From positions 6,937,177 through 7,001,176 of the forward strand of contig NC_049985.1 of assembly GCF_000003815.2 (NCBI RefSeq): a stretch of DNA of 64,000 nucleotides. Direction: 5' to 3'. A program made the translations under genes and the position numbers. The stretch is from Branchiostoma floridae (lineage: Eukaryota > Chordata > Leptocardii > Amphioxiformes > Branchiostomatidae). The notes under the pieces were generated by a model, which was not told the origin of the DNA, did not search any database, and saw only the letters and a list, made by a program, of their open reading frames with translations. Shown here piece after piece: positions 1-64,000 of this stretch (position 1 is its first letter; every line of letters starts with the position of its first letter).

Positions 1-560
1 CCAATTTCGACAATTAGACCACCAAACCACGGAGCCTGGTAGAGGCTAAGGTGGGCAGGCATGTCTAGTTGATGATTTTTTAGGGGGCTGTGTTTTCTGT
101 TGATTCCATGGAGGCCTTGTGATTAAGGCTGTTGGCTTATCTCAATGTTATGCCCTGGCCAAATAGCACTATATATATATGCACAAAATGACCCAATCGA
201 ACGGACATCTTTATCTGTACATGTGTTTTTAACCATGTATGAGTGATGACATAACGTTATGTTAATAGATTTACGAACAAACCTGAGCTGACACCTTATC
301 TTTACAGAATTATAGTGTATTGGCTCCCCTGATAGTTTGTGTTACTTTGGTGTCGTGTTAATTTGGCAGCATCTTTTAACTTGAAAAAAAAAATTGCCAC
401 TTCAGGCGGGACATTGCCGTTCCTTGGCCCGGTTGCCGTTGCATTTTCGCCTTGAAGGTGTCAGTTGCCAATAATATTGTTCCGCCAACAAACCGCAGAT
501 CCAGTGAGATTCCCCTTTACCAGTTATACGATGAGTAAACAAATACCATTCCCGCTGCAG

Positions 561-3500
561 TCGGGCCCGCACCTAGTTCTGTGAAGTTCCGGAGCGACTG
601 CGCAAGGCTGGTGGTGGTGAACGAGGGCAAGGCCGGGTTGGACTCATTCGGGAACTTCAAAAATCCGCCAGGAACCATCTCGGTGGTGGACTTCGACATA
701 AATAGCTTGGGCGGCGGCACGCTGGCCTCCTACACGATCAACTTTCTCAGATTTGACCACTTGTGAGTAAGAAGTTTAAGTTGTATATGTAACGTATCGT
801 TATTAATCATCGTCCAATTTATTCAAAACTTAAGATGACAAAAATAGGTTGTGCACGATAATTGAATTTAATAGTCTAGGACAGTCCTGTACGGTCAAAC
901 ATGGCACCAAATAGCAGTTACCCAAGCAACTTGATCTGATTTTGGAAACAGTCAGATGTTGAACATTCAGGTAACGTTTATAGCATCCAATACCCTTTGT
1001 CATTGACGATGAGCACAATCTGTTGAAGAGCAGTTTTTTAACCCCAAACCCTTATACATCTTGCTATGTACAACCTCACACTCAGGGTAGACAATCGCGG
1101 CAAAGCCTAACGATATGATATCGTTAGGCTTTGCCGCGATTGTCAACCCTGAGTGTGAGGGTGGCTATGTAACACTTTGCAGTTGCTTGAAAAGTGCTAT
1201 TGGCGTATCTTTATTGATTCAGTGAATGAATGATTGAGTGAGTGTAAATAAGTGACTGAGTGCAGGAGTGAGGGTGAGCAAATAAGGGTGATATGAGATG
1301 AGTGATGAATAAGTGAATTGGTGAGAATTAGGGGTGGGTACCGGTACAGAAATTCAGGTCCAGGTCCGGTTCAGTTTCAGTTCCAGGTTCGTACCTGAAC
1401 CTGATTCAGTATGTGAGAACTTGTGAATGGTCGATACTCAAAAGTCAAAACAATTGTACATTTCTTTACAAAGAAATCTCTTTTGTGGATTATTCGACTC
1501 CCACTGATGTTTTAAAATCCTACAAGGCTAACTGCCTCTGTACTATTGACTTTATAACCTGGCAGAAATCACAATAGACTCTACTCTACTTTGCTCTTGT
1601 TATTTTCCTCGACTGGTAAGCCCCAAAACGTGTGAATGCCTGATCATATAATCTGTTCATTTTCCAATAGGTCCAACATCTGGTCCACTGAATTTTCTCA
1701 GGTGCGTTTTTTTTTTTCTGGACCGGTTTTGTACCGGTACACTGTACCTGTACCGACCCCTAATGAGAACTTATATAATGTACTATGACTTCTGTATCCC
1801 TGCAGGCAGGATGAGTATACAGCCCGGGGAGTTCGCTGGGTGTACCGGGGTGAAGGGACGGGTGTCCCCGGGAGGATGTCTGATGAGCTGGAGCCCGAGG
1901 ACTTCTCTTTCGACGAAACTGAGAACAAGATCTACGTCACCCTTCAGGTGTGCCCCCCTCCCTTCCATGATACAGATTTTACTATCAGTATACTAGCAAT
2001 TACATGTCACAAGTCTCATCTCCTTAAAACTGCAGGTTTTCCACAAACGAGTCTACAAAATGTATATCTAGTGTAATNNNNNNNNNNNNNNNNNNNNNNN
2101 NNNNNNNNNNNNNNNNNNNNNNNNNNNNNNNNNNNNNNNNNNNNNNNNNNNNNNNNNNNNNNNNNNNNNNNNNNNNNGAACAATGCGATAGCCGTGGTAA
2201 ACCTCACCACCCTGATAGTGGACGAGATCTACCCGCTGGGTGCCAAGAACTGGGCAAACTACATGTTGGACCCGAGCGACAAAGATGGCGGTGGGCATAA
2301 ATCAGACAAATTTAGCAAAATATAGAAAGATCTGCCAACATTTTGTATTCACTGCACTCAACTTCAGTTTCTATTACAAAATCATAAAGGCATTCATACT
2401 TAATTACTATGCCTTGTATCATAGCAAGCATACAATTTTTTTTACAACCAATATGCAATTTTTGATGGAATCTGGACTCTGTCTCTCTCAGGAATAAGGA
2501 TGCAGAACTGGCCAATCTTTGGGCTCTACCAGCCTGATGATGTTGTGTCCTTTACTGTGGGATCACGCACGCTTCTCGCCACTGCAAATGAGGGGAACAG
2601 CCGTGAACTGACTGTAGGGGGAGTCGACATCACTGACGAATGGAAAGGAAAAGATTTTATCACAAGTAGGCATGAAGTCATACATGAGTTAAATGATCTC
2701 ATGGCTCAGTAATATATTTATAGTTTGTCGTTATCTCTTCTTGACTGTGAAAATGAGGTTTTGATTAACTTTTTACAACTAGAGAGCATGAATGGCACAT
2801 GGAAAATTGCAAAAACACAGACAATTAGACAGACCAAAAAGTACCCTCCAGTGAATTTATTATTAATAGTAGCCTTTTAAATGGACTGTCTGTCTTGTCT
2901 TATCAACTACTAGTTCTAACAACTCTGAACTGTATACTTCCTGCAAGTCTGAAGTTTAACAATAACTATGGACACATACAAACTTGTAACTACAGACACA
3001 TACCAACACAGATATGCACCAAAATCTCAGTACACCAAGCCAAAACATCTATCCAATTTCTAAACTCAATCAGCTCAATTTTACATTTCTTTCAGATGGT
3101 GCTGTGGCCCCTACTGTACCCCAGACTCTTGTTGCTGCCTTGCAGGATGATGCTCAACTAGGTACGTGACTTTGAACTTAATATAGCCAGTGCATCTAAT
3201 CAGTGCAAGTATTGATAAGATGGGATCAAGAATTGCATGAACCCCTCTCTTACAACCAGGGCCTCAAAACTGCACTTATACCAAGAAAAGGGATGCGCCC
3301 ACACCACAAGGGGGCTCTCAAAAGCAAGCTTACTTTTTCAGTGTTGCTTTCGAAAAGTTATCCTTAGCTGTCAGTAAAAATCATGAATTTTCTTGGTTTC
3401 GTTTCTGTGTTAAGGTGTTCTGAGGTTTAGTAACTACGACGGGAAATCAGCTTCCAATCCTGGCCAATATGAGCAGTTCTACGCTTTTGGGGGCCGAGGA

Positions 3501-6011
3501 TTCTCCCTGTGGAAGGCAAGCGACCTCACACAGGTAAAGTAAAGCATCGTTTCCACTTTTGATGTTTAGGAAATTGGACTCTGTGAAGATTATATGAAAG
3601 TATCTGTTCAGACGTTAAAATCATATATCTTCTACAACCCCGTAATTTGGCTGATTTTGGACTGTTAATTTGTTCAGGAAGAACTAAAATTCATGAAAGT
3701 ATCTGTTCAGACGTTAAAATCATGTATAACATATCAGACTTCTACAACTCCGTAATTTGGATGATTTTAGACCGTTAAATTGTTCAGGAAGAACTAAAAT
3801 TCTTTTCGATCTCTTGACCTTGCTTGTTGTAATATCTGCAGGCCAGCCATAATTTGTACACATATATATTTATGCATCTGCATTGCATCAACATTAATTT
3901 TTTTCACCAGTTTTGGGACAGTGGCGCAGATGTAGAACTCCAGCACACACGTCATCTTCCTCTCATCTTTAACTGTGAGTTTGATGACGCTAACCCCGAT
4001 AAGAGCCCCATGGATGAGAAAGATGAAGCCTCCAAGAAAAAGGTAAGATCTCATGTATACAAATAGCATTAGTAATGAGGCACTGGGTACATCAGTTAGC
4101 TCCCTTGATTTTGGACCAAAGATCACACCTCTGGTGATGTCGTCCATCCAATTTACATGCATATATTACATCAGGGACACTGATAGGAAATTAGGTCAAA
4201 GGTCCCAGAATAGGTTATCTAAAGTTATCTCATTTTGTATCTTTGATTCTTTGTTATATGTCTGTTGCCTTATGGTAGCCAGTGGTAGAATCCATGGGCA
4301 GAATCAGCAAGAATTAAACAAGATATTGAAAATCTAAGCATCTCTCTCAGAGAGATATGAGATCTTCTTCATTGCATTTCTTGGTCATATTGTTTCATTG
4401 CCCCCTCCCCTTTCTTACAAGGGTCCAGAGACAGAATCATTGGTTGTGGCAGAGGTTTACGGGAAGACAGTCATCATCATCGGCAACGAGCGACCTTCAA
4501 GCCTGATGATCTACTCTGTAGATGCTGTTACAGGAATCCCCAGGTCAGTCAGATCAGAACATTACAATCATCCAACCCAATATCTGCTTGAAAATTTCAT
4601 TGAAATCATGCTGTTGTCAGACAATATTTCCTTTTAATCATCAAATTTTCAAAATATAACATTATAGTTAATTGGTCTTGCTCAGGAAGGCCATGATTTT
4701 CATAATAACTTTTTTTTTCAAAACCTTAATCTATATTCCATGAATCTATACGTGTATTGCATGAATCCCGCATCATACAAGCTAAGACTTAGGTCTCAAT
4801 TGGACAGAGGGCCCTGGTGGGCAGTTCACATGCAATTTTTGACATGACCTCTCCATGTCCCTATGAGACACCTTCTGGCTCCCTGGGTATTTTGGGGGCC
4901 TGATTGGGCACTGGGTTGAAATAGACGCCGTGACCTACCCGTGGGGAACACTGAGGGGTACACCCCGGTATCCAGCAGTTCACCGGGACAAATTTGTGGT
5001 TTCAGAGCCCGTCCGAAGCTACCTGATTCCATCTCTTATTTTTGTATGTAGTTTTGAGAGCATCTTCCGGGCAGGGGACATCAGTAAAAACTATGATGAT
5101 GCCTACAACGACCGGAACATTGGAGATCTGGATCCGGAGAGCATGAAGTGAGTATCATATCTAACACAGGAAGGAGGTTTACCTCCAGCAAGGGTTCAGT
5201 TTTCTGTTGTGTTTGGATGGTGGTGTGGTATGTGGTGGCCACTGGGGTTGCAAGCATACACCCCCTAGCAATACTTTCAGGTATTGCAGCATTTTGGGCC
5301 ACATACCATTTCTGAAAGTAGTGTGGTATAATCCATGGACAGCTGGTCAGATTACTGCTAAAGGAATGACCTACAAAATCATATGGGAGGTATTCTCCCA
5401 GCAGAGGTTGAGTTGCGGAGATAAAGTAGTCAGGATTTTTACTGGCTCGCTACTCTCACAATATATGGGAGGGAGATATCTGGGATTGATGAACAGACCA
5501 CAAAGAGAAAACTGTGGATAAGCAATGTCAACAAGGTCACTTTGGATTTGTGCTAATTTTAGATTATAGCATAGAACCTACATTGTGCACCACACATACA
5601 ATGGAACATTTAGTTTAAAGTAGATCTGGATTCTGTCTGGAGTTGGTGATTCACTACAAATCACCCGGACGGAGGCCTGGCGAACCTCTGTCTCGTATCA
5701 GCCATACGGTGATTTACATCATTTACCATGCCCCGGAGAGGAGATAGGCGCCACCATGGGACTAAAAGCCTGTTGAGTCAGCATGACAGTTGTCGTGTTG
5801 CCCCTATGGCTGATTGATCAACCTCCGGCTGATTGAAAAGCTATGGAACTTGTGAGTGAGTGAGTGAGATCCAGACACATTCACATTTTATTTTTCCTTC
5901 CGTGGCCTCAGGTTTGTGCCGGCTGCTGAGAGCCCTGACGGCACCCCCCTCCTGCTGGTGGTCGGCAACCTCAGTGGAACTGTGGCCGTCTACAGGGTGG
6001 TCGACAGCTAG
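561..6011 (+). CDS. MSP130-like glycoprotein (choice-of-anchor I family), 3' ten exons; 5' end off window
   Basis: The exons I read are 561-762, 1806-1947, <2178-2290 (5' edge in the N gap), 2492-2665, 3096-3161, 3415-3533, 3911-4042, 4422-4543, 5052-5147 and 5912-6011 (TAG). All have AG/GT borders and compatible phases, giving about 420 residues. Recognisable segments are VVVNEGKAGLDSFG, GVRWVYRGEG, NNAIAVVNL, QPDDVVSF, LLATANEGNS, YAFGGRGFSLWKASDL, FRAGDISKNYDDAYNDRNIG and the C-terminal VVGNLSGTVAVYRVVDS. These match the beta-propeller-like MSP130 family, first known from sea urchin skeleton-forming cells, and bacterial choice-of-anchor I proteins. The family is secreted or anchored at the cell surface; its biochemical activity is not established. 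The first exon here starts mid-protein (an in-frame stop lies at 536-538), so the signal peptide and N-terminal repeats are upstream. The family call is secure; a role in mineralisation here is only inference. Confidence 0.9.
1071..1163. mobile_element. hairpin MITE, hAT-type (8-bp target duplication)
   Basis: The whole 93 bp is a near-perfect palindrome: arms beginning CAACCTCACACTCAGGGT and, on the other strand, CACCCTCACACTCAGGGT meet at GATATGATATC near 1117. It is flanked by the exact 8-bp direct repeat GCTATGTA (1063-1070 and 1164-1171), the target-site length of hAT transposons. It has no coding capacity. Confidence 0.85.
1329..1762. mobile_element. non-autonomous hAT-like element
   Basis: The ends are TAGGGGTGGGTACCGGTAC and the inverted GTACCGACCCCTA. 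Flanking octamers GTGAGAAT and ATGAGAAC agree at 6 of 8 positions, like an aged 8-bp target duplication. The inside is rich in CCGGTTCAGG/CAGGTCC-type words and has no open frame of note. It resembles the elements at 32057 and 59269. Confidence 0.65.
2078..2177. other. assembly gap (100 N) inside the MSP130-like gene
   Basis: This is a placeholder run of exactly 100 N. It hides the acceptor and, judging from the reading phase, only the first few bases of exon 2178-2290. The true length is unknown. Confidence 0.95.
3594..3802. repeat. tandem duplication, two units of about 100 bp
   Basis: The segment starting ATGAAAGTATCTGTTCAGAC at 3594 recurs at 3693 and both units end GGAAGAACTAAAATTC. They differ by a short insertion and a few substitutions. 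It lies in an MSP130-like intron. Confidence 0.85.
5148..5911 (+). repeat. last MSP130-like intron, made of dispersed repeat pieces
   Basis: The 764-bp intron holds a piece around 5265-5345 that is similar on the opposite strand to 52385-52490 (shared phrases about TATACCACACTGCTTCCAG and CTTTCAGGTATTG). Around 5393-5460 is a relative of the CCAAGCAGAGGTTG element seen at 42376 and 46559. The part at 5640-5830 is GC-rich and structured; I cannot name its family. Confidence 0.4.
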
Positions 6012-7178
6012 GCCTGACAGCAGGAACCAATGGCACACAACAGAGTGGCTGGTGCCTAAATCTCAAGCAAGCAAAGTCGATTCGAAATTAGGAAAGGCCG
6101 ATATAATAAACTTTCAAGTTACAATCATTGAACGTCTGCTGCCATAGTTAATCTACGATAGCAAACAAACAAAACAGAAAATGATATACTCGTCTGTTTA
6201 AAAACAATGAGGACAACTGAAGAGAAGATCTGTTTTCCAGCATACAAACATATACTGTAAGTGCAACACTGAAGTCAGGTGCATGACTACTGTCATTAAT
6301 TTAAGGCACATTTGCCACCACATTTTATACATAACCTGTGTTACTTTATCAGGGATTGATTGGGCCTGGCTAGTGGAAGGGCTGCTAGAAATGTGATTCA
6401 TTCATGCTACTTTAGCACATAGAAGAAGTTTGCTTATATCAAGTACATGATTCCTCATCCAAATGTAGTTCTCTCCACTAACAGCTGGTATTTAACTAAG
6501 GAGGTTCAACAACACATAATCCTGAAAATAACATTGCAAGCAACTAGATATTGTTTACCTTCAAATGATCTAGCCTAACAAACTACTGCCCTGTTCATTC
6601 TTACTGAAACATATGTATGGCAACCATCCCCTCCTGTTCTATCCTGCCACTTGCTTAGTTGTAAGGTTACCAAACACTACAGGGTATTTGTAACTTTTCA
6701 TTGACCTTATTTGTTTGGAACGGAAGAAGAAATGGAGTAAAAACAATGTTTCCCTTGCCTGATAGTAACCATAATAAGTTAATAATACTTACTGGAACTT
6801 AAAAAGATGAGAATGAATGTAAAAGGATAACTTGAACCTCATGTGTATCAACATATCATTACAACTTTTATTTACAATTCAGATGGGATTTCTATTAGAC
6901 GTTTCAGGTTTTAAGTTTATATAGAGTATTGTTGACTTTGTGTTGTATGTTCAAGCAAGCATCCACACTACTTTTTTCACCAAGCATATGAAGAGGCATC
7001 AGGACATCAGAGCACAGTCAACATGGTGGCAGCAGTGGGATATTAGATGGTCCTTTGTTTTGGTTCAGGTCTAAAACTGGTCCACAGGGGTATAGGCTTT
7101 CTGTAATGGTTCAAAGTCATTTTCAAGGCCAGTATTGGTCCAGTGTACGAGTACCAACTTCGTGTTAAGGAATCCCAG
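6012..7178. other. convergent intergenic region and 3' UTRs
   Basis: This lies between the MSP130-like stop and the glutaredoxin stop, which converge. AATAAA on the plus strand (6105) and TTTATT at 6867-6872 (AATAAA on the minus strand) are candidate poly(A) signals for the two genes. No other coding signal is seen. Confidence 0.5.
6105..6110 (+). terminator. polyadenylation signal of the MSP130-like gene
   Basis: A canonical AATAAA lies 94 bp after the TAG stop, a normal distance for a short 3' UTR. The cleavage site itself is not visible. Confidence 0.6.
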
Positions 7179-9481
7179 CTAAGAATCTTCCTGTTTCTTC
7201 AGAATCCCTGCTTCTGTGAGTAATTGCTGAAGTTCTCCTGTTTCATATAGCCTGGCAGTGTCTGTTCCTCCCCCTATACATTTTCCACTGATAAAAACGT
7301 TGGGAACTGTGCTGATACCAGTCAGCTCGCGTAATGCATCCTGTTGGAAGAATCAGAAGAAAAAGATGTAACCGTAAGAATTAAATGCTTCCAGAAGATT
7401 CAAGAGATCTCATCTCAAATGCTGCATATTACTAATTACGGTCAAGAAAATCATTGGTCTGTACAAAGACATCCTAGCGACACTAAAGAAAAGAAAATGT
7501 AAGTGGTACAGCCACGTGTTGGAGGTCATCAGGACTAGCCAAAACTATCATGCAGGAGGGAACCATTGAGTGGGGAAGTAAGTAGGGCCATAGGCAATTT
7601 GGAAAAGATGGGAGGTTGATATCAAATAATGAAAAGGCCACAACTTGAAAGTGAAACATAAAAATCTGAGAGAAAGGTGGAGAAAACTGATTGTCAGATC
7701 TTCTGTAGCTCCCAAAAATTTAGACTGATGGACAGCTGAGAGATGTGTAAATCTCTGGGTGTATGTTAAAGATAAAGTGGGCCACCTCAGACCGAAGATA
7801 CATAATGCACTAGAAATGCAATGGGGCCTTGCTATGGCTTGTGCTTTCACCAAAGCACATGGGGTCATTACCCTTCTCCCTCTGTTGGATACTTTTACAT
7901 ATCAAGGTTTGAAAGCGTTAGCTCAGTCATAAGCCAGCAGCCTAGTGAAAGCTTTTTAGTTATAAAACTCTTTTTGAGACACTGTGAGTAACATGCACTG
8001 GCATAATACCGGTCATAAGCCTTATACCGGTCGATTAAAAATAGTGGAACTTAAAGAGATCTACACATGCAACAATAGTTATTTCTGAGGTATGCACACT
8101 TCAGACATCTAGGTGTCCAATACATAATTTACAAAGCATCGATAACAATGCATTCGAAGACAACAAGGCCAAAAGTTTTCAGGTCATTTTCGGGGCAGGC
8201 GAGCTCGTCGTGGGACAAACACACTGTCACGTTCATCGCCAGATTTGTAGATAATAATCACATGTGCTCTCGGCACAAGATGAGCATGATTCAACAGCAA
8301 TCTTGAATTTCTTTTGGTGACCTACAACTCGTGTAAAAGTGTGAGGAACCGTTGCATTATCGCCCGCGGATCTACGGCTGAATGGGTCAAATTGAACGTA
8401 CGCCGCCATTTTCCCGCCATTTTTAATGCTACGGCCAGCAGTAAAGTTTTACGTCATAGCGGTTGTGACGGACCAAAATTAAATGAAAATTCTTGTCAGT
8501 ATACGCCCATTTTCTCATGACTTTTTGTATGCTCATGCAGATTTTTGTTTTGTGCAACTACTAACAGGAAAGAAAGGAACAACAGAGGATGTATAAAGGA
8601 ACATAGCGGCAGTTAATTGTGCCGTGTTTCGTTCGACCGGTATAGTGCACCCCCTTCCAACCACGCGCCCGTTCTCCGTGCAATTCCGCGGTGTGTTCCA
8701 ATTACGATATTATGTTTTTAGCAGGACCAGAGAGACAAAATAATTTACACAGAAGAAGTGGCAAAGGTAAGCTGTAACAGCAACATGTAACTGGAGAAAA
8801 TGATGCGTTGATCATTTGCCAAATTAGCATTGCTTGAGAAATTGCAGTAAACCGACCGGTATTATACCAATGGATGTTACAAGTGAAATTAGCACTTGAC
8901 TGTTACATAAAGACAATAAGAAGAGGATTTCTGTTGAAAACAACAACAACAAAATAATAACTTCCTTACCTGTACTTGAGGCCCCTCTTCTATGTGGTCC
9001 AGTTCTAAGACCTTGGGTTGTGACACGCCGGCCTCGCTCAACACGTCTTTCGCCATCACACAGAATGGACACGTGGACTTGGAGAACACCATCACACGGT
9101 TGGATGAGATGAGAGACTTCACAAGGCTGACAGGAAAAGAAAGAACTATGCATCATTTTACACTGATAGAAGTTACTCAAGCAGCTGGATATGATTTTGG
9201 AAACAGTGAGACATTTCAATGAGGTCTGAGACGGTTTGAATAATTTTTCTCCGATTGTTTTTGGAAAAGGTTGCATAACGTTATCATGAATGCTGTTAGT
9301 TCACTTTTGAACGTGTTTTCGTTGGGAACCGAGACCTCCCATTTGACAGAGGGACTGCTACACACTTATTTTCATCGCAAAGTAACATTTAGCGTTCAAG
9401 ATGATGTCAAGTAGGACGTAAAACTGTCAAAATCGGTGAAACCAGAAGCGAAACTCACCATCGCACACCGGAGGCCGCCAT
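7179..9481 (-). CDS. GLRX2: glutaredoxin, GLRX2-like dithiol, complete (113 aa)
   Basis: Three coding exons: 9459-9481 (ATG, MAASGVR), 8970-9126 and 7179-7340 (TAG), with GTGAGT and GTAAGG donors and matching phases. The active site CPFC is residues 27-30, preceded by VMVFSKST; the glutathione-binding TVPNVFI holds cis-Pro73, and GGTDT is at 84-88. These define a small dithiol glutaredoxin that uses glutathione to reduce disulfides and protein-glutathione adducts. Residues such as VLELD, DALRELTG and IGGGTDT resemble vertebrate GLRX2 more than GLRX1, but the active site is CPFC rather than the CSYC of mammalian GLRX2. The N-terminus is very short and does not look like a strong mitochondrial presequence, so a cytosolic isoform is likely from this start. 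The ATG sits in the shared promoter interval with COQ2. Confidence 0.92.
7341..8969 (-). other. glutaredoxin intron 2
   Basis: The 1.6-kb intron separates the active-site exon from the cis-Pro exon. Over half is the element at 7988-8880; 7341-7987 is unremarkable AT-rich DNA. Confidence 0.7.
7988..8880. mobile_element. inverted-repeat transposon in glutaredoxin intron 2
   Basis: The left end (GTAACATGCACTGGCATAAT, then ACCGGTC) and the right end read on the other strand (GTAACATCCATTGGTATAAT, then ACCGGTC) match at 24 of 27 positions. The 893-bp interior is CpG-richer than the surrounding intron and has no transposase frame, so it is non-autonomous. I see no convincing target duplication, so the superfamily is undecided. 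Confidence 0.7.
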
Positions 9482-9836
9482 TTTGAGGTGAAAGGTGAAA
9501 GGGCAGGGGTCATTAGTATAGGTAGGAGGGGCGTGGGTCTCGGTCGTGGGGACAAGACAGGACAGGACAGGAGTCGTCCAGAGTTGATATCGATAACTGT
9601 TAGGTGTGTGTGTGTGTGTGCGCGCGCGCGCATGTGTGTGTGTGCGTGTGCGTGCATGCTTATGTGTGTGTGTTAGGTGTGTGCATATGTTTGTGTGTAT
9701 GTCTGTCTGTGTCTGTGTGTCAGATTGACTCTGCAATTGTCATTATCAATAAAACACTTTAAAAAGCAGGTTGCCAACCAGACAATGAACATAACATGCA
9801 AATTATGCTTGATGTTTCTTTCAGGTAACCTTGACC
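9482..9836. promoter_or_regulatory. bidirectional promoter interval between glutaredoxin and COQ2
   Basis: The two start codons are 355 bp apart and point away from each other. The interval includes a GC-rich part (9500-9590) next to the glutaredoxin start, a long TG/CG tract (about 9604-9720), and a likely splice acceptor, TTTCTTTCAG ending at 9824, just before the COQ2 ATG. This implies a COQ2 5' UTR intron. No TATA box is obvious. Confidence 0.55.
9604..9722. repeat. TG/CG-rich microsatellite
   Basis: An imperfect (TG)n tract with an alternating CGCGCGCGCG core, then TGTGTCTG-type repeats, between the two divergent genes. Alternating purine-pyrimidine DNA of this kind can adopt Z-form; whether it does here is unknown. 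Confidence 0.9.
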
Positions 9837-12800
9837 ATGGCCTATATCATTCTACCAAGACTTCAACACCCTGCCGTGCACTCTATAACCAAGACCTTGA
9901 CAGTGAACAAGTTGTCACGGAAACTCCTCCTACCTTCTACTTGCTGTAACCCTGTTGGAGTTTCCAAATGTCTGTCAAACGTACACGATGTAAAGACGAG
10001 CAACAAATACTCCAGAAATACACACAACTCTGTTCATGGACTGTCAGAACGCCGTCAGGTTGAACTTTCATCTCTCACAAGAACTCAAGGACAATTTTCC
10101 AATAGGGCACCAACAGCATTCCATTCAAAAATTTTGTTACGTAGTCCACTGCAGAACCCATGGCTATCTGGGGTGGACTCATCAGGACTCCTTGTTCCTC
10201 CATATGTGGATGAGAGCAGACGACACTTTACACTGAACCCCAGGAAAATTGTGGAACAAAGTCCTAAACATGTGCGGCCATATCTACAGCTCATTCGATT
10301 TGACAAGCCCATAGGTAAGGCTGGTCCAAAATTTATCCACTTTTTTTTAATGTCAAAGTACTCTGTAGAAGTTAAAGATTCTGCTGCAAACTTGAGTGTC
10401 ACTGTGCCACAAAATTTAAATGCTGCATATTCTATTGCTAATGCCCAGACATGTGTGGGTGTGTTCATGAGTTCTCATCACTTCCTACATGTCTACAACA
10501 TTGGAGCATAGCCAAACCAGATATCCAATTCTCCAAGTAATATCCTATTACACCATTTTTGCCTTACATCCTGGCAGGCTACTGAACTACAGACACACGC
10601 CAGGACAAACAAACAAATAAACACACTAAATGACTACAATACCTCTGTTATCATTGACGCAATCATTTTTTAAAATCTTCCTTCAGGTTCCTGGCTGTTG
10701 TTCTGGCCGTGTGCGTGGAGTATTGGCATGGCGGCCACACCAGGACAGTTTCCTGACTTTGGTCTGCTGTTCCTGTTTGGTTTGGGATCTGTGATCATGA
10801 GGGGAGCTGGCTGTACCATCAATGATCTATGGGACAGGGATATAGACAAGAAGGTAACAAAAAAAGCTGTTGGTATGCTTTTCTGAGTTTTGGTCGTATA
10901 CAACACAACTTTTTGAGTAATGTTGCACATTTTAGTTTTACAAATGTGTGGTTTGAGTACTTAAAGATAACACATACATGTATTTCTTTCTCTAGGTTGC
11001 TAGGACGCGGTCCCGCCCACTGGCTAGTGGCAAGATCAGCAAACGTAATGCAGTGCTGTTCCTGGGAGCACAGCTGAGTGCTGCGCTGTGCATCCTGCTG
11101 TCACTCAACTCCTACAGGTAAGAAGGCAGCTAAGTGCAGTTCTCTGTATCTTACTATCCTGCTGTGCATTCTCTAAGTTAAGACAGCCCAGTAAAGGCTG
11201 TGCTGTTCCTTTGGGGATAGCTGAGTGTTCCATTGTACACCTTGCGATCACTCAACTCCTACAGGTAAGAGTAAAGGCTGTACTGTTCCTTGGAGTGTAG
11301 TGCTACATATACATCCTGCTGCCACCCAACTCCTACAGCTAGCTGTCACATAGTGGTAATAGTTGTTCTAGTAGTATCCAGTATTTGATTATACTGCTGC
11401 ATGCTGGGATCCATGACACAGGTAGGCAAGTCAGCCAGTCTTGCCTCTTATTAGAAATATTGAAGTTGTGTTTTCATGATAGACAAGACTACTACTTTTT
11501 GATGGCATGAAGAACTCCCTTTGTTTTTGTCCCAGTGTGCTTCTAGGCTTCTCCTCCATGCTGTTGGTCTCGACCTACCCACTGTTCAAAAGAGTCACCT
11601 ACTGGCCACAGGTGGTACTGGGTGAGTCTCTTGCATTTTTAGGATTATAAAAACAAACAAACAGATGAAGCAAAAATGTACAAATATTATGAAGAACACA
11701 GCCTTTAGAACACAGTGCTTAGGCACCCCTTTATGTGATTCACAGCCTTTTATCATTAAAATTGCTGCAAGTACAATTAGCTTCCTCAATGTTGTGAAAG
11801 AACAAGATGAAGATGACTGGACTTTGTTTATGAGAATCAACAATTCTCTGGTATCAATGACACAATATCATATTTTCAACTGTTGACTTTGCTGTTAATT
11901 AATGGTCTGCATAATTGTTCAGGACAAAATGCAGTTAACAACACTAAATCCAGCACTCTTGTACAGGTCTGACTATCAACTGGGGAGCTCTGCTGGGATG
12001 GGCCGCTGTCAAAGGAAGCTGTGATTGGTCAGTTGTTCTTCCGCTGTATCTCGGAGCTGCCGCATGGACTATGGTGTACGATACCATATATGCACATCAG
12101 GTGATATGATACACATGTATTCATTATTCATACATGTATTCTTATTGTATTCCTGAGATGTTGGACTTGAGGAAAGTACTAGCAATCATTTGAAAACTTG
12201 TGTCACTTCAGTTGTTGCAGTTCTGATAACCACTGCTAGATGGTGCTTTTAACTTGTGACATCTCTTTGTAGTTAGAGGGTTGAGATAGCGAAGCCTGTA
12301 TTGCTTTCGTTGGCTGCCCATGAGTTCAAATTTATCAGTAACAAACCCTTTTTTTTTGGAACGGATGAAAATTGATAAGTGAATGTCATTCATATCTTTA
12401 AGTCAGCATGGCCTAAAAATAATAACACGTCTCACAGTATGACAAAGTTTAGGTACCAGTCTAACTGTAAGCGATTGTTCTCTGTGATAATTCCAGGACA
12501 AGGCTGATGACATGCTGATCGGTGTGAAGTCCACAGCCCTAAGGTTTGGGGAGGACACTCGGGCATGGCTGTCAGGGTTCAGCGCAGCGATGGTGTTGGG
12601 CCTGCTGCTCAGTGGGCTCATGTGTGAGCAGACATGGCCGTACTACGCAGCTGTGGGCCTGACAGGTGCACACCTGTACAACCAGGTGAGTCATTAATGA
12701 CAGGTGCTCACCTGTACAGCCAGGTGAGTCATTCTTACCAATGTACCTGTACAGTAGCTGCACATACTTACACTCAAGTTTATACCATTTTGTGGCACTC

Positions 12801-13272
12801 TTAGAGATGAAAATACTAGTATTGCAATGGAAAAAGATGAAAACATGGTCGTTAAAATCAGCAGTATATCTGATATGAGATCCTATCAGAAGTATGGTTA
12901 CTCTGCATAAGATACTGTTATCTATAACTGTTTATCTATACTTTGTCATCATTAAAGACCAAAGATAGTTGAGGTACAGGCACCTGTAACTTTATTACTT
13001 AGAAGTACACATACTGACTACATTGTACTAGCATCAAGAAATCATCTGCAACAAAAACAATACGCTTTGTACTTAGCCTTAAGTGTAAATTTGCCTCTTT
13101 TCCACAGGTTGCAACTGCGAAGTTTGACAAACCAGAGGACTGTTGGAAGAAGTTCAGCTCTAACAAGAGATTGGGTGCCATCATTTTTGCTGGCATCGTG
13201 GCAGGCACCATCCTCAAGGGGACCAACAGTGACAAGGAAGAAAGCACAGATGCTGCAAACAAGAACCTATAA
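9837..13272 (+). CDS. COQ2: 4-hydroxybenzoate polyprenyltransferase COQ2, complete (446 aa)
   Basis: Exons: 9837-10314, 10687-10853, 10996-11117, 11536-11621, 11967-12100, 12497-12685 and 13108-13272 (TAA); the lengths sum to 1341 nt in one frame. The ATG at 9837 has an ideal ACCATGG context. COQ2 joins the polyprenyl tail to 4-hydroxybenzoate in ubiquinone synthesis, in the mitochondrial inner membrane. The first Asp-rich motif [11 protein letters not shown] is residues 205-215 and the second, DTIYAHQDKADD, is 323-334; both bind prenyl diphosphate through Mg2+ in the UbiA family. [12 protein letters not shown] starts the core. The first 60 residues are basic and nearly free of acids, as expected of a mitochondrial presequence. 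Hydrophobic segments follow in exons 2-7. Two exon ends have been duplicated into the following introns (see 11186-11340 and 12686-12729). Confidence 0.97.
11186..11340 (+). repeat. two decayed copies of the 3' half of COQ2 exon 3 with its splice donor
   Basis: The 3' part of exon 3 (about 11048-11117, ending CTCAACTCCTACAG then GTAAGA) recurs at 11186-11275, ending ACTCAACTCCTACAG then GTAAGA, and again at 11270-11340, ending CCAACTCCTACAG then CTAGCT. The first copy keeps a perfect donor; the second has lost GT. Both have diverged and contain stops. Confidence 0.8.
12686..12729 (+). repeat. duplicated splice donor after COQ2 exon 6
   Basis: About 38 bp ending in CCAG|GTGAGTCATT is repeated, so a second identical GTGAGT donor lies at 12724, 38 bp after the true one at 12686. 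Use of the second donor would read GTG AGT CAT TAA and stop at once. Confidence 0.8.
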
Positions 13273-14869
13273 CAACTTCAGACTCTGACACTGGACTTGG
13301 CCGGGCAAAGACAAGTTGGAAATGCATTCAGTTAGAAGACGACAACAGGAATTCTAGCCTAACTAAATCTATCGTCCAGAAGCCCTTCCACTTAGCCTGC
13401 ATGGGAACCATTTTCTTAAGCGGCCGCTGGCTCAATGTTTTAGGTATTAAAGAGGATCATACCCAGGCTGCATGGTGCCTCAACTACCCGCTAGAAGGTC
13501 AAGGGATAGGTAAGGTGAAGTGATACCCAGGCTGCATGTACATGTACAAATGTATTTCCACTGGTCAGGGACATCATTATCATGTTGACTTACAACTTTC
13601 AACAAATTTTGGTTTAAAAGACAGCATGGAACAAATTCTCTGACACCAGGGAAATAATGAAGCTTGTGTGTGCATGATTATTATGTGTATACTATTGAGC
13701 ATGGAACTTTACTACATGTACTTTCAGGATGAAGTAGTCCACTGTGTTGGAACAGTTTTTCTTCAAATCTCTCCACTTTGTCCTGTTAATCACTACCTTC
13801 CTTAGCTCCAGTAGTTTTCTTTCTGACTACAACAGTCAAAGGATATAGTTTTTGTCGATTTTTACTTTTGGTATGTCTATCGCTGTATACATCTCATGTC
13901 TATCCTGTGTTGTTGATATCAATACAAGTCATATTCCTTACACTATCCCCGATGAAGTCTAAATACAAGAGGCAAGACACAACTCGAGCTGTTTCTTAGT
14001 AAAATTGGTTTATTTTTGTAACACAATTGATTACACAGTGCTATGATTGGCAATGACAGTGTACCTGTAACTACTCATCTCTACAGATACACACTTTTTC
14101 TCTCACCTACTTATCAATATCATACATGTACCGGTGGAATAAATTTCTACACCTTCCCAATCGGTCTGTAAAATTTCTTCAATCAAGAGAACTTTGATCA
14201 ATACAGAAAATAATAGCAAAATCTGACATTCACTTCTAATCATTTATCATCTTCTCAAGATACTATTCATCTTAGCCATCATGTTTTTCTTGAAGTGAGA
14301 AAATGTTGGGCATAAAATTTGCAACTTCATGATTATGAGAAACAGTTACTTCAGTTGATGGGTGAGCATAGCAGCATCTCAAAAGAACAGAGATGGACAA
14401 TAAAAAGCTGAAAAAATGCAGCCTTTGAGAAATATCAACCTAAAAATGCCTCTGCCCCTGAGACATTGCCAAAAAATTCTTAGTACATGTTAACAAGATT
14501 GTAGAGAAAAAAAGGACCTTAACAAAAATTTGATACATATGGCATTGCTACTTTCGTGGTGCTGAGGTGTATGCATGGATGCAAAAACAACGTTGAATTG
14601 CTATCAGAATACTTTGGTCGCAAATACAGAATGCAAGGCACAGCGAGAGAAAGGTACACCCAAGTATCTTGACAGGAAAAAAGTTCTCATCAACAATATA
14701 GGCACATTTTGAACAAAGAGTTGTTATCATGAGACAAAATTATCTTTGACACAGATGGGAAAACTGCATTTTGGTTCACTGAAACTGCTAGAGTTACTTA
14801 ATATAAGCATGTTCACAGATCCAACTGCACATGCTCTGTTTAAAGGTGAAGGCCCCCGAGACAGTAACA

Positions 14870-15075
14870 AACTGACCATGTGGTACAAACTGAGCCACGT
14901 TTGGGATTGTGTTCTCGCTGCAAGAGTGCCACCTACATCGGCTACATATAGCGGTGAGAAGCAGAACTCCAGTTAGAAGCTCTGAGAAAGTTGTCTGATA
15001 GGCATCGATTGGTTGTTTAAAAGAAAACTCTAATATCCTATGACCTACCAACCAGATGAAATTATTTTCAGAAGA
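14870..15075 (+). mobile_element. Penelope-like element fragment, copy A
   Basis: It shares long stretches with 18490-18715: GCCACCTACATCGGCTACAT, GAGAAGCAGAACTCCAGTTA, CTATGACCTACCAA and GATGAAATTATTTTCAG. The hammerhead-like core begins CCAGTTA (14969), CTGA (14982) but the GAAAC..GTC part has been deleted. The Penelope assignment is an inference from the motif. Confidence 0.5.
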
Positions 15076-17067
15076 ATAGTACACATCAGGGGCCTCAACC
15101 TTTCACCTGTGCACAGTGAACATGCTTATATATATTAAGAAGGTCCTTCTATTTTAGATGCTATGGATGCACAGAGGTTGGAGGGGAAATTTGCATTGAA
15201 AACTTCTGGTTAAGTAGGCCAGATCTTTTTTTGTAATCAAGGAAGCACTGATTTCTGTCTTCTGTTCACTGTCATTCAACATTCTGCCTAACCCTGGAAC
15301 CAATGCAAATGTGGTACTTAAGCAGGGATAAGAGTAAAGTACAAATGATATCTCATTCCAAACAGCAGTTACAGAGGGGAAAACATTAAGCATAGTGTTT
15401 CTTTTCAAGAAAAAGCTGGTACCCATTTCCTACATTGTAGGTTCCTTTTCATTGCCCCTAGCCTGTTGTAAAAAAAAATGGCACTATGCAGCTACCTGCA
15501 TAGCCTATACATGTACAATAGTATACAATCTTTTTGGCAGCAATTCTTACATGGCGACGGCATATCCCAACCTGGTCATGTACAGCTCTAGTATTGCATG
15601 GATGTATGGGTGCTGTATCTTGTACACGTATGCCATAATGTACGTACAATAAATAGTATGTTAAAAACAAATATACAACTGTTGGCTTTCTGTGGGATGC
15701 TTAACTATGGAAAGATCTTACAACAGAGTAAAAAATGTCCTGACTTCATGGACTGTAGCCTCAGTCCCAGCATTCTTCGAGGCTACAGTTTGTTTTATGG
15801 TAAGTCCAGGCATATGCCTTGGTACTAGTCTACGTAACTATAATACACTTCTGTAGGAGATGCATGATAGTATATTACACTTCTTACTGCAGTTTTCATT
15901 GCTGAACATGGAAGGTAACAAAGTTTTGTCTCTGAGGTTGTCATGAAGACATATTTCCATGACGTAAAACTGATATTACAAGACTATCACATTGCTTGTT
16001 ACAGTGTCTTAGAAGGAATTATCATACCATGAAGGCAGTAAGTGGCAGTTTTTGTTACAATAAGACATGATTCTGGATTTTCTTACTTACGATATTCCTA
16101 CGATTTCCTTCTCCCTTCACGCTGGTCCACATTTGAAACCCACATTTGAAACCCTTCCTACTTAAGCAGGTATCTACATTAGACTGCACCAAATTGTGCC
16201 AGGAATTTGAAAAAGTGGCAAAACCTACATAATTTGTTGCCTCCAATTTCATTATCTTTTGACAAGTCAAAATTTTTTTTGCAAAATGCCATTAATGGGT
16301 GGCACAATATGTGACACCAGACTACATTCTGTACAAATAAGACGTTTTCAAGATGTTGCAGTTGTCCTTGTTTAACATCTATCATATTGCTAGACATGGT
16401 CTCTTGGTGCTGGGTAACACATGGTAAAGTATGGATTCAATTGTCTCTCTAGGTATTTTAGATGTTGCATTCAAGGTAAAATGCAAACAAGTCAAGGAAA
16501 AATTGGTGCAAATTTGCAAAGTTGGCACAATTTCCTAACACAACTTGTCACAGTCCAATGTGATACTCCCTTATGTTAGACATCTCACGCTCTCACAAAA
16601 TGGGTGATAGCTCTAGCACCATCAAAACCTCATCACGATATTGTACATCAGGTTTGTCACTACACAACATCACTACTAACCAACAGATTGCTGTATCCTT
16701 TATCATTTACTCACATTGATATTTGTTTGCATAATCAAGATTGGACACAGTTTGCACTTGTTACAAGTCCCAAAGAGTGTGTGTAACTTTCTTGAGATAG
16801 ATGATTGATAGACCTGTACATGAATTATGTTAAAAGCACTGTGACACTAACATGGTTTTAAAGTCACAATTTTTTGGGGAAGCAGCCAGGAATTGCATGT
16901 GAGGTGCCCCCTGCACATATTGGAAAGGGAAAGAAGCTACATGTTTGTGGATTGTAGCTAAACATCATCCCTAAAAGATTCTCCCAGAGCCCCGTCCGTG
17001 GCCTACACAAAATTTTGGGGTGGCTCTTCTAAATTTGACTTTCTACTTTTGTGGGTGTGGGCTCCAT

Positions 17068-17136
17068 CCAGCTGTCAGCCAATCAGAGAATCACCTAAAT
17101 GTTTTCTTTAGGTAAAGCTGATTGGCTGACAGCTGG
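17068..17136. repeat. hairpin with 19-bp perfect arms
   Basis: CCAGCTGTCAGCCAATCAG at 17068-17086 is exactly inverted at 17118-17136. The loop holds a smaller inverted pair, ACCTAAA and TTTAGGT. It is probably a small MITE in the SH3RF 3' UTR or just beyond it. Confidence 0.75.
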
Positions 17137-17275
17137 TTAGAGGCCAAGCCCCCAAATGTGGAAATCTTGGTCCAGTTTAGCAGAGTCTCCCAAGGTATAT
17201 TGTATAGGCCATTGGGTGAGGCTCTCCATTGGAGAATGCATATAAGAGCATCTAGTAATTGTTACACTTTAACTT

Positions 17276-17444
17276 CTAGAAGCTCTCCACAAAGCTTCCC
17301 GGGAACAAACCAGTCTTGCCCGTTCGCTGGAGGGTGCCCTTGAACCAGCCGTCCTCGCGCTTTTTATGCACGTACACGATGTCCCCCACTTTCAGCTCTA
17401 GCTCAGCGTCTCCCTGGGGTGGGTACGGAACTACGGCACGGAAC
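17276..17444 (-). CDS. SH3RF: SH3RF last exon: SH3-4 and stop
   Basis: [40 protein letters not shown], then [11 protein letters not shown] and TAG. The C-terminal SH3 and the terminal FVES are hallmarks of POSH. Acceptor TTGTCCCGCAG. Confidence 0.97.
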
Positions 17445-20400
17445 CTGCGGGACAACAAGAATAATCAATTTAACATGGGGGAAAAGTATAAGTCAATTGT
17501 AAAAAGACTTAAAAATCTTTAATCAACAATTTGGTTTTTTTTAGTAGGTACACAATCTTATTTTTTACAACCTTTTACTAAACTGTTCCTGAGAAAACTA
17601 TGTGGAGTTACATGTACCAACTGCTATTTGTGTAGCATCGAATGGCCTCATGGATAGTCCAGCAGACACGAGATTGAGAGATCACAGGATGCTTTTCTGG
17701 CTGCATGTTCTTCATAAATTTGAAGAACTCTTGCAGCTACATTTGTAGATGTGTAAATGTTAGGTGTGACAGAGCATTCGGTGTAATATAACCAGCTCTT
17801 GTCGCACCGCATGCCTGTGAAGCTGGTTTGTTGTGGTGAAGGGAGGTTTTACATGTACACATAAACTCACCTCTCCCTGACCAGGGGTGCAGTCTGTGGC
17901 CTCCTGTTGGGAGTTGTTGGTACTGCAGCTGCTGCAGCAGCCCCACTGCCACTGGTGGCCCCGTTGTTGTTATTGGAGGCTGCCAGAGGGGAGGGGACCA
18001 CTCCTGAGTCCAGGGAAGCGGACTTGTGGTGGTGGATCTCAGGGCTGTGCTGGCCGTCTGTGTCCACTGGCAGGGAACCAGACCTGGCAGGAAACAGACA
18101 TGTTAATCAACTAAAATCCTGGATGCTTTGGCAACATAACACACACATCATAAATCTCCCATTGCAATATCATGTTATATTTGCATTCAAGACCAATCAA
18201 GGGTTCAACAAGATCTCATACTCCTGTGAAACACTTAAGGTATTCATAAATTTCTAAATGCCACCTAAGCTCTAGCCATCACAGATAATAGTGATCCTTC
18301 CCTCCCTTTTTTCCATGTATTAATTCCAGCTATCTCCCTCCCATCGAAACGTCAGCTAAGGTGAGATTAACTGGTTGTGTAAAAGAAAACTCCTATATCC
18401 TATGTACCAACCTTCCAAAAATAATTTCATCAGGTTGGTAGATCATAGGACATAAGAGTTATCTTTTACACAACCAGTTTTTCTCACCTGCTGACTCAGC
18501 CACATTTGGGATAGTGTTCTTGCCACGAAAGCGCCACCTACATTGGCTACATATAGCAGCGAGAAGCAGAACTCCAGTTAGAAGCTCTGAGAAAGATGTC
18601 TGACTGACATCGAAATGTCAGCTAAGGTAAAATTAACTGGTAGTGTAAAAGAAAACTACTATGTCCTATGACCTACCAATCAACCTGATGAAATTATTTT
18701 CAGGAACAAGCTTCCTTACCTGCCATGTGCTACCTGTGCCGGGTCCCCGCCCTGAGCACCGAGTAACTGCTGTGCGTCCTGAGGCACAGCCGCAGTAGCA
18801 CCAGGGGAGGGGGGAGGGGTGCAGTCGGGGGGAGGGGAGCCAGACTTGGAGGTCTTCTTCTTAGCCGTGGCACCGGACAGTCTCCGGATGAAGCCTCCTT
18901 TTCTCCTGTCTTCTTCCTTCTTATCCTTCTGCAGAAGTACGGATGAAAAATACAAAACTATAACAATCAATGATTTCTTTTTTTTTGCCCAACAAGCTAA
19001 AATCCAAGATTGTGTTTTCCTTTTTGTCCTTCTGCAGACTGAGGTACCGATGAAAAAAAAACAAGACTATAAGAAACAATCATTGGTACTTTCCTTTTGC
19101 CCAACTAAAATCCATGATTATGTTTTTCTTTTCCCTCTTGTTTCAAAGTAACCGTTCTTTATGTAACTTAGATTTTTAAAATGCCCCTTGAAAAAGTTTT
19201 GCCCCATGACAGGCTAACAGACGGCAATAAGTGCAAGAGAGCGGGTATGTGCATTTACATAACAGAAAGAAGACTTTGATGAATTCCTAGACATATCGGA
19301 AAACGAACATATAACATGCTATCAGGCTAGCCCCAGAAGCATTGCCAAGAAGATTGCTTACACGCTCTGGTCTAGGTGGAGCAGCAGCGCCCCCTGTTGC
19401 ACCCTCCGGGGAACTGCGACCAGCGTTGGCCACCACGTCGGGCATGGCCGTCATGTTGGGCGGAGTGACGGTCACCGCTGCGGATGTGGGTGCGTGGGAG
19501 GCGGGGGGATTCTGCATGGCCCCGCCGTGTTGGGAATGTGCCTGTCGGGGGTTGGGGGAGGGCTGCACCAGGACTCTCGCGCCGTGTCTCATCGCCTGGG
19601 GCTGCACGGCCTGCACGGGAACAGTTCTCGTTTGCGGCTGAGGCGGTACAGTCGCCACCGGCCTCATGAGGACCTGCCCCGGGACCATGGGCCGCACGCT
19701 CACGTGGTGCCGCGGCGGCTGCTGCTGGGGCGGCACCTGCGCGTTGGGAACCGTCACCACCTGAAGGAATGAATGAATGGTTTATTAAACCGTGATACTG
19801 TAAATGCATATAAGTTCGCGGGAATTGAATTTCGCGTAGCGAGAAAAAGGACTTTCCGCGGTGGCTTTAAGTTCGCGGTTGCAACATGCAATGTAGTGTC
19901 TTACTGCCATGGAAAAATGTTCGTGGTCGTTTTAAATTCGCGGTGGAGTGGCCACCGTGAAAAGCGTGAACATAAAACCACTGCGAAAATTTCTGCATTT
20001 ACAGTATACGGTAAAATACAAGCATGGCAAAACAACATATTAAAACATTGATATGACAGTAGAGTCCATTCCAAGACACCATGAGGGTTTTTAGACAATT
20101 GTAATAAGTTGGAATTATTTTGAATAAAAGAATATCTAAGCCCCAACAATTATAATTTTTCAAAAATATTAATATGGAATTTTGAATCTATTTGAATTCC
20201 TTTGAATACTTTGGAAACATTTTGAAAGAGATCACACAAAAATGTCTTTATTTACAATAATTTTTAAATATCTGCAGGATTCTTTCACTTTTACAAATAT
20301 TTACAAAAAATGGTAAACCTTGCCAAATGGTAGAATTAATTCATTGCCCCATAAAAGTTAGCCCCTTTTGTCTGCCTGGTATATTTTTAGATTTCACTGA

Positions 20401-23400
20401 TGGGCACTGGTGGGTCCTTTGTGGTAAGCCATTGACATGACACCCAACCATACTTCGCATTGCAAGGATGTGTGAATTGCTTTCTTCCTAGCCCACTGAC
20501 CCAATATTACAAAAAATGGTAGAAAATGGTAAATAATGGCAAAATGCTGTTACCATTGTTTACAAACTGTTAGGAGTATTCTGTTCCACATCGTGAATAT
20601 TTCAAAGGTTTTACAGACCTGGGAAAATATTTAGAAAGTTCAAATAGCATTAGAAATATTTCAAAAGTATAAAATCTCTTGGACCTGTAATTGAAAACAA
20701 TTGAAACCATTTGTAAATTATGACAATAGCAACCCTCGCGGTGACTCGGAATCGACTCTACGCTTTAAAAATGTGTAATTTACAATTATAGTCAATACAG
20801 CAAGAATTAACTTGACTTAAAGACAAATGTTATGTAGAAACGACAATTGATCTTACATGTAATTAGAACACTCCAGGAAGAATAGTGACATATCAGTCAC
20901 TAGAGGAGATCTGTATCAAACCAAACCAAACCAAACTGACCTGTGGGTGGTGGGCTCCGTTCATGCCGCGCATGTGCGCCACAGTCCTGTTCTGGGGCTG
21001 GGCCAGGGCGCGGGCCTGGGCGACTGTAGTCTTGCCATGGATTACACACGTACTGCTGGCAGGCCGGGAGGATTGCACTGCTGGGGAGGGCTGGGGGACG
21101 CGGCTCACCGGGACCGAGGAGCGGTGGGGGTGGGCCGACTGCAGCTGGGCGGGGGGAGACACGGGGACGGGGACTCGAGATGTTCCAGTAGACGTCTTCA
21201 CCACCAGAACCTGGAGAAAGGCAAACAGGGCATTTTGTAACAGTTCCACAAATAGCTTTGCTACAAGTACATGTAATAAATGTAACAGGTACAATGTTTG
21301 ACAATCTACTATTGCACTATTTACTATTTACTAAATCTAACAACAAATATAATCCAATCTAATCTAACAGTATAGACGATCTAGTTAATGTTATACAAAC
21401 TAGTACTTTGAACATTATGTCAGTATACTGCTTCAGGAAAGTACAGTAGCAGTAGAAGTATAGCATACTTTTTTTTTACTTAATGGTCACCACATAACAA
21501 GACCTGATGGTCATTTCAAGGTGTGATTCGAAGGCCACTCCAAGGTTACAGGCTACAGTGTATGATAATGTATGCTATCCCACCTGCTGTGGTGCAGCAG
21601 TGCTGGCCGTCACCACTATCTGCGGAGGGGGTCCCCCTCCTGACTTGGAAGCGTTGGAAGATGCCGGTCTGCCTGAGGAGGAGGGGGTAGTCCTGGCGGA
21701 GGGGGTTGAGGAGGTGGGCCGGGTGGGGGGTGCTGAGGAGGCGGGGCGGGCTGGCGCCGACGATGTGGAGCGTGTGGGCGTGGTGCTGGTCACAGCTCTG
21801 TGATATCACATACAGGGACACGTCAATGACTTTAGCATTTACAATTCTATTTCGCACTGCAGCTTGGTGCTGCTGCCATCATTGCTGACTGATTGTATTG
21901 ATCTATTTATGTGACATTGTTTGATGTTTGGGACTGAATTGTTAGCAGCAACCATGTAATGTAACAGTGCTGGTCACAGCTCTGTGATATCACACACAGG
22001 GACCCATCAATGATTCAATCAGGTTTGCAATACTGACTGGTTCTATTTTGCACAGCAGCTTGGTGAGTTGGCTATTTTTGCTGCCTGACTGTATCTATCT
22101 GTATATGTGATTTATGATGATTGTATATGTGATTATGATATGTGATTGTTTTATGTTTGGGACTGCTTTGTCAGCAGTATCAGTGAGAAATAAAACAACT
22201 TCCTTGTGTAAGTTGTGTTCAAGTTGTACTGGACAAATGTATTCTTACTCATGTGATAGAAGACAAAAGTACTTTTTACTACTCCCTGTGCAATATTTGT
22301 AGATTGTAAAAGTACTAGTCTTAGCACCTTACTTTTGAAAAATGTACTATTTGTTTTAAGAAGAAAGGTTGCAAATAACAAACAAATACCTGGTGAGCGG
22401 CTGTACGTAGTTGCCGGGGAACATGCCCATCTGCCCGGTGCGCAGCGAGGTGCCCTTGAACCAGCCGTCCTGCATCTTCTCACACACCAGGTAGATGTCA
22501 GCCTTCTTCAGCTCCAGCTCGTCACTCTTCTGGGGCTTGTATGAGTACTTGGCTACGTACCTGTCACGGAGAACCACAGCACGGATCAAACTACGCCCTC
22601 CATGTTGTTGTGAATGTTTGGAAGGCTGAGCTAGTACCTGCTGCATGTTAGTTGGGTTCACATTTATCCCAGGAGGATGGCTACAGGGCAAAAGATAGGA
22701 ATGTGCCCAGGTCACAAATACAGGAATGCACCCAGGGTCCACTTTTATGCCATACAGTGATCTAGCGTATTCGACACCTGTACATGTTTTTGGCCTGAGA
22801 CAGTGCAGGGTGCAAACCTTTGGTCCAAAAACTAGATTTTGGTCCTTTTCTTTAGGCCTGTGCCAACTAATTTGAAGTGTCCAGTCCATAACTTGAAGTC
22901 ACCAGAAAACAGAAAGCACTCAAAGTGATTGACTTTGTTGTCACAAGAGCCTCCTTGTGGGATAAACGTAAACTGCAGCATCAGCTAGTAAGGTTTTGGG
23001 GGGAGGGGGAAGGTCCAGATCTTTATAGCAACCAACCTGATATGCTGAGGTTTGTGCAAGTGCCTGGCCACACACCTGAAATAGGAATAGGAGATGAAAA
23101 TTGCAGCAACTACTGTTCTCTCTACATGCTCTAAACGCACCTCCGCCCACAAGACAGATTTTGTAACAGTAATAATACCTAAGGCTACAGTTCCTTTGAA
23201 TGTCTCTAGTGCAAGAAAGAAACAGAGAAGGAGAGCATAGAAAGGTTGATTTGCCAGCAAGAAAAGCTGAAACCAAAAAGTAATTGTTAATCTTAAATCC
23301 CCAATGGGAGATTGAAACAAGTTAGGCTGTTGTGACAGTGCAACATAATACATGAGTTAACACTACAGAACGGTATTTGTTAGTATAAGAAGCATATGCT

Positions 23401-24775
23401 CAGTGTTTAGTGGACATGTATGCTAAGCATAAGACATAAACAATAGGTAAAGATGTATTTCTTCTTGGTTTATCGCATAATTGTTGTTACACATGTTCAC
23501 CCATGTACTTGAGACATTGCAATCCAATGTTATGCTATGTTGTTACAAAGAGAAAGTTGGAAGACCAAACAAAAGGACGAGGAAAAGACTTTCATCAATA
23601 CATTTTGTGAACCATTCAATTTTTTCAAAAGTCATACAAATGTATGTGTCTTCAATGTAGTCCTGTTTTCTCTAAAGTCCTACTTGTACCTACATGACAG
23701 AGATAATTTTGTAGATTTGTTTACAATTGGTGTTTATATGAAATACACAAAGGAAGGACTTAGCCATTGAGAATAAATAAAGGCTTTGACTTAACTTGAC
23801 TTGAGAATATTGAGTTTTTTTACTTTTATGGGACCTTGAAATACAGTACCCCTAGGGTACAAAGCAAATTGTATGACCTATAAATGCACTACTGTGATTT
23901 TAAAAAAATCCCAATACTTACACATTGGATGGCCCCTGGTTAGGTACTATTGTGGGTGATGATGGCTCTGCTGTGCTTTTTCTGGTTGGGCCATTCGCCT
24001 GCAAATTCTAACAAACCCACAAAATGTTTATTTGTCATAGGGACTAAATTACACAATGTCATCATATCCACCAATTCATTCATTTTGTCGGAAATGTACC
24101 AGTGGAAAATGGACAAGATGTAATATTGGGCGAACTGCAGCATCTTAAAAGCCATTCTAGTTTACCAATACCTCCCTTCTTGCATTCACATCTTGGTAGA
24201 AATCTTTCAACTTTTAACAAAGGCATTCTTGGATTTAGATTGGACCAGCTAAAAAAATGGCACAGGATAGAAGAATATAAATTACTACAGCATATGTTAA
24301 GGATTGCAGTGATGCTACATCTTTTTTTAAAACTACACTAATAAGGTTTTGCCAAAAAATATGGACTACATTCCTTCAATTCTCAAAACAATTGTCAAAA
24401 GTGAACGTATTCCTTCAAGAAATGCCTCTGTCCCTGAGGTGTTGCCAAAAAAGTTATGATATTTGAGTGTCTAGCTACATAAAAATGCAGTGCAGACTCA
24501 CAGTTGCAGTGCCTGGTGAGGGGGCAGGTTCAGGTTGAGAAGTGGCGGCCGCTGCTGCAGCTGCTTCTGCACCCTGGAGGGATGGGAAATGTCATTAAAT
24601 CTTAATTACCTGTCCTACAAATTGTATCTTGACTAGACGCTGATCATAACTAAAACTGTCCTAAGGCCTACATTTATGGGTATGTTCGTGTACATACTCA
24701 CTGAAGTAAACATTACATACAGGACTTGGTACAATTGTGGTGCTTACCTTTGCCTAGAAGGTTTTCGGTGCTGCT

Positions 24776-24825
<50 letters not shown>

Positions 24826-27800
24826 TGTGTGTCTGTGTGTGTGTTGTGGACAGCATAAATAGAGAAGCTGTGGATAGATCCTCAAGATATTTGGTAGGCA
24901 GCAGTTAAGAAAACAAAGATCAAGTTTGACAATGGGCCTCCTAGCAGCTTTCTGCAGTAACGCAGTGGAACTTCCTGTTTATAATGTACTAATCAATTCA
25001 GCTGATTTTCATGTGCTATTACTATAGAATTAAAAGACTCCAAACTCAAGTTTATCCAGCTTAACAAACAAGTCAGCAAAACATGATATCCCTTTCATGT
25101 GGCCTAACTCACATGGTACATAAGATCAAAATCTTCCCTCTCAATTTTCACCACAAAGCATTGGAATGTGCAATCCTTGCTATAACTTGTCTGTGACACC
25201 TTTATCAGATAAGAAGTCATCCCTAAAGCACATTAAATCTGATCCACACTAAAGATGATCTTGGTGATAACATGGAACCATCTAGCCCTGCCACAGAACA
25301 AGAGCAAGCCTATGCATGGCTGTCCCTTTTGAAGATTTAAGCTGCTCCTTGACATGAACGTTATTCATTATGGTAAGAAGTCATCCCTAAAGCACATTAA
25401 ATATGATCCACACTAAAAATGATCTTGGTAATAACATCCACTGTCTAGCCTTGCCACAAAACAAGAGCAAGCCTATGCATGGCTGTCCCATTTAAAGATT
25501 TAGGCTGCTCCTTGACATGAAAGTTATTCATTATGGTAAGAAGTCATCCCTACACTAAAAATGATCTTGGTGATAACATGAAACATCTAGCCTTGCCACA
25601 AAACAAGAGCAAGCCTATGCATGACTGTCCCTTTTAAAGATTCAGGCTGCTCCTTGACATGAAAGTCATTCATCATGATGTCAGAGGGAACAAAAGCGTG
25701 ACCTCTGACGATGCTGTCAATCACCGGTGAGGTCAGGAGTGACATGTGGGGATCAGGTGGGGAGGACAATACTAGCCTGCGTGTCTGCCCGGAGGTCAGC
25801 CTGGGATCACTTGTCTCATTCTTCTAGAACACATTGGGGATCCAGCCAGCAAATATATTTCCCATTTTATGAAAAGGCAGGGATAAATCTCATGAAAGGG
25901 GAGATATGAGTTCCACGTAGGTGGCAGGGAAGAAGGGGAAGGTGAAGGTTGAGGTGAAATCATTACCTAGATCGGTACGTGTAGCGGCAAGAGGCAGAAC
26001 TCCAGTCAGAACCTCTGATGATTGTGTCTGATAGACACCATTACATACACAATGTAAGCGAAGTGAACATTAACTGATTGCGTAACAGAATTCTCTATAT
26101 CTTGTTTTTGGTACCGTTTGTTCTTGTGTCTGCCTGTCTAGAAAACACACACTCCAGAAGCCGTGGATGGATACTTATTATATTTGGGAGAAGGATAGGG
26201 ATCAGGAAAACGAAGGTCAAATTAGATAGTGGACAGCTTTCTACAGTACTGAAGCAGAACTTCTTGTTTTCCTATCTCATGTTCTGGACATGCTGTGGTT
26301 TTGATTTTTGAGTGGTAGATAGCGCTCGTAGGACACGTTATCTTGATGAAAGACGACCCTGACATCTATGGAACTGAATATTTAGGCAACCTGAAATGCA
26401 GTCAGTACAGCATGGATATTTTCCACAATGTAGAAAAAAATCATTTTGGAGGTATGCTCTGTTAAAAAAAGCGGAGCTGCACTGCACTACTACCTAATAG
26501 AAAAGTGTCATGCCTTGTCCTCGGACTGAGGTCGCCTGCTTTACCTTTCTTTAAGATGATGTCCTGAGATGACCTGTGCCATGTAATTTCTCAAGAATAG
26601 TTCCCAGGGAAATCAATAGGAAGACCTGAGAGGTCAATTGTCTTCACACATCCTTGAGACATAACCCCTGTCCTGATCTGAACCAGCCAGTGGAAAATCT
26701 ATGATTGATGATCATATCAGACTACACAGGCTGGGAATTTGACTGACGAGCACTGCGGCCTCTAAGATAAGCAGGTATACTCTTGAGGAGCAAGGAAACT
26801 GTGTCCCCTGGACATTGATTAGTGTGCTACATGTTCCCAACAAGACACCAAAAAAGTTCTTCATAGATTTTCATCATTTGTTTGTGTGTGTATGTCTATT
26901 TGTGTGAGTGAATGAGCATGTGCATGTGTGTGCTACTTTTGCATATGTTTTTGTTTCAGTCAGACAGTGTGGTAAGCTCTTACCTGTGTGACAGGTCTCT
27001 GATGGTTCTTACCTGTGTGACAGGTGTATAACAGGTGTGTTCTGGTCCTTACCTGTACACTGGAGGTATGACAGGTGTGTGACAGGTGTGTTCTGGTTCT
27101 TACCTGTGCAGTAGGAGGAGGTGATGAGGAGGATGGTGCACTGCAGGTGTGACAGATGTGATCTGTTCTGACCTGTATTACAGGTGTGACAAGTGTGTTC
27201 TGGTTCTTACCTGTACAGTAGGAGGTGATGAGGATGGTGCACTGGAGGTTTGACAGGTGTGTGACAGGTGAGTGACAGGTGTGTTTGGTTCTTACCTGTA
27301 CAGTAGGAGGTGATAATGAATATGGCACACTGGAGCTGTGACAGGTGTGTAACAGGTGTGCAACAGGTGTTTGACAGGTGTGTTCTGGTCCTTACCTGTA
27401 CAGTAGGTGGTAAGGAGGAGGATGGTGCACTGGAGGTGTGTAACAGGTATGTGGCAGGTGTTTGACAGGTGTGTTCCTCTTTCTTACCTGTACAGTAGGT
27501 GGTGAGGAGGAGGATGGTGCACAGGAGGTGGGACAGGTGTGTGACAGGTGTGTGACAGGTGTAGAACAGGTGTGTGACAGGTGTGTCTGGCCCTTACCTG
27601 TACAGTAGGAGGTGAGGATGAGGAGGTGTTACAGGTGTGTGACAAGTGTGTCTGGTTCTTACCTGTACAGTGGGAGGTGAGGAGGAGGATGGTGCACAGG
27701 AGGTGTGACAGGTTTGTGACAGGTGTATAACAGGTGTGTTCTAGTTCTTACCTGTACAGTAGGAGGTGATGAGGAAGATGGTGCACTGGAGGTTTGACAG

Positions 27801-30800
27801 GTGTGTGACAGGTGAGTAACAGGCTTTTTCTGGTTCTTACCAGTACAGTAGGAGGTAAGGAGGAGGACGGTACACTGGAGGTGTATGACAGGTGTGTGAC
27901 AGGTGTGTTCTGGTCCTTACCTGTACAGTAGGAGGTGATGATGAGGATGGTGCACTGGAGGTGAGACAGGTGTATGACAGGTGTGTGACAGGTGTGTTCT
28001 TACCTGTACAGTAGGAGGTAATGAGGAGGATGGTGCACTGGAGGTGTCACAGGTGTGTTCTGGTTCTTACCTGTACAGTAAGAAGTGATGAGGAAGATGG
28101 TGCACTGCAGGTTGGACAGGTGTGTGACAGGTGTGTGACAGGTGTGTTCTTACCTGTACAGTAGGAGGTGATGAGGAAGATGGTGCACGATAGGTTGTGT
28201 AACAGGTGTATAACAGGTGTGTGACAGGTGTGTCTGGTCCTTACCTGTGTAGTAGGAGGTGAGGATGAGGATGGTGCACTGGAGGTTTGACAGGTGTGTG
28301 ACAGGAGTATAACAGGTATGTGGCAGGTGTTTGACAGGTGTATCCTGGTCCTTACCTGTATGGTAGGTGATGAGGAGGATGGTGCACTGGAGGTGTGACA
28401 GGTTTGTGACAGGTGTATAACAGGTGTGTTCTAGTTCTTACCTGTACAGTAGGAGGTGATGAGGAAGATGGTGCACTGGAGGTTTGACAGGTGTGTGACA
28501 GGTGAGTAACAGGCTTTTTCTGGTTCTTACCAGTACAGTAGGAGGTAAGGAGGAGGACGGTACACTGGAGGTGTATGACAGGTGTGTGACAGGTGTGTTC
28601 TGGTCCTTACCTGTACAGTAGGAGGTGATGATGAGGATGGTGCACTGGAGGTGAGACAGGTGTATGACAGGTGTGTGACAGGTGTGTTCTTACCTGTACA
28701 GTAGGAGGTAATGAGGAGGATGGTGCACTGGAGGTGTCACAGGTGTGTTCTGGTTCTTACCTGTACAGTAAGAAGTGATGAGGAAGATGGTGCACTGGAG
28801 GTTTGACAGGTGTGTAACAGGTGTGTGACAGGCGTGTTCTTACCTGTACAGTAGGAGGTGATGAGGAAGATGGTGCACTGGAGGTATGACAGGTGTGTGA
28901 CAGGTGTGTCCTGTTCCTTACCTGTACAGTGGGAGGTGAGGATGAGGATGGTGCACTGGAGGTGTGTAACAGGTGTGTGACAGGTATTTAACAGGTGTGT
29001 TCTGGTTCTTACCTGTACAGTAGGAGGTGAGGATGAGGATGGTGCACTGGAGGACAGAGTGTTGGAGTCTATCCTGGCAGCAGCTGTGGGGTTACTGGAA
29101 CTGATCAGCACAGGGGCACTGATTTCCATGGAATGCCTGCAGGAACCAATCAAAACAATAATTCACATTCAGTATGGAGGGGAAAAGGCCTCTTCTACTT
29201 TCAAAGATAACAGGCTAATGCTGGTCACAGGTACTAGCTGACCAAACCTTCCAACCCTCTGCAGAACATGGTTGGGGGTAAGTCTCTGTGGCTGGGAGTT
29301 GGTCGGGAAGATTGCCTTCTTGTCTTTAACAAAGGTCTGAGCCATCGACTTCAAATTTTGAATAAGCAAATTTTGAAAAGTTATATTCTGTTTGGATACA
29401 ATCAGTGGAGCACACTGGAGCTAGAATATGATTGATTCTAAATCTAAAGATCTATTGAGACTGGATGGTTATCAAAGAATACCAGTTATCAGAGAAACCA
29501 AACAATGAGAAAACTGTATGATTGTCCATCCCAAATCTCTGAAACTCAATGATGCTTAAAACTATCACAAAAGTTCATGTTCTATATGTAAAACTTCAAA
29601 CTTGGAGAGTCACAAAAGGAGAATCAACAGCGACACAAAGTACTTACCATAGTTTGTGAGTTCCACAGTTTTGCAAGGAGGGACAAGAAGACATAAAAGC
29701 AGCAAGCAAGTGTTAGAATGGCCACAGAGCGAGACACCAACAGAGCAATGACTACAGTACAGGTACACATACATGACATGTCAGAGCTGTCTCCAGGACA
29801 TGTCCCTCCGTCACAGGTTAGTGACGTCTTACTGAGACTGACGAAAATTTGCCATCTTTCCAAAAAATCTGAATTCCACGACATGAGATTGATTGAAATT
29901 TGCTTGCTTCAGCCAATAATGACAGATTCAACAATGAAAATTATAGCTCTTTCCCAATCTCTCTCATTAACAATGAGAGAGATTGGGAAAATGTAAAGGT
30001 GGAGACAGCCCTGATAGACACAGATAATTTGAAGCTGTAGTGTTACATGTAGAAAGTAGAAAGCACAGACATGTACAAAAGAGCCTTTCATCAAGTTATA
30101 TGCTACTTCATAAATATATATATGTAGTCAATATTATTTACTCAATATTTACTCACATATATATGTATAAATGTTGGGAAGTGCTCAACAGTAGTTGATG
30201 GTGAGACAATAAATAATTCTACATATTGCCCTTTCTACAGGTTTTCCTACAAACTACACTTAACGTTTTTTCTAAAATATCCCCATAAAATGTGTCATAC
30301 AGCATAAATGATTGGTTGCTTTTTAAATTGCTACAAACTATGAAATATTGAGGTTAAAGATTCTTCATCTTTTGTGTAGAAATTGTAACAGAAATGTTAT
30401 AAAAAAAACAATATGTTTAACTCTTGTGTTTTTCTTTCTCTTCAGCCTATTGCTCCTCACCTGTGGTTACTCTGTGGATGAGAAGCTTTGTTGGAGGTGG
30501 TGAGGAGTGTGAACGAATGTCTCTTGGCTTTGTCCTTCTTGCTCTTGGTGTCGTGGTTGGAAGAGGAGTTCGCCTGGGTACCGGAGGCCGCACTGGATGA
30601 TGGCAAATCCTCCGGGGACTGGCTATCTGTTCTAGCTGGGGCTTGACTACAGGAAGAAAAGAAGCAAAAAAGATGATATGAATCAAAATGTAACATACTA
30701 GGCACTCCATCCATCATTGAGACGGTGGGCGTTATAAACTTACTGGCACATTTAAACAATTGCTGACAACAATTGCATTTCAACAATCACATATCCCCAA

Positions 30801-33800
30801 GATCACGTGTCTGTAATACTTGCGAGTTTTTGTTCTGAAGTGATTGGTCATCAGTATTGATCCTGAAGAAGGCAATACTGGTTGTTGATATAAAAAAATT
30901 CATATCATAATATTATATCAACGAATCAAAAGATTAAAACAGTCATGCTAAAAAATGAAAATGAGAACTTACATATTGGGTTCTGCATCAGTTGATTCAT
31001 TTCTAGATTTGGATTTCCTGTTGTAAAGAATTAAAATAGACATGTAAACTACATGTAAAGTAATGAACAAAATTGTAAACTTTCATATTCACTAATAACT
31101 AATTACCAGGTAGGTAATCATTACTAGAAAACCATAGATGAGAAGATTCTGAATCATTACATCCTTGCAGAATGCCTCCATTATGTGTGTTAAAGATATG
31201 CTAACTTAGCACAAATTGCCAAATGCACTTGCACAGGTGGTTTACAGTTTTTGGCAACGGCTCAGGGGCTTCTATTCCATGTCAAGGCCCATATTGGTGT
31301 GTGCCTTCAATGACCCAGACCTGCTACACTACAGAAAGGTTTTGCATTTGTATTTACCTGTCTATAAGACTCTTTGCTGCTTCATTCATCTGCAAGAGGA
31401 AATGGTAGAAAATGCTGTCAGCAATCATGACAAATGGCATCAACATAGGCAATGCAAATCTACTCATTCATCTCTTAAGCTAACACATGGGGTAAGGTAT
31501 AGCCTAGTTTACCCAGTTAGTTCCTCAGGTACAAAATACATAAATAACATTTATTGTACCAATCTAATTAGTTTTATCTCTAATTAGTTCATTATCTGCT
31601 CCCATGATATGAAACTTTTCCCTTTTCCAAAATTTCCCCCACCTAACAGTAACATGATCCATTCCATTCCTACACTTATTGCACAGGTGTGCAAGGCAGA
31701 ATTCACTTACTTCCACAAAGGAAATAGGAAAGATGCCTATCTTGTCTCCTATCATCCCTTCTGCCCAGTTCTCATCGACCCGTCGTATCACTGTCACAAT
31801 TTCATCCTGCGGTAAAAGGAAAAAAATGTCAGTCCTTTCATACAACACCTATGCAAGTAGGAAAACAAATTGTATTTCTGATTACCTGTCAGACTGTCCC
31901 TTGCAGAAACCTACCAATTGAATACAGACCCAACCTTCAAACACTGAATACATATTTATGGTAATAAGTACTCTGTCAAGACTCTAGACTCTAGATAACA
32001 GTGAGTTAGTGACAGCTATCACATCAGCATACCTCAAAGCCATGTTCTGTCCTCACTAGTGGTGCGTACCGAAGCTCACATTCCGGTTCAGGTCCGGACT
32101 CGAGTCCAAAGATTCCGGTTCAGGTCCGGACTTATAAGTCCGGTTTTTTTACAGTCGCTATTATATTAAAAGTTTCCCAATTAACGTTAGACACAAGCAT
32201 AATGCGACTTGCTCTACTGCGGCGACCCATTTGCGTATCCGGCGCCCGCCGCTGGGCCGCATGCTATCAAAATATTACCAAAGACGACTGCATCATTTTC
32301 AAAGGTGTAGAAACATCGATTTTTAATAAAAACTATCGGGAAATCACGGCAAAATTCGACATTTTCCGCTTGTTTTTTTGACGGCCGAAATTTCAAAATG
32401 GCGCTTGCGAGGTCATAGGGGTCAATGGGATAGCCCACTGTAATGCGGGTAGAAATGATGCGTGCAGTGTTTTTATCTTCTACATTTAACCGTAAAATTA
32501 ATTTTAAATTTATTCGTTACAAAGATAAATGCAGGAGGTATAACATAAGTTCATGAACTTAAAACTTTTTCTAAAATAGAACGTGCCGGTGTTTCTTTTT
32601 AACAAGCTACTCACCTATGCTTTCAGTGAAGTATCCCGGCAAGCGGCAAATGTCATTTACAGTCGCCGCGCCGGAGATTGAGATTTGTTTTAGAGTAGAG
32701 TAGAGTAGACGTCATTCGTCATTCATTTTAGCTTGTTTATCTTGGAAATTTTCTTCATTTTTAGAAGATATGGGACTTAAAACCCATACCAGGAGATAAA
32801 CAAATCCACATGCTTTATTTTCATGGGTAACCTTGCTAAAGTCAACCTGTCATTTTTACCGCGTTGCCGGATTTTGAAAGAAGGTTGCCGCGGCGCGACC
32901 ATGTGCTTGGCTGTGGCTTATGGCGGTAGGACAATACGCAGAAATACGTTATTTTCTGGCCTGTTGGCTGCGATTAAAAAGTTACATAGGCATCTAGCGT
33001 TGTTTTTAGATGTTACTAGTATACAACAAGAAAGAGATTTCCGGTTTTCCAGAAAACCGGTTTTTGACGTTCCGGTTTTAACCGGACTTGAACCGAAAGT
33101 TATAGCAAGTCCAAGTCCGGTTCGGCGAACCGGTACGCACCACTAGTCCTCACCAAGGTGCTAGTAAGTGCAAGGCCATGCACTATTTTGATTTCTGACT
33201 GACTGTCAATGATCTAAATTCTAAAGGCACCGGTGTTTCCATTTTATGAATGTAACTTTGTTTCAACTGCAAACTTAAACTTTAGACACTTCATTTTCTA
33301 ATTCAGTCAAGTCAGTCAAAGTTCATTCCCGCGCCTGATGGCGCATAAGGCGGCGCCCATCTCCGTTTCAGTAGCCCTGGGACACACAACTTTGTGCAAT
33401 CACTACAGCAGGAGGCTAGTCCAATGGTTCTAATTACCGTGACATTACCCTGCAAACTTTAAGCCATTTACGGCAGTAGAGATACATGTATGTAGTGTTT
33501 GATTTCAAACAAACTGCCAATCAGTATAGGTCATGATCTTTCACGGCCTTGGAGTTAAAAATGGCACACAGGGTGTGATTCATAAAACCTATGGGTACCA
33601 TTCAGAACTCCCATGGACTGTATTATCAGTAACTGATGGTCAGGGCAGATTTTCATGCTTACACAAAAAGTGCTATGTCAGCCATTCCAACAGTCAATTT
33701 TTTCAAGAAAATGCTAGGTCAGTACAAAATACTCCATCCAACCACACTGTGGAAGAAATACAGTAGTCCAAATGACATGACCATTCCTGGAGGGAAAATC

Positions 33801-36800
33801 AACTGCTTCCTCTGACAAATATTGCCTTAAGTTTTCAGTTTACATTCTTGTTACAAATATCTAGTCACAGTGCATTTGTTTTTCCTATTTATGTTTCATC
33901 ATTTACCTAACAAGCCATATACCAGTCTACATTCTGTGCACTGGAGAGTGCTTCAAACGCCAATTCACTGTTTACTTGGACCAACTCTGCTATCAAATTT
34001 ATTCCACAGTCATGAATCTTTAATGTGAGAGGAAGGTTTTCTGCAACAATTTCAACCTTGTACACACTTAAACTTGACTGCTACTCACCGATTCTTTCTT
34101 TTTTTCATTTTTCAATTTTATATTTGTCTTGTTCACCTCTGCTGTCAAATTTATTACATGAATTTTTAATGTGAAAGAAAGGTCTTCCGCAACAATTTCA
34201 ACCTTGTACACACTTAAACTTGGCCGCAACTCACCAATTCTTTTTTCTCATTTTTCAATTTATTGTTTACCTGTTTCCCCTCTGCTATCAAATTTGTAAT
34301 GAATTCTTAATGTGAGAGGAAGGTCTTCTGCTACAACTTCAACCTTGTACACACTTAGAACTTGACTGCTACTCACCGATTCCTTTTCTTCATTTTTCAA
34401 AGGCACATATTGCCTTACACCTTTGTAAGATTATATTTATGTTATCATTCCCACTTTACAAGATTTCCTTTTAGTCAGACGCTCTCACATTTCACAGAAG
34501 TTCTCCTGTGATCTTTTTCGGCCTGCACTTGTGAATTATTGATAGTGTCTGTTTTGGCAATTTTGGAACCCGGCAGAGTCCTATAATGGAAGTCACTACC
34601 TAAAGACTAACCTTGGATGTCATGGGGGGATAATAACACCTTTAAACCTGATCTGGAAACAATTCAAGTATCAAGTTCAGGGTTGTCTGAGGTCAGAACA
34701 CCTTGTTATGAGTAGGGGTGAGCTACTACTAGTAGTAACCTGGTTTTCACCCATCACTTAGTCTAGTTCTGGTTTGCTCCTTTGAATGCTTCCCTGCAGA
34801 ATAGCCCTTTCAACCGTTGGCCTTTATATCATGAATCATTTCAGGGATCAAATATTTTCCAAAAGCAGTGTTACTAGGATCAAATTCAGAATAATTGGAA
34901 CAGGGGACCCTGTTTCCATGCTGTAACAGAAGAGCATGTGAGTGGGAGCCAATCAGAGCTCTCTCTTTCAATTTTCCTTGAAAATTCCAATTTTGACTGA
35001 TTCTCTGTATTAAAGGGAGACTATTTGGCAAGAAAGTGATTAGAGGACCAAATGAAAGCTAGAAACGGATGGGCACCAGGCTCGTCTGCTAATGCTTGGA
35101 TTTGACATTTTCTACACTAACCTACTGGGAACCTTAAAGGAAAGCATCAGAAAATCTTCAATTCATTATTTTCCAGCAGTTTACTCATTAAAAAGTTGAT
35201 TTACGTCAATTTTTACATTAATCCGCCCAATATGACCCTGTAGACACGTTTGAACTTCGCGCTCTCCTCCCCTCTCCCGCCGCGCTGGCCGATGACGTAA
35301 TGACATAATTCGTGGAAGCTTACGTGTAATTATCGCTGTGCTGTCCGGAAAGGAGAAGGTAAGAATTGACTCGAACTCGCTCCTGTAACAGTCCAGAATG
35401 GCACGGTGCGTGAACCTCCCCCAAGTCCATTGTTTTCATTTCGTGCCGTCGCGCGGTTCACTCGCAGACAAGCCCATTCATGTTCAGTTTCCCGGGGACT
35501 ATGGCTTCGTAGACAGCTCATAACGCGACTTACAGGTCCACGAAGTTAATTGTCAACAACAACGAACTGGATTCCAGAATGGCGGGGTGATTTCCCGCCG
35601 AAGGGACCGAGGTTCCCCGAACAAATGGCTGGCATGGCCAGAAGTTTCAATTCTGATTTGTGACGTCAGAGCGCAGGCAATCAGAACGAGGCCATTACGT
35701 CATCGGCCAGCGCGGCGGGAGAGGGGAGGAGAGCGCGAAGTTCAAACGTGTCTACAGGGTCATATTGGGCGGATTAATGTAAAAATTGACGTAAATCAAC
35801 TTTTTAATGAGTAAACTGCTGGAAAATAATGAATTGAAGATTTTCTGATGCTTTCCTTTAAAAGTCCTATAAAAAATGCCACACTCAGAGCACAACCCTC
35901 GTTAAGTATTTTGCAGAAGAGAGAAAATGGAGTGCTTGCAGTAGTTTTTAGATTTAAGTTAAAACAAGGGGGTAGATGTGCAAAAGAGAGAACAGGCATT
36001 TTTGCGGTGGCTTTAAGTTTAACATAAAAGGTGAAGAGGATACCGTAAAAACTACAAACACTAAACCGTCGCAAAAACTTCAACATCTTGCATCAACTTT
36101 TAAACAAAAATGGTCAACATTTCTAGTATCTTGTATCGACTTTTAAACAAAAATTGCCAAAAAGCGTTCCCACTTTACCTTCTCAAAGGTTAGACAGTCC
36201 TTGTCTTCTTCGTTGTCCGTGACGTCGAACTTGTACTTGGCCTTGCCGGTGGGCTGGTCAGGAGGAAGTGGGTGTATGACGTCCACATAGCTGACCGGGA
36301 AGAACCCAATCTGACCGTTCAGCTCGCCCTGGTACCAGTTCTCGTCAATCCGCTGTCGTAACGCTATTATATCTCCTTTGTTGAAAGACAAATCACTGGA
36401 GGAAAAAACACAGACTTTTAACTTTTTTTCAAAAACGAGATTGTTAAAAGCAAGGTCATTACACCACTTCAAGGCAGTAACTATGAAGTTGGAAATAACT
36501 GTGCCGGAGATAGCTGTGGATATTTGTTTTGAAGGCTGATAGTAGTTACTTTCTAAAACTTCTTGAATCCTAGTCTTGCTCCTGCAGCTAGCTACAGTGT
36601 CCTGTACTTTGTCAAAGTTCACAACTGTTTAGATCTAAACTACGAGCCTCAGGACACAAGCTATAATAATTCACTTCAGAAGACTGAGAATCATACTTAA
36701 AGTTATACCCTGGCTAGCATTAGCAGTCAGCATCGTGCAAATCACAGCAAAATTTAAGAGGATATTCCACAGAGGATAATGCCAATATGATACCATGGCT

Positions 36801-39800
36801 TCTGCATTATTCATGGCCTACTTCAGATTTGTCTCAAGTTCTGATGACATATTTCTTATCTCCTATTCCAAGTGCCTTGAGGAATTGGTCCTAGAGGATA
36901 GGAGCCAGTAGCAAAGTCTTTTATCTTTTATTCTAAGTGCCTTGAGTAATAGGCCTACGAGGATAACACATACAGTTGAGTCTTCTATCATCTTAGATCT
37001 CACATCCACAAGAGGCCCAGCGCATATGTGACCCCATTTTCTTTCATCCTATATTATGGGGGCTTAACAATTCACGCTATTCAAATCCAAACAAGCCTGT
37101 CATATCTCCTGTCTTGGGGCCACTCAATCTACATGATTTAAAGGAGCGAGGACTAATTTCACTTCTTGGCTCAATGAAAGGCTATAATACAATGTACAGT
37201 ACCGACTACGTTTATGGTCCGGTCCCACGCGATTTACACGCGATTTAATCTCGATTAAAAGTCGTGCAAATCGCGATTAAAAGTCGTGCAAGTCGCGATT
37301 TGATCGCGATTGAATCGCGTGCGCTAATGAGCTGTAGCTATCTAATTAAAAATCTCGTGTCGTCTGTAAACGCGTTTACTCCCGGCACCCCGCCGACTCA
37401 AAACAAAAGGCTTTGTTCCGACTGCCCCGCCCCTTGGTCGGGCATTTCACCCACGAAATATTTTGTTCGTTAATGAGCAGTGTTTACTTTTGTAAATTTG
37501 CATGATACTTGTAAGTCGTCAATTTCACGTATTTGTTGATAATTGGTGAATAATACAGGGGCTGGACAGCGCCGCGGGTGTCGGCAATATTGTCCGAGGA
37601 CCGCTGAGGCTTTTTAGCTAAGATCGTAAAAGAAGTTCACAGTCAGCAAATTAATATATCGACATTCTCTCCTGGTACCGATTGCTCAGACTGAGTTAAA
37701 TTTCTATACTATATCTTGATTAGTAACTTTTCATTTTGCTGGTGTTGTGTTGTTGCTTTTTTATTTATCACGAAATGTGCATTTCTCGATAAATTTGAAC
37801 AGGCGTGTACACGTTACTGCTCGTCATCCAACACCGTCCAAAGGGTACGGATTTGCAAAACATCGGAGGAAAATTGCCAACAGCGATCATGTTCACAACG
37901 CTGGGTATGGAAATTGTGATAAGAAAACAGTCTCCCGATAGATATTTTCTGATATAAAATAAATGTCAATGATAAATCCAGAAAGCAACCCGAACTACGC
38001 AAAAGAAAATAGTCTTCATGGCTAGGTTTTTTCGTAAGCCTGTAAGGGGAAGACGATGATGTCAACCGTCGAAACAAGCGGGTTGTCGGCGAATATAGTC
38101 TCCTACTTACAGTTTTTGGCGGGTTATCTTCGTATAATTTTAGTGGAAGGCCAGCAAAAAGAGATACAAGTTCGATTCGCCACATTTCCCCGTAAAATAC
38201 GGCGTTACATTCCACCGAAAATTATGTGTATAAGCTGTACTGTACGTGACAGCAGAGAGCTGGGAAGAACTAGACGCGCGTGGGAAATGCAACTGGACGT
38301 GCGGTTACCATGGCGACAGCTCCGGCGGTAGCCCTCTGAAGTAGCGCCTGCCTGATTATGCGGCAAATCCAATCAACTTCCCTCCAATCACAGCCAGAAG
38401 CGGCGCTGACAAAGTGGTAACAACAAGAAGAAGCGTAGAACTAACGCGTTGTTGTGTTTTTTTTAATCATTTATCACGAAATGTGCATTCTTTGATAAAA
38501 TTTAACACGTTACTGCTCGGCCAGCGTCGTCCGCAAGGCATAGATAATTTTGCAAAACATCGGAGGGACTTTTCCGGCATCGATCATTCTCACATCGCTG
38601 AGTAAGAATTCTGTGAACAGTCTGTCGATAATCATTTCCAACTTGAAGAATGTGGTATTTTTTTACGGCATACTACAAAAGTCGTAACGGCAACCGAGCG
38701 GGTTGCCGGCAAAAATTGTCTCCTATTTACATTTTTAGGCGGGCTACTTTCGTCTAATTTTCGTGGAAGGTATATGATAAAATAATACAAGTTCGAATCT
38801 TTTGGACCCACAAAGGACTGACAGCATAAACACGATCGTCATCTAATATAAACGGAATTGCTGGATTGAAGACTATACACTGACATGAATGGACTACTAG
38901 TATTTATACGCATAAATTGACCGTTTTGCATGTATTTAAATATGAATAAAGGATATTGTGTTTGGTCATAACTTAATATTTCTAGGAACGTTGATACTCC
39001 TTGGTTCGGCATCGGCAGCTAATTTTCTAGGCTAGGAAAGTAGGATTCAGGTTTCCATCCGCCTGCTGATCGTCATGGTTACAAACTCGACAAACAAGAC
39101 TTACCTGTTCCTGACGGAGCTCTTGGGTCGGAACACAGCCATCGTACGATCCTGGTCGTCGAGCAGTCGACCGACGCAACCATACTCCAGGGCATACATT
39201 CTACTTTATGTGTTTTTTTTTTAAATCTTTTTGTTAATCGTGTTTTGTCTGCGTATCTGTTCAAACAAACATGTACCTGTTCTAACAATGTTGTGTTGGT
39301 GTAACTAACATAACTTCTACTATGTAGTTAGATATCGGTAGCTAATTTTCTAGGCTAGGAAAGTAGGATTCGGATTTCTATCCGCCGGTTTCCTGGACAT
39401 ACAGCTGATCGTCATGGTTGCAACTCGGCCAACAAGACCTACCTGTTCTGTTCCTGACCGCCTCGGACGTTCCTGGTCGTCGGGCAGTGGACCCACGCAA
39501 CCATATTCAAGGGGCATACGTCTTGGTTCGACACAGACAATTGTTATTTTGCCGAAAATTTCTTCATCAGTTATTGGTTTTCTTGTTGAGTATGTGATCA
39601 AGTTTTTCTAACCTGTCATTGATTCAGTTAAAAGTTGCGTTAGCGTTACTAACATTACTTCTACTTCTAGTATTTTACGTTTCTAAAATGAACATGTTTT
39701 TAGTCAGTTTATCTACAACTGTTATGCGCTGTTCAAAGAGGTTCACTCTTTTACTAAAAGGGCCCATACGTTTACGGTTGTTTTTCAGCAACATATAGAT

Positions 39801-42800
39801 ATATAAATTTAGCTGGTCGGGATACTACGAAGAGGGATTTGACCAATGAAATAGGTAAACACGATATATCATTGCCTTTGGAACATGAAAGGTAAGTTTA
39901 CTACCGATGTTATCGATCATCATTCGGCAGCTTCTACACCAGTCGGATCGTCATCATCTGTTCCGAATGTTGGAAAAACGGTAGGTTGTCCGTGAATATG
40001 AATATGTCCGTGTACAAACTTTAATAAATAAAGAAATTTTATACACTTAAACATTTAAAAACATTCTTAATTCATTGGTCGTGGCTCCTTTAATATGAAC
40101 CAGTTGGGAAATGAATTATAGAATTTGGAATACAGAATTTATAGATCATCCACCCCTGCGACATTGCCACAAAGTTCAAATATGACGTACGCTACCGCTG
40201 CGTGTGCAGTCTACGAAGTATTCTAATTAGTCTAGATCAGCTCTAGAAATCGTCAATAATACAAATAAAACAAAGTTAGATAAATCAAGTAGGTTGATAA
40301 AACCCCCTTGGATAAACCAAGAAAAAATAACCACATATTAAACACGGGGCTAGATCGGAGTAGAAAATAAACGCAGAATATTGCAACAGTCAACGTGGCC
40401 TTCTTCTGTGGGAACATACTTTCAAAGAACCCGCTCCTTGCCGTGCATGTGTCAATCAAATTGAGCAGCACGTCAGACCAGACCAGACCAAATTCTGGAG
40501 GTTTACAATGTAATTTTTCTACAAGTTTACCAGCACCGTAACAGTTACGTCAATCGTGTACTTACACACACTAAACAATCTAAACAGCTGTTGATTTTAT
40601 CGCAACGATATAAGTTTCATATTTGCGCTCAAATAACCCAATCTTCCACAACCTGTCCCACGTTCTGGACCCCACACAAACCGTGTACACGTCTAAATGT
40701 AATATGATATGCTAGTAGTCGCGCCGTGGCGAACTTTAGGAAGGTTGGAATATTTATAAACAGGTCACGTTCCACCGGAGGCGGGGCGGCGCTTGAAGTT
40801 CGGATGTATACGTAGATACTTACATGTAGTATCTGCCGGTCGAAGCCTGTTTACTTGGTAGTGAGACCGCCAGGATTTTGTACGACTACACTGGTCGCAC
40901 TGGACATTCCTTGTTGTTCATTCTGAAACTGAAAGACTAGTGTACTTACCTATCAGTTCGGAACGTGATTAACTTGTCTTCACTTTCATCGATAGATAAG
41001 AAATGCAAACACAGACTATTGTAGCTATTTACAGTGGCAAGTATCGTGTAGTGTGGGCGAATTTGATATCGCTACACCAGCGTACAAATAATGCAACAAC
41101 AGAAATAGGACACAAATAATTCAACATAGAGTCGGTAGGTTTTCTTCGGGTGGTCCTGACACTGGCCGCGGTAGCGGGCCATCCTCGTCACGCATGGTCA
41201 GACAGAAGCAGAATTTACTCCATGTTTTCTGATTTAGAAAAACACATCTTGCCATTCTTGGGAAAAAAACAATTTATTTGATGTTTTCTTGTCATGTACG
41301 TATAAGATTCAAACTTGCACTACACAGTCGGTTCCTCAAAATTGTAGCAAATCTTCCGAGAAAGAACGTGGTAGGTTAGGTAGCGGCGCGGGTGCGAGGT
41401 CGCACCATACATTTTGTATCTTCGGAAGGATTTGTTCCGGTACGTGACCCTGGCGCTAGCCACGGCAGCGCCGAAAGATCGGGGTCCAGTAAAAGCATAC
41501 TTTGCCATATATTCTGCTTAAGAAAAAGACACCTTTGTGGAAATTTATTTCTTATTCTTTAATTTTCACGTATCAAATTTAAACATGTGCGGAACAGTCG
41601 GTTTCTCAAAATTGTAGCAAATCTTCGGAATGATTTGTTCCGGTACGTGACCCTGGCGCTAGCCACGGCAGCGCCGAAAGATCGGGGTCCAGTAAAAGCA
41701 TACTTTGCCATATTCTGCTTAAGAAAAACACACTTTTGTGGAAATTTATTTGTTTTTCTTTAATTTTCACGTATCAGATTTAAACATGTGCGGAACAGTC
41801 GGTTCCTCAAAATTGCAGCAAATCTTCCAGAAATATCGTGGTTGGGAGCGGCGCGGGTGCGTTCTAGACTGCGAGGTTATGCGTTTAGTTCAGAAACAAA
41901 TTGGGAAATTGGGCGTGATACGTTCTCCGCCCTCCGCGCGGGGGTCTGCATATGAAAAGAAGCCGATTTCTGCCAAACCCCGAACTTTGGACGGCACGGG
42001 CGTGTCTAGAAAATGTTTATGAAAAGAAGAGGCGTGTCTGAAATCTATTCATTGATCGTCTAAACGCGGTTAGACGTGATTTCATGCATATCAGACGCGG
42101 GTACACGCATATCTAATCGCGTTTTAACCGAGAATTGCACGAGTTTTGATCGCGATTTACACGAGATGTAATCGCGACTTGCACGACTTTTGCACGCAAT
42201 TAAATCGCGTTCAGACCGGACCATAAACGTAGTCGGTACTGTACATGTATAAAGAGGAGAGGTAACATGTAAAAGAAGTGGATAGAGGTACAGAAGCTGT
42301 AAACCATAACTTTAGTTTGTTTGTTTTCTTGCATACATCCATGGTGTAGAATGGAGTAGCTAGGCTAATGGACACATTCTCCAAGCAGAAGTTGGGTTGT
42401 AGTAGATGTCAGATTTTTACTGCTCGCTCCCCTCACACAAGCAGGTATTGAAATACTTTTTGGCAACATATGAGGGGAGCAAGCTGGTAAAAATCCTGAC
42501 ATCTACTATCTCCATGACCCAACCTTAGCTTGGAGAACAGTTCTTAAGCACCTTACATGACTTTGCTCACTCCATACAGGTGTACATATGGGAACCTGAC
42601 TTTGGTTGGGGAGGTAAAAGGAGGTGGAAGGAGAGGGATGGGTTCAAACCTTTTAATACCATGCCCTACAGCTAGACACTGTGGATAGCAACCCACTGCA
42701 CTACTGTCTCAAAAGATATAACTCCGGAAACACCCCTCCCGGACACAAAATTCGACCTGCCGGGTCAAGTTCAAACACGACAAGGCCCAAAGTCAATCCT

Positions 42801-43224
42801 ACGCAACAGGCAACAACCCCCCACCCATGCACCAAAAATCGTCGCAATGGCGCGTATCGTTCCGGACACACAGCGCCAAACGTGCCCCAAAAACACAAAA
42901 AATGCCACCTTCAATGTCAAGGTCAAGCGCCAGGAGGCCCAAAATCACACCTGAGTGTCAGGCTACCACCCCCAACCCACGTACCAAAAATCGTCGTGCT
43001 CGCACCATCCGTTCACGAGATACAGCGCCCTACATCCCCGGCTACCGAAAAGTTTCCACCAGCATCAAAACCATACCTGCATACATGCAGGTAAAAAGCT
43101 ATGGGACTACCTTTACCTATGTAATGAAGCAAAGAAAAGAAAAGTTTTGGTTTTTGAATACTTACCCTGGTTCCTCTGCTTCGTAACTGTACAATGCTTT
43201 TGCACATGGATGTGGTGTGTTGGT
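17276..43224 (-). CDS. SH3RF: POSH/SH3RF scaffold E3 ubiquitin ligase, sixteen 3' exons (850 aa); RING exon not in view
   Basis: Exons in transcript order: 43166-43224, 36179-36395, 31711-31806, 31358-31389, 30973-31017, 30461-30646, 29013-29136, 24502-24573, 23922-23998, 22390-22560, 21584-21797, 20941-21210, 19362-19760, 18720-18928, 17871-18083 and 17276-17444 (TAG). Their lengths sum to 2553 nt and every phase joins. Four SH3 domains (about residues 8-62, 70-124, 304-360, 795-850) are linked by Ser/Pro/Ala-rich stretches with the conserved landmarks KRHSF and [20 protein letters not shown]. This order is diagnostic of POSH (SH3RF1/SH3RF3), a RING ligase and scaffold that links Rac-GTP to the MLK-MKK4/7-JNK cascade. 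The RING domain should precede residue 1 here but I find none up to 64000. Whether this is the single pre-duplication orthologue of vertebrate SH3RF1/2/3 needs a tree. Confidence 0.95.
17871..18083 (-). CDS. SH3RF: SH3RF linker exon before SH3-4
   Basis: Encodes [20 protein letters not shown], then [12 protein letters not shown] (a conserved KASSLDS-like site), an Asn run and an Ala run. Acceptor TTCCTGCCAG, donor GTGAGT. Confidence 0.9.
18330..18715. mobile_element. Penelope-like fragments, copies D and B, with an inverted pair
   Basis: Copy D (18341-18415) starts CATCGAAACGTCAGCTAAGG. An inverted partner follows at about 18425-18480: AACTGGTTGTGTAAAAGA on one side and its complement on the other. 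Copy B (18490-18715) carries the most complete hammerhead-like core (18574-18640). All lie in the SH3RF intron between 18083 and 18720. Confidence 0.55.
18720..18928 (-). CDS. SH3RF: SH3RF linker exon, basic then Pro-rich
   Basis: Begins [20 protein letters not shown], the counterpart of the basic LLKLLSGAS block of vertebrate POSH, then [20 protein letters not shown]. Acceptor TTCTGCAG, donor GTAAGG. Confidence 0.9.
19362..19760 (-). CDS. SH3RF: SH3RF long linker exon, Pro/Gln-rich
   Basis: 133 codons, [20 protein letters not shown] to [11 protein letters not shown], with a Pro-rich stretch that could bind other SH3 domains. The donor is taken as GTAAGC at 19361; a GTGTAAG two bases away is weaker and would break the frame. 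Confidence 0.85.
19795..20007. mobile_element. MITE with ATACTGTAAATGC ends
   Basis: ATACTGTAAATGCA at 19795 is inverted as TGCATTTACAGTAT ending at 20007. Inside are several GTTCGCGG / CCGCGGTGG words in both directions. A related piece is near 49025-49110 and weaker ones at 36000-36090 and 48085-48140. A TA target is possible (Tc1/mariner-like), not proven. Confidence 0.7.
20008..20940 (-). other. SH3RF intron between 19760 and 20941: no further features seen
   Basis: Apart from the MITE at 19795-20007 the intron is AT-rich with short direct words such as TTACAAAAAATGGTA repeated near 20300 and 20510. No coding signal. Confidence 0.5.
20941..21210 (-). CDS. SH3RF: SH3RF linker exon, Pro/Ser/Gln-rich
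   Basis: 90 codons starting [20 protein letters not shown] and ending [14 protein letters not shown]. Acceptor CTTTCTCCAG, donor GTCAGT. GC-rich compared with its flanking introns. Confidence 0.85.
21584..21797 (-). CDS. SH3RF: SH3RF low-complexity Ser/Thr/Pro exon
   Basis: 71 codons of [20 protein letters not shown]-like sequence, ending [12 protein letters not shown]. Acceptor ATATCACAG, donor GTGGGA. The acceptor region has been duplicated upstream in the intron (21968-22185). Confidence 0.85.
21782..22185. repeat. SH3RF: tandem duplication of an SH3RF exon start and its upstream intron
   Basis: GTGCTGGTCACAGCTCTGTG with TATCAC at 21783 recurs at 21968, and the following about 180 bp stays alignable (GCAGCTTGGTG, GACTGTAT, TTTGATGTTTGGGACTG). 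The duplicated part includes the splice acceptor and the first bases of exon 21584-21797, so a decoy acceptor lies upstream in the transcript. Confidence 0.8.
22390..22560 (-). CDS. SH3RF: SH3RF exon: SH3-3
   Basis: A single exon carries the whole domain: [37 protein letters not shown] and [12 protein letters not shown]. Conserved SH3 ligand-pocket residues are present (YSYKP, the DGW Trp, the P-x-x-Y of FPGNYV). Confidence 0.96.
23922..23998 (-). CDS. SH3RF: SH3RF linker exon before SH3-3
   Basis: Encodes [20 protein letters not shown] then QGPSN and the first two bases of the Val of VYVAKYSY. Acceptor AATTTGCAG, donor GTAAGT. The join to SH3-3 (SNVYVA, compare SVYVA in vertebrates) confirms it. 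Confidence 0.88.
24502..24573 (-). CDS. SH3RF: SH3RF linker exon, Ala-rich
   Basis: 24 codons: [16 protein letters not shown] then APSPGTAT, matching in place the Ala-rich linker before SH3-3 of POSH. Acceptor CCCTCCAG, donor GTGAGT. Phase 0 on both sides, so it could be skipped without a frame change. Confidence 0.75.
24780..24845. repeat. (GT)n microsatellite
   Basis: About 65 bp of nearly pure GT with two TCTG interruptions, at the edge of a dispersed repeat (24846-24985). Confidence 0.95.
24846..24985. repeat. dispersed repeat, copy 1 (others at 26105-26310 and 59050-59255)
   Basis: The three share the order: TG/GTTT-rich start, ACAGCATAA or equivalent, a GTGGAT..ATATTTGG block, a GTCAAGTTTGAC-like block, then GCTTTCTRYAGTA and a CAGRACTTCCTGTTT-type end. 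This is a medium-copy element of unknown family. Confidence 0.55.
25209..25675. repeat. three tandem units of about 164 bp
   Basis: Units begin AAGAAGTCATCCCTA at about 25211, 25376 and 25538 and contain AAACAAGAGCAAGCCTATGC and GGCTGCTCCTTGACATGA. The third has an internal deletion. It lies in the SH3RF intron 24574-29012. Confidence 0.88.
25965..26100 (+). mobile_element. Penelope-like fragment, copy C
   Basis: Contains GAGGCAGAACTCCAGTCAGA, then CTGATGA (a perfect hammerhead 5' core), a GTGTC/GACAC stem, then a decayed CATTAC where CGAAAC is expected. It continues into the AACTGATTGCGTAACAGAA tail shared with copies B and D. Confidence 0.5.
26105..26310. repeat. dispersed repeat, copy 2
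   Basis: Same element as 59050-59255: the ends CTATCTCATGTTCTGGACAT and ATATCTCATGTTCTTGACAT match in order after a shared GGCTTTCTATAGTACTG-type block. Confidence 0.55.
26968..29012 (-). repeat. SH3RF: minisatellite of about 24 exon-end/splice-donor units in SH3RF
   Basis: Read on the gene strand, each unit has CCAGTGCACCATCC, a few TCA/TCT triplets, CACCTCCTACTGTACAG, then GTAAGAACC and several ACACCTGTCACACCTGT words. The first part is the 3' end of exon 29013-29136 and its donor. Spacing varies from about 65 to 110 bp. Nearly all units keep GTAAG or GTAAGG; two read TACTGGTAAG. Units at the far end (26968-27180) are degraded. About 410 bp (27700-28110) recur almost unchanged 690 bp away (28390-28800), showing recent block duplication. 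Confidence 0.92.
29013..29136 (-). CDS. SH3RF: SH3RF exon RHSMEIS..., progenitor of the adjacent minisatellite
   Basis: After joining AG|G it reads [20 protein letters not shown], conserved in POSH, then [22 protein letters not shown], followed by the donor GTAAGA. The last 35 nt of the exon together with the donor are the core of the tandem array immediately downstream (26968-29012). Confidence 0.93.
29950..29990. repeat. perfect 19-bp hairpin, 3-nt loop
   Basis: TTTCCCAATCTCTCTCATT at 29950-29968 is exactly inverted at 29972-29990. It lies in the SH3RF intron between 29136 and 30461. It is too short for a microRNA precursor. Confidence 0.85.
30461..30646 (-). CDS. SH3RF: SH3RF linker exon with the KRHSF motif
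   Basis: 62 codons, Ser/Pro-rich, ending [20 protein letters not shown] then ASHPQSNHR; the KKRHSFTSLT-type block is conserved in POSH proteins and is basic with a candidate phosphorylation serine. Acceptor CTTCCTGTAG, donor GTGAGG. Confidence 0.9.
30973..31017 (-). CDS. SH3RF: SH3RF small linker exon (45 nt)
   Basis: Encodes [15 protein letters not shown] after joining AG|G. Acceptor TTTACAACAG, donor GTAAGT. It is not strongly conserved in sequence; it is supported by phase and splice sites. Confidence 0.75.
31358..31389 (-). CDS. SH3RF: SH3RF micro-exon (32 nt)
   Basis: Encodes [10 protein letters not shown] plus two bases, matching the NSAAKQLIE segment after SH3-2 of vertebrate POSH. 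It sits between TTTCCTCTTGCAG and GTAAAT. It is needed to bring the next exon into frame, which supports it independently. Confidence 0.85.
31711..31806 (-). CDS. SH3RF: SH3RF exon: second half of SH3-2
   Basis: 32 codons, [18 protein letters not shown] through GIFPISFVE, almost identical to vertebrate POSH SH3-2. The acceptor is TTTTACCGCAG and the donor GTAAGT. Phase 0 on both sides. Confidence 0.95.
32057..33145. mobile_element. 1.09-kb hAT-like transposon, non-autonomous
   Basis: The termini are TAGTGGTGCGTACCG and the exact inverse CGGTACGCACCACTA, flanked by a perfect 8-bp duplication GTCCTCAC (32049-32056 and 33146-33153). These are hAT hallmarks. Subterminal zones are full of TCCGGTTCAGGTCCGGAC-like repeats in both directions. 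No transposase frame is present. It lies in the SH3RF intron between 31807 and 36178. Confidence 0.88.
33985..34400. repeat. three tandem units of about 145 bp
   Basis: CAACCTTGTACACACTTA with TCACCGATTC-type continuation recurs three times (about 34048, 34199 and 34340), with TCTGCTATCAAATTT and GTGAGAGGAAGGT between. Divergence is moderate. Confidence 0.85.
35138..35857. mobile_element. TTAA-flanked transposon with long inverted repeats
   Basis: Arms of about 165 bp (35138-35302 and 35697-35857) are near-identical inverses, starting AGGAAAGCATCAGAAAATCT and running to the GGCCGATGACGTAAT region. TTAA lies on both sides (35134-35137 and 35858-35861). TTAA targets are used by piggyBac and Kolobok transposons. 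The middle (35303-35696) has no transposase. Confidence 0.85.
36179..36395 (-). CDS. SH3RF: SH3RF exon: rest of SH3-1 and first half of SH3-2
   Basis: 72 codons starting [10 protein letters not shown] and including [20 protein letters not shown], the peptide-binding core (RT/n-Src Trp and the FFPVSYV strand) of SH3-1, then KAKYKFDV...DCLTFEK opening SH3-2. The donor is GTAAAG at 36178. Confidence 0.93.
37193..42245. mobile_element. 5-kb transposon with terminal inverted repeats and internal duplications
   Basis: TGTACAGTACCGACTACGTT continues to a 32-bp perfect inverted match between 37193-37224 and 42214-42245. Inside each end are clusters of TCGCGATTAAAAGTCGTGCA-like repeats in alternating orientation, typical of transposase-binding subterminal arrays. 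If the TA at 37195 and 42242 is the target, the element is CAGT...ACTG, 5045 bp. Internal duplications: 37740-37930 with 38455-38620; 39005-39125 with 39330-39465; 41320-41510 with 41600-41735 and 41785-41870. No long open frame exists, so it is a non-autonomous or decayed element. Confidence 0.85.
42376..42538. mobile_element. MITE, CTCCAAGCAGA family
   Basis: ATTCTCCAAGCAGAAGTTGG at 42376 is inverted as CCAACCTTAGCTTGGAGAAC ending at 42538. An inner pair, GTAGATGTCAG.TTTTTA and its inverse, extends the hairpin. Relatives at 46559-46721 and near 5393. Confidence 0.75.
42730..43090. repeat. C-rich repeat with two related units
   Basis: AGGCCCAAAGTCAATCCTAC...ACCAAAAATCGTCG...CACAGCGCC (from about 42783) is echoed by AGGCCCAAAATCACACCTGA...ACCAAAAATCGTCG...TACAGCGCC (from about 42934). 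The strong C bias and open frames on both strands come from composition; I do not read it as a gene. Confidence 0.6.
43166..43224 (-). CDS. SH3RF: SH3RF exon: linker and first half of SH3-1
   Basis: A 59-nt exon bordered by ATTACAG and GTAAGT. It encodes [20 protein letters not shown], where ALYSY is the ALYDY motif of SH3-1. It ends in phase 2, completed by the T opening exon 36179-36395. A 6.8-kb intron with a 5-kb transposon therefore interrupts this SH3 domain. Confidence 0.9.
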
Positions 43225-46200
43225 CTGTAATGGTAGAAGGAAAAATCATAGTTAATAAACCTTACTGAATAATAAACTGAACATTTCAGTTTACAGCATA
43301 TAGTTTACAGAACATTTTTGACAATCAAATTTCTTAATGATATCAATGCAAGCAGGAAATCTTACTAGTAAAATATTAACATCAAAAAAGTGAAACTACA
43401 GCCACTTCTTACTTCTTAGTTTTTCATTCTTCACTACTAGGGGCCCCAAACTACACTACATACCCTCTGCCCCATGGGCTATTGAACATTGAAAAATCTC
43501 AACTCTAACTTACTAAGTCTAACATGTCTAGGACAAGAGGTACATAAGATATGCTGTTCACAAACATACAAACACATACACACATATACACATGTGCGCA
43601 AACACACACACACACACACACAAACAGTGAAACACAATTCCATTTTTAAGTTTATTTTTACATTCATTTATCTTTTCTGCATCACCACATGGCAAATAGC
43701 CAGCTGACTGGACTTGGATGATATGACACAATGCTGAAATAATACCCCTTGTCTAATTGAAAAGCAGATTGACTCCCCTAGCTAACTGTACAGTCATGCA
43801 TCAAATCAAAGAACACAGAAGAATTCTTGTCCTGGACTTTTTCCAAATTGGCATTCACTGTTTGGAGTTAAGGCAACACAGTCTTGGATGATACCTGCAT
43901 GTGCATCAATTTTCATCTGTTTCCGAGAAAAAAAAAACTTGCAACCATACAGTAAATCCTGTAAAGACGCTGCAAAAATGAGCAAATATGCCACAGACTG
44001 GTATCAACCGTTCCATACAAACGAGTAAAATCTTACAAAAGTTCAAGAAAATGTGAAAGAACAAGAATGTTTGTTATTGTTTGGCATACCTAGCTCTATG
44101 TTCAGTCATTTTGTTTAACTTTCCTGACAACTTAAATTTCACAATGAAGGCAACCTTATCTTTCTGGATCATCTTTTTTTTTTTTTTGCAAGCTAGCATC
44201 GGTTATGAGGTGCCCAGACGATGCCATCCATATCATCAAATCAGTATGGCCGAAGTGCCAAGTTTTTCCCAGGCTTGGTGGAAACCCTACCAGGTAAGCA
44301 GCTGAAAGTTAAGCCTGTCAACATTATTTCCCATGGCTACACAACAATTTGGCCTCCAGTTTAGAACAACAGCGGTGGCCAGTGCTGGTATGTTGTGTCC
44401 AATTGAGATAAAGGTGGGCTGAAAAACCGTTGGAGTGGAGTGTTGGCAAGTTTTGATGGGAGGTTTGCAGGTAATAGACCGATTCCATAGCTCTATACAC
44501 CTTCCTCAAAATGTAGACATGCATTTTAATAAAAAAGATTAAAGATACATGTATGTGTATTTGACAAACATGCAGCAGCTCTCTCATTGGTCTCATGTAT
44601 TTAAGGTGTGAGGTCAACACCAAAAACATGAAAATTAATCACTTAAACAAGACGTCAGGCACAAAAGAACCAACACCAGAGGTTCTGCTGCAGTACCAAG
44701 GTTAGCCCCCAGGAGGCCAAAACTCAATCTTGACAAAAACTAATACCTCCATTTTCCAAGGAGGTAAATATTGCATGATTCACAGTATCCCTGAAGTGAG
44801 GCTTGTTTAGGACCTGTTCATAATAGGTTAGTACCCAGCCCACACCTGGACCCCTTAGGGGATAGTAAGTACACACAGTGAAGTCCAATCGAAACAAAGA
44901 TTACCCAGCTTCTCTTGACAACCACTGACAGAAAAATGCAAGATGCTGTTTACAACTTTCAAGGCAGACGAGACCCTTGAATAACAATATACCTGGCTAG
45001 TGCATTTTAGACTACTGGCCCATCATGAGCTATTTGCAATCACCATACAAACTAAGTTGAGGACTGGTACCCTTAATCTAACCTAATGTAATATTAATGG
45101 TACTTTATGTAATGGTACTTTAAGCTACTTGTATACTATAATAATGTCAAAAATGTGAAAAAATGATGAAATGACCCTACAAGCTTGCCCAAATCCTTTA
45201 AGCACCCCTCCTCCCCCTGGGTACCCTCAGAATGCCAACTTTTTTGTCACATCTTTAATTTAGTTTAAAATCCCTTTTCCATGGATGGACCACGAGTCCA
45301 AGACCCCACCTTTTTAAAACATCCTCCTGATAGCTAACTTCAATACCTCACTATAAAGTAACCTAAAGCAGAAAGCCTGGTCTGAACCCTGAATTGGACC
45401 GTCTCCAGGACACATTTTCCTTTCTCACAGTTGGACTGTCAGGTTTCTACTGTGCGTGCAGGAAGATCTCCTCTGCTCAAAAGAAGACTAAAGCTTTGCT
45501 GACAAACAGATCGACTGACCGTGCCCTTAATATGTTGGATAAACTGTGCCACACAAGGGCGGAGTGTGTACCAAACACGCAGGTGTGATGCTGGCTCTCT
45601 GAGCTGGAAAAAATGCAGATTGACCTGGAATGACCCATGCTGTTTGTCCTAATACCTGTCACCTTAAAGGCATAGGTAGTAAATATTGTGTATATAGTAA
45701 CAGCCCTGAAAAAATTAGGGTCGACAGGTCGAGATTCTCTTTCTTTATCATTCTTAGATTTCAGCCAAAGTGATACAACAAATACAGTTCAACAATACAT
45801 CAGGACATTGGTATTGAAAATGATATTGTAATTATACAGACTGATTACATTGTAAAAGTACAAATATATTCATTAACTGAACAAAGCAGGACTACAATGC
45901 TTACAACACATTCCTGCATCAACTGTTCAAAGAAAGTCTGTAAGTAAATTTTCAAGACTGTCTATATTCTATCTATTTTGAAATTCTAAACATGCAGATG
46001 TCAGACAAAAATTTTACATCCCTTGTTGGCCCCAAACTGGCCAGGGTTGGCAGATTTTTGCAAGGGTTGGTCAGGTGACCAAAAACACAACGCTTTTTTC
46101 GAAGGCCCAACTGTCAAAAGCACAGACAAGAGAAGGAGCTGGTGACAAATTGCCTTGTGAATGGGGGTGCTACAGGTGTGGTCAGGAACAATGCCTCCCC

Positions 46201-46558
46201 ACCACCTGGAGTGGGCCATAACAATCATCACCTTGTTTTATTTCACTCCTGAGGGAAGCTTTCCAGGGCCAAAGCCTCTTGAAGCATCCTCGCCTAGACA
46301 AGACGGAAACATTCTCTTATGGTTAATCACCTCAGATAGCCTAAAACACCTGGTGTTAGTCCTAAACACTAGCTTCTCTGTTCTGGTGTTTTGTTTTCCC
46401 CTTCTTCTCCTCTCACTGGTCACAGACAAGTTCAAAAGCATCTTGGCCCTGATTCAAAGAAGATGCACAGACTAGAACCAAGCCTAGTGTTGATGTTTTC
46501 TGCACCTGGGGAACACTGTAGACCTTGCTGAAGACTTGCTCGCCCTCATGGCTTTAGT

Positions 46559-46721
46559 CTACTCTCTAAGCAGAGGTTGGTAGAATGAATCGTGACCTTT
46601 TCCTTTCATCCGTTATTTATTATTGGCCTACCTGGTGGGATTGGCAGATTGAAAAAAAAACGATGAAAGGAAAAGGTCACAAGTTTTTCCCACCAACCTC
46701 TGCTTGGAGAATGGAGAGTAG
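46559..46721. mobile_element. MITE, second copy of the CTCCAAGCAGA family
   Basis: CTACTCTCTAAGCAGAGGTT is inverted as AACCTCTGCTTGGAGA...GAGAGTAG. A second inner pair is CCTTTTCCTTTCATC with GATGAAAGGAAAAGG. The middle is short and non-coding. Confidence 0.8.
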
Positions 46722-49700
46722 TTTTAGTCCCTCATCCAATTGTCACCAGCAGTAAATGGGGCTTTAAGCTTCTTTCTCTTTTTCACCCTATTCCTGGCTC
46801 CATCTAACATGCGTGTAAGTCTGATGTCACAGTGGCATTTTGCAGCTGAGGAGGGGGCCTCCAAGTGGAGAAATACGATTGTAGTGCCTACTTTACATCT
46901 TTGAAAATCTTGTCCGGTCACCAGGAACCTCTAACATCTGCTTGGAGATTAACCATCTGAAACTTAGCAGAAGGTATGTCAGGATAAGCCACCCTACAGT
47001 TCCCCATTACTCAAGGTGTGTCATTTAGAGTTCCTCCAGCCAAATTCCAGTAATTTGCAGAGACATTTACCGCTAATGTCTGCTATTACAGCCATGGCAG
47101 GTGATCTGGGATTACTGTCTGCCCAGCACGACTGGCTATTAAAGTTCCATCATAGTTTATTACATTAGCTCCAAGCAGACAACATATATCATCAGGGAAT
47201 ACATGAGTGATGGGTAGAGAAAAAAACTGTTGTTTACAAACTTAATTTGTTTAGGCTACAATGGTTATTCACAACTATTTCGGTACAAATAAACAGTTAG
47301 CGACTCTGGTATTTGAAATGTAGTTAAAGTGACACATTTTTTAACGGTGACGGACTGACAACACTTCTACCATGAGTCAGTAGGCACACGCCCAATTGGT
47401 TTACAATACTGTTATACTTGAAATTTCTGCTTTATCATTTATGTTAGCAGTTTTCACAGCGAATGCTTCAAAACCACAGGTATTTACAATACTGTACAGA
47501 ATGTAACTATAGCGTTATCTTATCACTCCATTTCCGTTCTTACCATGAAATCAAATAACAGCTAATTTAATCTTCAGTGTGTGGAGGGGAGGAAACGAAC
47601 ATACACATGTAGATGACTCTAGCACCAAGTAACAAGAACATCTAATCATTTGTTGTATCTAAATACGCCAGCAGTGCAGTTCTCAATTAAGTTTTGTATC
47701 TGATTTGCCAAAATTAAGAACAATGCCAATTTCTTTAAACAAGAAATTGCACTTGTCTGGCCTCAGCCTCAGCCAAACAATCAAGCTGGTGGGAACAAAA
47801 CTATTTTCTAGGTCAGATTCTGAGTTCCCAGACCACACCCCTTTCACACGCTGGTCCGCTCGCTGATTAGCGCATTGTTAGCCTCCTTCTGGCAGGCTTG
47901 TTATGGCTGGTCTAGGCTCGAAATACATGTTATTGAAGAGATGTAAGAGTTGTACTGTACTTTAGTGTGTGTAAATGCCTCCATGTGTAGCTTCATCTAT
48001 GATTAGATTTTGCTGTATGGAGAAATTGTAGTGCTCATAACATCGCTATAGTGACATGTAAAGGAAATGTCAGTTTTCAGTTTAACTTTGCAGTGAGCGG
48101 TCACCGCGGAAACCACAAGTATAAAACCACCGAACAATTCAAAAAATTACACACAACACACAAACATTGCAGATAAAGATCCTGCAAAGTAAAGTTCTAT
48201 ACAAGTACTGAGAAAGCTATTATAAACCATAACATTGGCTTCCATAACCTTTTGAAGTTTCTGACATCTTGGCAAAATTAAATGCTCCATTCCAGAGGTG
48301 TTGCCAAAAAGTATTTCAAGCCCTGTTCATGTGAGTCACCCCCATCCCTGTTCTACCCCCACTGCCAGGTCCTAGAAACAAACTAGTGATGACAGACAGA
48401 CATGTTTACAAGCACTAGTCTCAGGAACCAACCACTCATACATCTATGATCACTCATTTACAACATGGTCAAGAGGACTTCCGGAGAGGCTTTGTCCATG
48501 GGAAAGTTATTATAGTTCATACTTCCAAAATCTTTGAAATGTGTACTACCCTAATATAAAGTTGAATCTCAAAACAAGTATATTTGCAAGTCTTATTCAT
48601 TTTTTACTGATTACAAGATTATCAAATTGTCATCATTGATTGATACAAATTCTATAAAAAAAAATAGTGATGTCTGACTGGTGCTCGTACAGTTACAGGT
48701 ATACCAAACAATCAGGTCCTGACTTTTGTCTTCACTATCTTACAGGTACAGGCACAGGCACAGGTACAGGTACAAGTACTAGGTACAGCCCAACTTACAA
48801 CGGAAGAAATATTGTGCCTCTGAGTTTGCGTACTGGTCAATCCAGTCCTGTCCATGCTCTTATCCCGTAATTGGCAGGTTGCATTACTGAGATAAAAGTG
48901 AACTGTAATTGTTCAATCATCATTAGCAGAGTGGGTAGGGAAGACTCCAGGAGAGGGGAGATGTAGTGACAGATATGAGGCAGGTGTGATTAAGTTTATC
49001 CCAGGCCAGGGAAAAGGGACGATATAGCTTTATCTATGTTTAAGTACTGTAAATGCAAAATTGTTCGCAGTGGTTTTACTTCACATTTTTTTGCGGTGAA
49101 CTCAATACCACAGGGAAATTTTTTGTTCCATCTTGTGCTCGCCTATCCCCTTGTCTAAGTGCTACATGTGCTACATGATGTACTGTAAACTGTCATATAT
49201 CATGATGAAACTATTGTTATAATAGACACGTGTAGTCATCTTTGCCTTTGACAAATTGAGCTGAAAGTATTGAATCAGCAACACTCAAAGTTTGAGTCAA
49301 ACAGAAGTATACAGTAGTCTTTTGGTGCTGTACAAGAAGACAGCACCCTACAAGAAGCTCCATCACGTCCAAACAAGTTGTGGGGATTAGCATTGGTGCA
49401 TGGGGGATCATCAATGCTACTCCATTGTCCAGTGTCACAGCCATGTAGGGGTGCAATTTCATGGCTGTCTCGTGTGAAAGACGAGGAGTCTGTCAGACCC
49501 ATCTCCCGTGCGGCGTCTCCTTTGTACGGCGGTGTTTACCGTGCGCAGCGGTGAGAGCGAGTCACCTTACTGAGGCATTCCAGAGCCTTAGTGTTTTGCC
49601 AGGGGAGCGGGGAAATATGTTTGCTTCTCGGGGAGGAGGGAGCTATTTTTGCTGATAAGTAGCATGATCGCTTTGAAGTGTAAGTGACAGGTAGAGGTAC

Positions 49701-52700
49701 CATAGTGCAATAACTTCTCAGGAGAAAAGTTGTGCTATGAGAAAGGAAACATTGTGGTTCAAACCGTTGCTCTTTTTAAGCCAATAAAGGATGGATATGG
49801 ATTTTGAATGTATAGTACATGTATGCCCTAGAACAACGGCAGATTACGCTAGGGAAAAGGGGAAATACTGTACATGCTTCTTCTCAAAATGACCTTGTCA
49901 TTGCTGTTTCCTTTTTCCTTTGTTGAAAGAGTCATCTGAATTCAGCATATACCACAAGATATGGACGTTTATTTACTCAAGACTACTTACAACCATAATG
50001 AGCTTTTACAATTTAACTGATAAATTTTGCAGAGACATTTTGGAGATGCATTATAGCAGTCAAGTATAAACAATTTTGTTGACAATGAGATTTTGACAAA
50101 GAGTGCTTGCGCAGCAAGAAGTACTTGATACTATACTTAAGCATCACATGTTCTTATCTTACAGGATATGCAGCTCCCGTATAGTGTGTGTTCGGTAAAT
50201 ATTTGACAGTTTGCTCCGAGCTTCTGATTGCCCTTAGTGTCTGATGTTCGGCTTGTGTACGGGAGCACCGGTGATAAAACGCTAGCAAGGAAACATCAGA
50301 ACACGCTCGGAAAGCGCTACACTGCCAACTCAAGTCCGTTAACACCATAACGACTTCCACCTTTTCCTGCCTCCATTTGAAAGAATGCGTTCTTCAGATT
50401 CCTTGTTGGCAGTGCAAGAAGCAAAACATCATCTCTTTGCTCGTACTGGACCATATCAAAATAAACAATCATTTCTCTGCAATGAATGTTCAGTTCATGT
50501 ACGTACATGTAAACTTACATTTGGTACTTAGTTCAAGCATAATCCAACAGTCTTTGAGATTTAAGTATTAAATATTATTTTGTATTATTTGCAAAAAGAT
50601 GTTACACACAGGCCATTGTACAATGTACTACATGTACATCAAGAACTGTGAACTTTCTTCATTTGAATGAGATCTTTTGTAAGTCGGTGTTTTATGAATG
50701 AGAGACCTTGAAGACCCAGATGCAAAACACGCTGGCTTGCTGCTTTATTTTTAGGACAGTCATTGTGTTGGTGCTAAAAAAGATTGAGTGATTTGCCGCA
50801 GGGCGTACAGGTATTCAGTTTCACTCTTGGATTTACCCAACGGAAGGGGGGAGAGGAAATTACAGTTTATCATTAACCATAATGATGGAGAAAGTCTACA
50901 GAAAAATGTTTTATAAATAGTTTGGAGGTTGGTCTCAAAAACCAGGTGTCCCAATGGGTAATTATCACTCTGCCAGGATACAGAATCATAGAACAAAGAT
51001 ACGTCGTGGATATATCATATAGTTTCAAGAAGTTGGCTAAGTTTACAAATTTCTGGCATGGGTACAGAGAAAACTTTTTTCTGTCATACCAATCATTGTG
51101 GCAAACTAAATATGCCATTAGAAGTAGAAAAAAAAAATAAATCCTCATACAAACTTTGTAAAGATGACATTTTGTCACCAATTGGCTGTATGTACTGAAA
51201 GATAATCCACCAAACGTATTAAGGTGTGGACCTGTACTAAACTGCTTTACCTCAATTTTTATAGATTACAGGTTGGTTTTCCTGCTTCCTGCCAATACAT
51301 TGTGACCTTGGGAAAAGCATTTAACATGACTTTCCTCCCTCCACCCACCCAGGTATAAATGAGTATGGGACATCAGATAGGAAGGTAAAACATGGCTCTT
51401 GAAACAATGGATAACAACCTTCTACAGTAACACCTACAGCCTCCAAATGGCTACAGTACCACCTTTACCTACATGTACTTTTTAAATAGGCTTTGATCTA
51501 TAAAACTGTACATTTGACCCTGACCTACATAATTCATGGACAAACAGCTGTAATGATTACAACATAGGTTGTCCTTCATGGTGATTGTTTTTATACCAAT
51601 ATCAACATGGTAGGTGGGTGTCCCAACTCCTGGTGTCCTAATTTAATATAGGGCTAGTCCATGATTTCTGCAGGGAGGAGCAAAAACATGATGGAAAACT
51701 ACTAAAAGATGTTAAAAGGGAAGAAGGAAAGGGGAAGATCACTAACATTAGTGATGGTAAGGGTTATGGCAGTAGTAATTACAAACAAACAATTGTATCA
51801 TGAGATCTTTGATTCATTTTTCTTCTTTGCTTTCTGTTATGTTACTTTTTGAACCATGATTTGGGAAGTGCAGTCAGTCTGGAGGTAGCCTAACTGGTAT
51901 AGCCCCCAGGGTAAGAAAACACTGCCATACAAGAAGTCATTGTAATTGTGATGTTTAGAGTAAATAGGAATGACAGTCCAAATTGACATATAACAAATGG
52001 GGTAATAGTTTTCAAGGCACAAGACAGACTCCAACACTGTAACTGTAACTGTGAAGTCATTACCTTCCCTACAGAAAGGTTGATAAAGGTCACCAGAATT
52101 ACACCTAATCCTATATTACCTGACAACCTTATAGAGTGGCATTGTCAGCTGGGAAAACAGGACCTAAGTGAAAAAGAAACACAAGATACCTGCCAAACAT
52201 AGGCTTTAATTGGCTTTAATAAAAATGTATTAAAGTTGTGTCACGCTTTGCCTGGCATGACTGTTAGCTATTATTTCTCTATATCAGGAGTACTTGCAAA
52301 GGGATTATTTGTCTTTAAAAACTTATCAAGTGTAGCAAACTTCATCTTGTCAAGTTTGTGCTCAATTTGACAATCAATAAGTGCTTGTCTGTGTGTCCAT
52401 GGACTATACCACACTGCTTCCAGAAAGGGGACCATGCTGCCTATACCTGAAAGTACTGCTATGGGGCCCCAAAATGTCATGTTTCAGAATGTAAAATAGC
52501 TTTCACTGCCACTGAAGTGAAACACAATTTAACTTCTAAAAAATTCCTGGTGTTTCTTCCGACCAGGGTCACTTCCAACCCACCAGTCCTCTCCCTCTCT
52601 TCACCGACTCTTAATGCCTCTCATACGTCCATGATGATGTAACCAGCAGGTAACTATTCACCTTTTGACAACATCCCCATTTTTGATTGGTCCAGTCCTT

Positions 52701-52760
52701 GACCTCGGGGTCATTCCCATTCCCAGCCTCAGCTTGCCTTCATCATGGCTAACCCAGGTG

Positions 52761-55121
52761 GGGAGACGATGACATTAGAATTTCAGCCACTAATACATGC
52801 GTTCCAATGGGAGAGTTGAGGAAACAAATATGCAATTATCTCAAGAATAAAAAGTTCAAGCCATACAAACTTACCTTCAAATGATAGCCTAATATGTCCA
52901 GTCTCGGCAAATTCCTTGGCAAGAATTTCTATACGGCTAATCTTTTGATACACCCCCCTGATTAGAGCCCTTGGATTGGCCCATTTGGCTGAAAACAGCA
53001 TTCTGGCGACGATACCACTATTTCAGGGGGGTGCGGAAACCCCCTCGATGGAGAAAGGTCATTTTTTACAACTAATTCTACCAGTGTAGGGTCTTTCCTA
53101 CTGCAGCCACTCCCAAAATGCCCAGATTTCACATAAAATCCCACCAAGAAAGGCTTTTCAATGGTTTAAAAGCCTTGTTTTTATTTGAGATCTCTCACCG
53201 TGGGCTCTAGGCGCCTGCGCTAATGCTTACGTCACCCCTTCTAGTAAATTCAAGTTCACAATTGACAGATGTCAATCATATCACCCACTGCGGGGTAGGG
53301 GTGTGAAGTAAAAACCATCAATATCAAAGACCTCTGATAAGAAACACTCCCCTGGGGATTGATGACCTACCTGTGCCAGGCCTGCACTGTGGACCTGGGC
53401 TAGGGATGCTGGCTACAGGTGGAATTTGACAGAAACAAGTGAATAAAGCCAAAAGTTGGTCACCTAAGCTAATGGAGACATTGTTCCCTTCACTTAGACT
53501 CCTACATCCCCTTTCTAGACACTTTCAAGGCAAGCCTAAAGTCTATTCAAGGGCCCTGAAAGGTCTATAATGACTACTCGTGTGGATAGGGACAATCATA
53601 GAAAAGGCAAAAAGAATGAAAAAGAGTGTTGCAAGGCTAAATCACAACATTCACCTGGTCTAGGACCCCTCCCATAGGGGAATCACCCCCCCCCCAACAA
53701 TTTACCCCCAGAATACCAAAATCAAGTCCTCTGTACACTGTCCCTGGTCTGCAGTCTGGCACTGATTGGAGGGATGGCTAAAAAACAAGGAAGAGAGCCA
53801 AAAATAACAAAAAAATGGGGTAAATCTCAAGTAAATGACAGTCACCTGAACCCTATACCTTGCTCAGGTAACAGATCCATGACAAAAAAGCCCTTAAAAT
53901 GAACAGGAATGGCCTAATCCATGCCTACCTGAATCACTACAAGTANNNNNNNNNNNNNNNNNNNNNNNNNNNNNNNNNNNNNNNNNNNNNNNNNNNNNNN
54001 NNNNNNNNNNNNNNNNNNNNNNNNNNNNNNNNNNNNNNNNNNNNNNTCCCCTGGGGATTGATGACCTACCTGTGCCAGGCCTGCACTGTGGACCTGGGCT
54101 AGGGATGCTGGCTACAGGTGGAATTTGACAGAAACAAGTGAATAAAGCCAAAAGTTGGTCACCTAAGCTAATGGAGACATTGTTCCCTTCACTTAGACTC
54201 CTACATCCCCTTTCTAGACACTTTCAAGGCAAGCCTAAAGTCTATTCAAGGGCCCTGAAAGGTCTATAATGACTACTCGTGTGGATAGGGACAATCATAG
54301 AAAAGGCAAAAAGAATGAAAAAGAGTGTTGCAAGGCTAAATCACAACATTCACCTGGTCTAGGACCCCTCCCATAGGGGAATCACCCCCCCCCCAACAAT
54401 TTACCCCCAGAATACCAAAATCAAGTCCTCTGTACACTGTCCCTGGTCTGCAGTCTGGCACTGATTGGAGGGATGGCTAAAAAACAAGGAAGAGAGCCAA
54501 AAATAACAAAAAAATGGGGTAAATCTCAAGTAAATGACAGTCACCTGAACCCTATACCTTGCTCAGGTAACAGATCCATGACAAAAAAGCCCTTAAAATG
54601 AACAGGAATGGCCTAATCCATGCCTACCTGAATCACTACAGTAGGGGAGACGATGACATTAGAATTTCAGCCACTAATACATGCGTTCCAATGGGAGAGT
54701 TGAGGAAACAAATATGCAATTATCTCAAGAATAAAAAGTTCAAGCCATACAAACTTACCTTCAAATGATAGCCTAATATGTCCAGTCTCGGCAAATTCCT
54801 TGGCAAGAATTTCTATACGGCTAATCTTTTGATACACCCCCCTGATTAGAGCCCTTGGATTGGCCCATTTGGCTGAAAACAGCATTCTGGCGACGATACC
54901 ACTATTTCAGGGGGGTGCGGAAACCCCCTCGATGGAGAAAGGTCATTTTTTACAACTAATTCTACCAGTGTAGGGTCTTTCCTACTGCAGCCACTCCCAA
55001 AATGCCCAGATTTCACATAAAATCCCACCAAGAAAGGCTTTTCAATGGTTTAAAGCCTTGTTTTTATTTGAGATCTCTCACCGTGGGCTCTAGGCGCCTG
55101 CGCTAATGCTTACGTCACCCC
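52761..55121. mobile_element. LTR-like element: 478-bp direct repeats around a gapped interior
   Basis: 52761-53238 and 54645-55121 are direct repeats differing by a one-base indel. Their ends, GGGAGACG and CGTCACCCC, are short imperfect inverses. The outer flanks both read AGGTG, a possible 5-bp target duplication. The interior 53348-53945 occurs again at 54047-54643 right after the N gap, so it is probably the same DNA assembled twice. Collapsed, the element is about 1.7 kb with about 0.7 kb interior and no polymerase, resembling a TRIM. No clear primer-binding site or TG...CA ends, so the class is tentative. Confidence 0.5.
53946..54046. other. assembly gap (101 N) between duplicated contig ends
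   Basis: The 598 bp left of the gap and the 597 bp right of it are practically identical, as when two overlapping (or allelic) contig ends are not merged. Confidence 0.9.
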
Positions 55122-57805
55122 AGGTGGTGAGCAGAACTGGGTCCAATCTGCCAGTCTTTATAGTCCCATTGATAGGGTTAATTGAAAAAGTTGACCTGTA
55201 CCATATAGGGGTGGAGCTGGAACCCAGACGGGGCAATATAGACAGTTTTTAAACTCACATCATCAGATATGGTCGCAAACTTCGCAAGACAACGGCGCTG
55301 TCTCCAACTTTAAATATCTTTTCATCCAAGTCGATCAAATATTGGGAGCTATTGCTGTACATTTTGTAAGTTTTCTAAAGGTATTAAAGGTCTGTTTGTC
55401 AGAGATACTGTTACTGTTAGCGTTAGGACATAAAGGACTTTAAAGGGCTTTTATAAATCATGCCAAGAAATGTTCAATGAAGCAGTTAGCGAACCAGGGA
55501 AAACAATGTACTTTCTGGAAGGGTAGCTGCCAAGGGACACAAAATTGACCTTGACCTTCATCTTCCCAACTAACCACATACCATCATATTCCATCTAGAG
55601 GTTTGTAAGAGATTGCTCTGGAAATGCTAACACAGAATCACACATACCCGAAACAATACCTCCGCTTTTCATGGAGGTAATGGTGGACGCATCATCATAT
55701 TTTCCATTAGCAATTATCTCCCTTTCCTTTTTGCATCATTCACTACTTCTCTCAGAGGCAATACTAAGGGACAAAGTACAGTACATTTAATAAACTACCC
55801 AGCATAGCAAATAGATCTTTCTACCGTGTTATAAAAGCACAATATATCACCAAGTTAGTACCGACCCTATATCAAGCCATTCCCAACTGCCAATGTCCTT
55901 GAATGTGCACCTATATGGCACCTGCTGTAAATCTCCCAGTGTTTTTTTCAATAACATCCTAACACTGCAATAAAACGGCTTTCTATGGTCAGCCCAGGAG
56001 GCTTAGTCAATGTTCAATTTGCAAGGGCCATCAATATCAGGGATTGTCCTGCAGTAAAACTGTACCTATTGACTCCCAGGGGGAGGGGGCATGGATTATA
56101 CCCAAATGCATGGTGAAGGAGCTCACTGGCTTGATTATTAAGAGGCACCGGTGAAGTTTATGATCAAGGGCTTGATGGGATCAAGGCTAAGTTAAATGTC
56201 TTGACGTCTATTGGATGCTATTGCAAGAGGTCGTTAACAGTATCCTGTACTGTAACTAAACTACGCATTAAAATATTTCGTACTTACTACAACACCTAAA
56301 AACTTGCTGCAAAGTAAGCAACACCTCATATCCACTAGGATGGCAACCTTGTTGCGACCATGCAATTTGAGCGCCCAACAACCTTCATAACATATTATTG
56401 CTGTCTAGTACTAGAGTAGGGGCCTAAAGAGGGGGACATACAACAAGCTGTCAAATTAATAATTTTTAAGTTTTCTGCTTTACTAGTTTACAATAAAAAC
56501 TGGGTCAGGAAGAAATCCAATATGTGTGTGTCTGCTTTAAAGACAGCTACTTTACTAGGAAATGTAAACTTTGCAGATGAGACATACTTAGTGCCACTTG
56601 CTTTGAGTCCTTGGTTGACAACTGCACATGAGTGATCTGCTGAACTTTCAGAAATGTGATCGCATTCATACAAACAGGCAAGATTCAACCACAAACTTGC
56701 TATGACGAGTTTTTCTAATAGAATAGCACATTTTAAACATCGTCAAGAAGGTATAACAGCACATTTTAAACATCGTCAAGAAGGTATACTTAATTTTAAA
56801 CAGCACAAGGACATCATGAAAACAAAGGTTGGGACATTTTGCATCTATATTCACTCCTAGAAACTGTGTGTACAACTATAAAGGTACAAACTTTGCCTCC
56901 ATCTCTTTCTAGTTCAGCACTAACTTACCAAATCAAGAAGCAACAAACTGAATTGGTCTTGCCTAATATCAGTAATAAGAACATCCTGGCTACTCCCTGA
57001 CACTGGGGTCTTAGGTCAAGGGTTAATCATAACCTTGTGATACTGCCACACACACTTACTCACTCACTTTAATACATGTTATATCATTGGAACATCATGT
57101 TTAAATTTCCGTTACCAATTTAGAACTAAAAGGTAAAGGTAATCACATATCCTTTCTGAGGCCATACTGGCAGTGAGCTATTCAACTTGTCTAAGGCATG
57201 TATTGGAAGGCCAAGCCCATTCCTCTCCTTCTACCGCCCCAACCCAAGTCAGGTTCTCCTTTTTACACCTGGCTGGAGTGAGGGACATTGTGTTAAGTGT
57301 CTGTCCCAAGGACACAAAGTCTAGGCAGGAACACCATGGATCGATCTCTTGACCTCTCGATCTGGTGCCTGCTAGCTTAGCCATTGATACTACCTCATTA
57401 CACATACTTCAACTTTATTTGGAGTGACATGACAGTCCAAAACCTGTCACATCACATGTTTTTCCATGACAGATTTTTACAGCAGAAGTCACATTAATCT
57501 TCCATTGATGCTCCTCAACTGTCAGAACACCCAGCCCCTAATGAAAGGCATCTCTGTGTTTCAACACCAGGAAATATGTCACTATCACAGGTTCCGACCA
57601 TATTTCAGGACCGAGTTTCACTCAGGGTCATCTTCCACCTGCTCGACCATCTCTGACTTGACTGCAGAAAATGTAAAAGTCATGGATCACATGCCTGTGT
57701 CTATACCATTACCATTACCGCCTGCCGCCATACAAGGTTCGTCTGTAATGTTAACTTGTAAAGTTGTAGTGTAGTCATCTCCGATTCAGGACCTGGACTG
57801 TCTCC

Positions 57806-57904
57806 TAGCCTGGTATCCAGACTCTTCTGTCCTTTCTGCAAATACTTATTTGCAGAGAGAACAGAAAAGACTCGGGAGCTATAATACGGCTGGATACCAG
57901 GCTA
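57806..57904. mobile_element. 97-99 bp hairpin MITE
   Basis: TAGCCTGGTATCCAG at 57806 is inverted as CTGGATACCAGGCTA ending at 57904. Inside, ACTCTTCTGTCCTTTCTGCA pairs with TGCAGAGAGAACAGAAAAGA, so nearly the whole unit folds. Confidence 0.85.
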
Positions 57905-58807
57905 CTGTCTCCAGAAATCGATGGCAATGTATCCATAAGCTTAAAAACAAATAAAATGACAGATTTAACCAGAAAAGTTAACAACATGGGCTTTACCAAC
58001 AGTCAATGAGTGGAACAGAAAATCTACATGTAAAAACAGCCCTAATCGAAACCCTATTCTTTAAGTTCAACACTGGACATGGACATTTCAAAGAAAGAAA
58101 TCACTGAAGTACCAATGTCCTTGCTCCCTATGTGGAAAGAATCATCAATATGCAAAATATTGAAAATCCAGCTTATCAGCTACGGTGACCTTGAACTATG
58201 GGTATCAAAGTGGGCCATGACCTTGCTTCTGTTTTGAAATCATTACTGTGGGCGCTTCAGGAAATGAACGTCTAGTTGAATCCCACAAAACTCTGAGATA
58301 AAACCGCTCTCCTACATCACATGTGTATATGAGAAACAGGTGGTTAGAATAGAAAGGATGAAGCAAGCAGGGCTCAGAAAAAGCAGTTTGGGTATTTGCA
58401 GACAGGTTTTTCAAGTTCCAGAACCTGGTAAAATTTGAGACAACTTTCAACATAGCAGGTACAAAAATTCCTGTACGAATTTGGAATTCTTGTAGGATGT
58501 TCACAATAGTATACCATTGGGCTTGCCCTGATGTGTTGTCAAACAGTATTTCAGGCCCTGTTAGGGGACAGATCATGACAGTCATAACACCTTCCTCCTT
58601 GACATCAGCATGTGACTGTGGCTAGAGAAACAACCCTTGAGAAGATAAGATAGGAGCTCCTGTTTTCAATTCAACCTCCTGGGAAGAAACTAGAAAAAAA
58701 TGCATGGGCTGCATCTGACCTTGTTTAGCAGGGTTTAAGTGTATATACTGTGTACCAAGGCATACTAGACAGGAAACTGAGACTGTCTCTTACCACTGAC
58801 ACATAAC

Positions 58808-58907
58808 NNNNNNNNNNNNNNNNNNNNNNNNNNNNNNNNNNNNNNNNNNNNNNNNNNNNNNNNNNNNNNNNNNNNNNNNNNNNNNNNNNNNNNNNNNNNN
58901 NNNNNNN
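58808..58907. other. assembly gap (100 N)
   Basis: A placeholder run of 100 N; flanks show no coding signal. Confidence 0.95.
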
Positions 58908-59049
58908 GGAAACTTTGATGGAAGAAATCTGCATCCAAATATGAGGATATGCATCATTTTAAGCTATATATCAGATATCCTTGGAGGTTAGGTGTATATA
59001 GACATCAGACATATCTAGACTACGGCTCTTTGCTAAGAAAGCGTGGTGC

Positions 59050-59255
59050 ATGTGTCTGTTCGTGTGTTTGTTTGTTTGTAGACAGCATAACTCGTGGATC
59101 TTTATGATATTTGGAATGTTGATAGGTACTGACAAAATAAAGACAGGAACAGATTTTGGGCCCCTAGAGGCTTTCTATAGTACTGCATCAGGACTCCTTG
59201 TTGAGATATCTCATGTTCTTGACATGCTATGGAGTTGAATCCTGATTTTTAGGTG
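59050..59255. repeat. dispersed repeat, copy 3
   Basis: GTTTGTTTGTAGACAGCATAACTCGTGGATC-type start (split here as GTAGACAGCATAACTCG) through ATATCTCATGTTCTTGACAT, collinear with 26105-26310. Confidence 0.55.
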
Positions 59256-59268
59256 GTGCATATTATAA

Positions 59269-59705
59269 TAGGGATGCGTACCTAAACCCACGTTTAGGTA
59301 CAGGTCCGGATTCGAATCCAGAGGTTTAGGTACAGGTCCGGACCTAATGAGTCCGGACCTAAATGCATGGCATTGAATATCATATATTATAACGGCAAAA
59401 CAATGTATTAAAAAGGGTAGAAGCATGTTTGAACCAATAAAAACGTGTTTATTATGGTAGACACATGATTCAACAAAAATTTGACCCTTGTTGTTTTTCC
59501 CTCACTGGGGCTCAGAGACTGCTATGGTGATTTCACAGTAATTTTATCTGTCAAAGTGGCCATCCCCTGACCTGTTATCCTGCCTGGCTTGCACTAATTA
59601 GATACAGGTCCAGTACCGGTACACCAGGGTTCCGGTATTTTTGTATCTGTACCTAATTGATTGTACCGGTACTGTATCGGTACAGTGTACCGGTACACAT
59701 CCCTA
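59269..59705. mobile_element. hAT-like element, third family member
   Basis: Ends TAGGGATGCGTACC and GTACACATCCCTA are inverted. The interior has GGTCCGGAC and GTACCGGTAC words as in 1329-1762 and 32057-33145. TGCATATA follows the right end and TGCATATT occurs 4 bp outside the left end, so a target duplication is possible but displaced. Confidence 0.65.
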
Positions 59706-60126
59706 TGCATATACTAGTAGCTCCTGTGCTTGACATAAGGAACTGAAGGGGTGTTTCAGCTAAACTTTGAAATATGATATGTCAAGAAGGGGTTAATGAA
59801 TTTTCATAATTTTTGACCTATTGGTAACTTTGAGGAAGGCCACAGTAATGATAGGTGTGCCAGGATTTCCAGATTTTATTTCAAAGCCTTTCCTTGCTAA
59901 GTTGATGATGAGTATGCAGAAATACAGTATTCCCTACGGTACTTGATGCTCCGGGTGCCCACAGCTTGCCCCAGGTGGATTTCTTCACTTTGATAAGGAA
60001 CACCAGTACAGGGGAGGGCACCACTGAATATTGGCACTTCCTTTGATCCTACACAACTACATCTGACTGTTCCAACATTTTTCCAGGTCAACTGCCATAG
60101 CTGAGACCTAAAGTCAACATCCGAAG

Positions 60127-60226
60127 NNNNNNNNNNNNNNNNNNNNNNNNNNNNNNNNNNNNNNNNNNNNNNNNNNNNNNNNNNNNNNNNNNNNNNNNNN
60201 NNNNNNNNNNNNNNNNNNNNNNNNNN
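60127..60226. other. assembly gap (100 N)
   Basis: A placeholder run of 100 N in gene-free sequence. Confidence 0.95.
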
Positions 60227-63200
60227 GTTCAGAGGGTCCACAAGGCAAGGGTACAGAAGAAGAAACATTGCAATAGAATTTTACTACCATTGCATTGTAT
60301 GCAAGGCTGTCTAAACTTTGACCATGTTGTCAATTTTCGTCATTAAATCTGCCATTTCACGCTTATGAAACATACATTTACACCAATTTCATGACATGAA
60401 GTTCAGATCCTTGGGACAGACAGGGTGAAATTTAATTTGTCTGTCCCAACAAGCAGATTTCCTTCCCCAGAGGGAGGGACATGTCCCAGATGTGGAGACA
60501 GCCCTGGGGCACAGCCCACCTCAGTTAGCTTCCATCAGGTCTTCCAACAAGGATGCATGGATCATAGAATTTGGAAAAAAAATTTGGGAAATTGGCCAGA
60601 GAAGTGAGTCCATGCTTAGGTTCATGTTTCCCCTGGATCTAGAGTAACATGAGCATCCAGCCAACTCCTCTGATAGCAAAACTCCCCTGGCAAATTATGA
60701 TAGCCAGCATAGCCAGTCAGGTAGAGACTACACCTCAGTTCCCTTGGGCGTTGGGCCCCATTGTTGTGGGGGCAGTACAGCAGGGGGCTGCTCCAAGTAT
60801 ACAGGTGTGAACATGTGGAATTCAGACTGACCCTAGTCTTGACCCCAGTGGTGTATTATCTGCTTCATCATAGAAGACATACAGTACTTGGCGGCAGCAA
60901 ACAGCTGCAGAGGTCAGTAGGGTTCATCACCTTCCACTTGAACTCTTCCCCTTCCTTTCAGCATACCTTACTGAGACTTTGTACTTTATACTGTTTTCTG
61001 ATTCAATCTCCGTGAGATCATGTTAGACAGTTTACCCCTGCAGATCTACCTGGGCTGTCTCCAGCCTCCAGGTCCTTTCCTTTTGCCCCAGGTAGGAAAA
61101 TTTCTCATTTGGACAAAAATTTCATCCCGTCTTTCCTATGTTTACAATCTGTCATGTATTTTCATATGCTTACAATGACAGATTTCGCAACAAACTCAAG
61201 GAAAATGTGTTGGAAAATGCCAGAAATAGCATTTCAGAGAGTTGAAATTCACAAAATTTTCAGGGGAAAATGGCCTTAGATGGCCTCTGTGTTTCATGGC
61301 GTTTTGAAAATTCAAAGTTGGAGACAGCATTGAGTTCTACCGACAAACACTAGTAACAGCAAGGGACTATCCTTAAGTTAAGATGCAAAAATAAATAAAT
61401 AAACAGCAAGCACCAAAGGCATCATCAGTCCCTCACATTAAAAAAACCAACACAATATTCTGTGATGTCAACAATGAAATCCCAGTCCAACAGTCCAACC
61501 CCTGAGTCAACATTTACCACAGACTGGTCTCCTCAACCGACAGGTTTATCCACCAGAGAAGTGGACTGAGTAAACTACTTCAGCAGTTATATATCGGCCA
61601 GTTCCTGCACTTCAAGAAGTCAACACCTGTCCAGGTCTTAAATGGCAGGGTGGTGTTGCGGCAACATTTCAAAATAGAGGGTCTGCATTGGGGGGATCTA
61701 AGCAATGCTTAACGGTAAATTTAGGAGGGCCGCAACATTTAACCGTAAATTCAGGATGTCTGGCAACAGTACGTTGAACACAAATTGACCTATTAGCGCA
61801 AAAGGTTTTGGGAATGATCATACTGAATTTTGCTTTGTATTCATGAGGTATATGGCAAACTAGCATGTGAATGCCAAAACTATCGGACACTCAATTATGA
61901 TGCCAATGATTTTTCAATGATAAATTCAGGATAACAAATAACATGATACATTAATGTTGAGTTAAAGGGGCCGATTACGCTTCATAAAATATTTACCAAC
62001 AGCACTTATTGCTAAACTGGAGTCCTCATGGAGAAAGATAGTCTGTGTAACACCAACTCTGCTATCCAGGGCTGATTGGCGCCTCCTCACGGCAATGTAG
62101 GACGGGCCAATAAGAAGCGTGATTAAATCAGTCTAGGAAAAAGACATGCAAACCATCATAATATCCAATCCAAGCCTAATCCGATGATGTGACCTACAAC
62201 CTCTACAGAAAGAAAGGGCTACAAGGAGAACAATGACAGATGTCAGGGGTTGTGTTTATATCCAGTGATGACAGCAGCAATGTGAGGTGATCCCTGTGTG
62301 TATTTATATAGCCACTCCACTGTCTAGTGTTGGCCATCTCCCTGCTGGGTGCTGTTGTTTGTGTTACATAAGGCAGGTAGCAGACTGACAGGTCTGGGCC
62401 TGCACCACTTGCTCTCTTGCGCCTTTCCTTTCCTTTAATCAAGACCTTTTTAAAGTGCAGTTAATCCTTACTGATTTCACTGAATGTATGACATCCACAT
62501 CAATTTTGTTTACCCCCATTTACCCCCCAATGAGTTTGTGGCCATACAAAGAATCTGCAAAATGAACGAATCATGTGCCAATAAATAATTGCAAAAAGAT
62601 ATCTGAAAACAGATACTTATGTCATAGAATACCAAAGTCAAAGACGATGTGTTTTAAGTACAAACTTAAAACACAAGAAAACCTTTTCCCTAGCAAATCA
62701 TTACCACAAAAATAAGCCTCTGTAAAATTAAGGTGTTTACAGTTCTTTTTTTTTAATATATTTTTATATCACCCAATGCTCCACTGTTTTTCCTGCAAAA
62801 AGACGAAAACCAAGATACAAGATTCAAGTGGCCATTAGCAAACATCACATGTTGATGACAATTACCTCAGTATCACATGACGAAATGACATAATATGTTG
62901 TCATTTACTGGCCAACCTTTGAACAGTCCAGTGCCCCTCCTTCAAAGACCCACATTAACAAGGCACCTCTAATTTGAGGTCAATAAGACAAGCAAACATT
63001 TGATCAACTTTGCCTTTTGTTATGACACAATGTTGAAAATACCTATATAACCTAAGCTATGACTACAATGGCATACTGTTGGAATATGTTTTCGCAGCTG
63101 TGAACAACATCAGATAAGAAACCCATAGCTGTTATGATTATTCCTCTAATTGTCTATCAAAAGTCACATCATGACACTAGAAAGAAAAACCATTTGTTAC

Positions 63201-64000
63201 AGTATTAGTGCTAGTAATTAAAGTAAGTAAGTAATTTGCATGTCTAACCAACAATTTTATGAGGCTCAAGGATACATTGAGAAAATGCTGAACATATTAC
63301 TACATCTTAAACATCAGGACAATAGGAAAGAACAGTATAGCAGTGTCCCGGAAATGTTGCAAGCATCCATCTGTCTAATCTTTTATTTGGGGAAACGGGC
63401 AAAAACCTATCTGCTCTCACTTCACATCGTTTATAAAATGAAATTTCTATATTAATAGACTTTTAGTTTTACATTAGGCAACCATATCCAAAACTGCTTC
63501 TTCTTACAGATATTATGTCTTTTGCAATACACACGAACCTATATCTAAAGGACCACCTGGCCAATGTGCCTCTTTATGGTGGTCCCTTACATAATTTTTC
63601 CCTTTCACACAATCATTACGTTTCCTGTCTAGAAATAGTAGAATGCTCACATAGAACAGACTATATATCAGTCCCATAAGTGGTCTTCCTTGGCAGTTCT
63701 GACTGTATGTATCTTGAGTCCTGCATCCAGCTGAGACCTTCTCAGCCTACAAATGAGCACTAGGCAAAGAGCCAAGGTAATTCCAACCTGGGGTGATCAC
63801 TCTGACGCCCACTAGTTGAGGAGCAATCATGTTCAAGCCATCATTTGGAGAACAGGTCGACCTAAAAGGTACCACATTTCTCTGTGCCAGTTGGAGGTGC
63901 CTAGAACCATCTGTGGTGTTTTCGTCAAAGTGATACCTGTAGTATGAACCTGGTGGGTTTGAGCAAGCCTTGGATCAAAGGATTCATCACTTATGCACAA

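Follow-up and report, generated by a model that had tools for sequence, protein, structure and literature searches.

The human IFI6 (6-16) minisatellite sits at an exon-intron junction. It carries multiple splice donors (Turri et al., 1995, cited in PMC4526556), and two of its downstream repeat units are reported as used donors (PMC4526556). In amphioxus, tandem duplications of exon-intron boundaries known as mirages are described in PMC3087553 and PMC3902484 for Adh3 (Canestro et al., 2002, quoted in PMC3087553), globins, and troponin C, and PGBD5 is likened to them (PMC3902484). According to the same papers, mirages carry AG/GT signals in many copies while normal splicing is apparently undisturbed, and the repeats could act as cryptic splice sites (PMC3087553). 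Tandem arrays and internal duplications have also been reported as sources of new introns (Zhuo et al., 2007; Gao & Lynch, 2009, both cited in PMC3087553).

The array analysed here is a long member of the mirage kind, which is itself already known in amphioxus. It lies in an intron, beside the exon boundary, of what looks from its sequence like an amphioxus SH3RF/POSH-like gene. The array and the mirages have in common tandem copies that span an exon-intron boundary and lie beside the authentic one, splice signals kept in many copies, and signs of concerted turnover. The array has 26 copies and remnants compared with 6 and 3 copies in two BflGb6 haplotypes, and its spacing is 65-111 bp compared with 10-72 bp in Adh3 and 150-160 bp in BflGb6 and BflGb9 (PMC3087553). 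A nested 11-bp sub-repeat sets it apart from the mirages compared. Like IFI6, the array is a minisatellite that supplies repeated splice donors; unlike IFI6, whose repeat donors are reported to be used (PMC4526556), its donors are putative and 24 of 25 would break the reading frame. Like the intron-gain cases cited in PMC3087553, it offers duplicated AG/GT boundaries from which new introns and exons could arise; unlike them, it shows duplicated boundaries only. Our literature search did not use the names SH3RF or POSH, and we do not claim that the array is unpublished.

Anatomy of the array and its host gene

The parent exon, the array, and the block duplicated within the array are as follows.

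29013..29136, minus strand: parent exon of the SH3RF/POSH-like gene (124 nt, ends in phase 0)
29008..29012, minus strand: parent donor GTAAG
26968..29012, minus strand: tandem array of exon tail, donor, and 11-mer spacer (23 exon-tail copies and 3 donor-only remnants)
27675..28188, unstranded: first copy of a 514-bp block duplicated within the array
28365..28878, unstranded: second copy of the block (98.8% identical to 27675-28188)

The gene and the array donors are on the minus strand, and the array lies downstream of exon 29013-29136 in the sense direction. It begins at the parent donor 29012, probably the donor used in the mRNA, in the intron adjoining the exon boundary. Each unit consists of the last ~34 nt of the exon, the donor, and about 1-5 copies of an 11-mer, CACACCTGTCA, so that the repeat is nested. 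The exon-tail donors are spaced by 65-111 bp, with a last step of 51.

The copies were searched with the 34-nt exon tail alone as bait, the donor not included, and with up to 12 edits allowed. Of the 25 matches, one is the parent and 23 are copies; the remaining one, at 27336-27362 with 12 edits, sits inside the 11-mers and was dropped as spurious. The copies differ from the exon tail by 1-7 edits in 22 of the 23 cases and by 9 in the last copy. As a control, 20 kb elsewhere on each strand was searched in the same way. This yielded 16 and 9 matches, none closer than 10 and 11 edits respectively, so that the 9-edit copy by itself is near chance level. Decay is greater at the far end, where the final four exon-tail copies carry 6, 3, 6, and 9 edits, with donor-only remnants beyond them; one mid-array copy, however, has 7 edits. 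GTAAG directly follows the match in 22 of the 23 copies. The match of the remaining copy, at 27103, ends 5 nt early at CACAG followed by GTAAG, so that GTAAG is present in 23/23. Donor-only remnants are found at ~27170 inside the array (GTCAG) and at 27012 and 26983 at the far end (GTAAG), which brings the intact GTAAG count to 25 of the 26 array donors. CTG precedes GTAAG in two copies, which are a pair within the duplicated block. The first-pass annotation had described a minisatellite at 26968..29012 in which most donors are intact, and the array, its coordinates, and the state of its donors were all borne out. The alignment of all units that it had proposed was made for 24 units, namely the parent and the exon-tail copies but not the donor-only remnants, and the copies span the exon-intron boundary.

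The offset between the two copies of the 514-bp block is 690 bp, and their identity of 98.8% suggests recent turnover. Because of this duplication, the number of boundary units treated as independent, parent included, was reduced from 24 to 18; the six units of the duplicated block were excluded from the column counts and from the 17-spacer set of 11-mers.

The parent exon is open in one frame, with the acceptor TGCAG at 29137-29141 and the donor GTAAG preceded by CAG. We take its peptide to resemble vertebrate SH3RF1. The Pfam search of the open frame that holds the exon gave no match. Neighbouring frames match SH3 domains, with SH3RF1 chains among the matches. Two features downstream bear on the host gene.

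22356..22898, minus strand: open frame encoding an SH3 domain; lies downstream of the array (SH3_1 1.7e-14, Pfam)
24502..24573, minus strand: candidate next exon of 72 nt and 24 residues (phase 0 to 0), from a scan of splice sites and frames only

The 22356..22898 frame matches the SH3RF1 chain 7nzd at 3.5e-14, with the SORBS1 chains 2lj0 and 2lj1 ranking ahead. The pieces of the window (the whole 64-kb stretch that was analysed) that were searched gave no match to the RING domain that an SH3RF gene should have. The candidate exon 24502..24573 is one of two from the scan and has no Pfam match. If it is the next exon, the host intron would be ~4.4 kb and the array would occupy nearly half of it.

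Strength, conservation, and possible use of the donors

The parent donor is predicted to pair with the 5' end of U1 at -11.0 kcal/mol. Of the 25 array donors, 23 reach this value or better and two give -8.0; among 3,906 other GTs on the same strand, 0.38% reach it. These predictions point to a real ladder of potential donors, and to that extent the competing donors proposed in the first-pass annotation stand.

The effect of donor use on the reading frame was followed for each array donor. An open, frame-keeping extension, which we would expect from successive repeats of a linker-tuning array, is predicted for one donor of 25.

28756..28760, minus strand: only array donor that gives an in-frame, stop-free extension (+252 nt, 84 codons)

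It is one of three array donors up to and including 28760, and the other two would shift the frame. An in-frame stop lies at +273, and the 22 array donors beyond 28760 lie past it. Extension to 24 of the 25 donors would thus shift the frame and/or pass an in-frame stop. A minor share of transcripts could use such donors and mostly meet a premature stop, in which case full-length POSH would fall with copy number. If this were true, a share of POSH pre-mRNA would be directed to decay, and array length would set POSH dosage and, as is usual for minisatellites, vary between individuals and cells. This explanation is consistent with donors that match the parent in predicted strength, with the position of the stop, and with a donor block cleaner than any other nine-column window of the unit. 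We nevertheless regard it as unlikely, as published mirages appear not to disturb splicing (PMC3087553, PMC3902484), the parent donor is equally strong and is nearest to the acceptor, and a motif of the same array that is not a donor is nearly as constant.

The nine-column donor block has 1 change in 18 units (1/162 letters) compared with 2.35 per column elsewhere, where the counts are non-majority letters among 18 units and not events on a tree. A count this low occurs in 1 of 56 nine-column windows and in 4 of 200,000 nine-column sets drawn at random. AAG at +3 to +5, which lies outside the ACAGGT/ACCTGT hexamer, is invariant across the 24 aligned units. The 11-mers were taken at 7 or more of 11 matches to the consensus, badly decayed copies excluded (48 11-mers, 17 spacers); their ACCTGT core has 6/288 letters changed compared with 36/240 at the other five positions, and the donor block is somewhat cleaner than this core. 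Donor conservation as proof of use was rejected. The ACCTGT core does not serve as a donor on this strand and yet varies almost as little, and donor conservation is therefore not counted as selection on splicing.

The constant core also bears on a possible role of the DNA itself. E-boxes of the CAGGTG/CACCTG type are bound by Snail/ZEB and E proteins, and a dense homotypic cluster of them might act as an enhancer or a factor sink. The plus strand of the ~2 kb array has 56 CAGGTG and 0 CACCTG, the other 62 kb has 26 CAGGTG and 25 CACCTG, and the motif core is the constant part of the 11-mer. Such counts, however, arise from tandem amplification alone, and the constant hexamer is ACCTGT, where the C that completes CACCTG is changed in 5 of 48 11-mers. 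A role of this kind is judged quite improbable.

It is still harder to credit that the ladder silences itself by pairing of donor ACAGGU with ACCUGU of nearby 11-mers that resemble the U1 end. The predicted chance that positions -3 to +3 are wholly unpaired is 0.0003 (mean of 26 donors, parent included); other AGGTRAG sites, 13 per strand, serve as controls and average 0.034 on the same strand and 0.062 on the opposite one. The mean unpaired score is below all 60 spacer shuffles (z -3.1). However, the parent donor is predicted to be about equally masked (0.0007), and masking therefore cannot choose between the parent and array donors. The mean unpaired score of 0.33 also barely differs from the natural controls (0.34 and 0.36), and among the 13 controls on the same strand two seem to duplicate a single site. 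The stricter measure gives a shuffle z of only -1.7.

For 17 of the 25 GTAAG donors an AG stands 31 or 34 nt upstream, which confirms the micro-exon lengths of the first-pass annotation. The 18 candidate micro-exon acceptors comprise 16 at 31 or 34 nt and two at 37 and 40 nt before the donor. Their mean pyrimidine fraction is 0.68 compared with 0.65 at the parent acceptor and 0.50 at 2,038 other YAGs; 10% of the latter attain 0.68. By this measure the candidate acceptors, noted as acceptor-like in the first-pass annotation, are ordinary. Branch-point-like strings upstream of 5 of the 18, absent at the parent acceptor, are uninformative. Coding constraint on the exon-tail copies was rejected, with third positions at 2.93 compared with 1.77 (permutation p 0.068). 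The third-position value falls to 1.92 without two columns of likely TCC/TCA slippage, and the excess rests on both.

The first-pass proposal that the array tunes the POSH linker, through functional alternative exon ends or 31/34-nt micro-exons, or serves as a splice-factor decoy, is the least credible: it can draw on these AGs and on the one open extension at 28760, but a single 31- or 34-nt micro-exon shifts the frame, nearly all extensions shift it or pass a stop, and third codon positions of the tails are not clearly more variable.

Boundary duplication in the window and the origin of the array

Two smaller boundary duplications were found on the plus strand, in or beside a UbiA/COQ2-like gene (UbiA matches at 3.5e-14, and at 3.8e-8 just below the Pfam cut-off).

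Donors 11118, 11265, and dead 11339, plus strand: three-copy boundary duplication beside a UbiA exon
Donors 12686 and 12724, plus strand: two-copy boundary duplication

The scan for donor pairs (AGGTRAG sites within 600 bp, at least 28/44 matching letters) gave one pair outside the array (12684/12722) and ten plus-strand pairs inside it. The scan for acceptor-like pairs (three pyrimidines, any base, and CAG, with the same limits of 600 bp and 28/44) gave one pair outside the array (11111/11258), which is again a duplicated donor; duplicated acceptors outside these limits would escape detection. With three such structures in the 64-kb window, boundary duplication seems to be common in this genome.

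The array is very probably an amphioxus mirage, an intronic minisatellite from a duplicated exon-intron boundary that is passive and removed with the intron. This reading is adopted because the copies span the exon-intron boundary, the anatomy matches published amphioxus mirages, the opposite strand carries two more boundary duplications, use of the array donors would break the reading frame in 24 of 25 cases, the far end is more decayed, and donor conservation needs no splicing role given the ACCTGT core. Two observations were counted against it. The donor block is unusually clean, with its invariant AAG, and one of the two neighbouring structures has lost a donor, so donor loss does occur.

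We infer that the array would have originated by tandem duplication of the last ~35 nt of the exon, the donor, and the start of the intron, and would have grown by slippage and unequal exchange, with the nested 11-bp sub-repeat and a 514-bp block duplicated recently at least once. The spliceosome would pair the exon's own acceptor with the first donor and so define the 124 nt between them. The whole array would then leave with the intron; its working state is likely passive, and it is most likely spliced away without effect.

If an ordinary mirage, the array is a natural stress test of splice-site choice, with 25 extra donors within ~2 kb downstream of the real one. By predicted U1 pairing 23 of them equal the real donor, and the gene presumably still splices. 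Boundary duplication, if common, bears on the origin of new introns and exons.

Array anatomy and host gene

An SH3RF/POSH-like gene lies on the minus strand of the window, and the donor array (26968-29012, minus strand) lies downstream of its parent exon.

Features of the SH3RF/POSH-like gene and the array
36143-36628, minus strand, open frame with SH3 domain (Pfam)
31564-31848, minus strand, open frame with SH3 domain (Pfam, score below cut-off)
29013-29136, minus strand, parent exon of 124 nt with TGCAG acceptor and phase 0 end (CAG/GTAAG)
27675-28188 and 28365-28878, pair of 514-bp blocks within the array (offset 690 bp, 98.8% identity)
24502-24573, candidate next exon
22356-22898, minus strand, open frame with SH3 domain (Pfam)

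The Pfam scan of nine pieces gave no match for six of them, including the parent-exon piece. Solved chains of SH3RF1 were among the better matches for two of the SH3 frames (4.3e-14 and 3.5e-14). SORBS1 chains outscored them for both frames, and GRB2 and endophilin chains were also above SH3RF1 in the comparison that gave 4.3e-14. The SH3RF name comes mostly from the linker peptide of exon 29013-29136, which we take to resemble vertebrate SH3RF1.

When the exon tail (the last ~34 nt of the parent exon) was the sole query, it recovered the parent and 23 copies, the copies lying directly downstream of the exon in the sense direction; one additional match was judged spurious and left out of the count. 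The copies differ from the exon tail by 1 to 7 edits in 22 cases and by 9 in the last copy, whereas the best match in the control (20-kb stretches elsewhere, one per strand) had 10. Three donor-only remnants were found within the array (one, ~27170, GTCAG) and at its far end (two). The first-pass annotation described about 24 multiplied donors, mostly intact, which agrees with these counts and with the intact GTAAG in 25 of the 26 copies and remnants. Donors of the exon-tail copies are spaced 65-111 bp apart, with a final step of 51, and 11-bp sub-repeats (CACACCTGTCA) lie between them. The near-identity of the 514-bp blocks points to recent internal duplication or turnover of the array.

Donor strength and cost of use

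Donor strength was taken as predicted pairing with the assumed sequence of the U1 5' end. The value of the parent donor (-11.0 kcal/mol) is matched or bettered by 23 of the 25 array donors, and the two weaker ones reach -8.0. Among 3,906 other GTs on the same strand, 0.38% attain -11.

Judged from the sequence, use of the array donors would be costly. Three of the 25 precede the first in-frame stop (+273), and among those three the reading frame survives at a single donor, 28760 (+252 nt). The proposed tuning of the POSH linker is therefore not upheld, as a single array donor extends the exon in frame before the stop. The AG position permits the suggested 31- or 34-nt micro-exons at 17 of 25 donors, so these lengths stand as positionally possible, but both shift the frame. 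Their candidate acceptors are unremarkable: the pyrimidine fraction averages 0.68 over 18 candidates, against 0.65 for the parent acceptor and 0.50 for other YAGs. Donor use here is possible in principle by analogy with the human IFI6 minisatellite, whose repeat donors can be used according to work cited in PMC4526556.

Donor conservation and rival readings

The best-supported account of the array is passive. On this reading, exon definition would run from the exon's own acceptor to the first donor, with the array spliced out as part of the intron (~4.4 kb if candidate exon 24502-24573 is correct).

Among 18 units, with the duplicated block counted once, the nine donor columns (ACAGGTAAG) carry one change (1/162 letters) against 2.35 per column elsewhere. 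A count this low occurs in 1/56 nine-column windows and 4/200,000 random draws. The ACCTGT core of the 11-mer has no donor role here and is reverse-complementary to ACAGGT of the donor; it shows changes in 6/288 letters, compared with 36/240 at the other five positions (48 11-mers, 17 spacers). The donor block is slightly cleaner than this core. The conservation thus tracks the hexamer in both orientations and not the donor specifically; it would be accounted for equally by a hexamer-centred mutational or exchange process or by a DNA-binding role. The constancy of AAG at +3 to +5 lies outside this argument.

Masking of donors by ACCUGU pairing is predicted, but it would affect the parent donor about equally and cannot account for donor choice. 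A poison-donor effect of the array on POSH dosage is the boldest of the remaining readings, and an improbable one.

Neighbouring duplications and known mirages

Boundary duplications and gene pieces on the plus strand
10674-10883, plus strand, UbiA-family gene piece (Pfam 3.5e-14)
10996-11118, plus strand, UbiA-family gene piece (Pfam 3.8e-8, just under cut-off)
10996-11362, plus strand, boundary duplication of the UbiA-family (COQ2-like) gene, exon end 11117, donor 11118
12660-12735, plus strand, third boundary duplication, 38-bp unit with one copy, donors 12686 and 12724

The UbiA-family gene is here called COQ2-like. Its boundary was copied at 11265 with GTAAG and at 11339 with the donor lost (GT to CT, CTAGC). 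In the 38-bp duplication, the exon-like stretch ends at 12685, the copied donor at 12724 is GTGAG, and the inverted pair ACAGGTG/CACCTGT is in common with the large array. This stretch has no match in Pfam; we assume from its position and a presumed likeness that it belongs to the UbiA-family gene. The two plus-strand cases indicate that boundary duplication is not confined to one place.

Pieces of a further plus-strand gene were also seen at 1789-4634, with frames that presumably resemble a choice-of-anchor or secreted glycoprotein family. Identical open frames (53678-53899 and 54377-54598; 52786-53022 and 54670-54906) flank an N run (53946-54046) within 52786-54906, possibly through scaffolding or haplotype duplication.

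The array shares the structural features of amphioxus mirages, minisatellites whose unit spans an exon-intron boundary. In PMC3087553, AG/GT is retained in many mirage copies, copy number of the BflGb6 mirage varies by haplotype (6 and 3), and regular splicing is apparently undisturbed, although the authors regard the copies as possible cryptic splice sites. PMC3902484 adds PGBD5 to the mirage-like cases and cites troponin C. Compared with the amphioxus mirages the present array is long and nested, and on its structure we file it as a long, nested member of this type, which the authors of PMC3087553 proposed as an origin of new introns.
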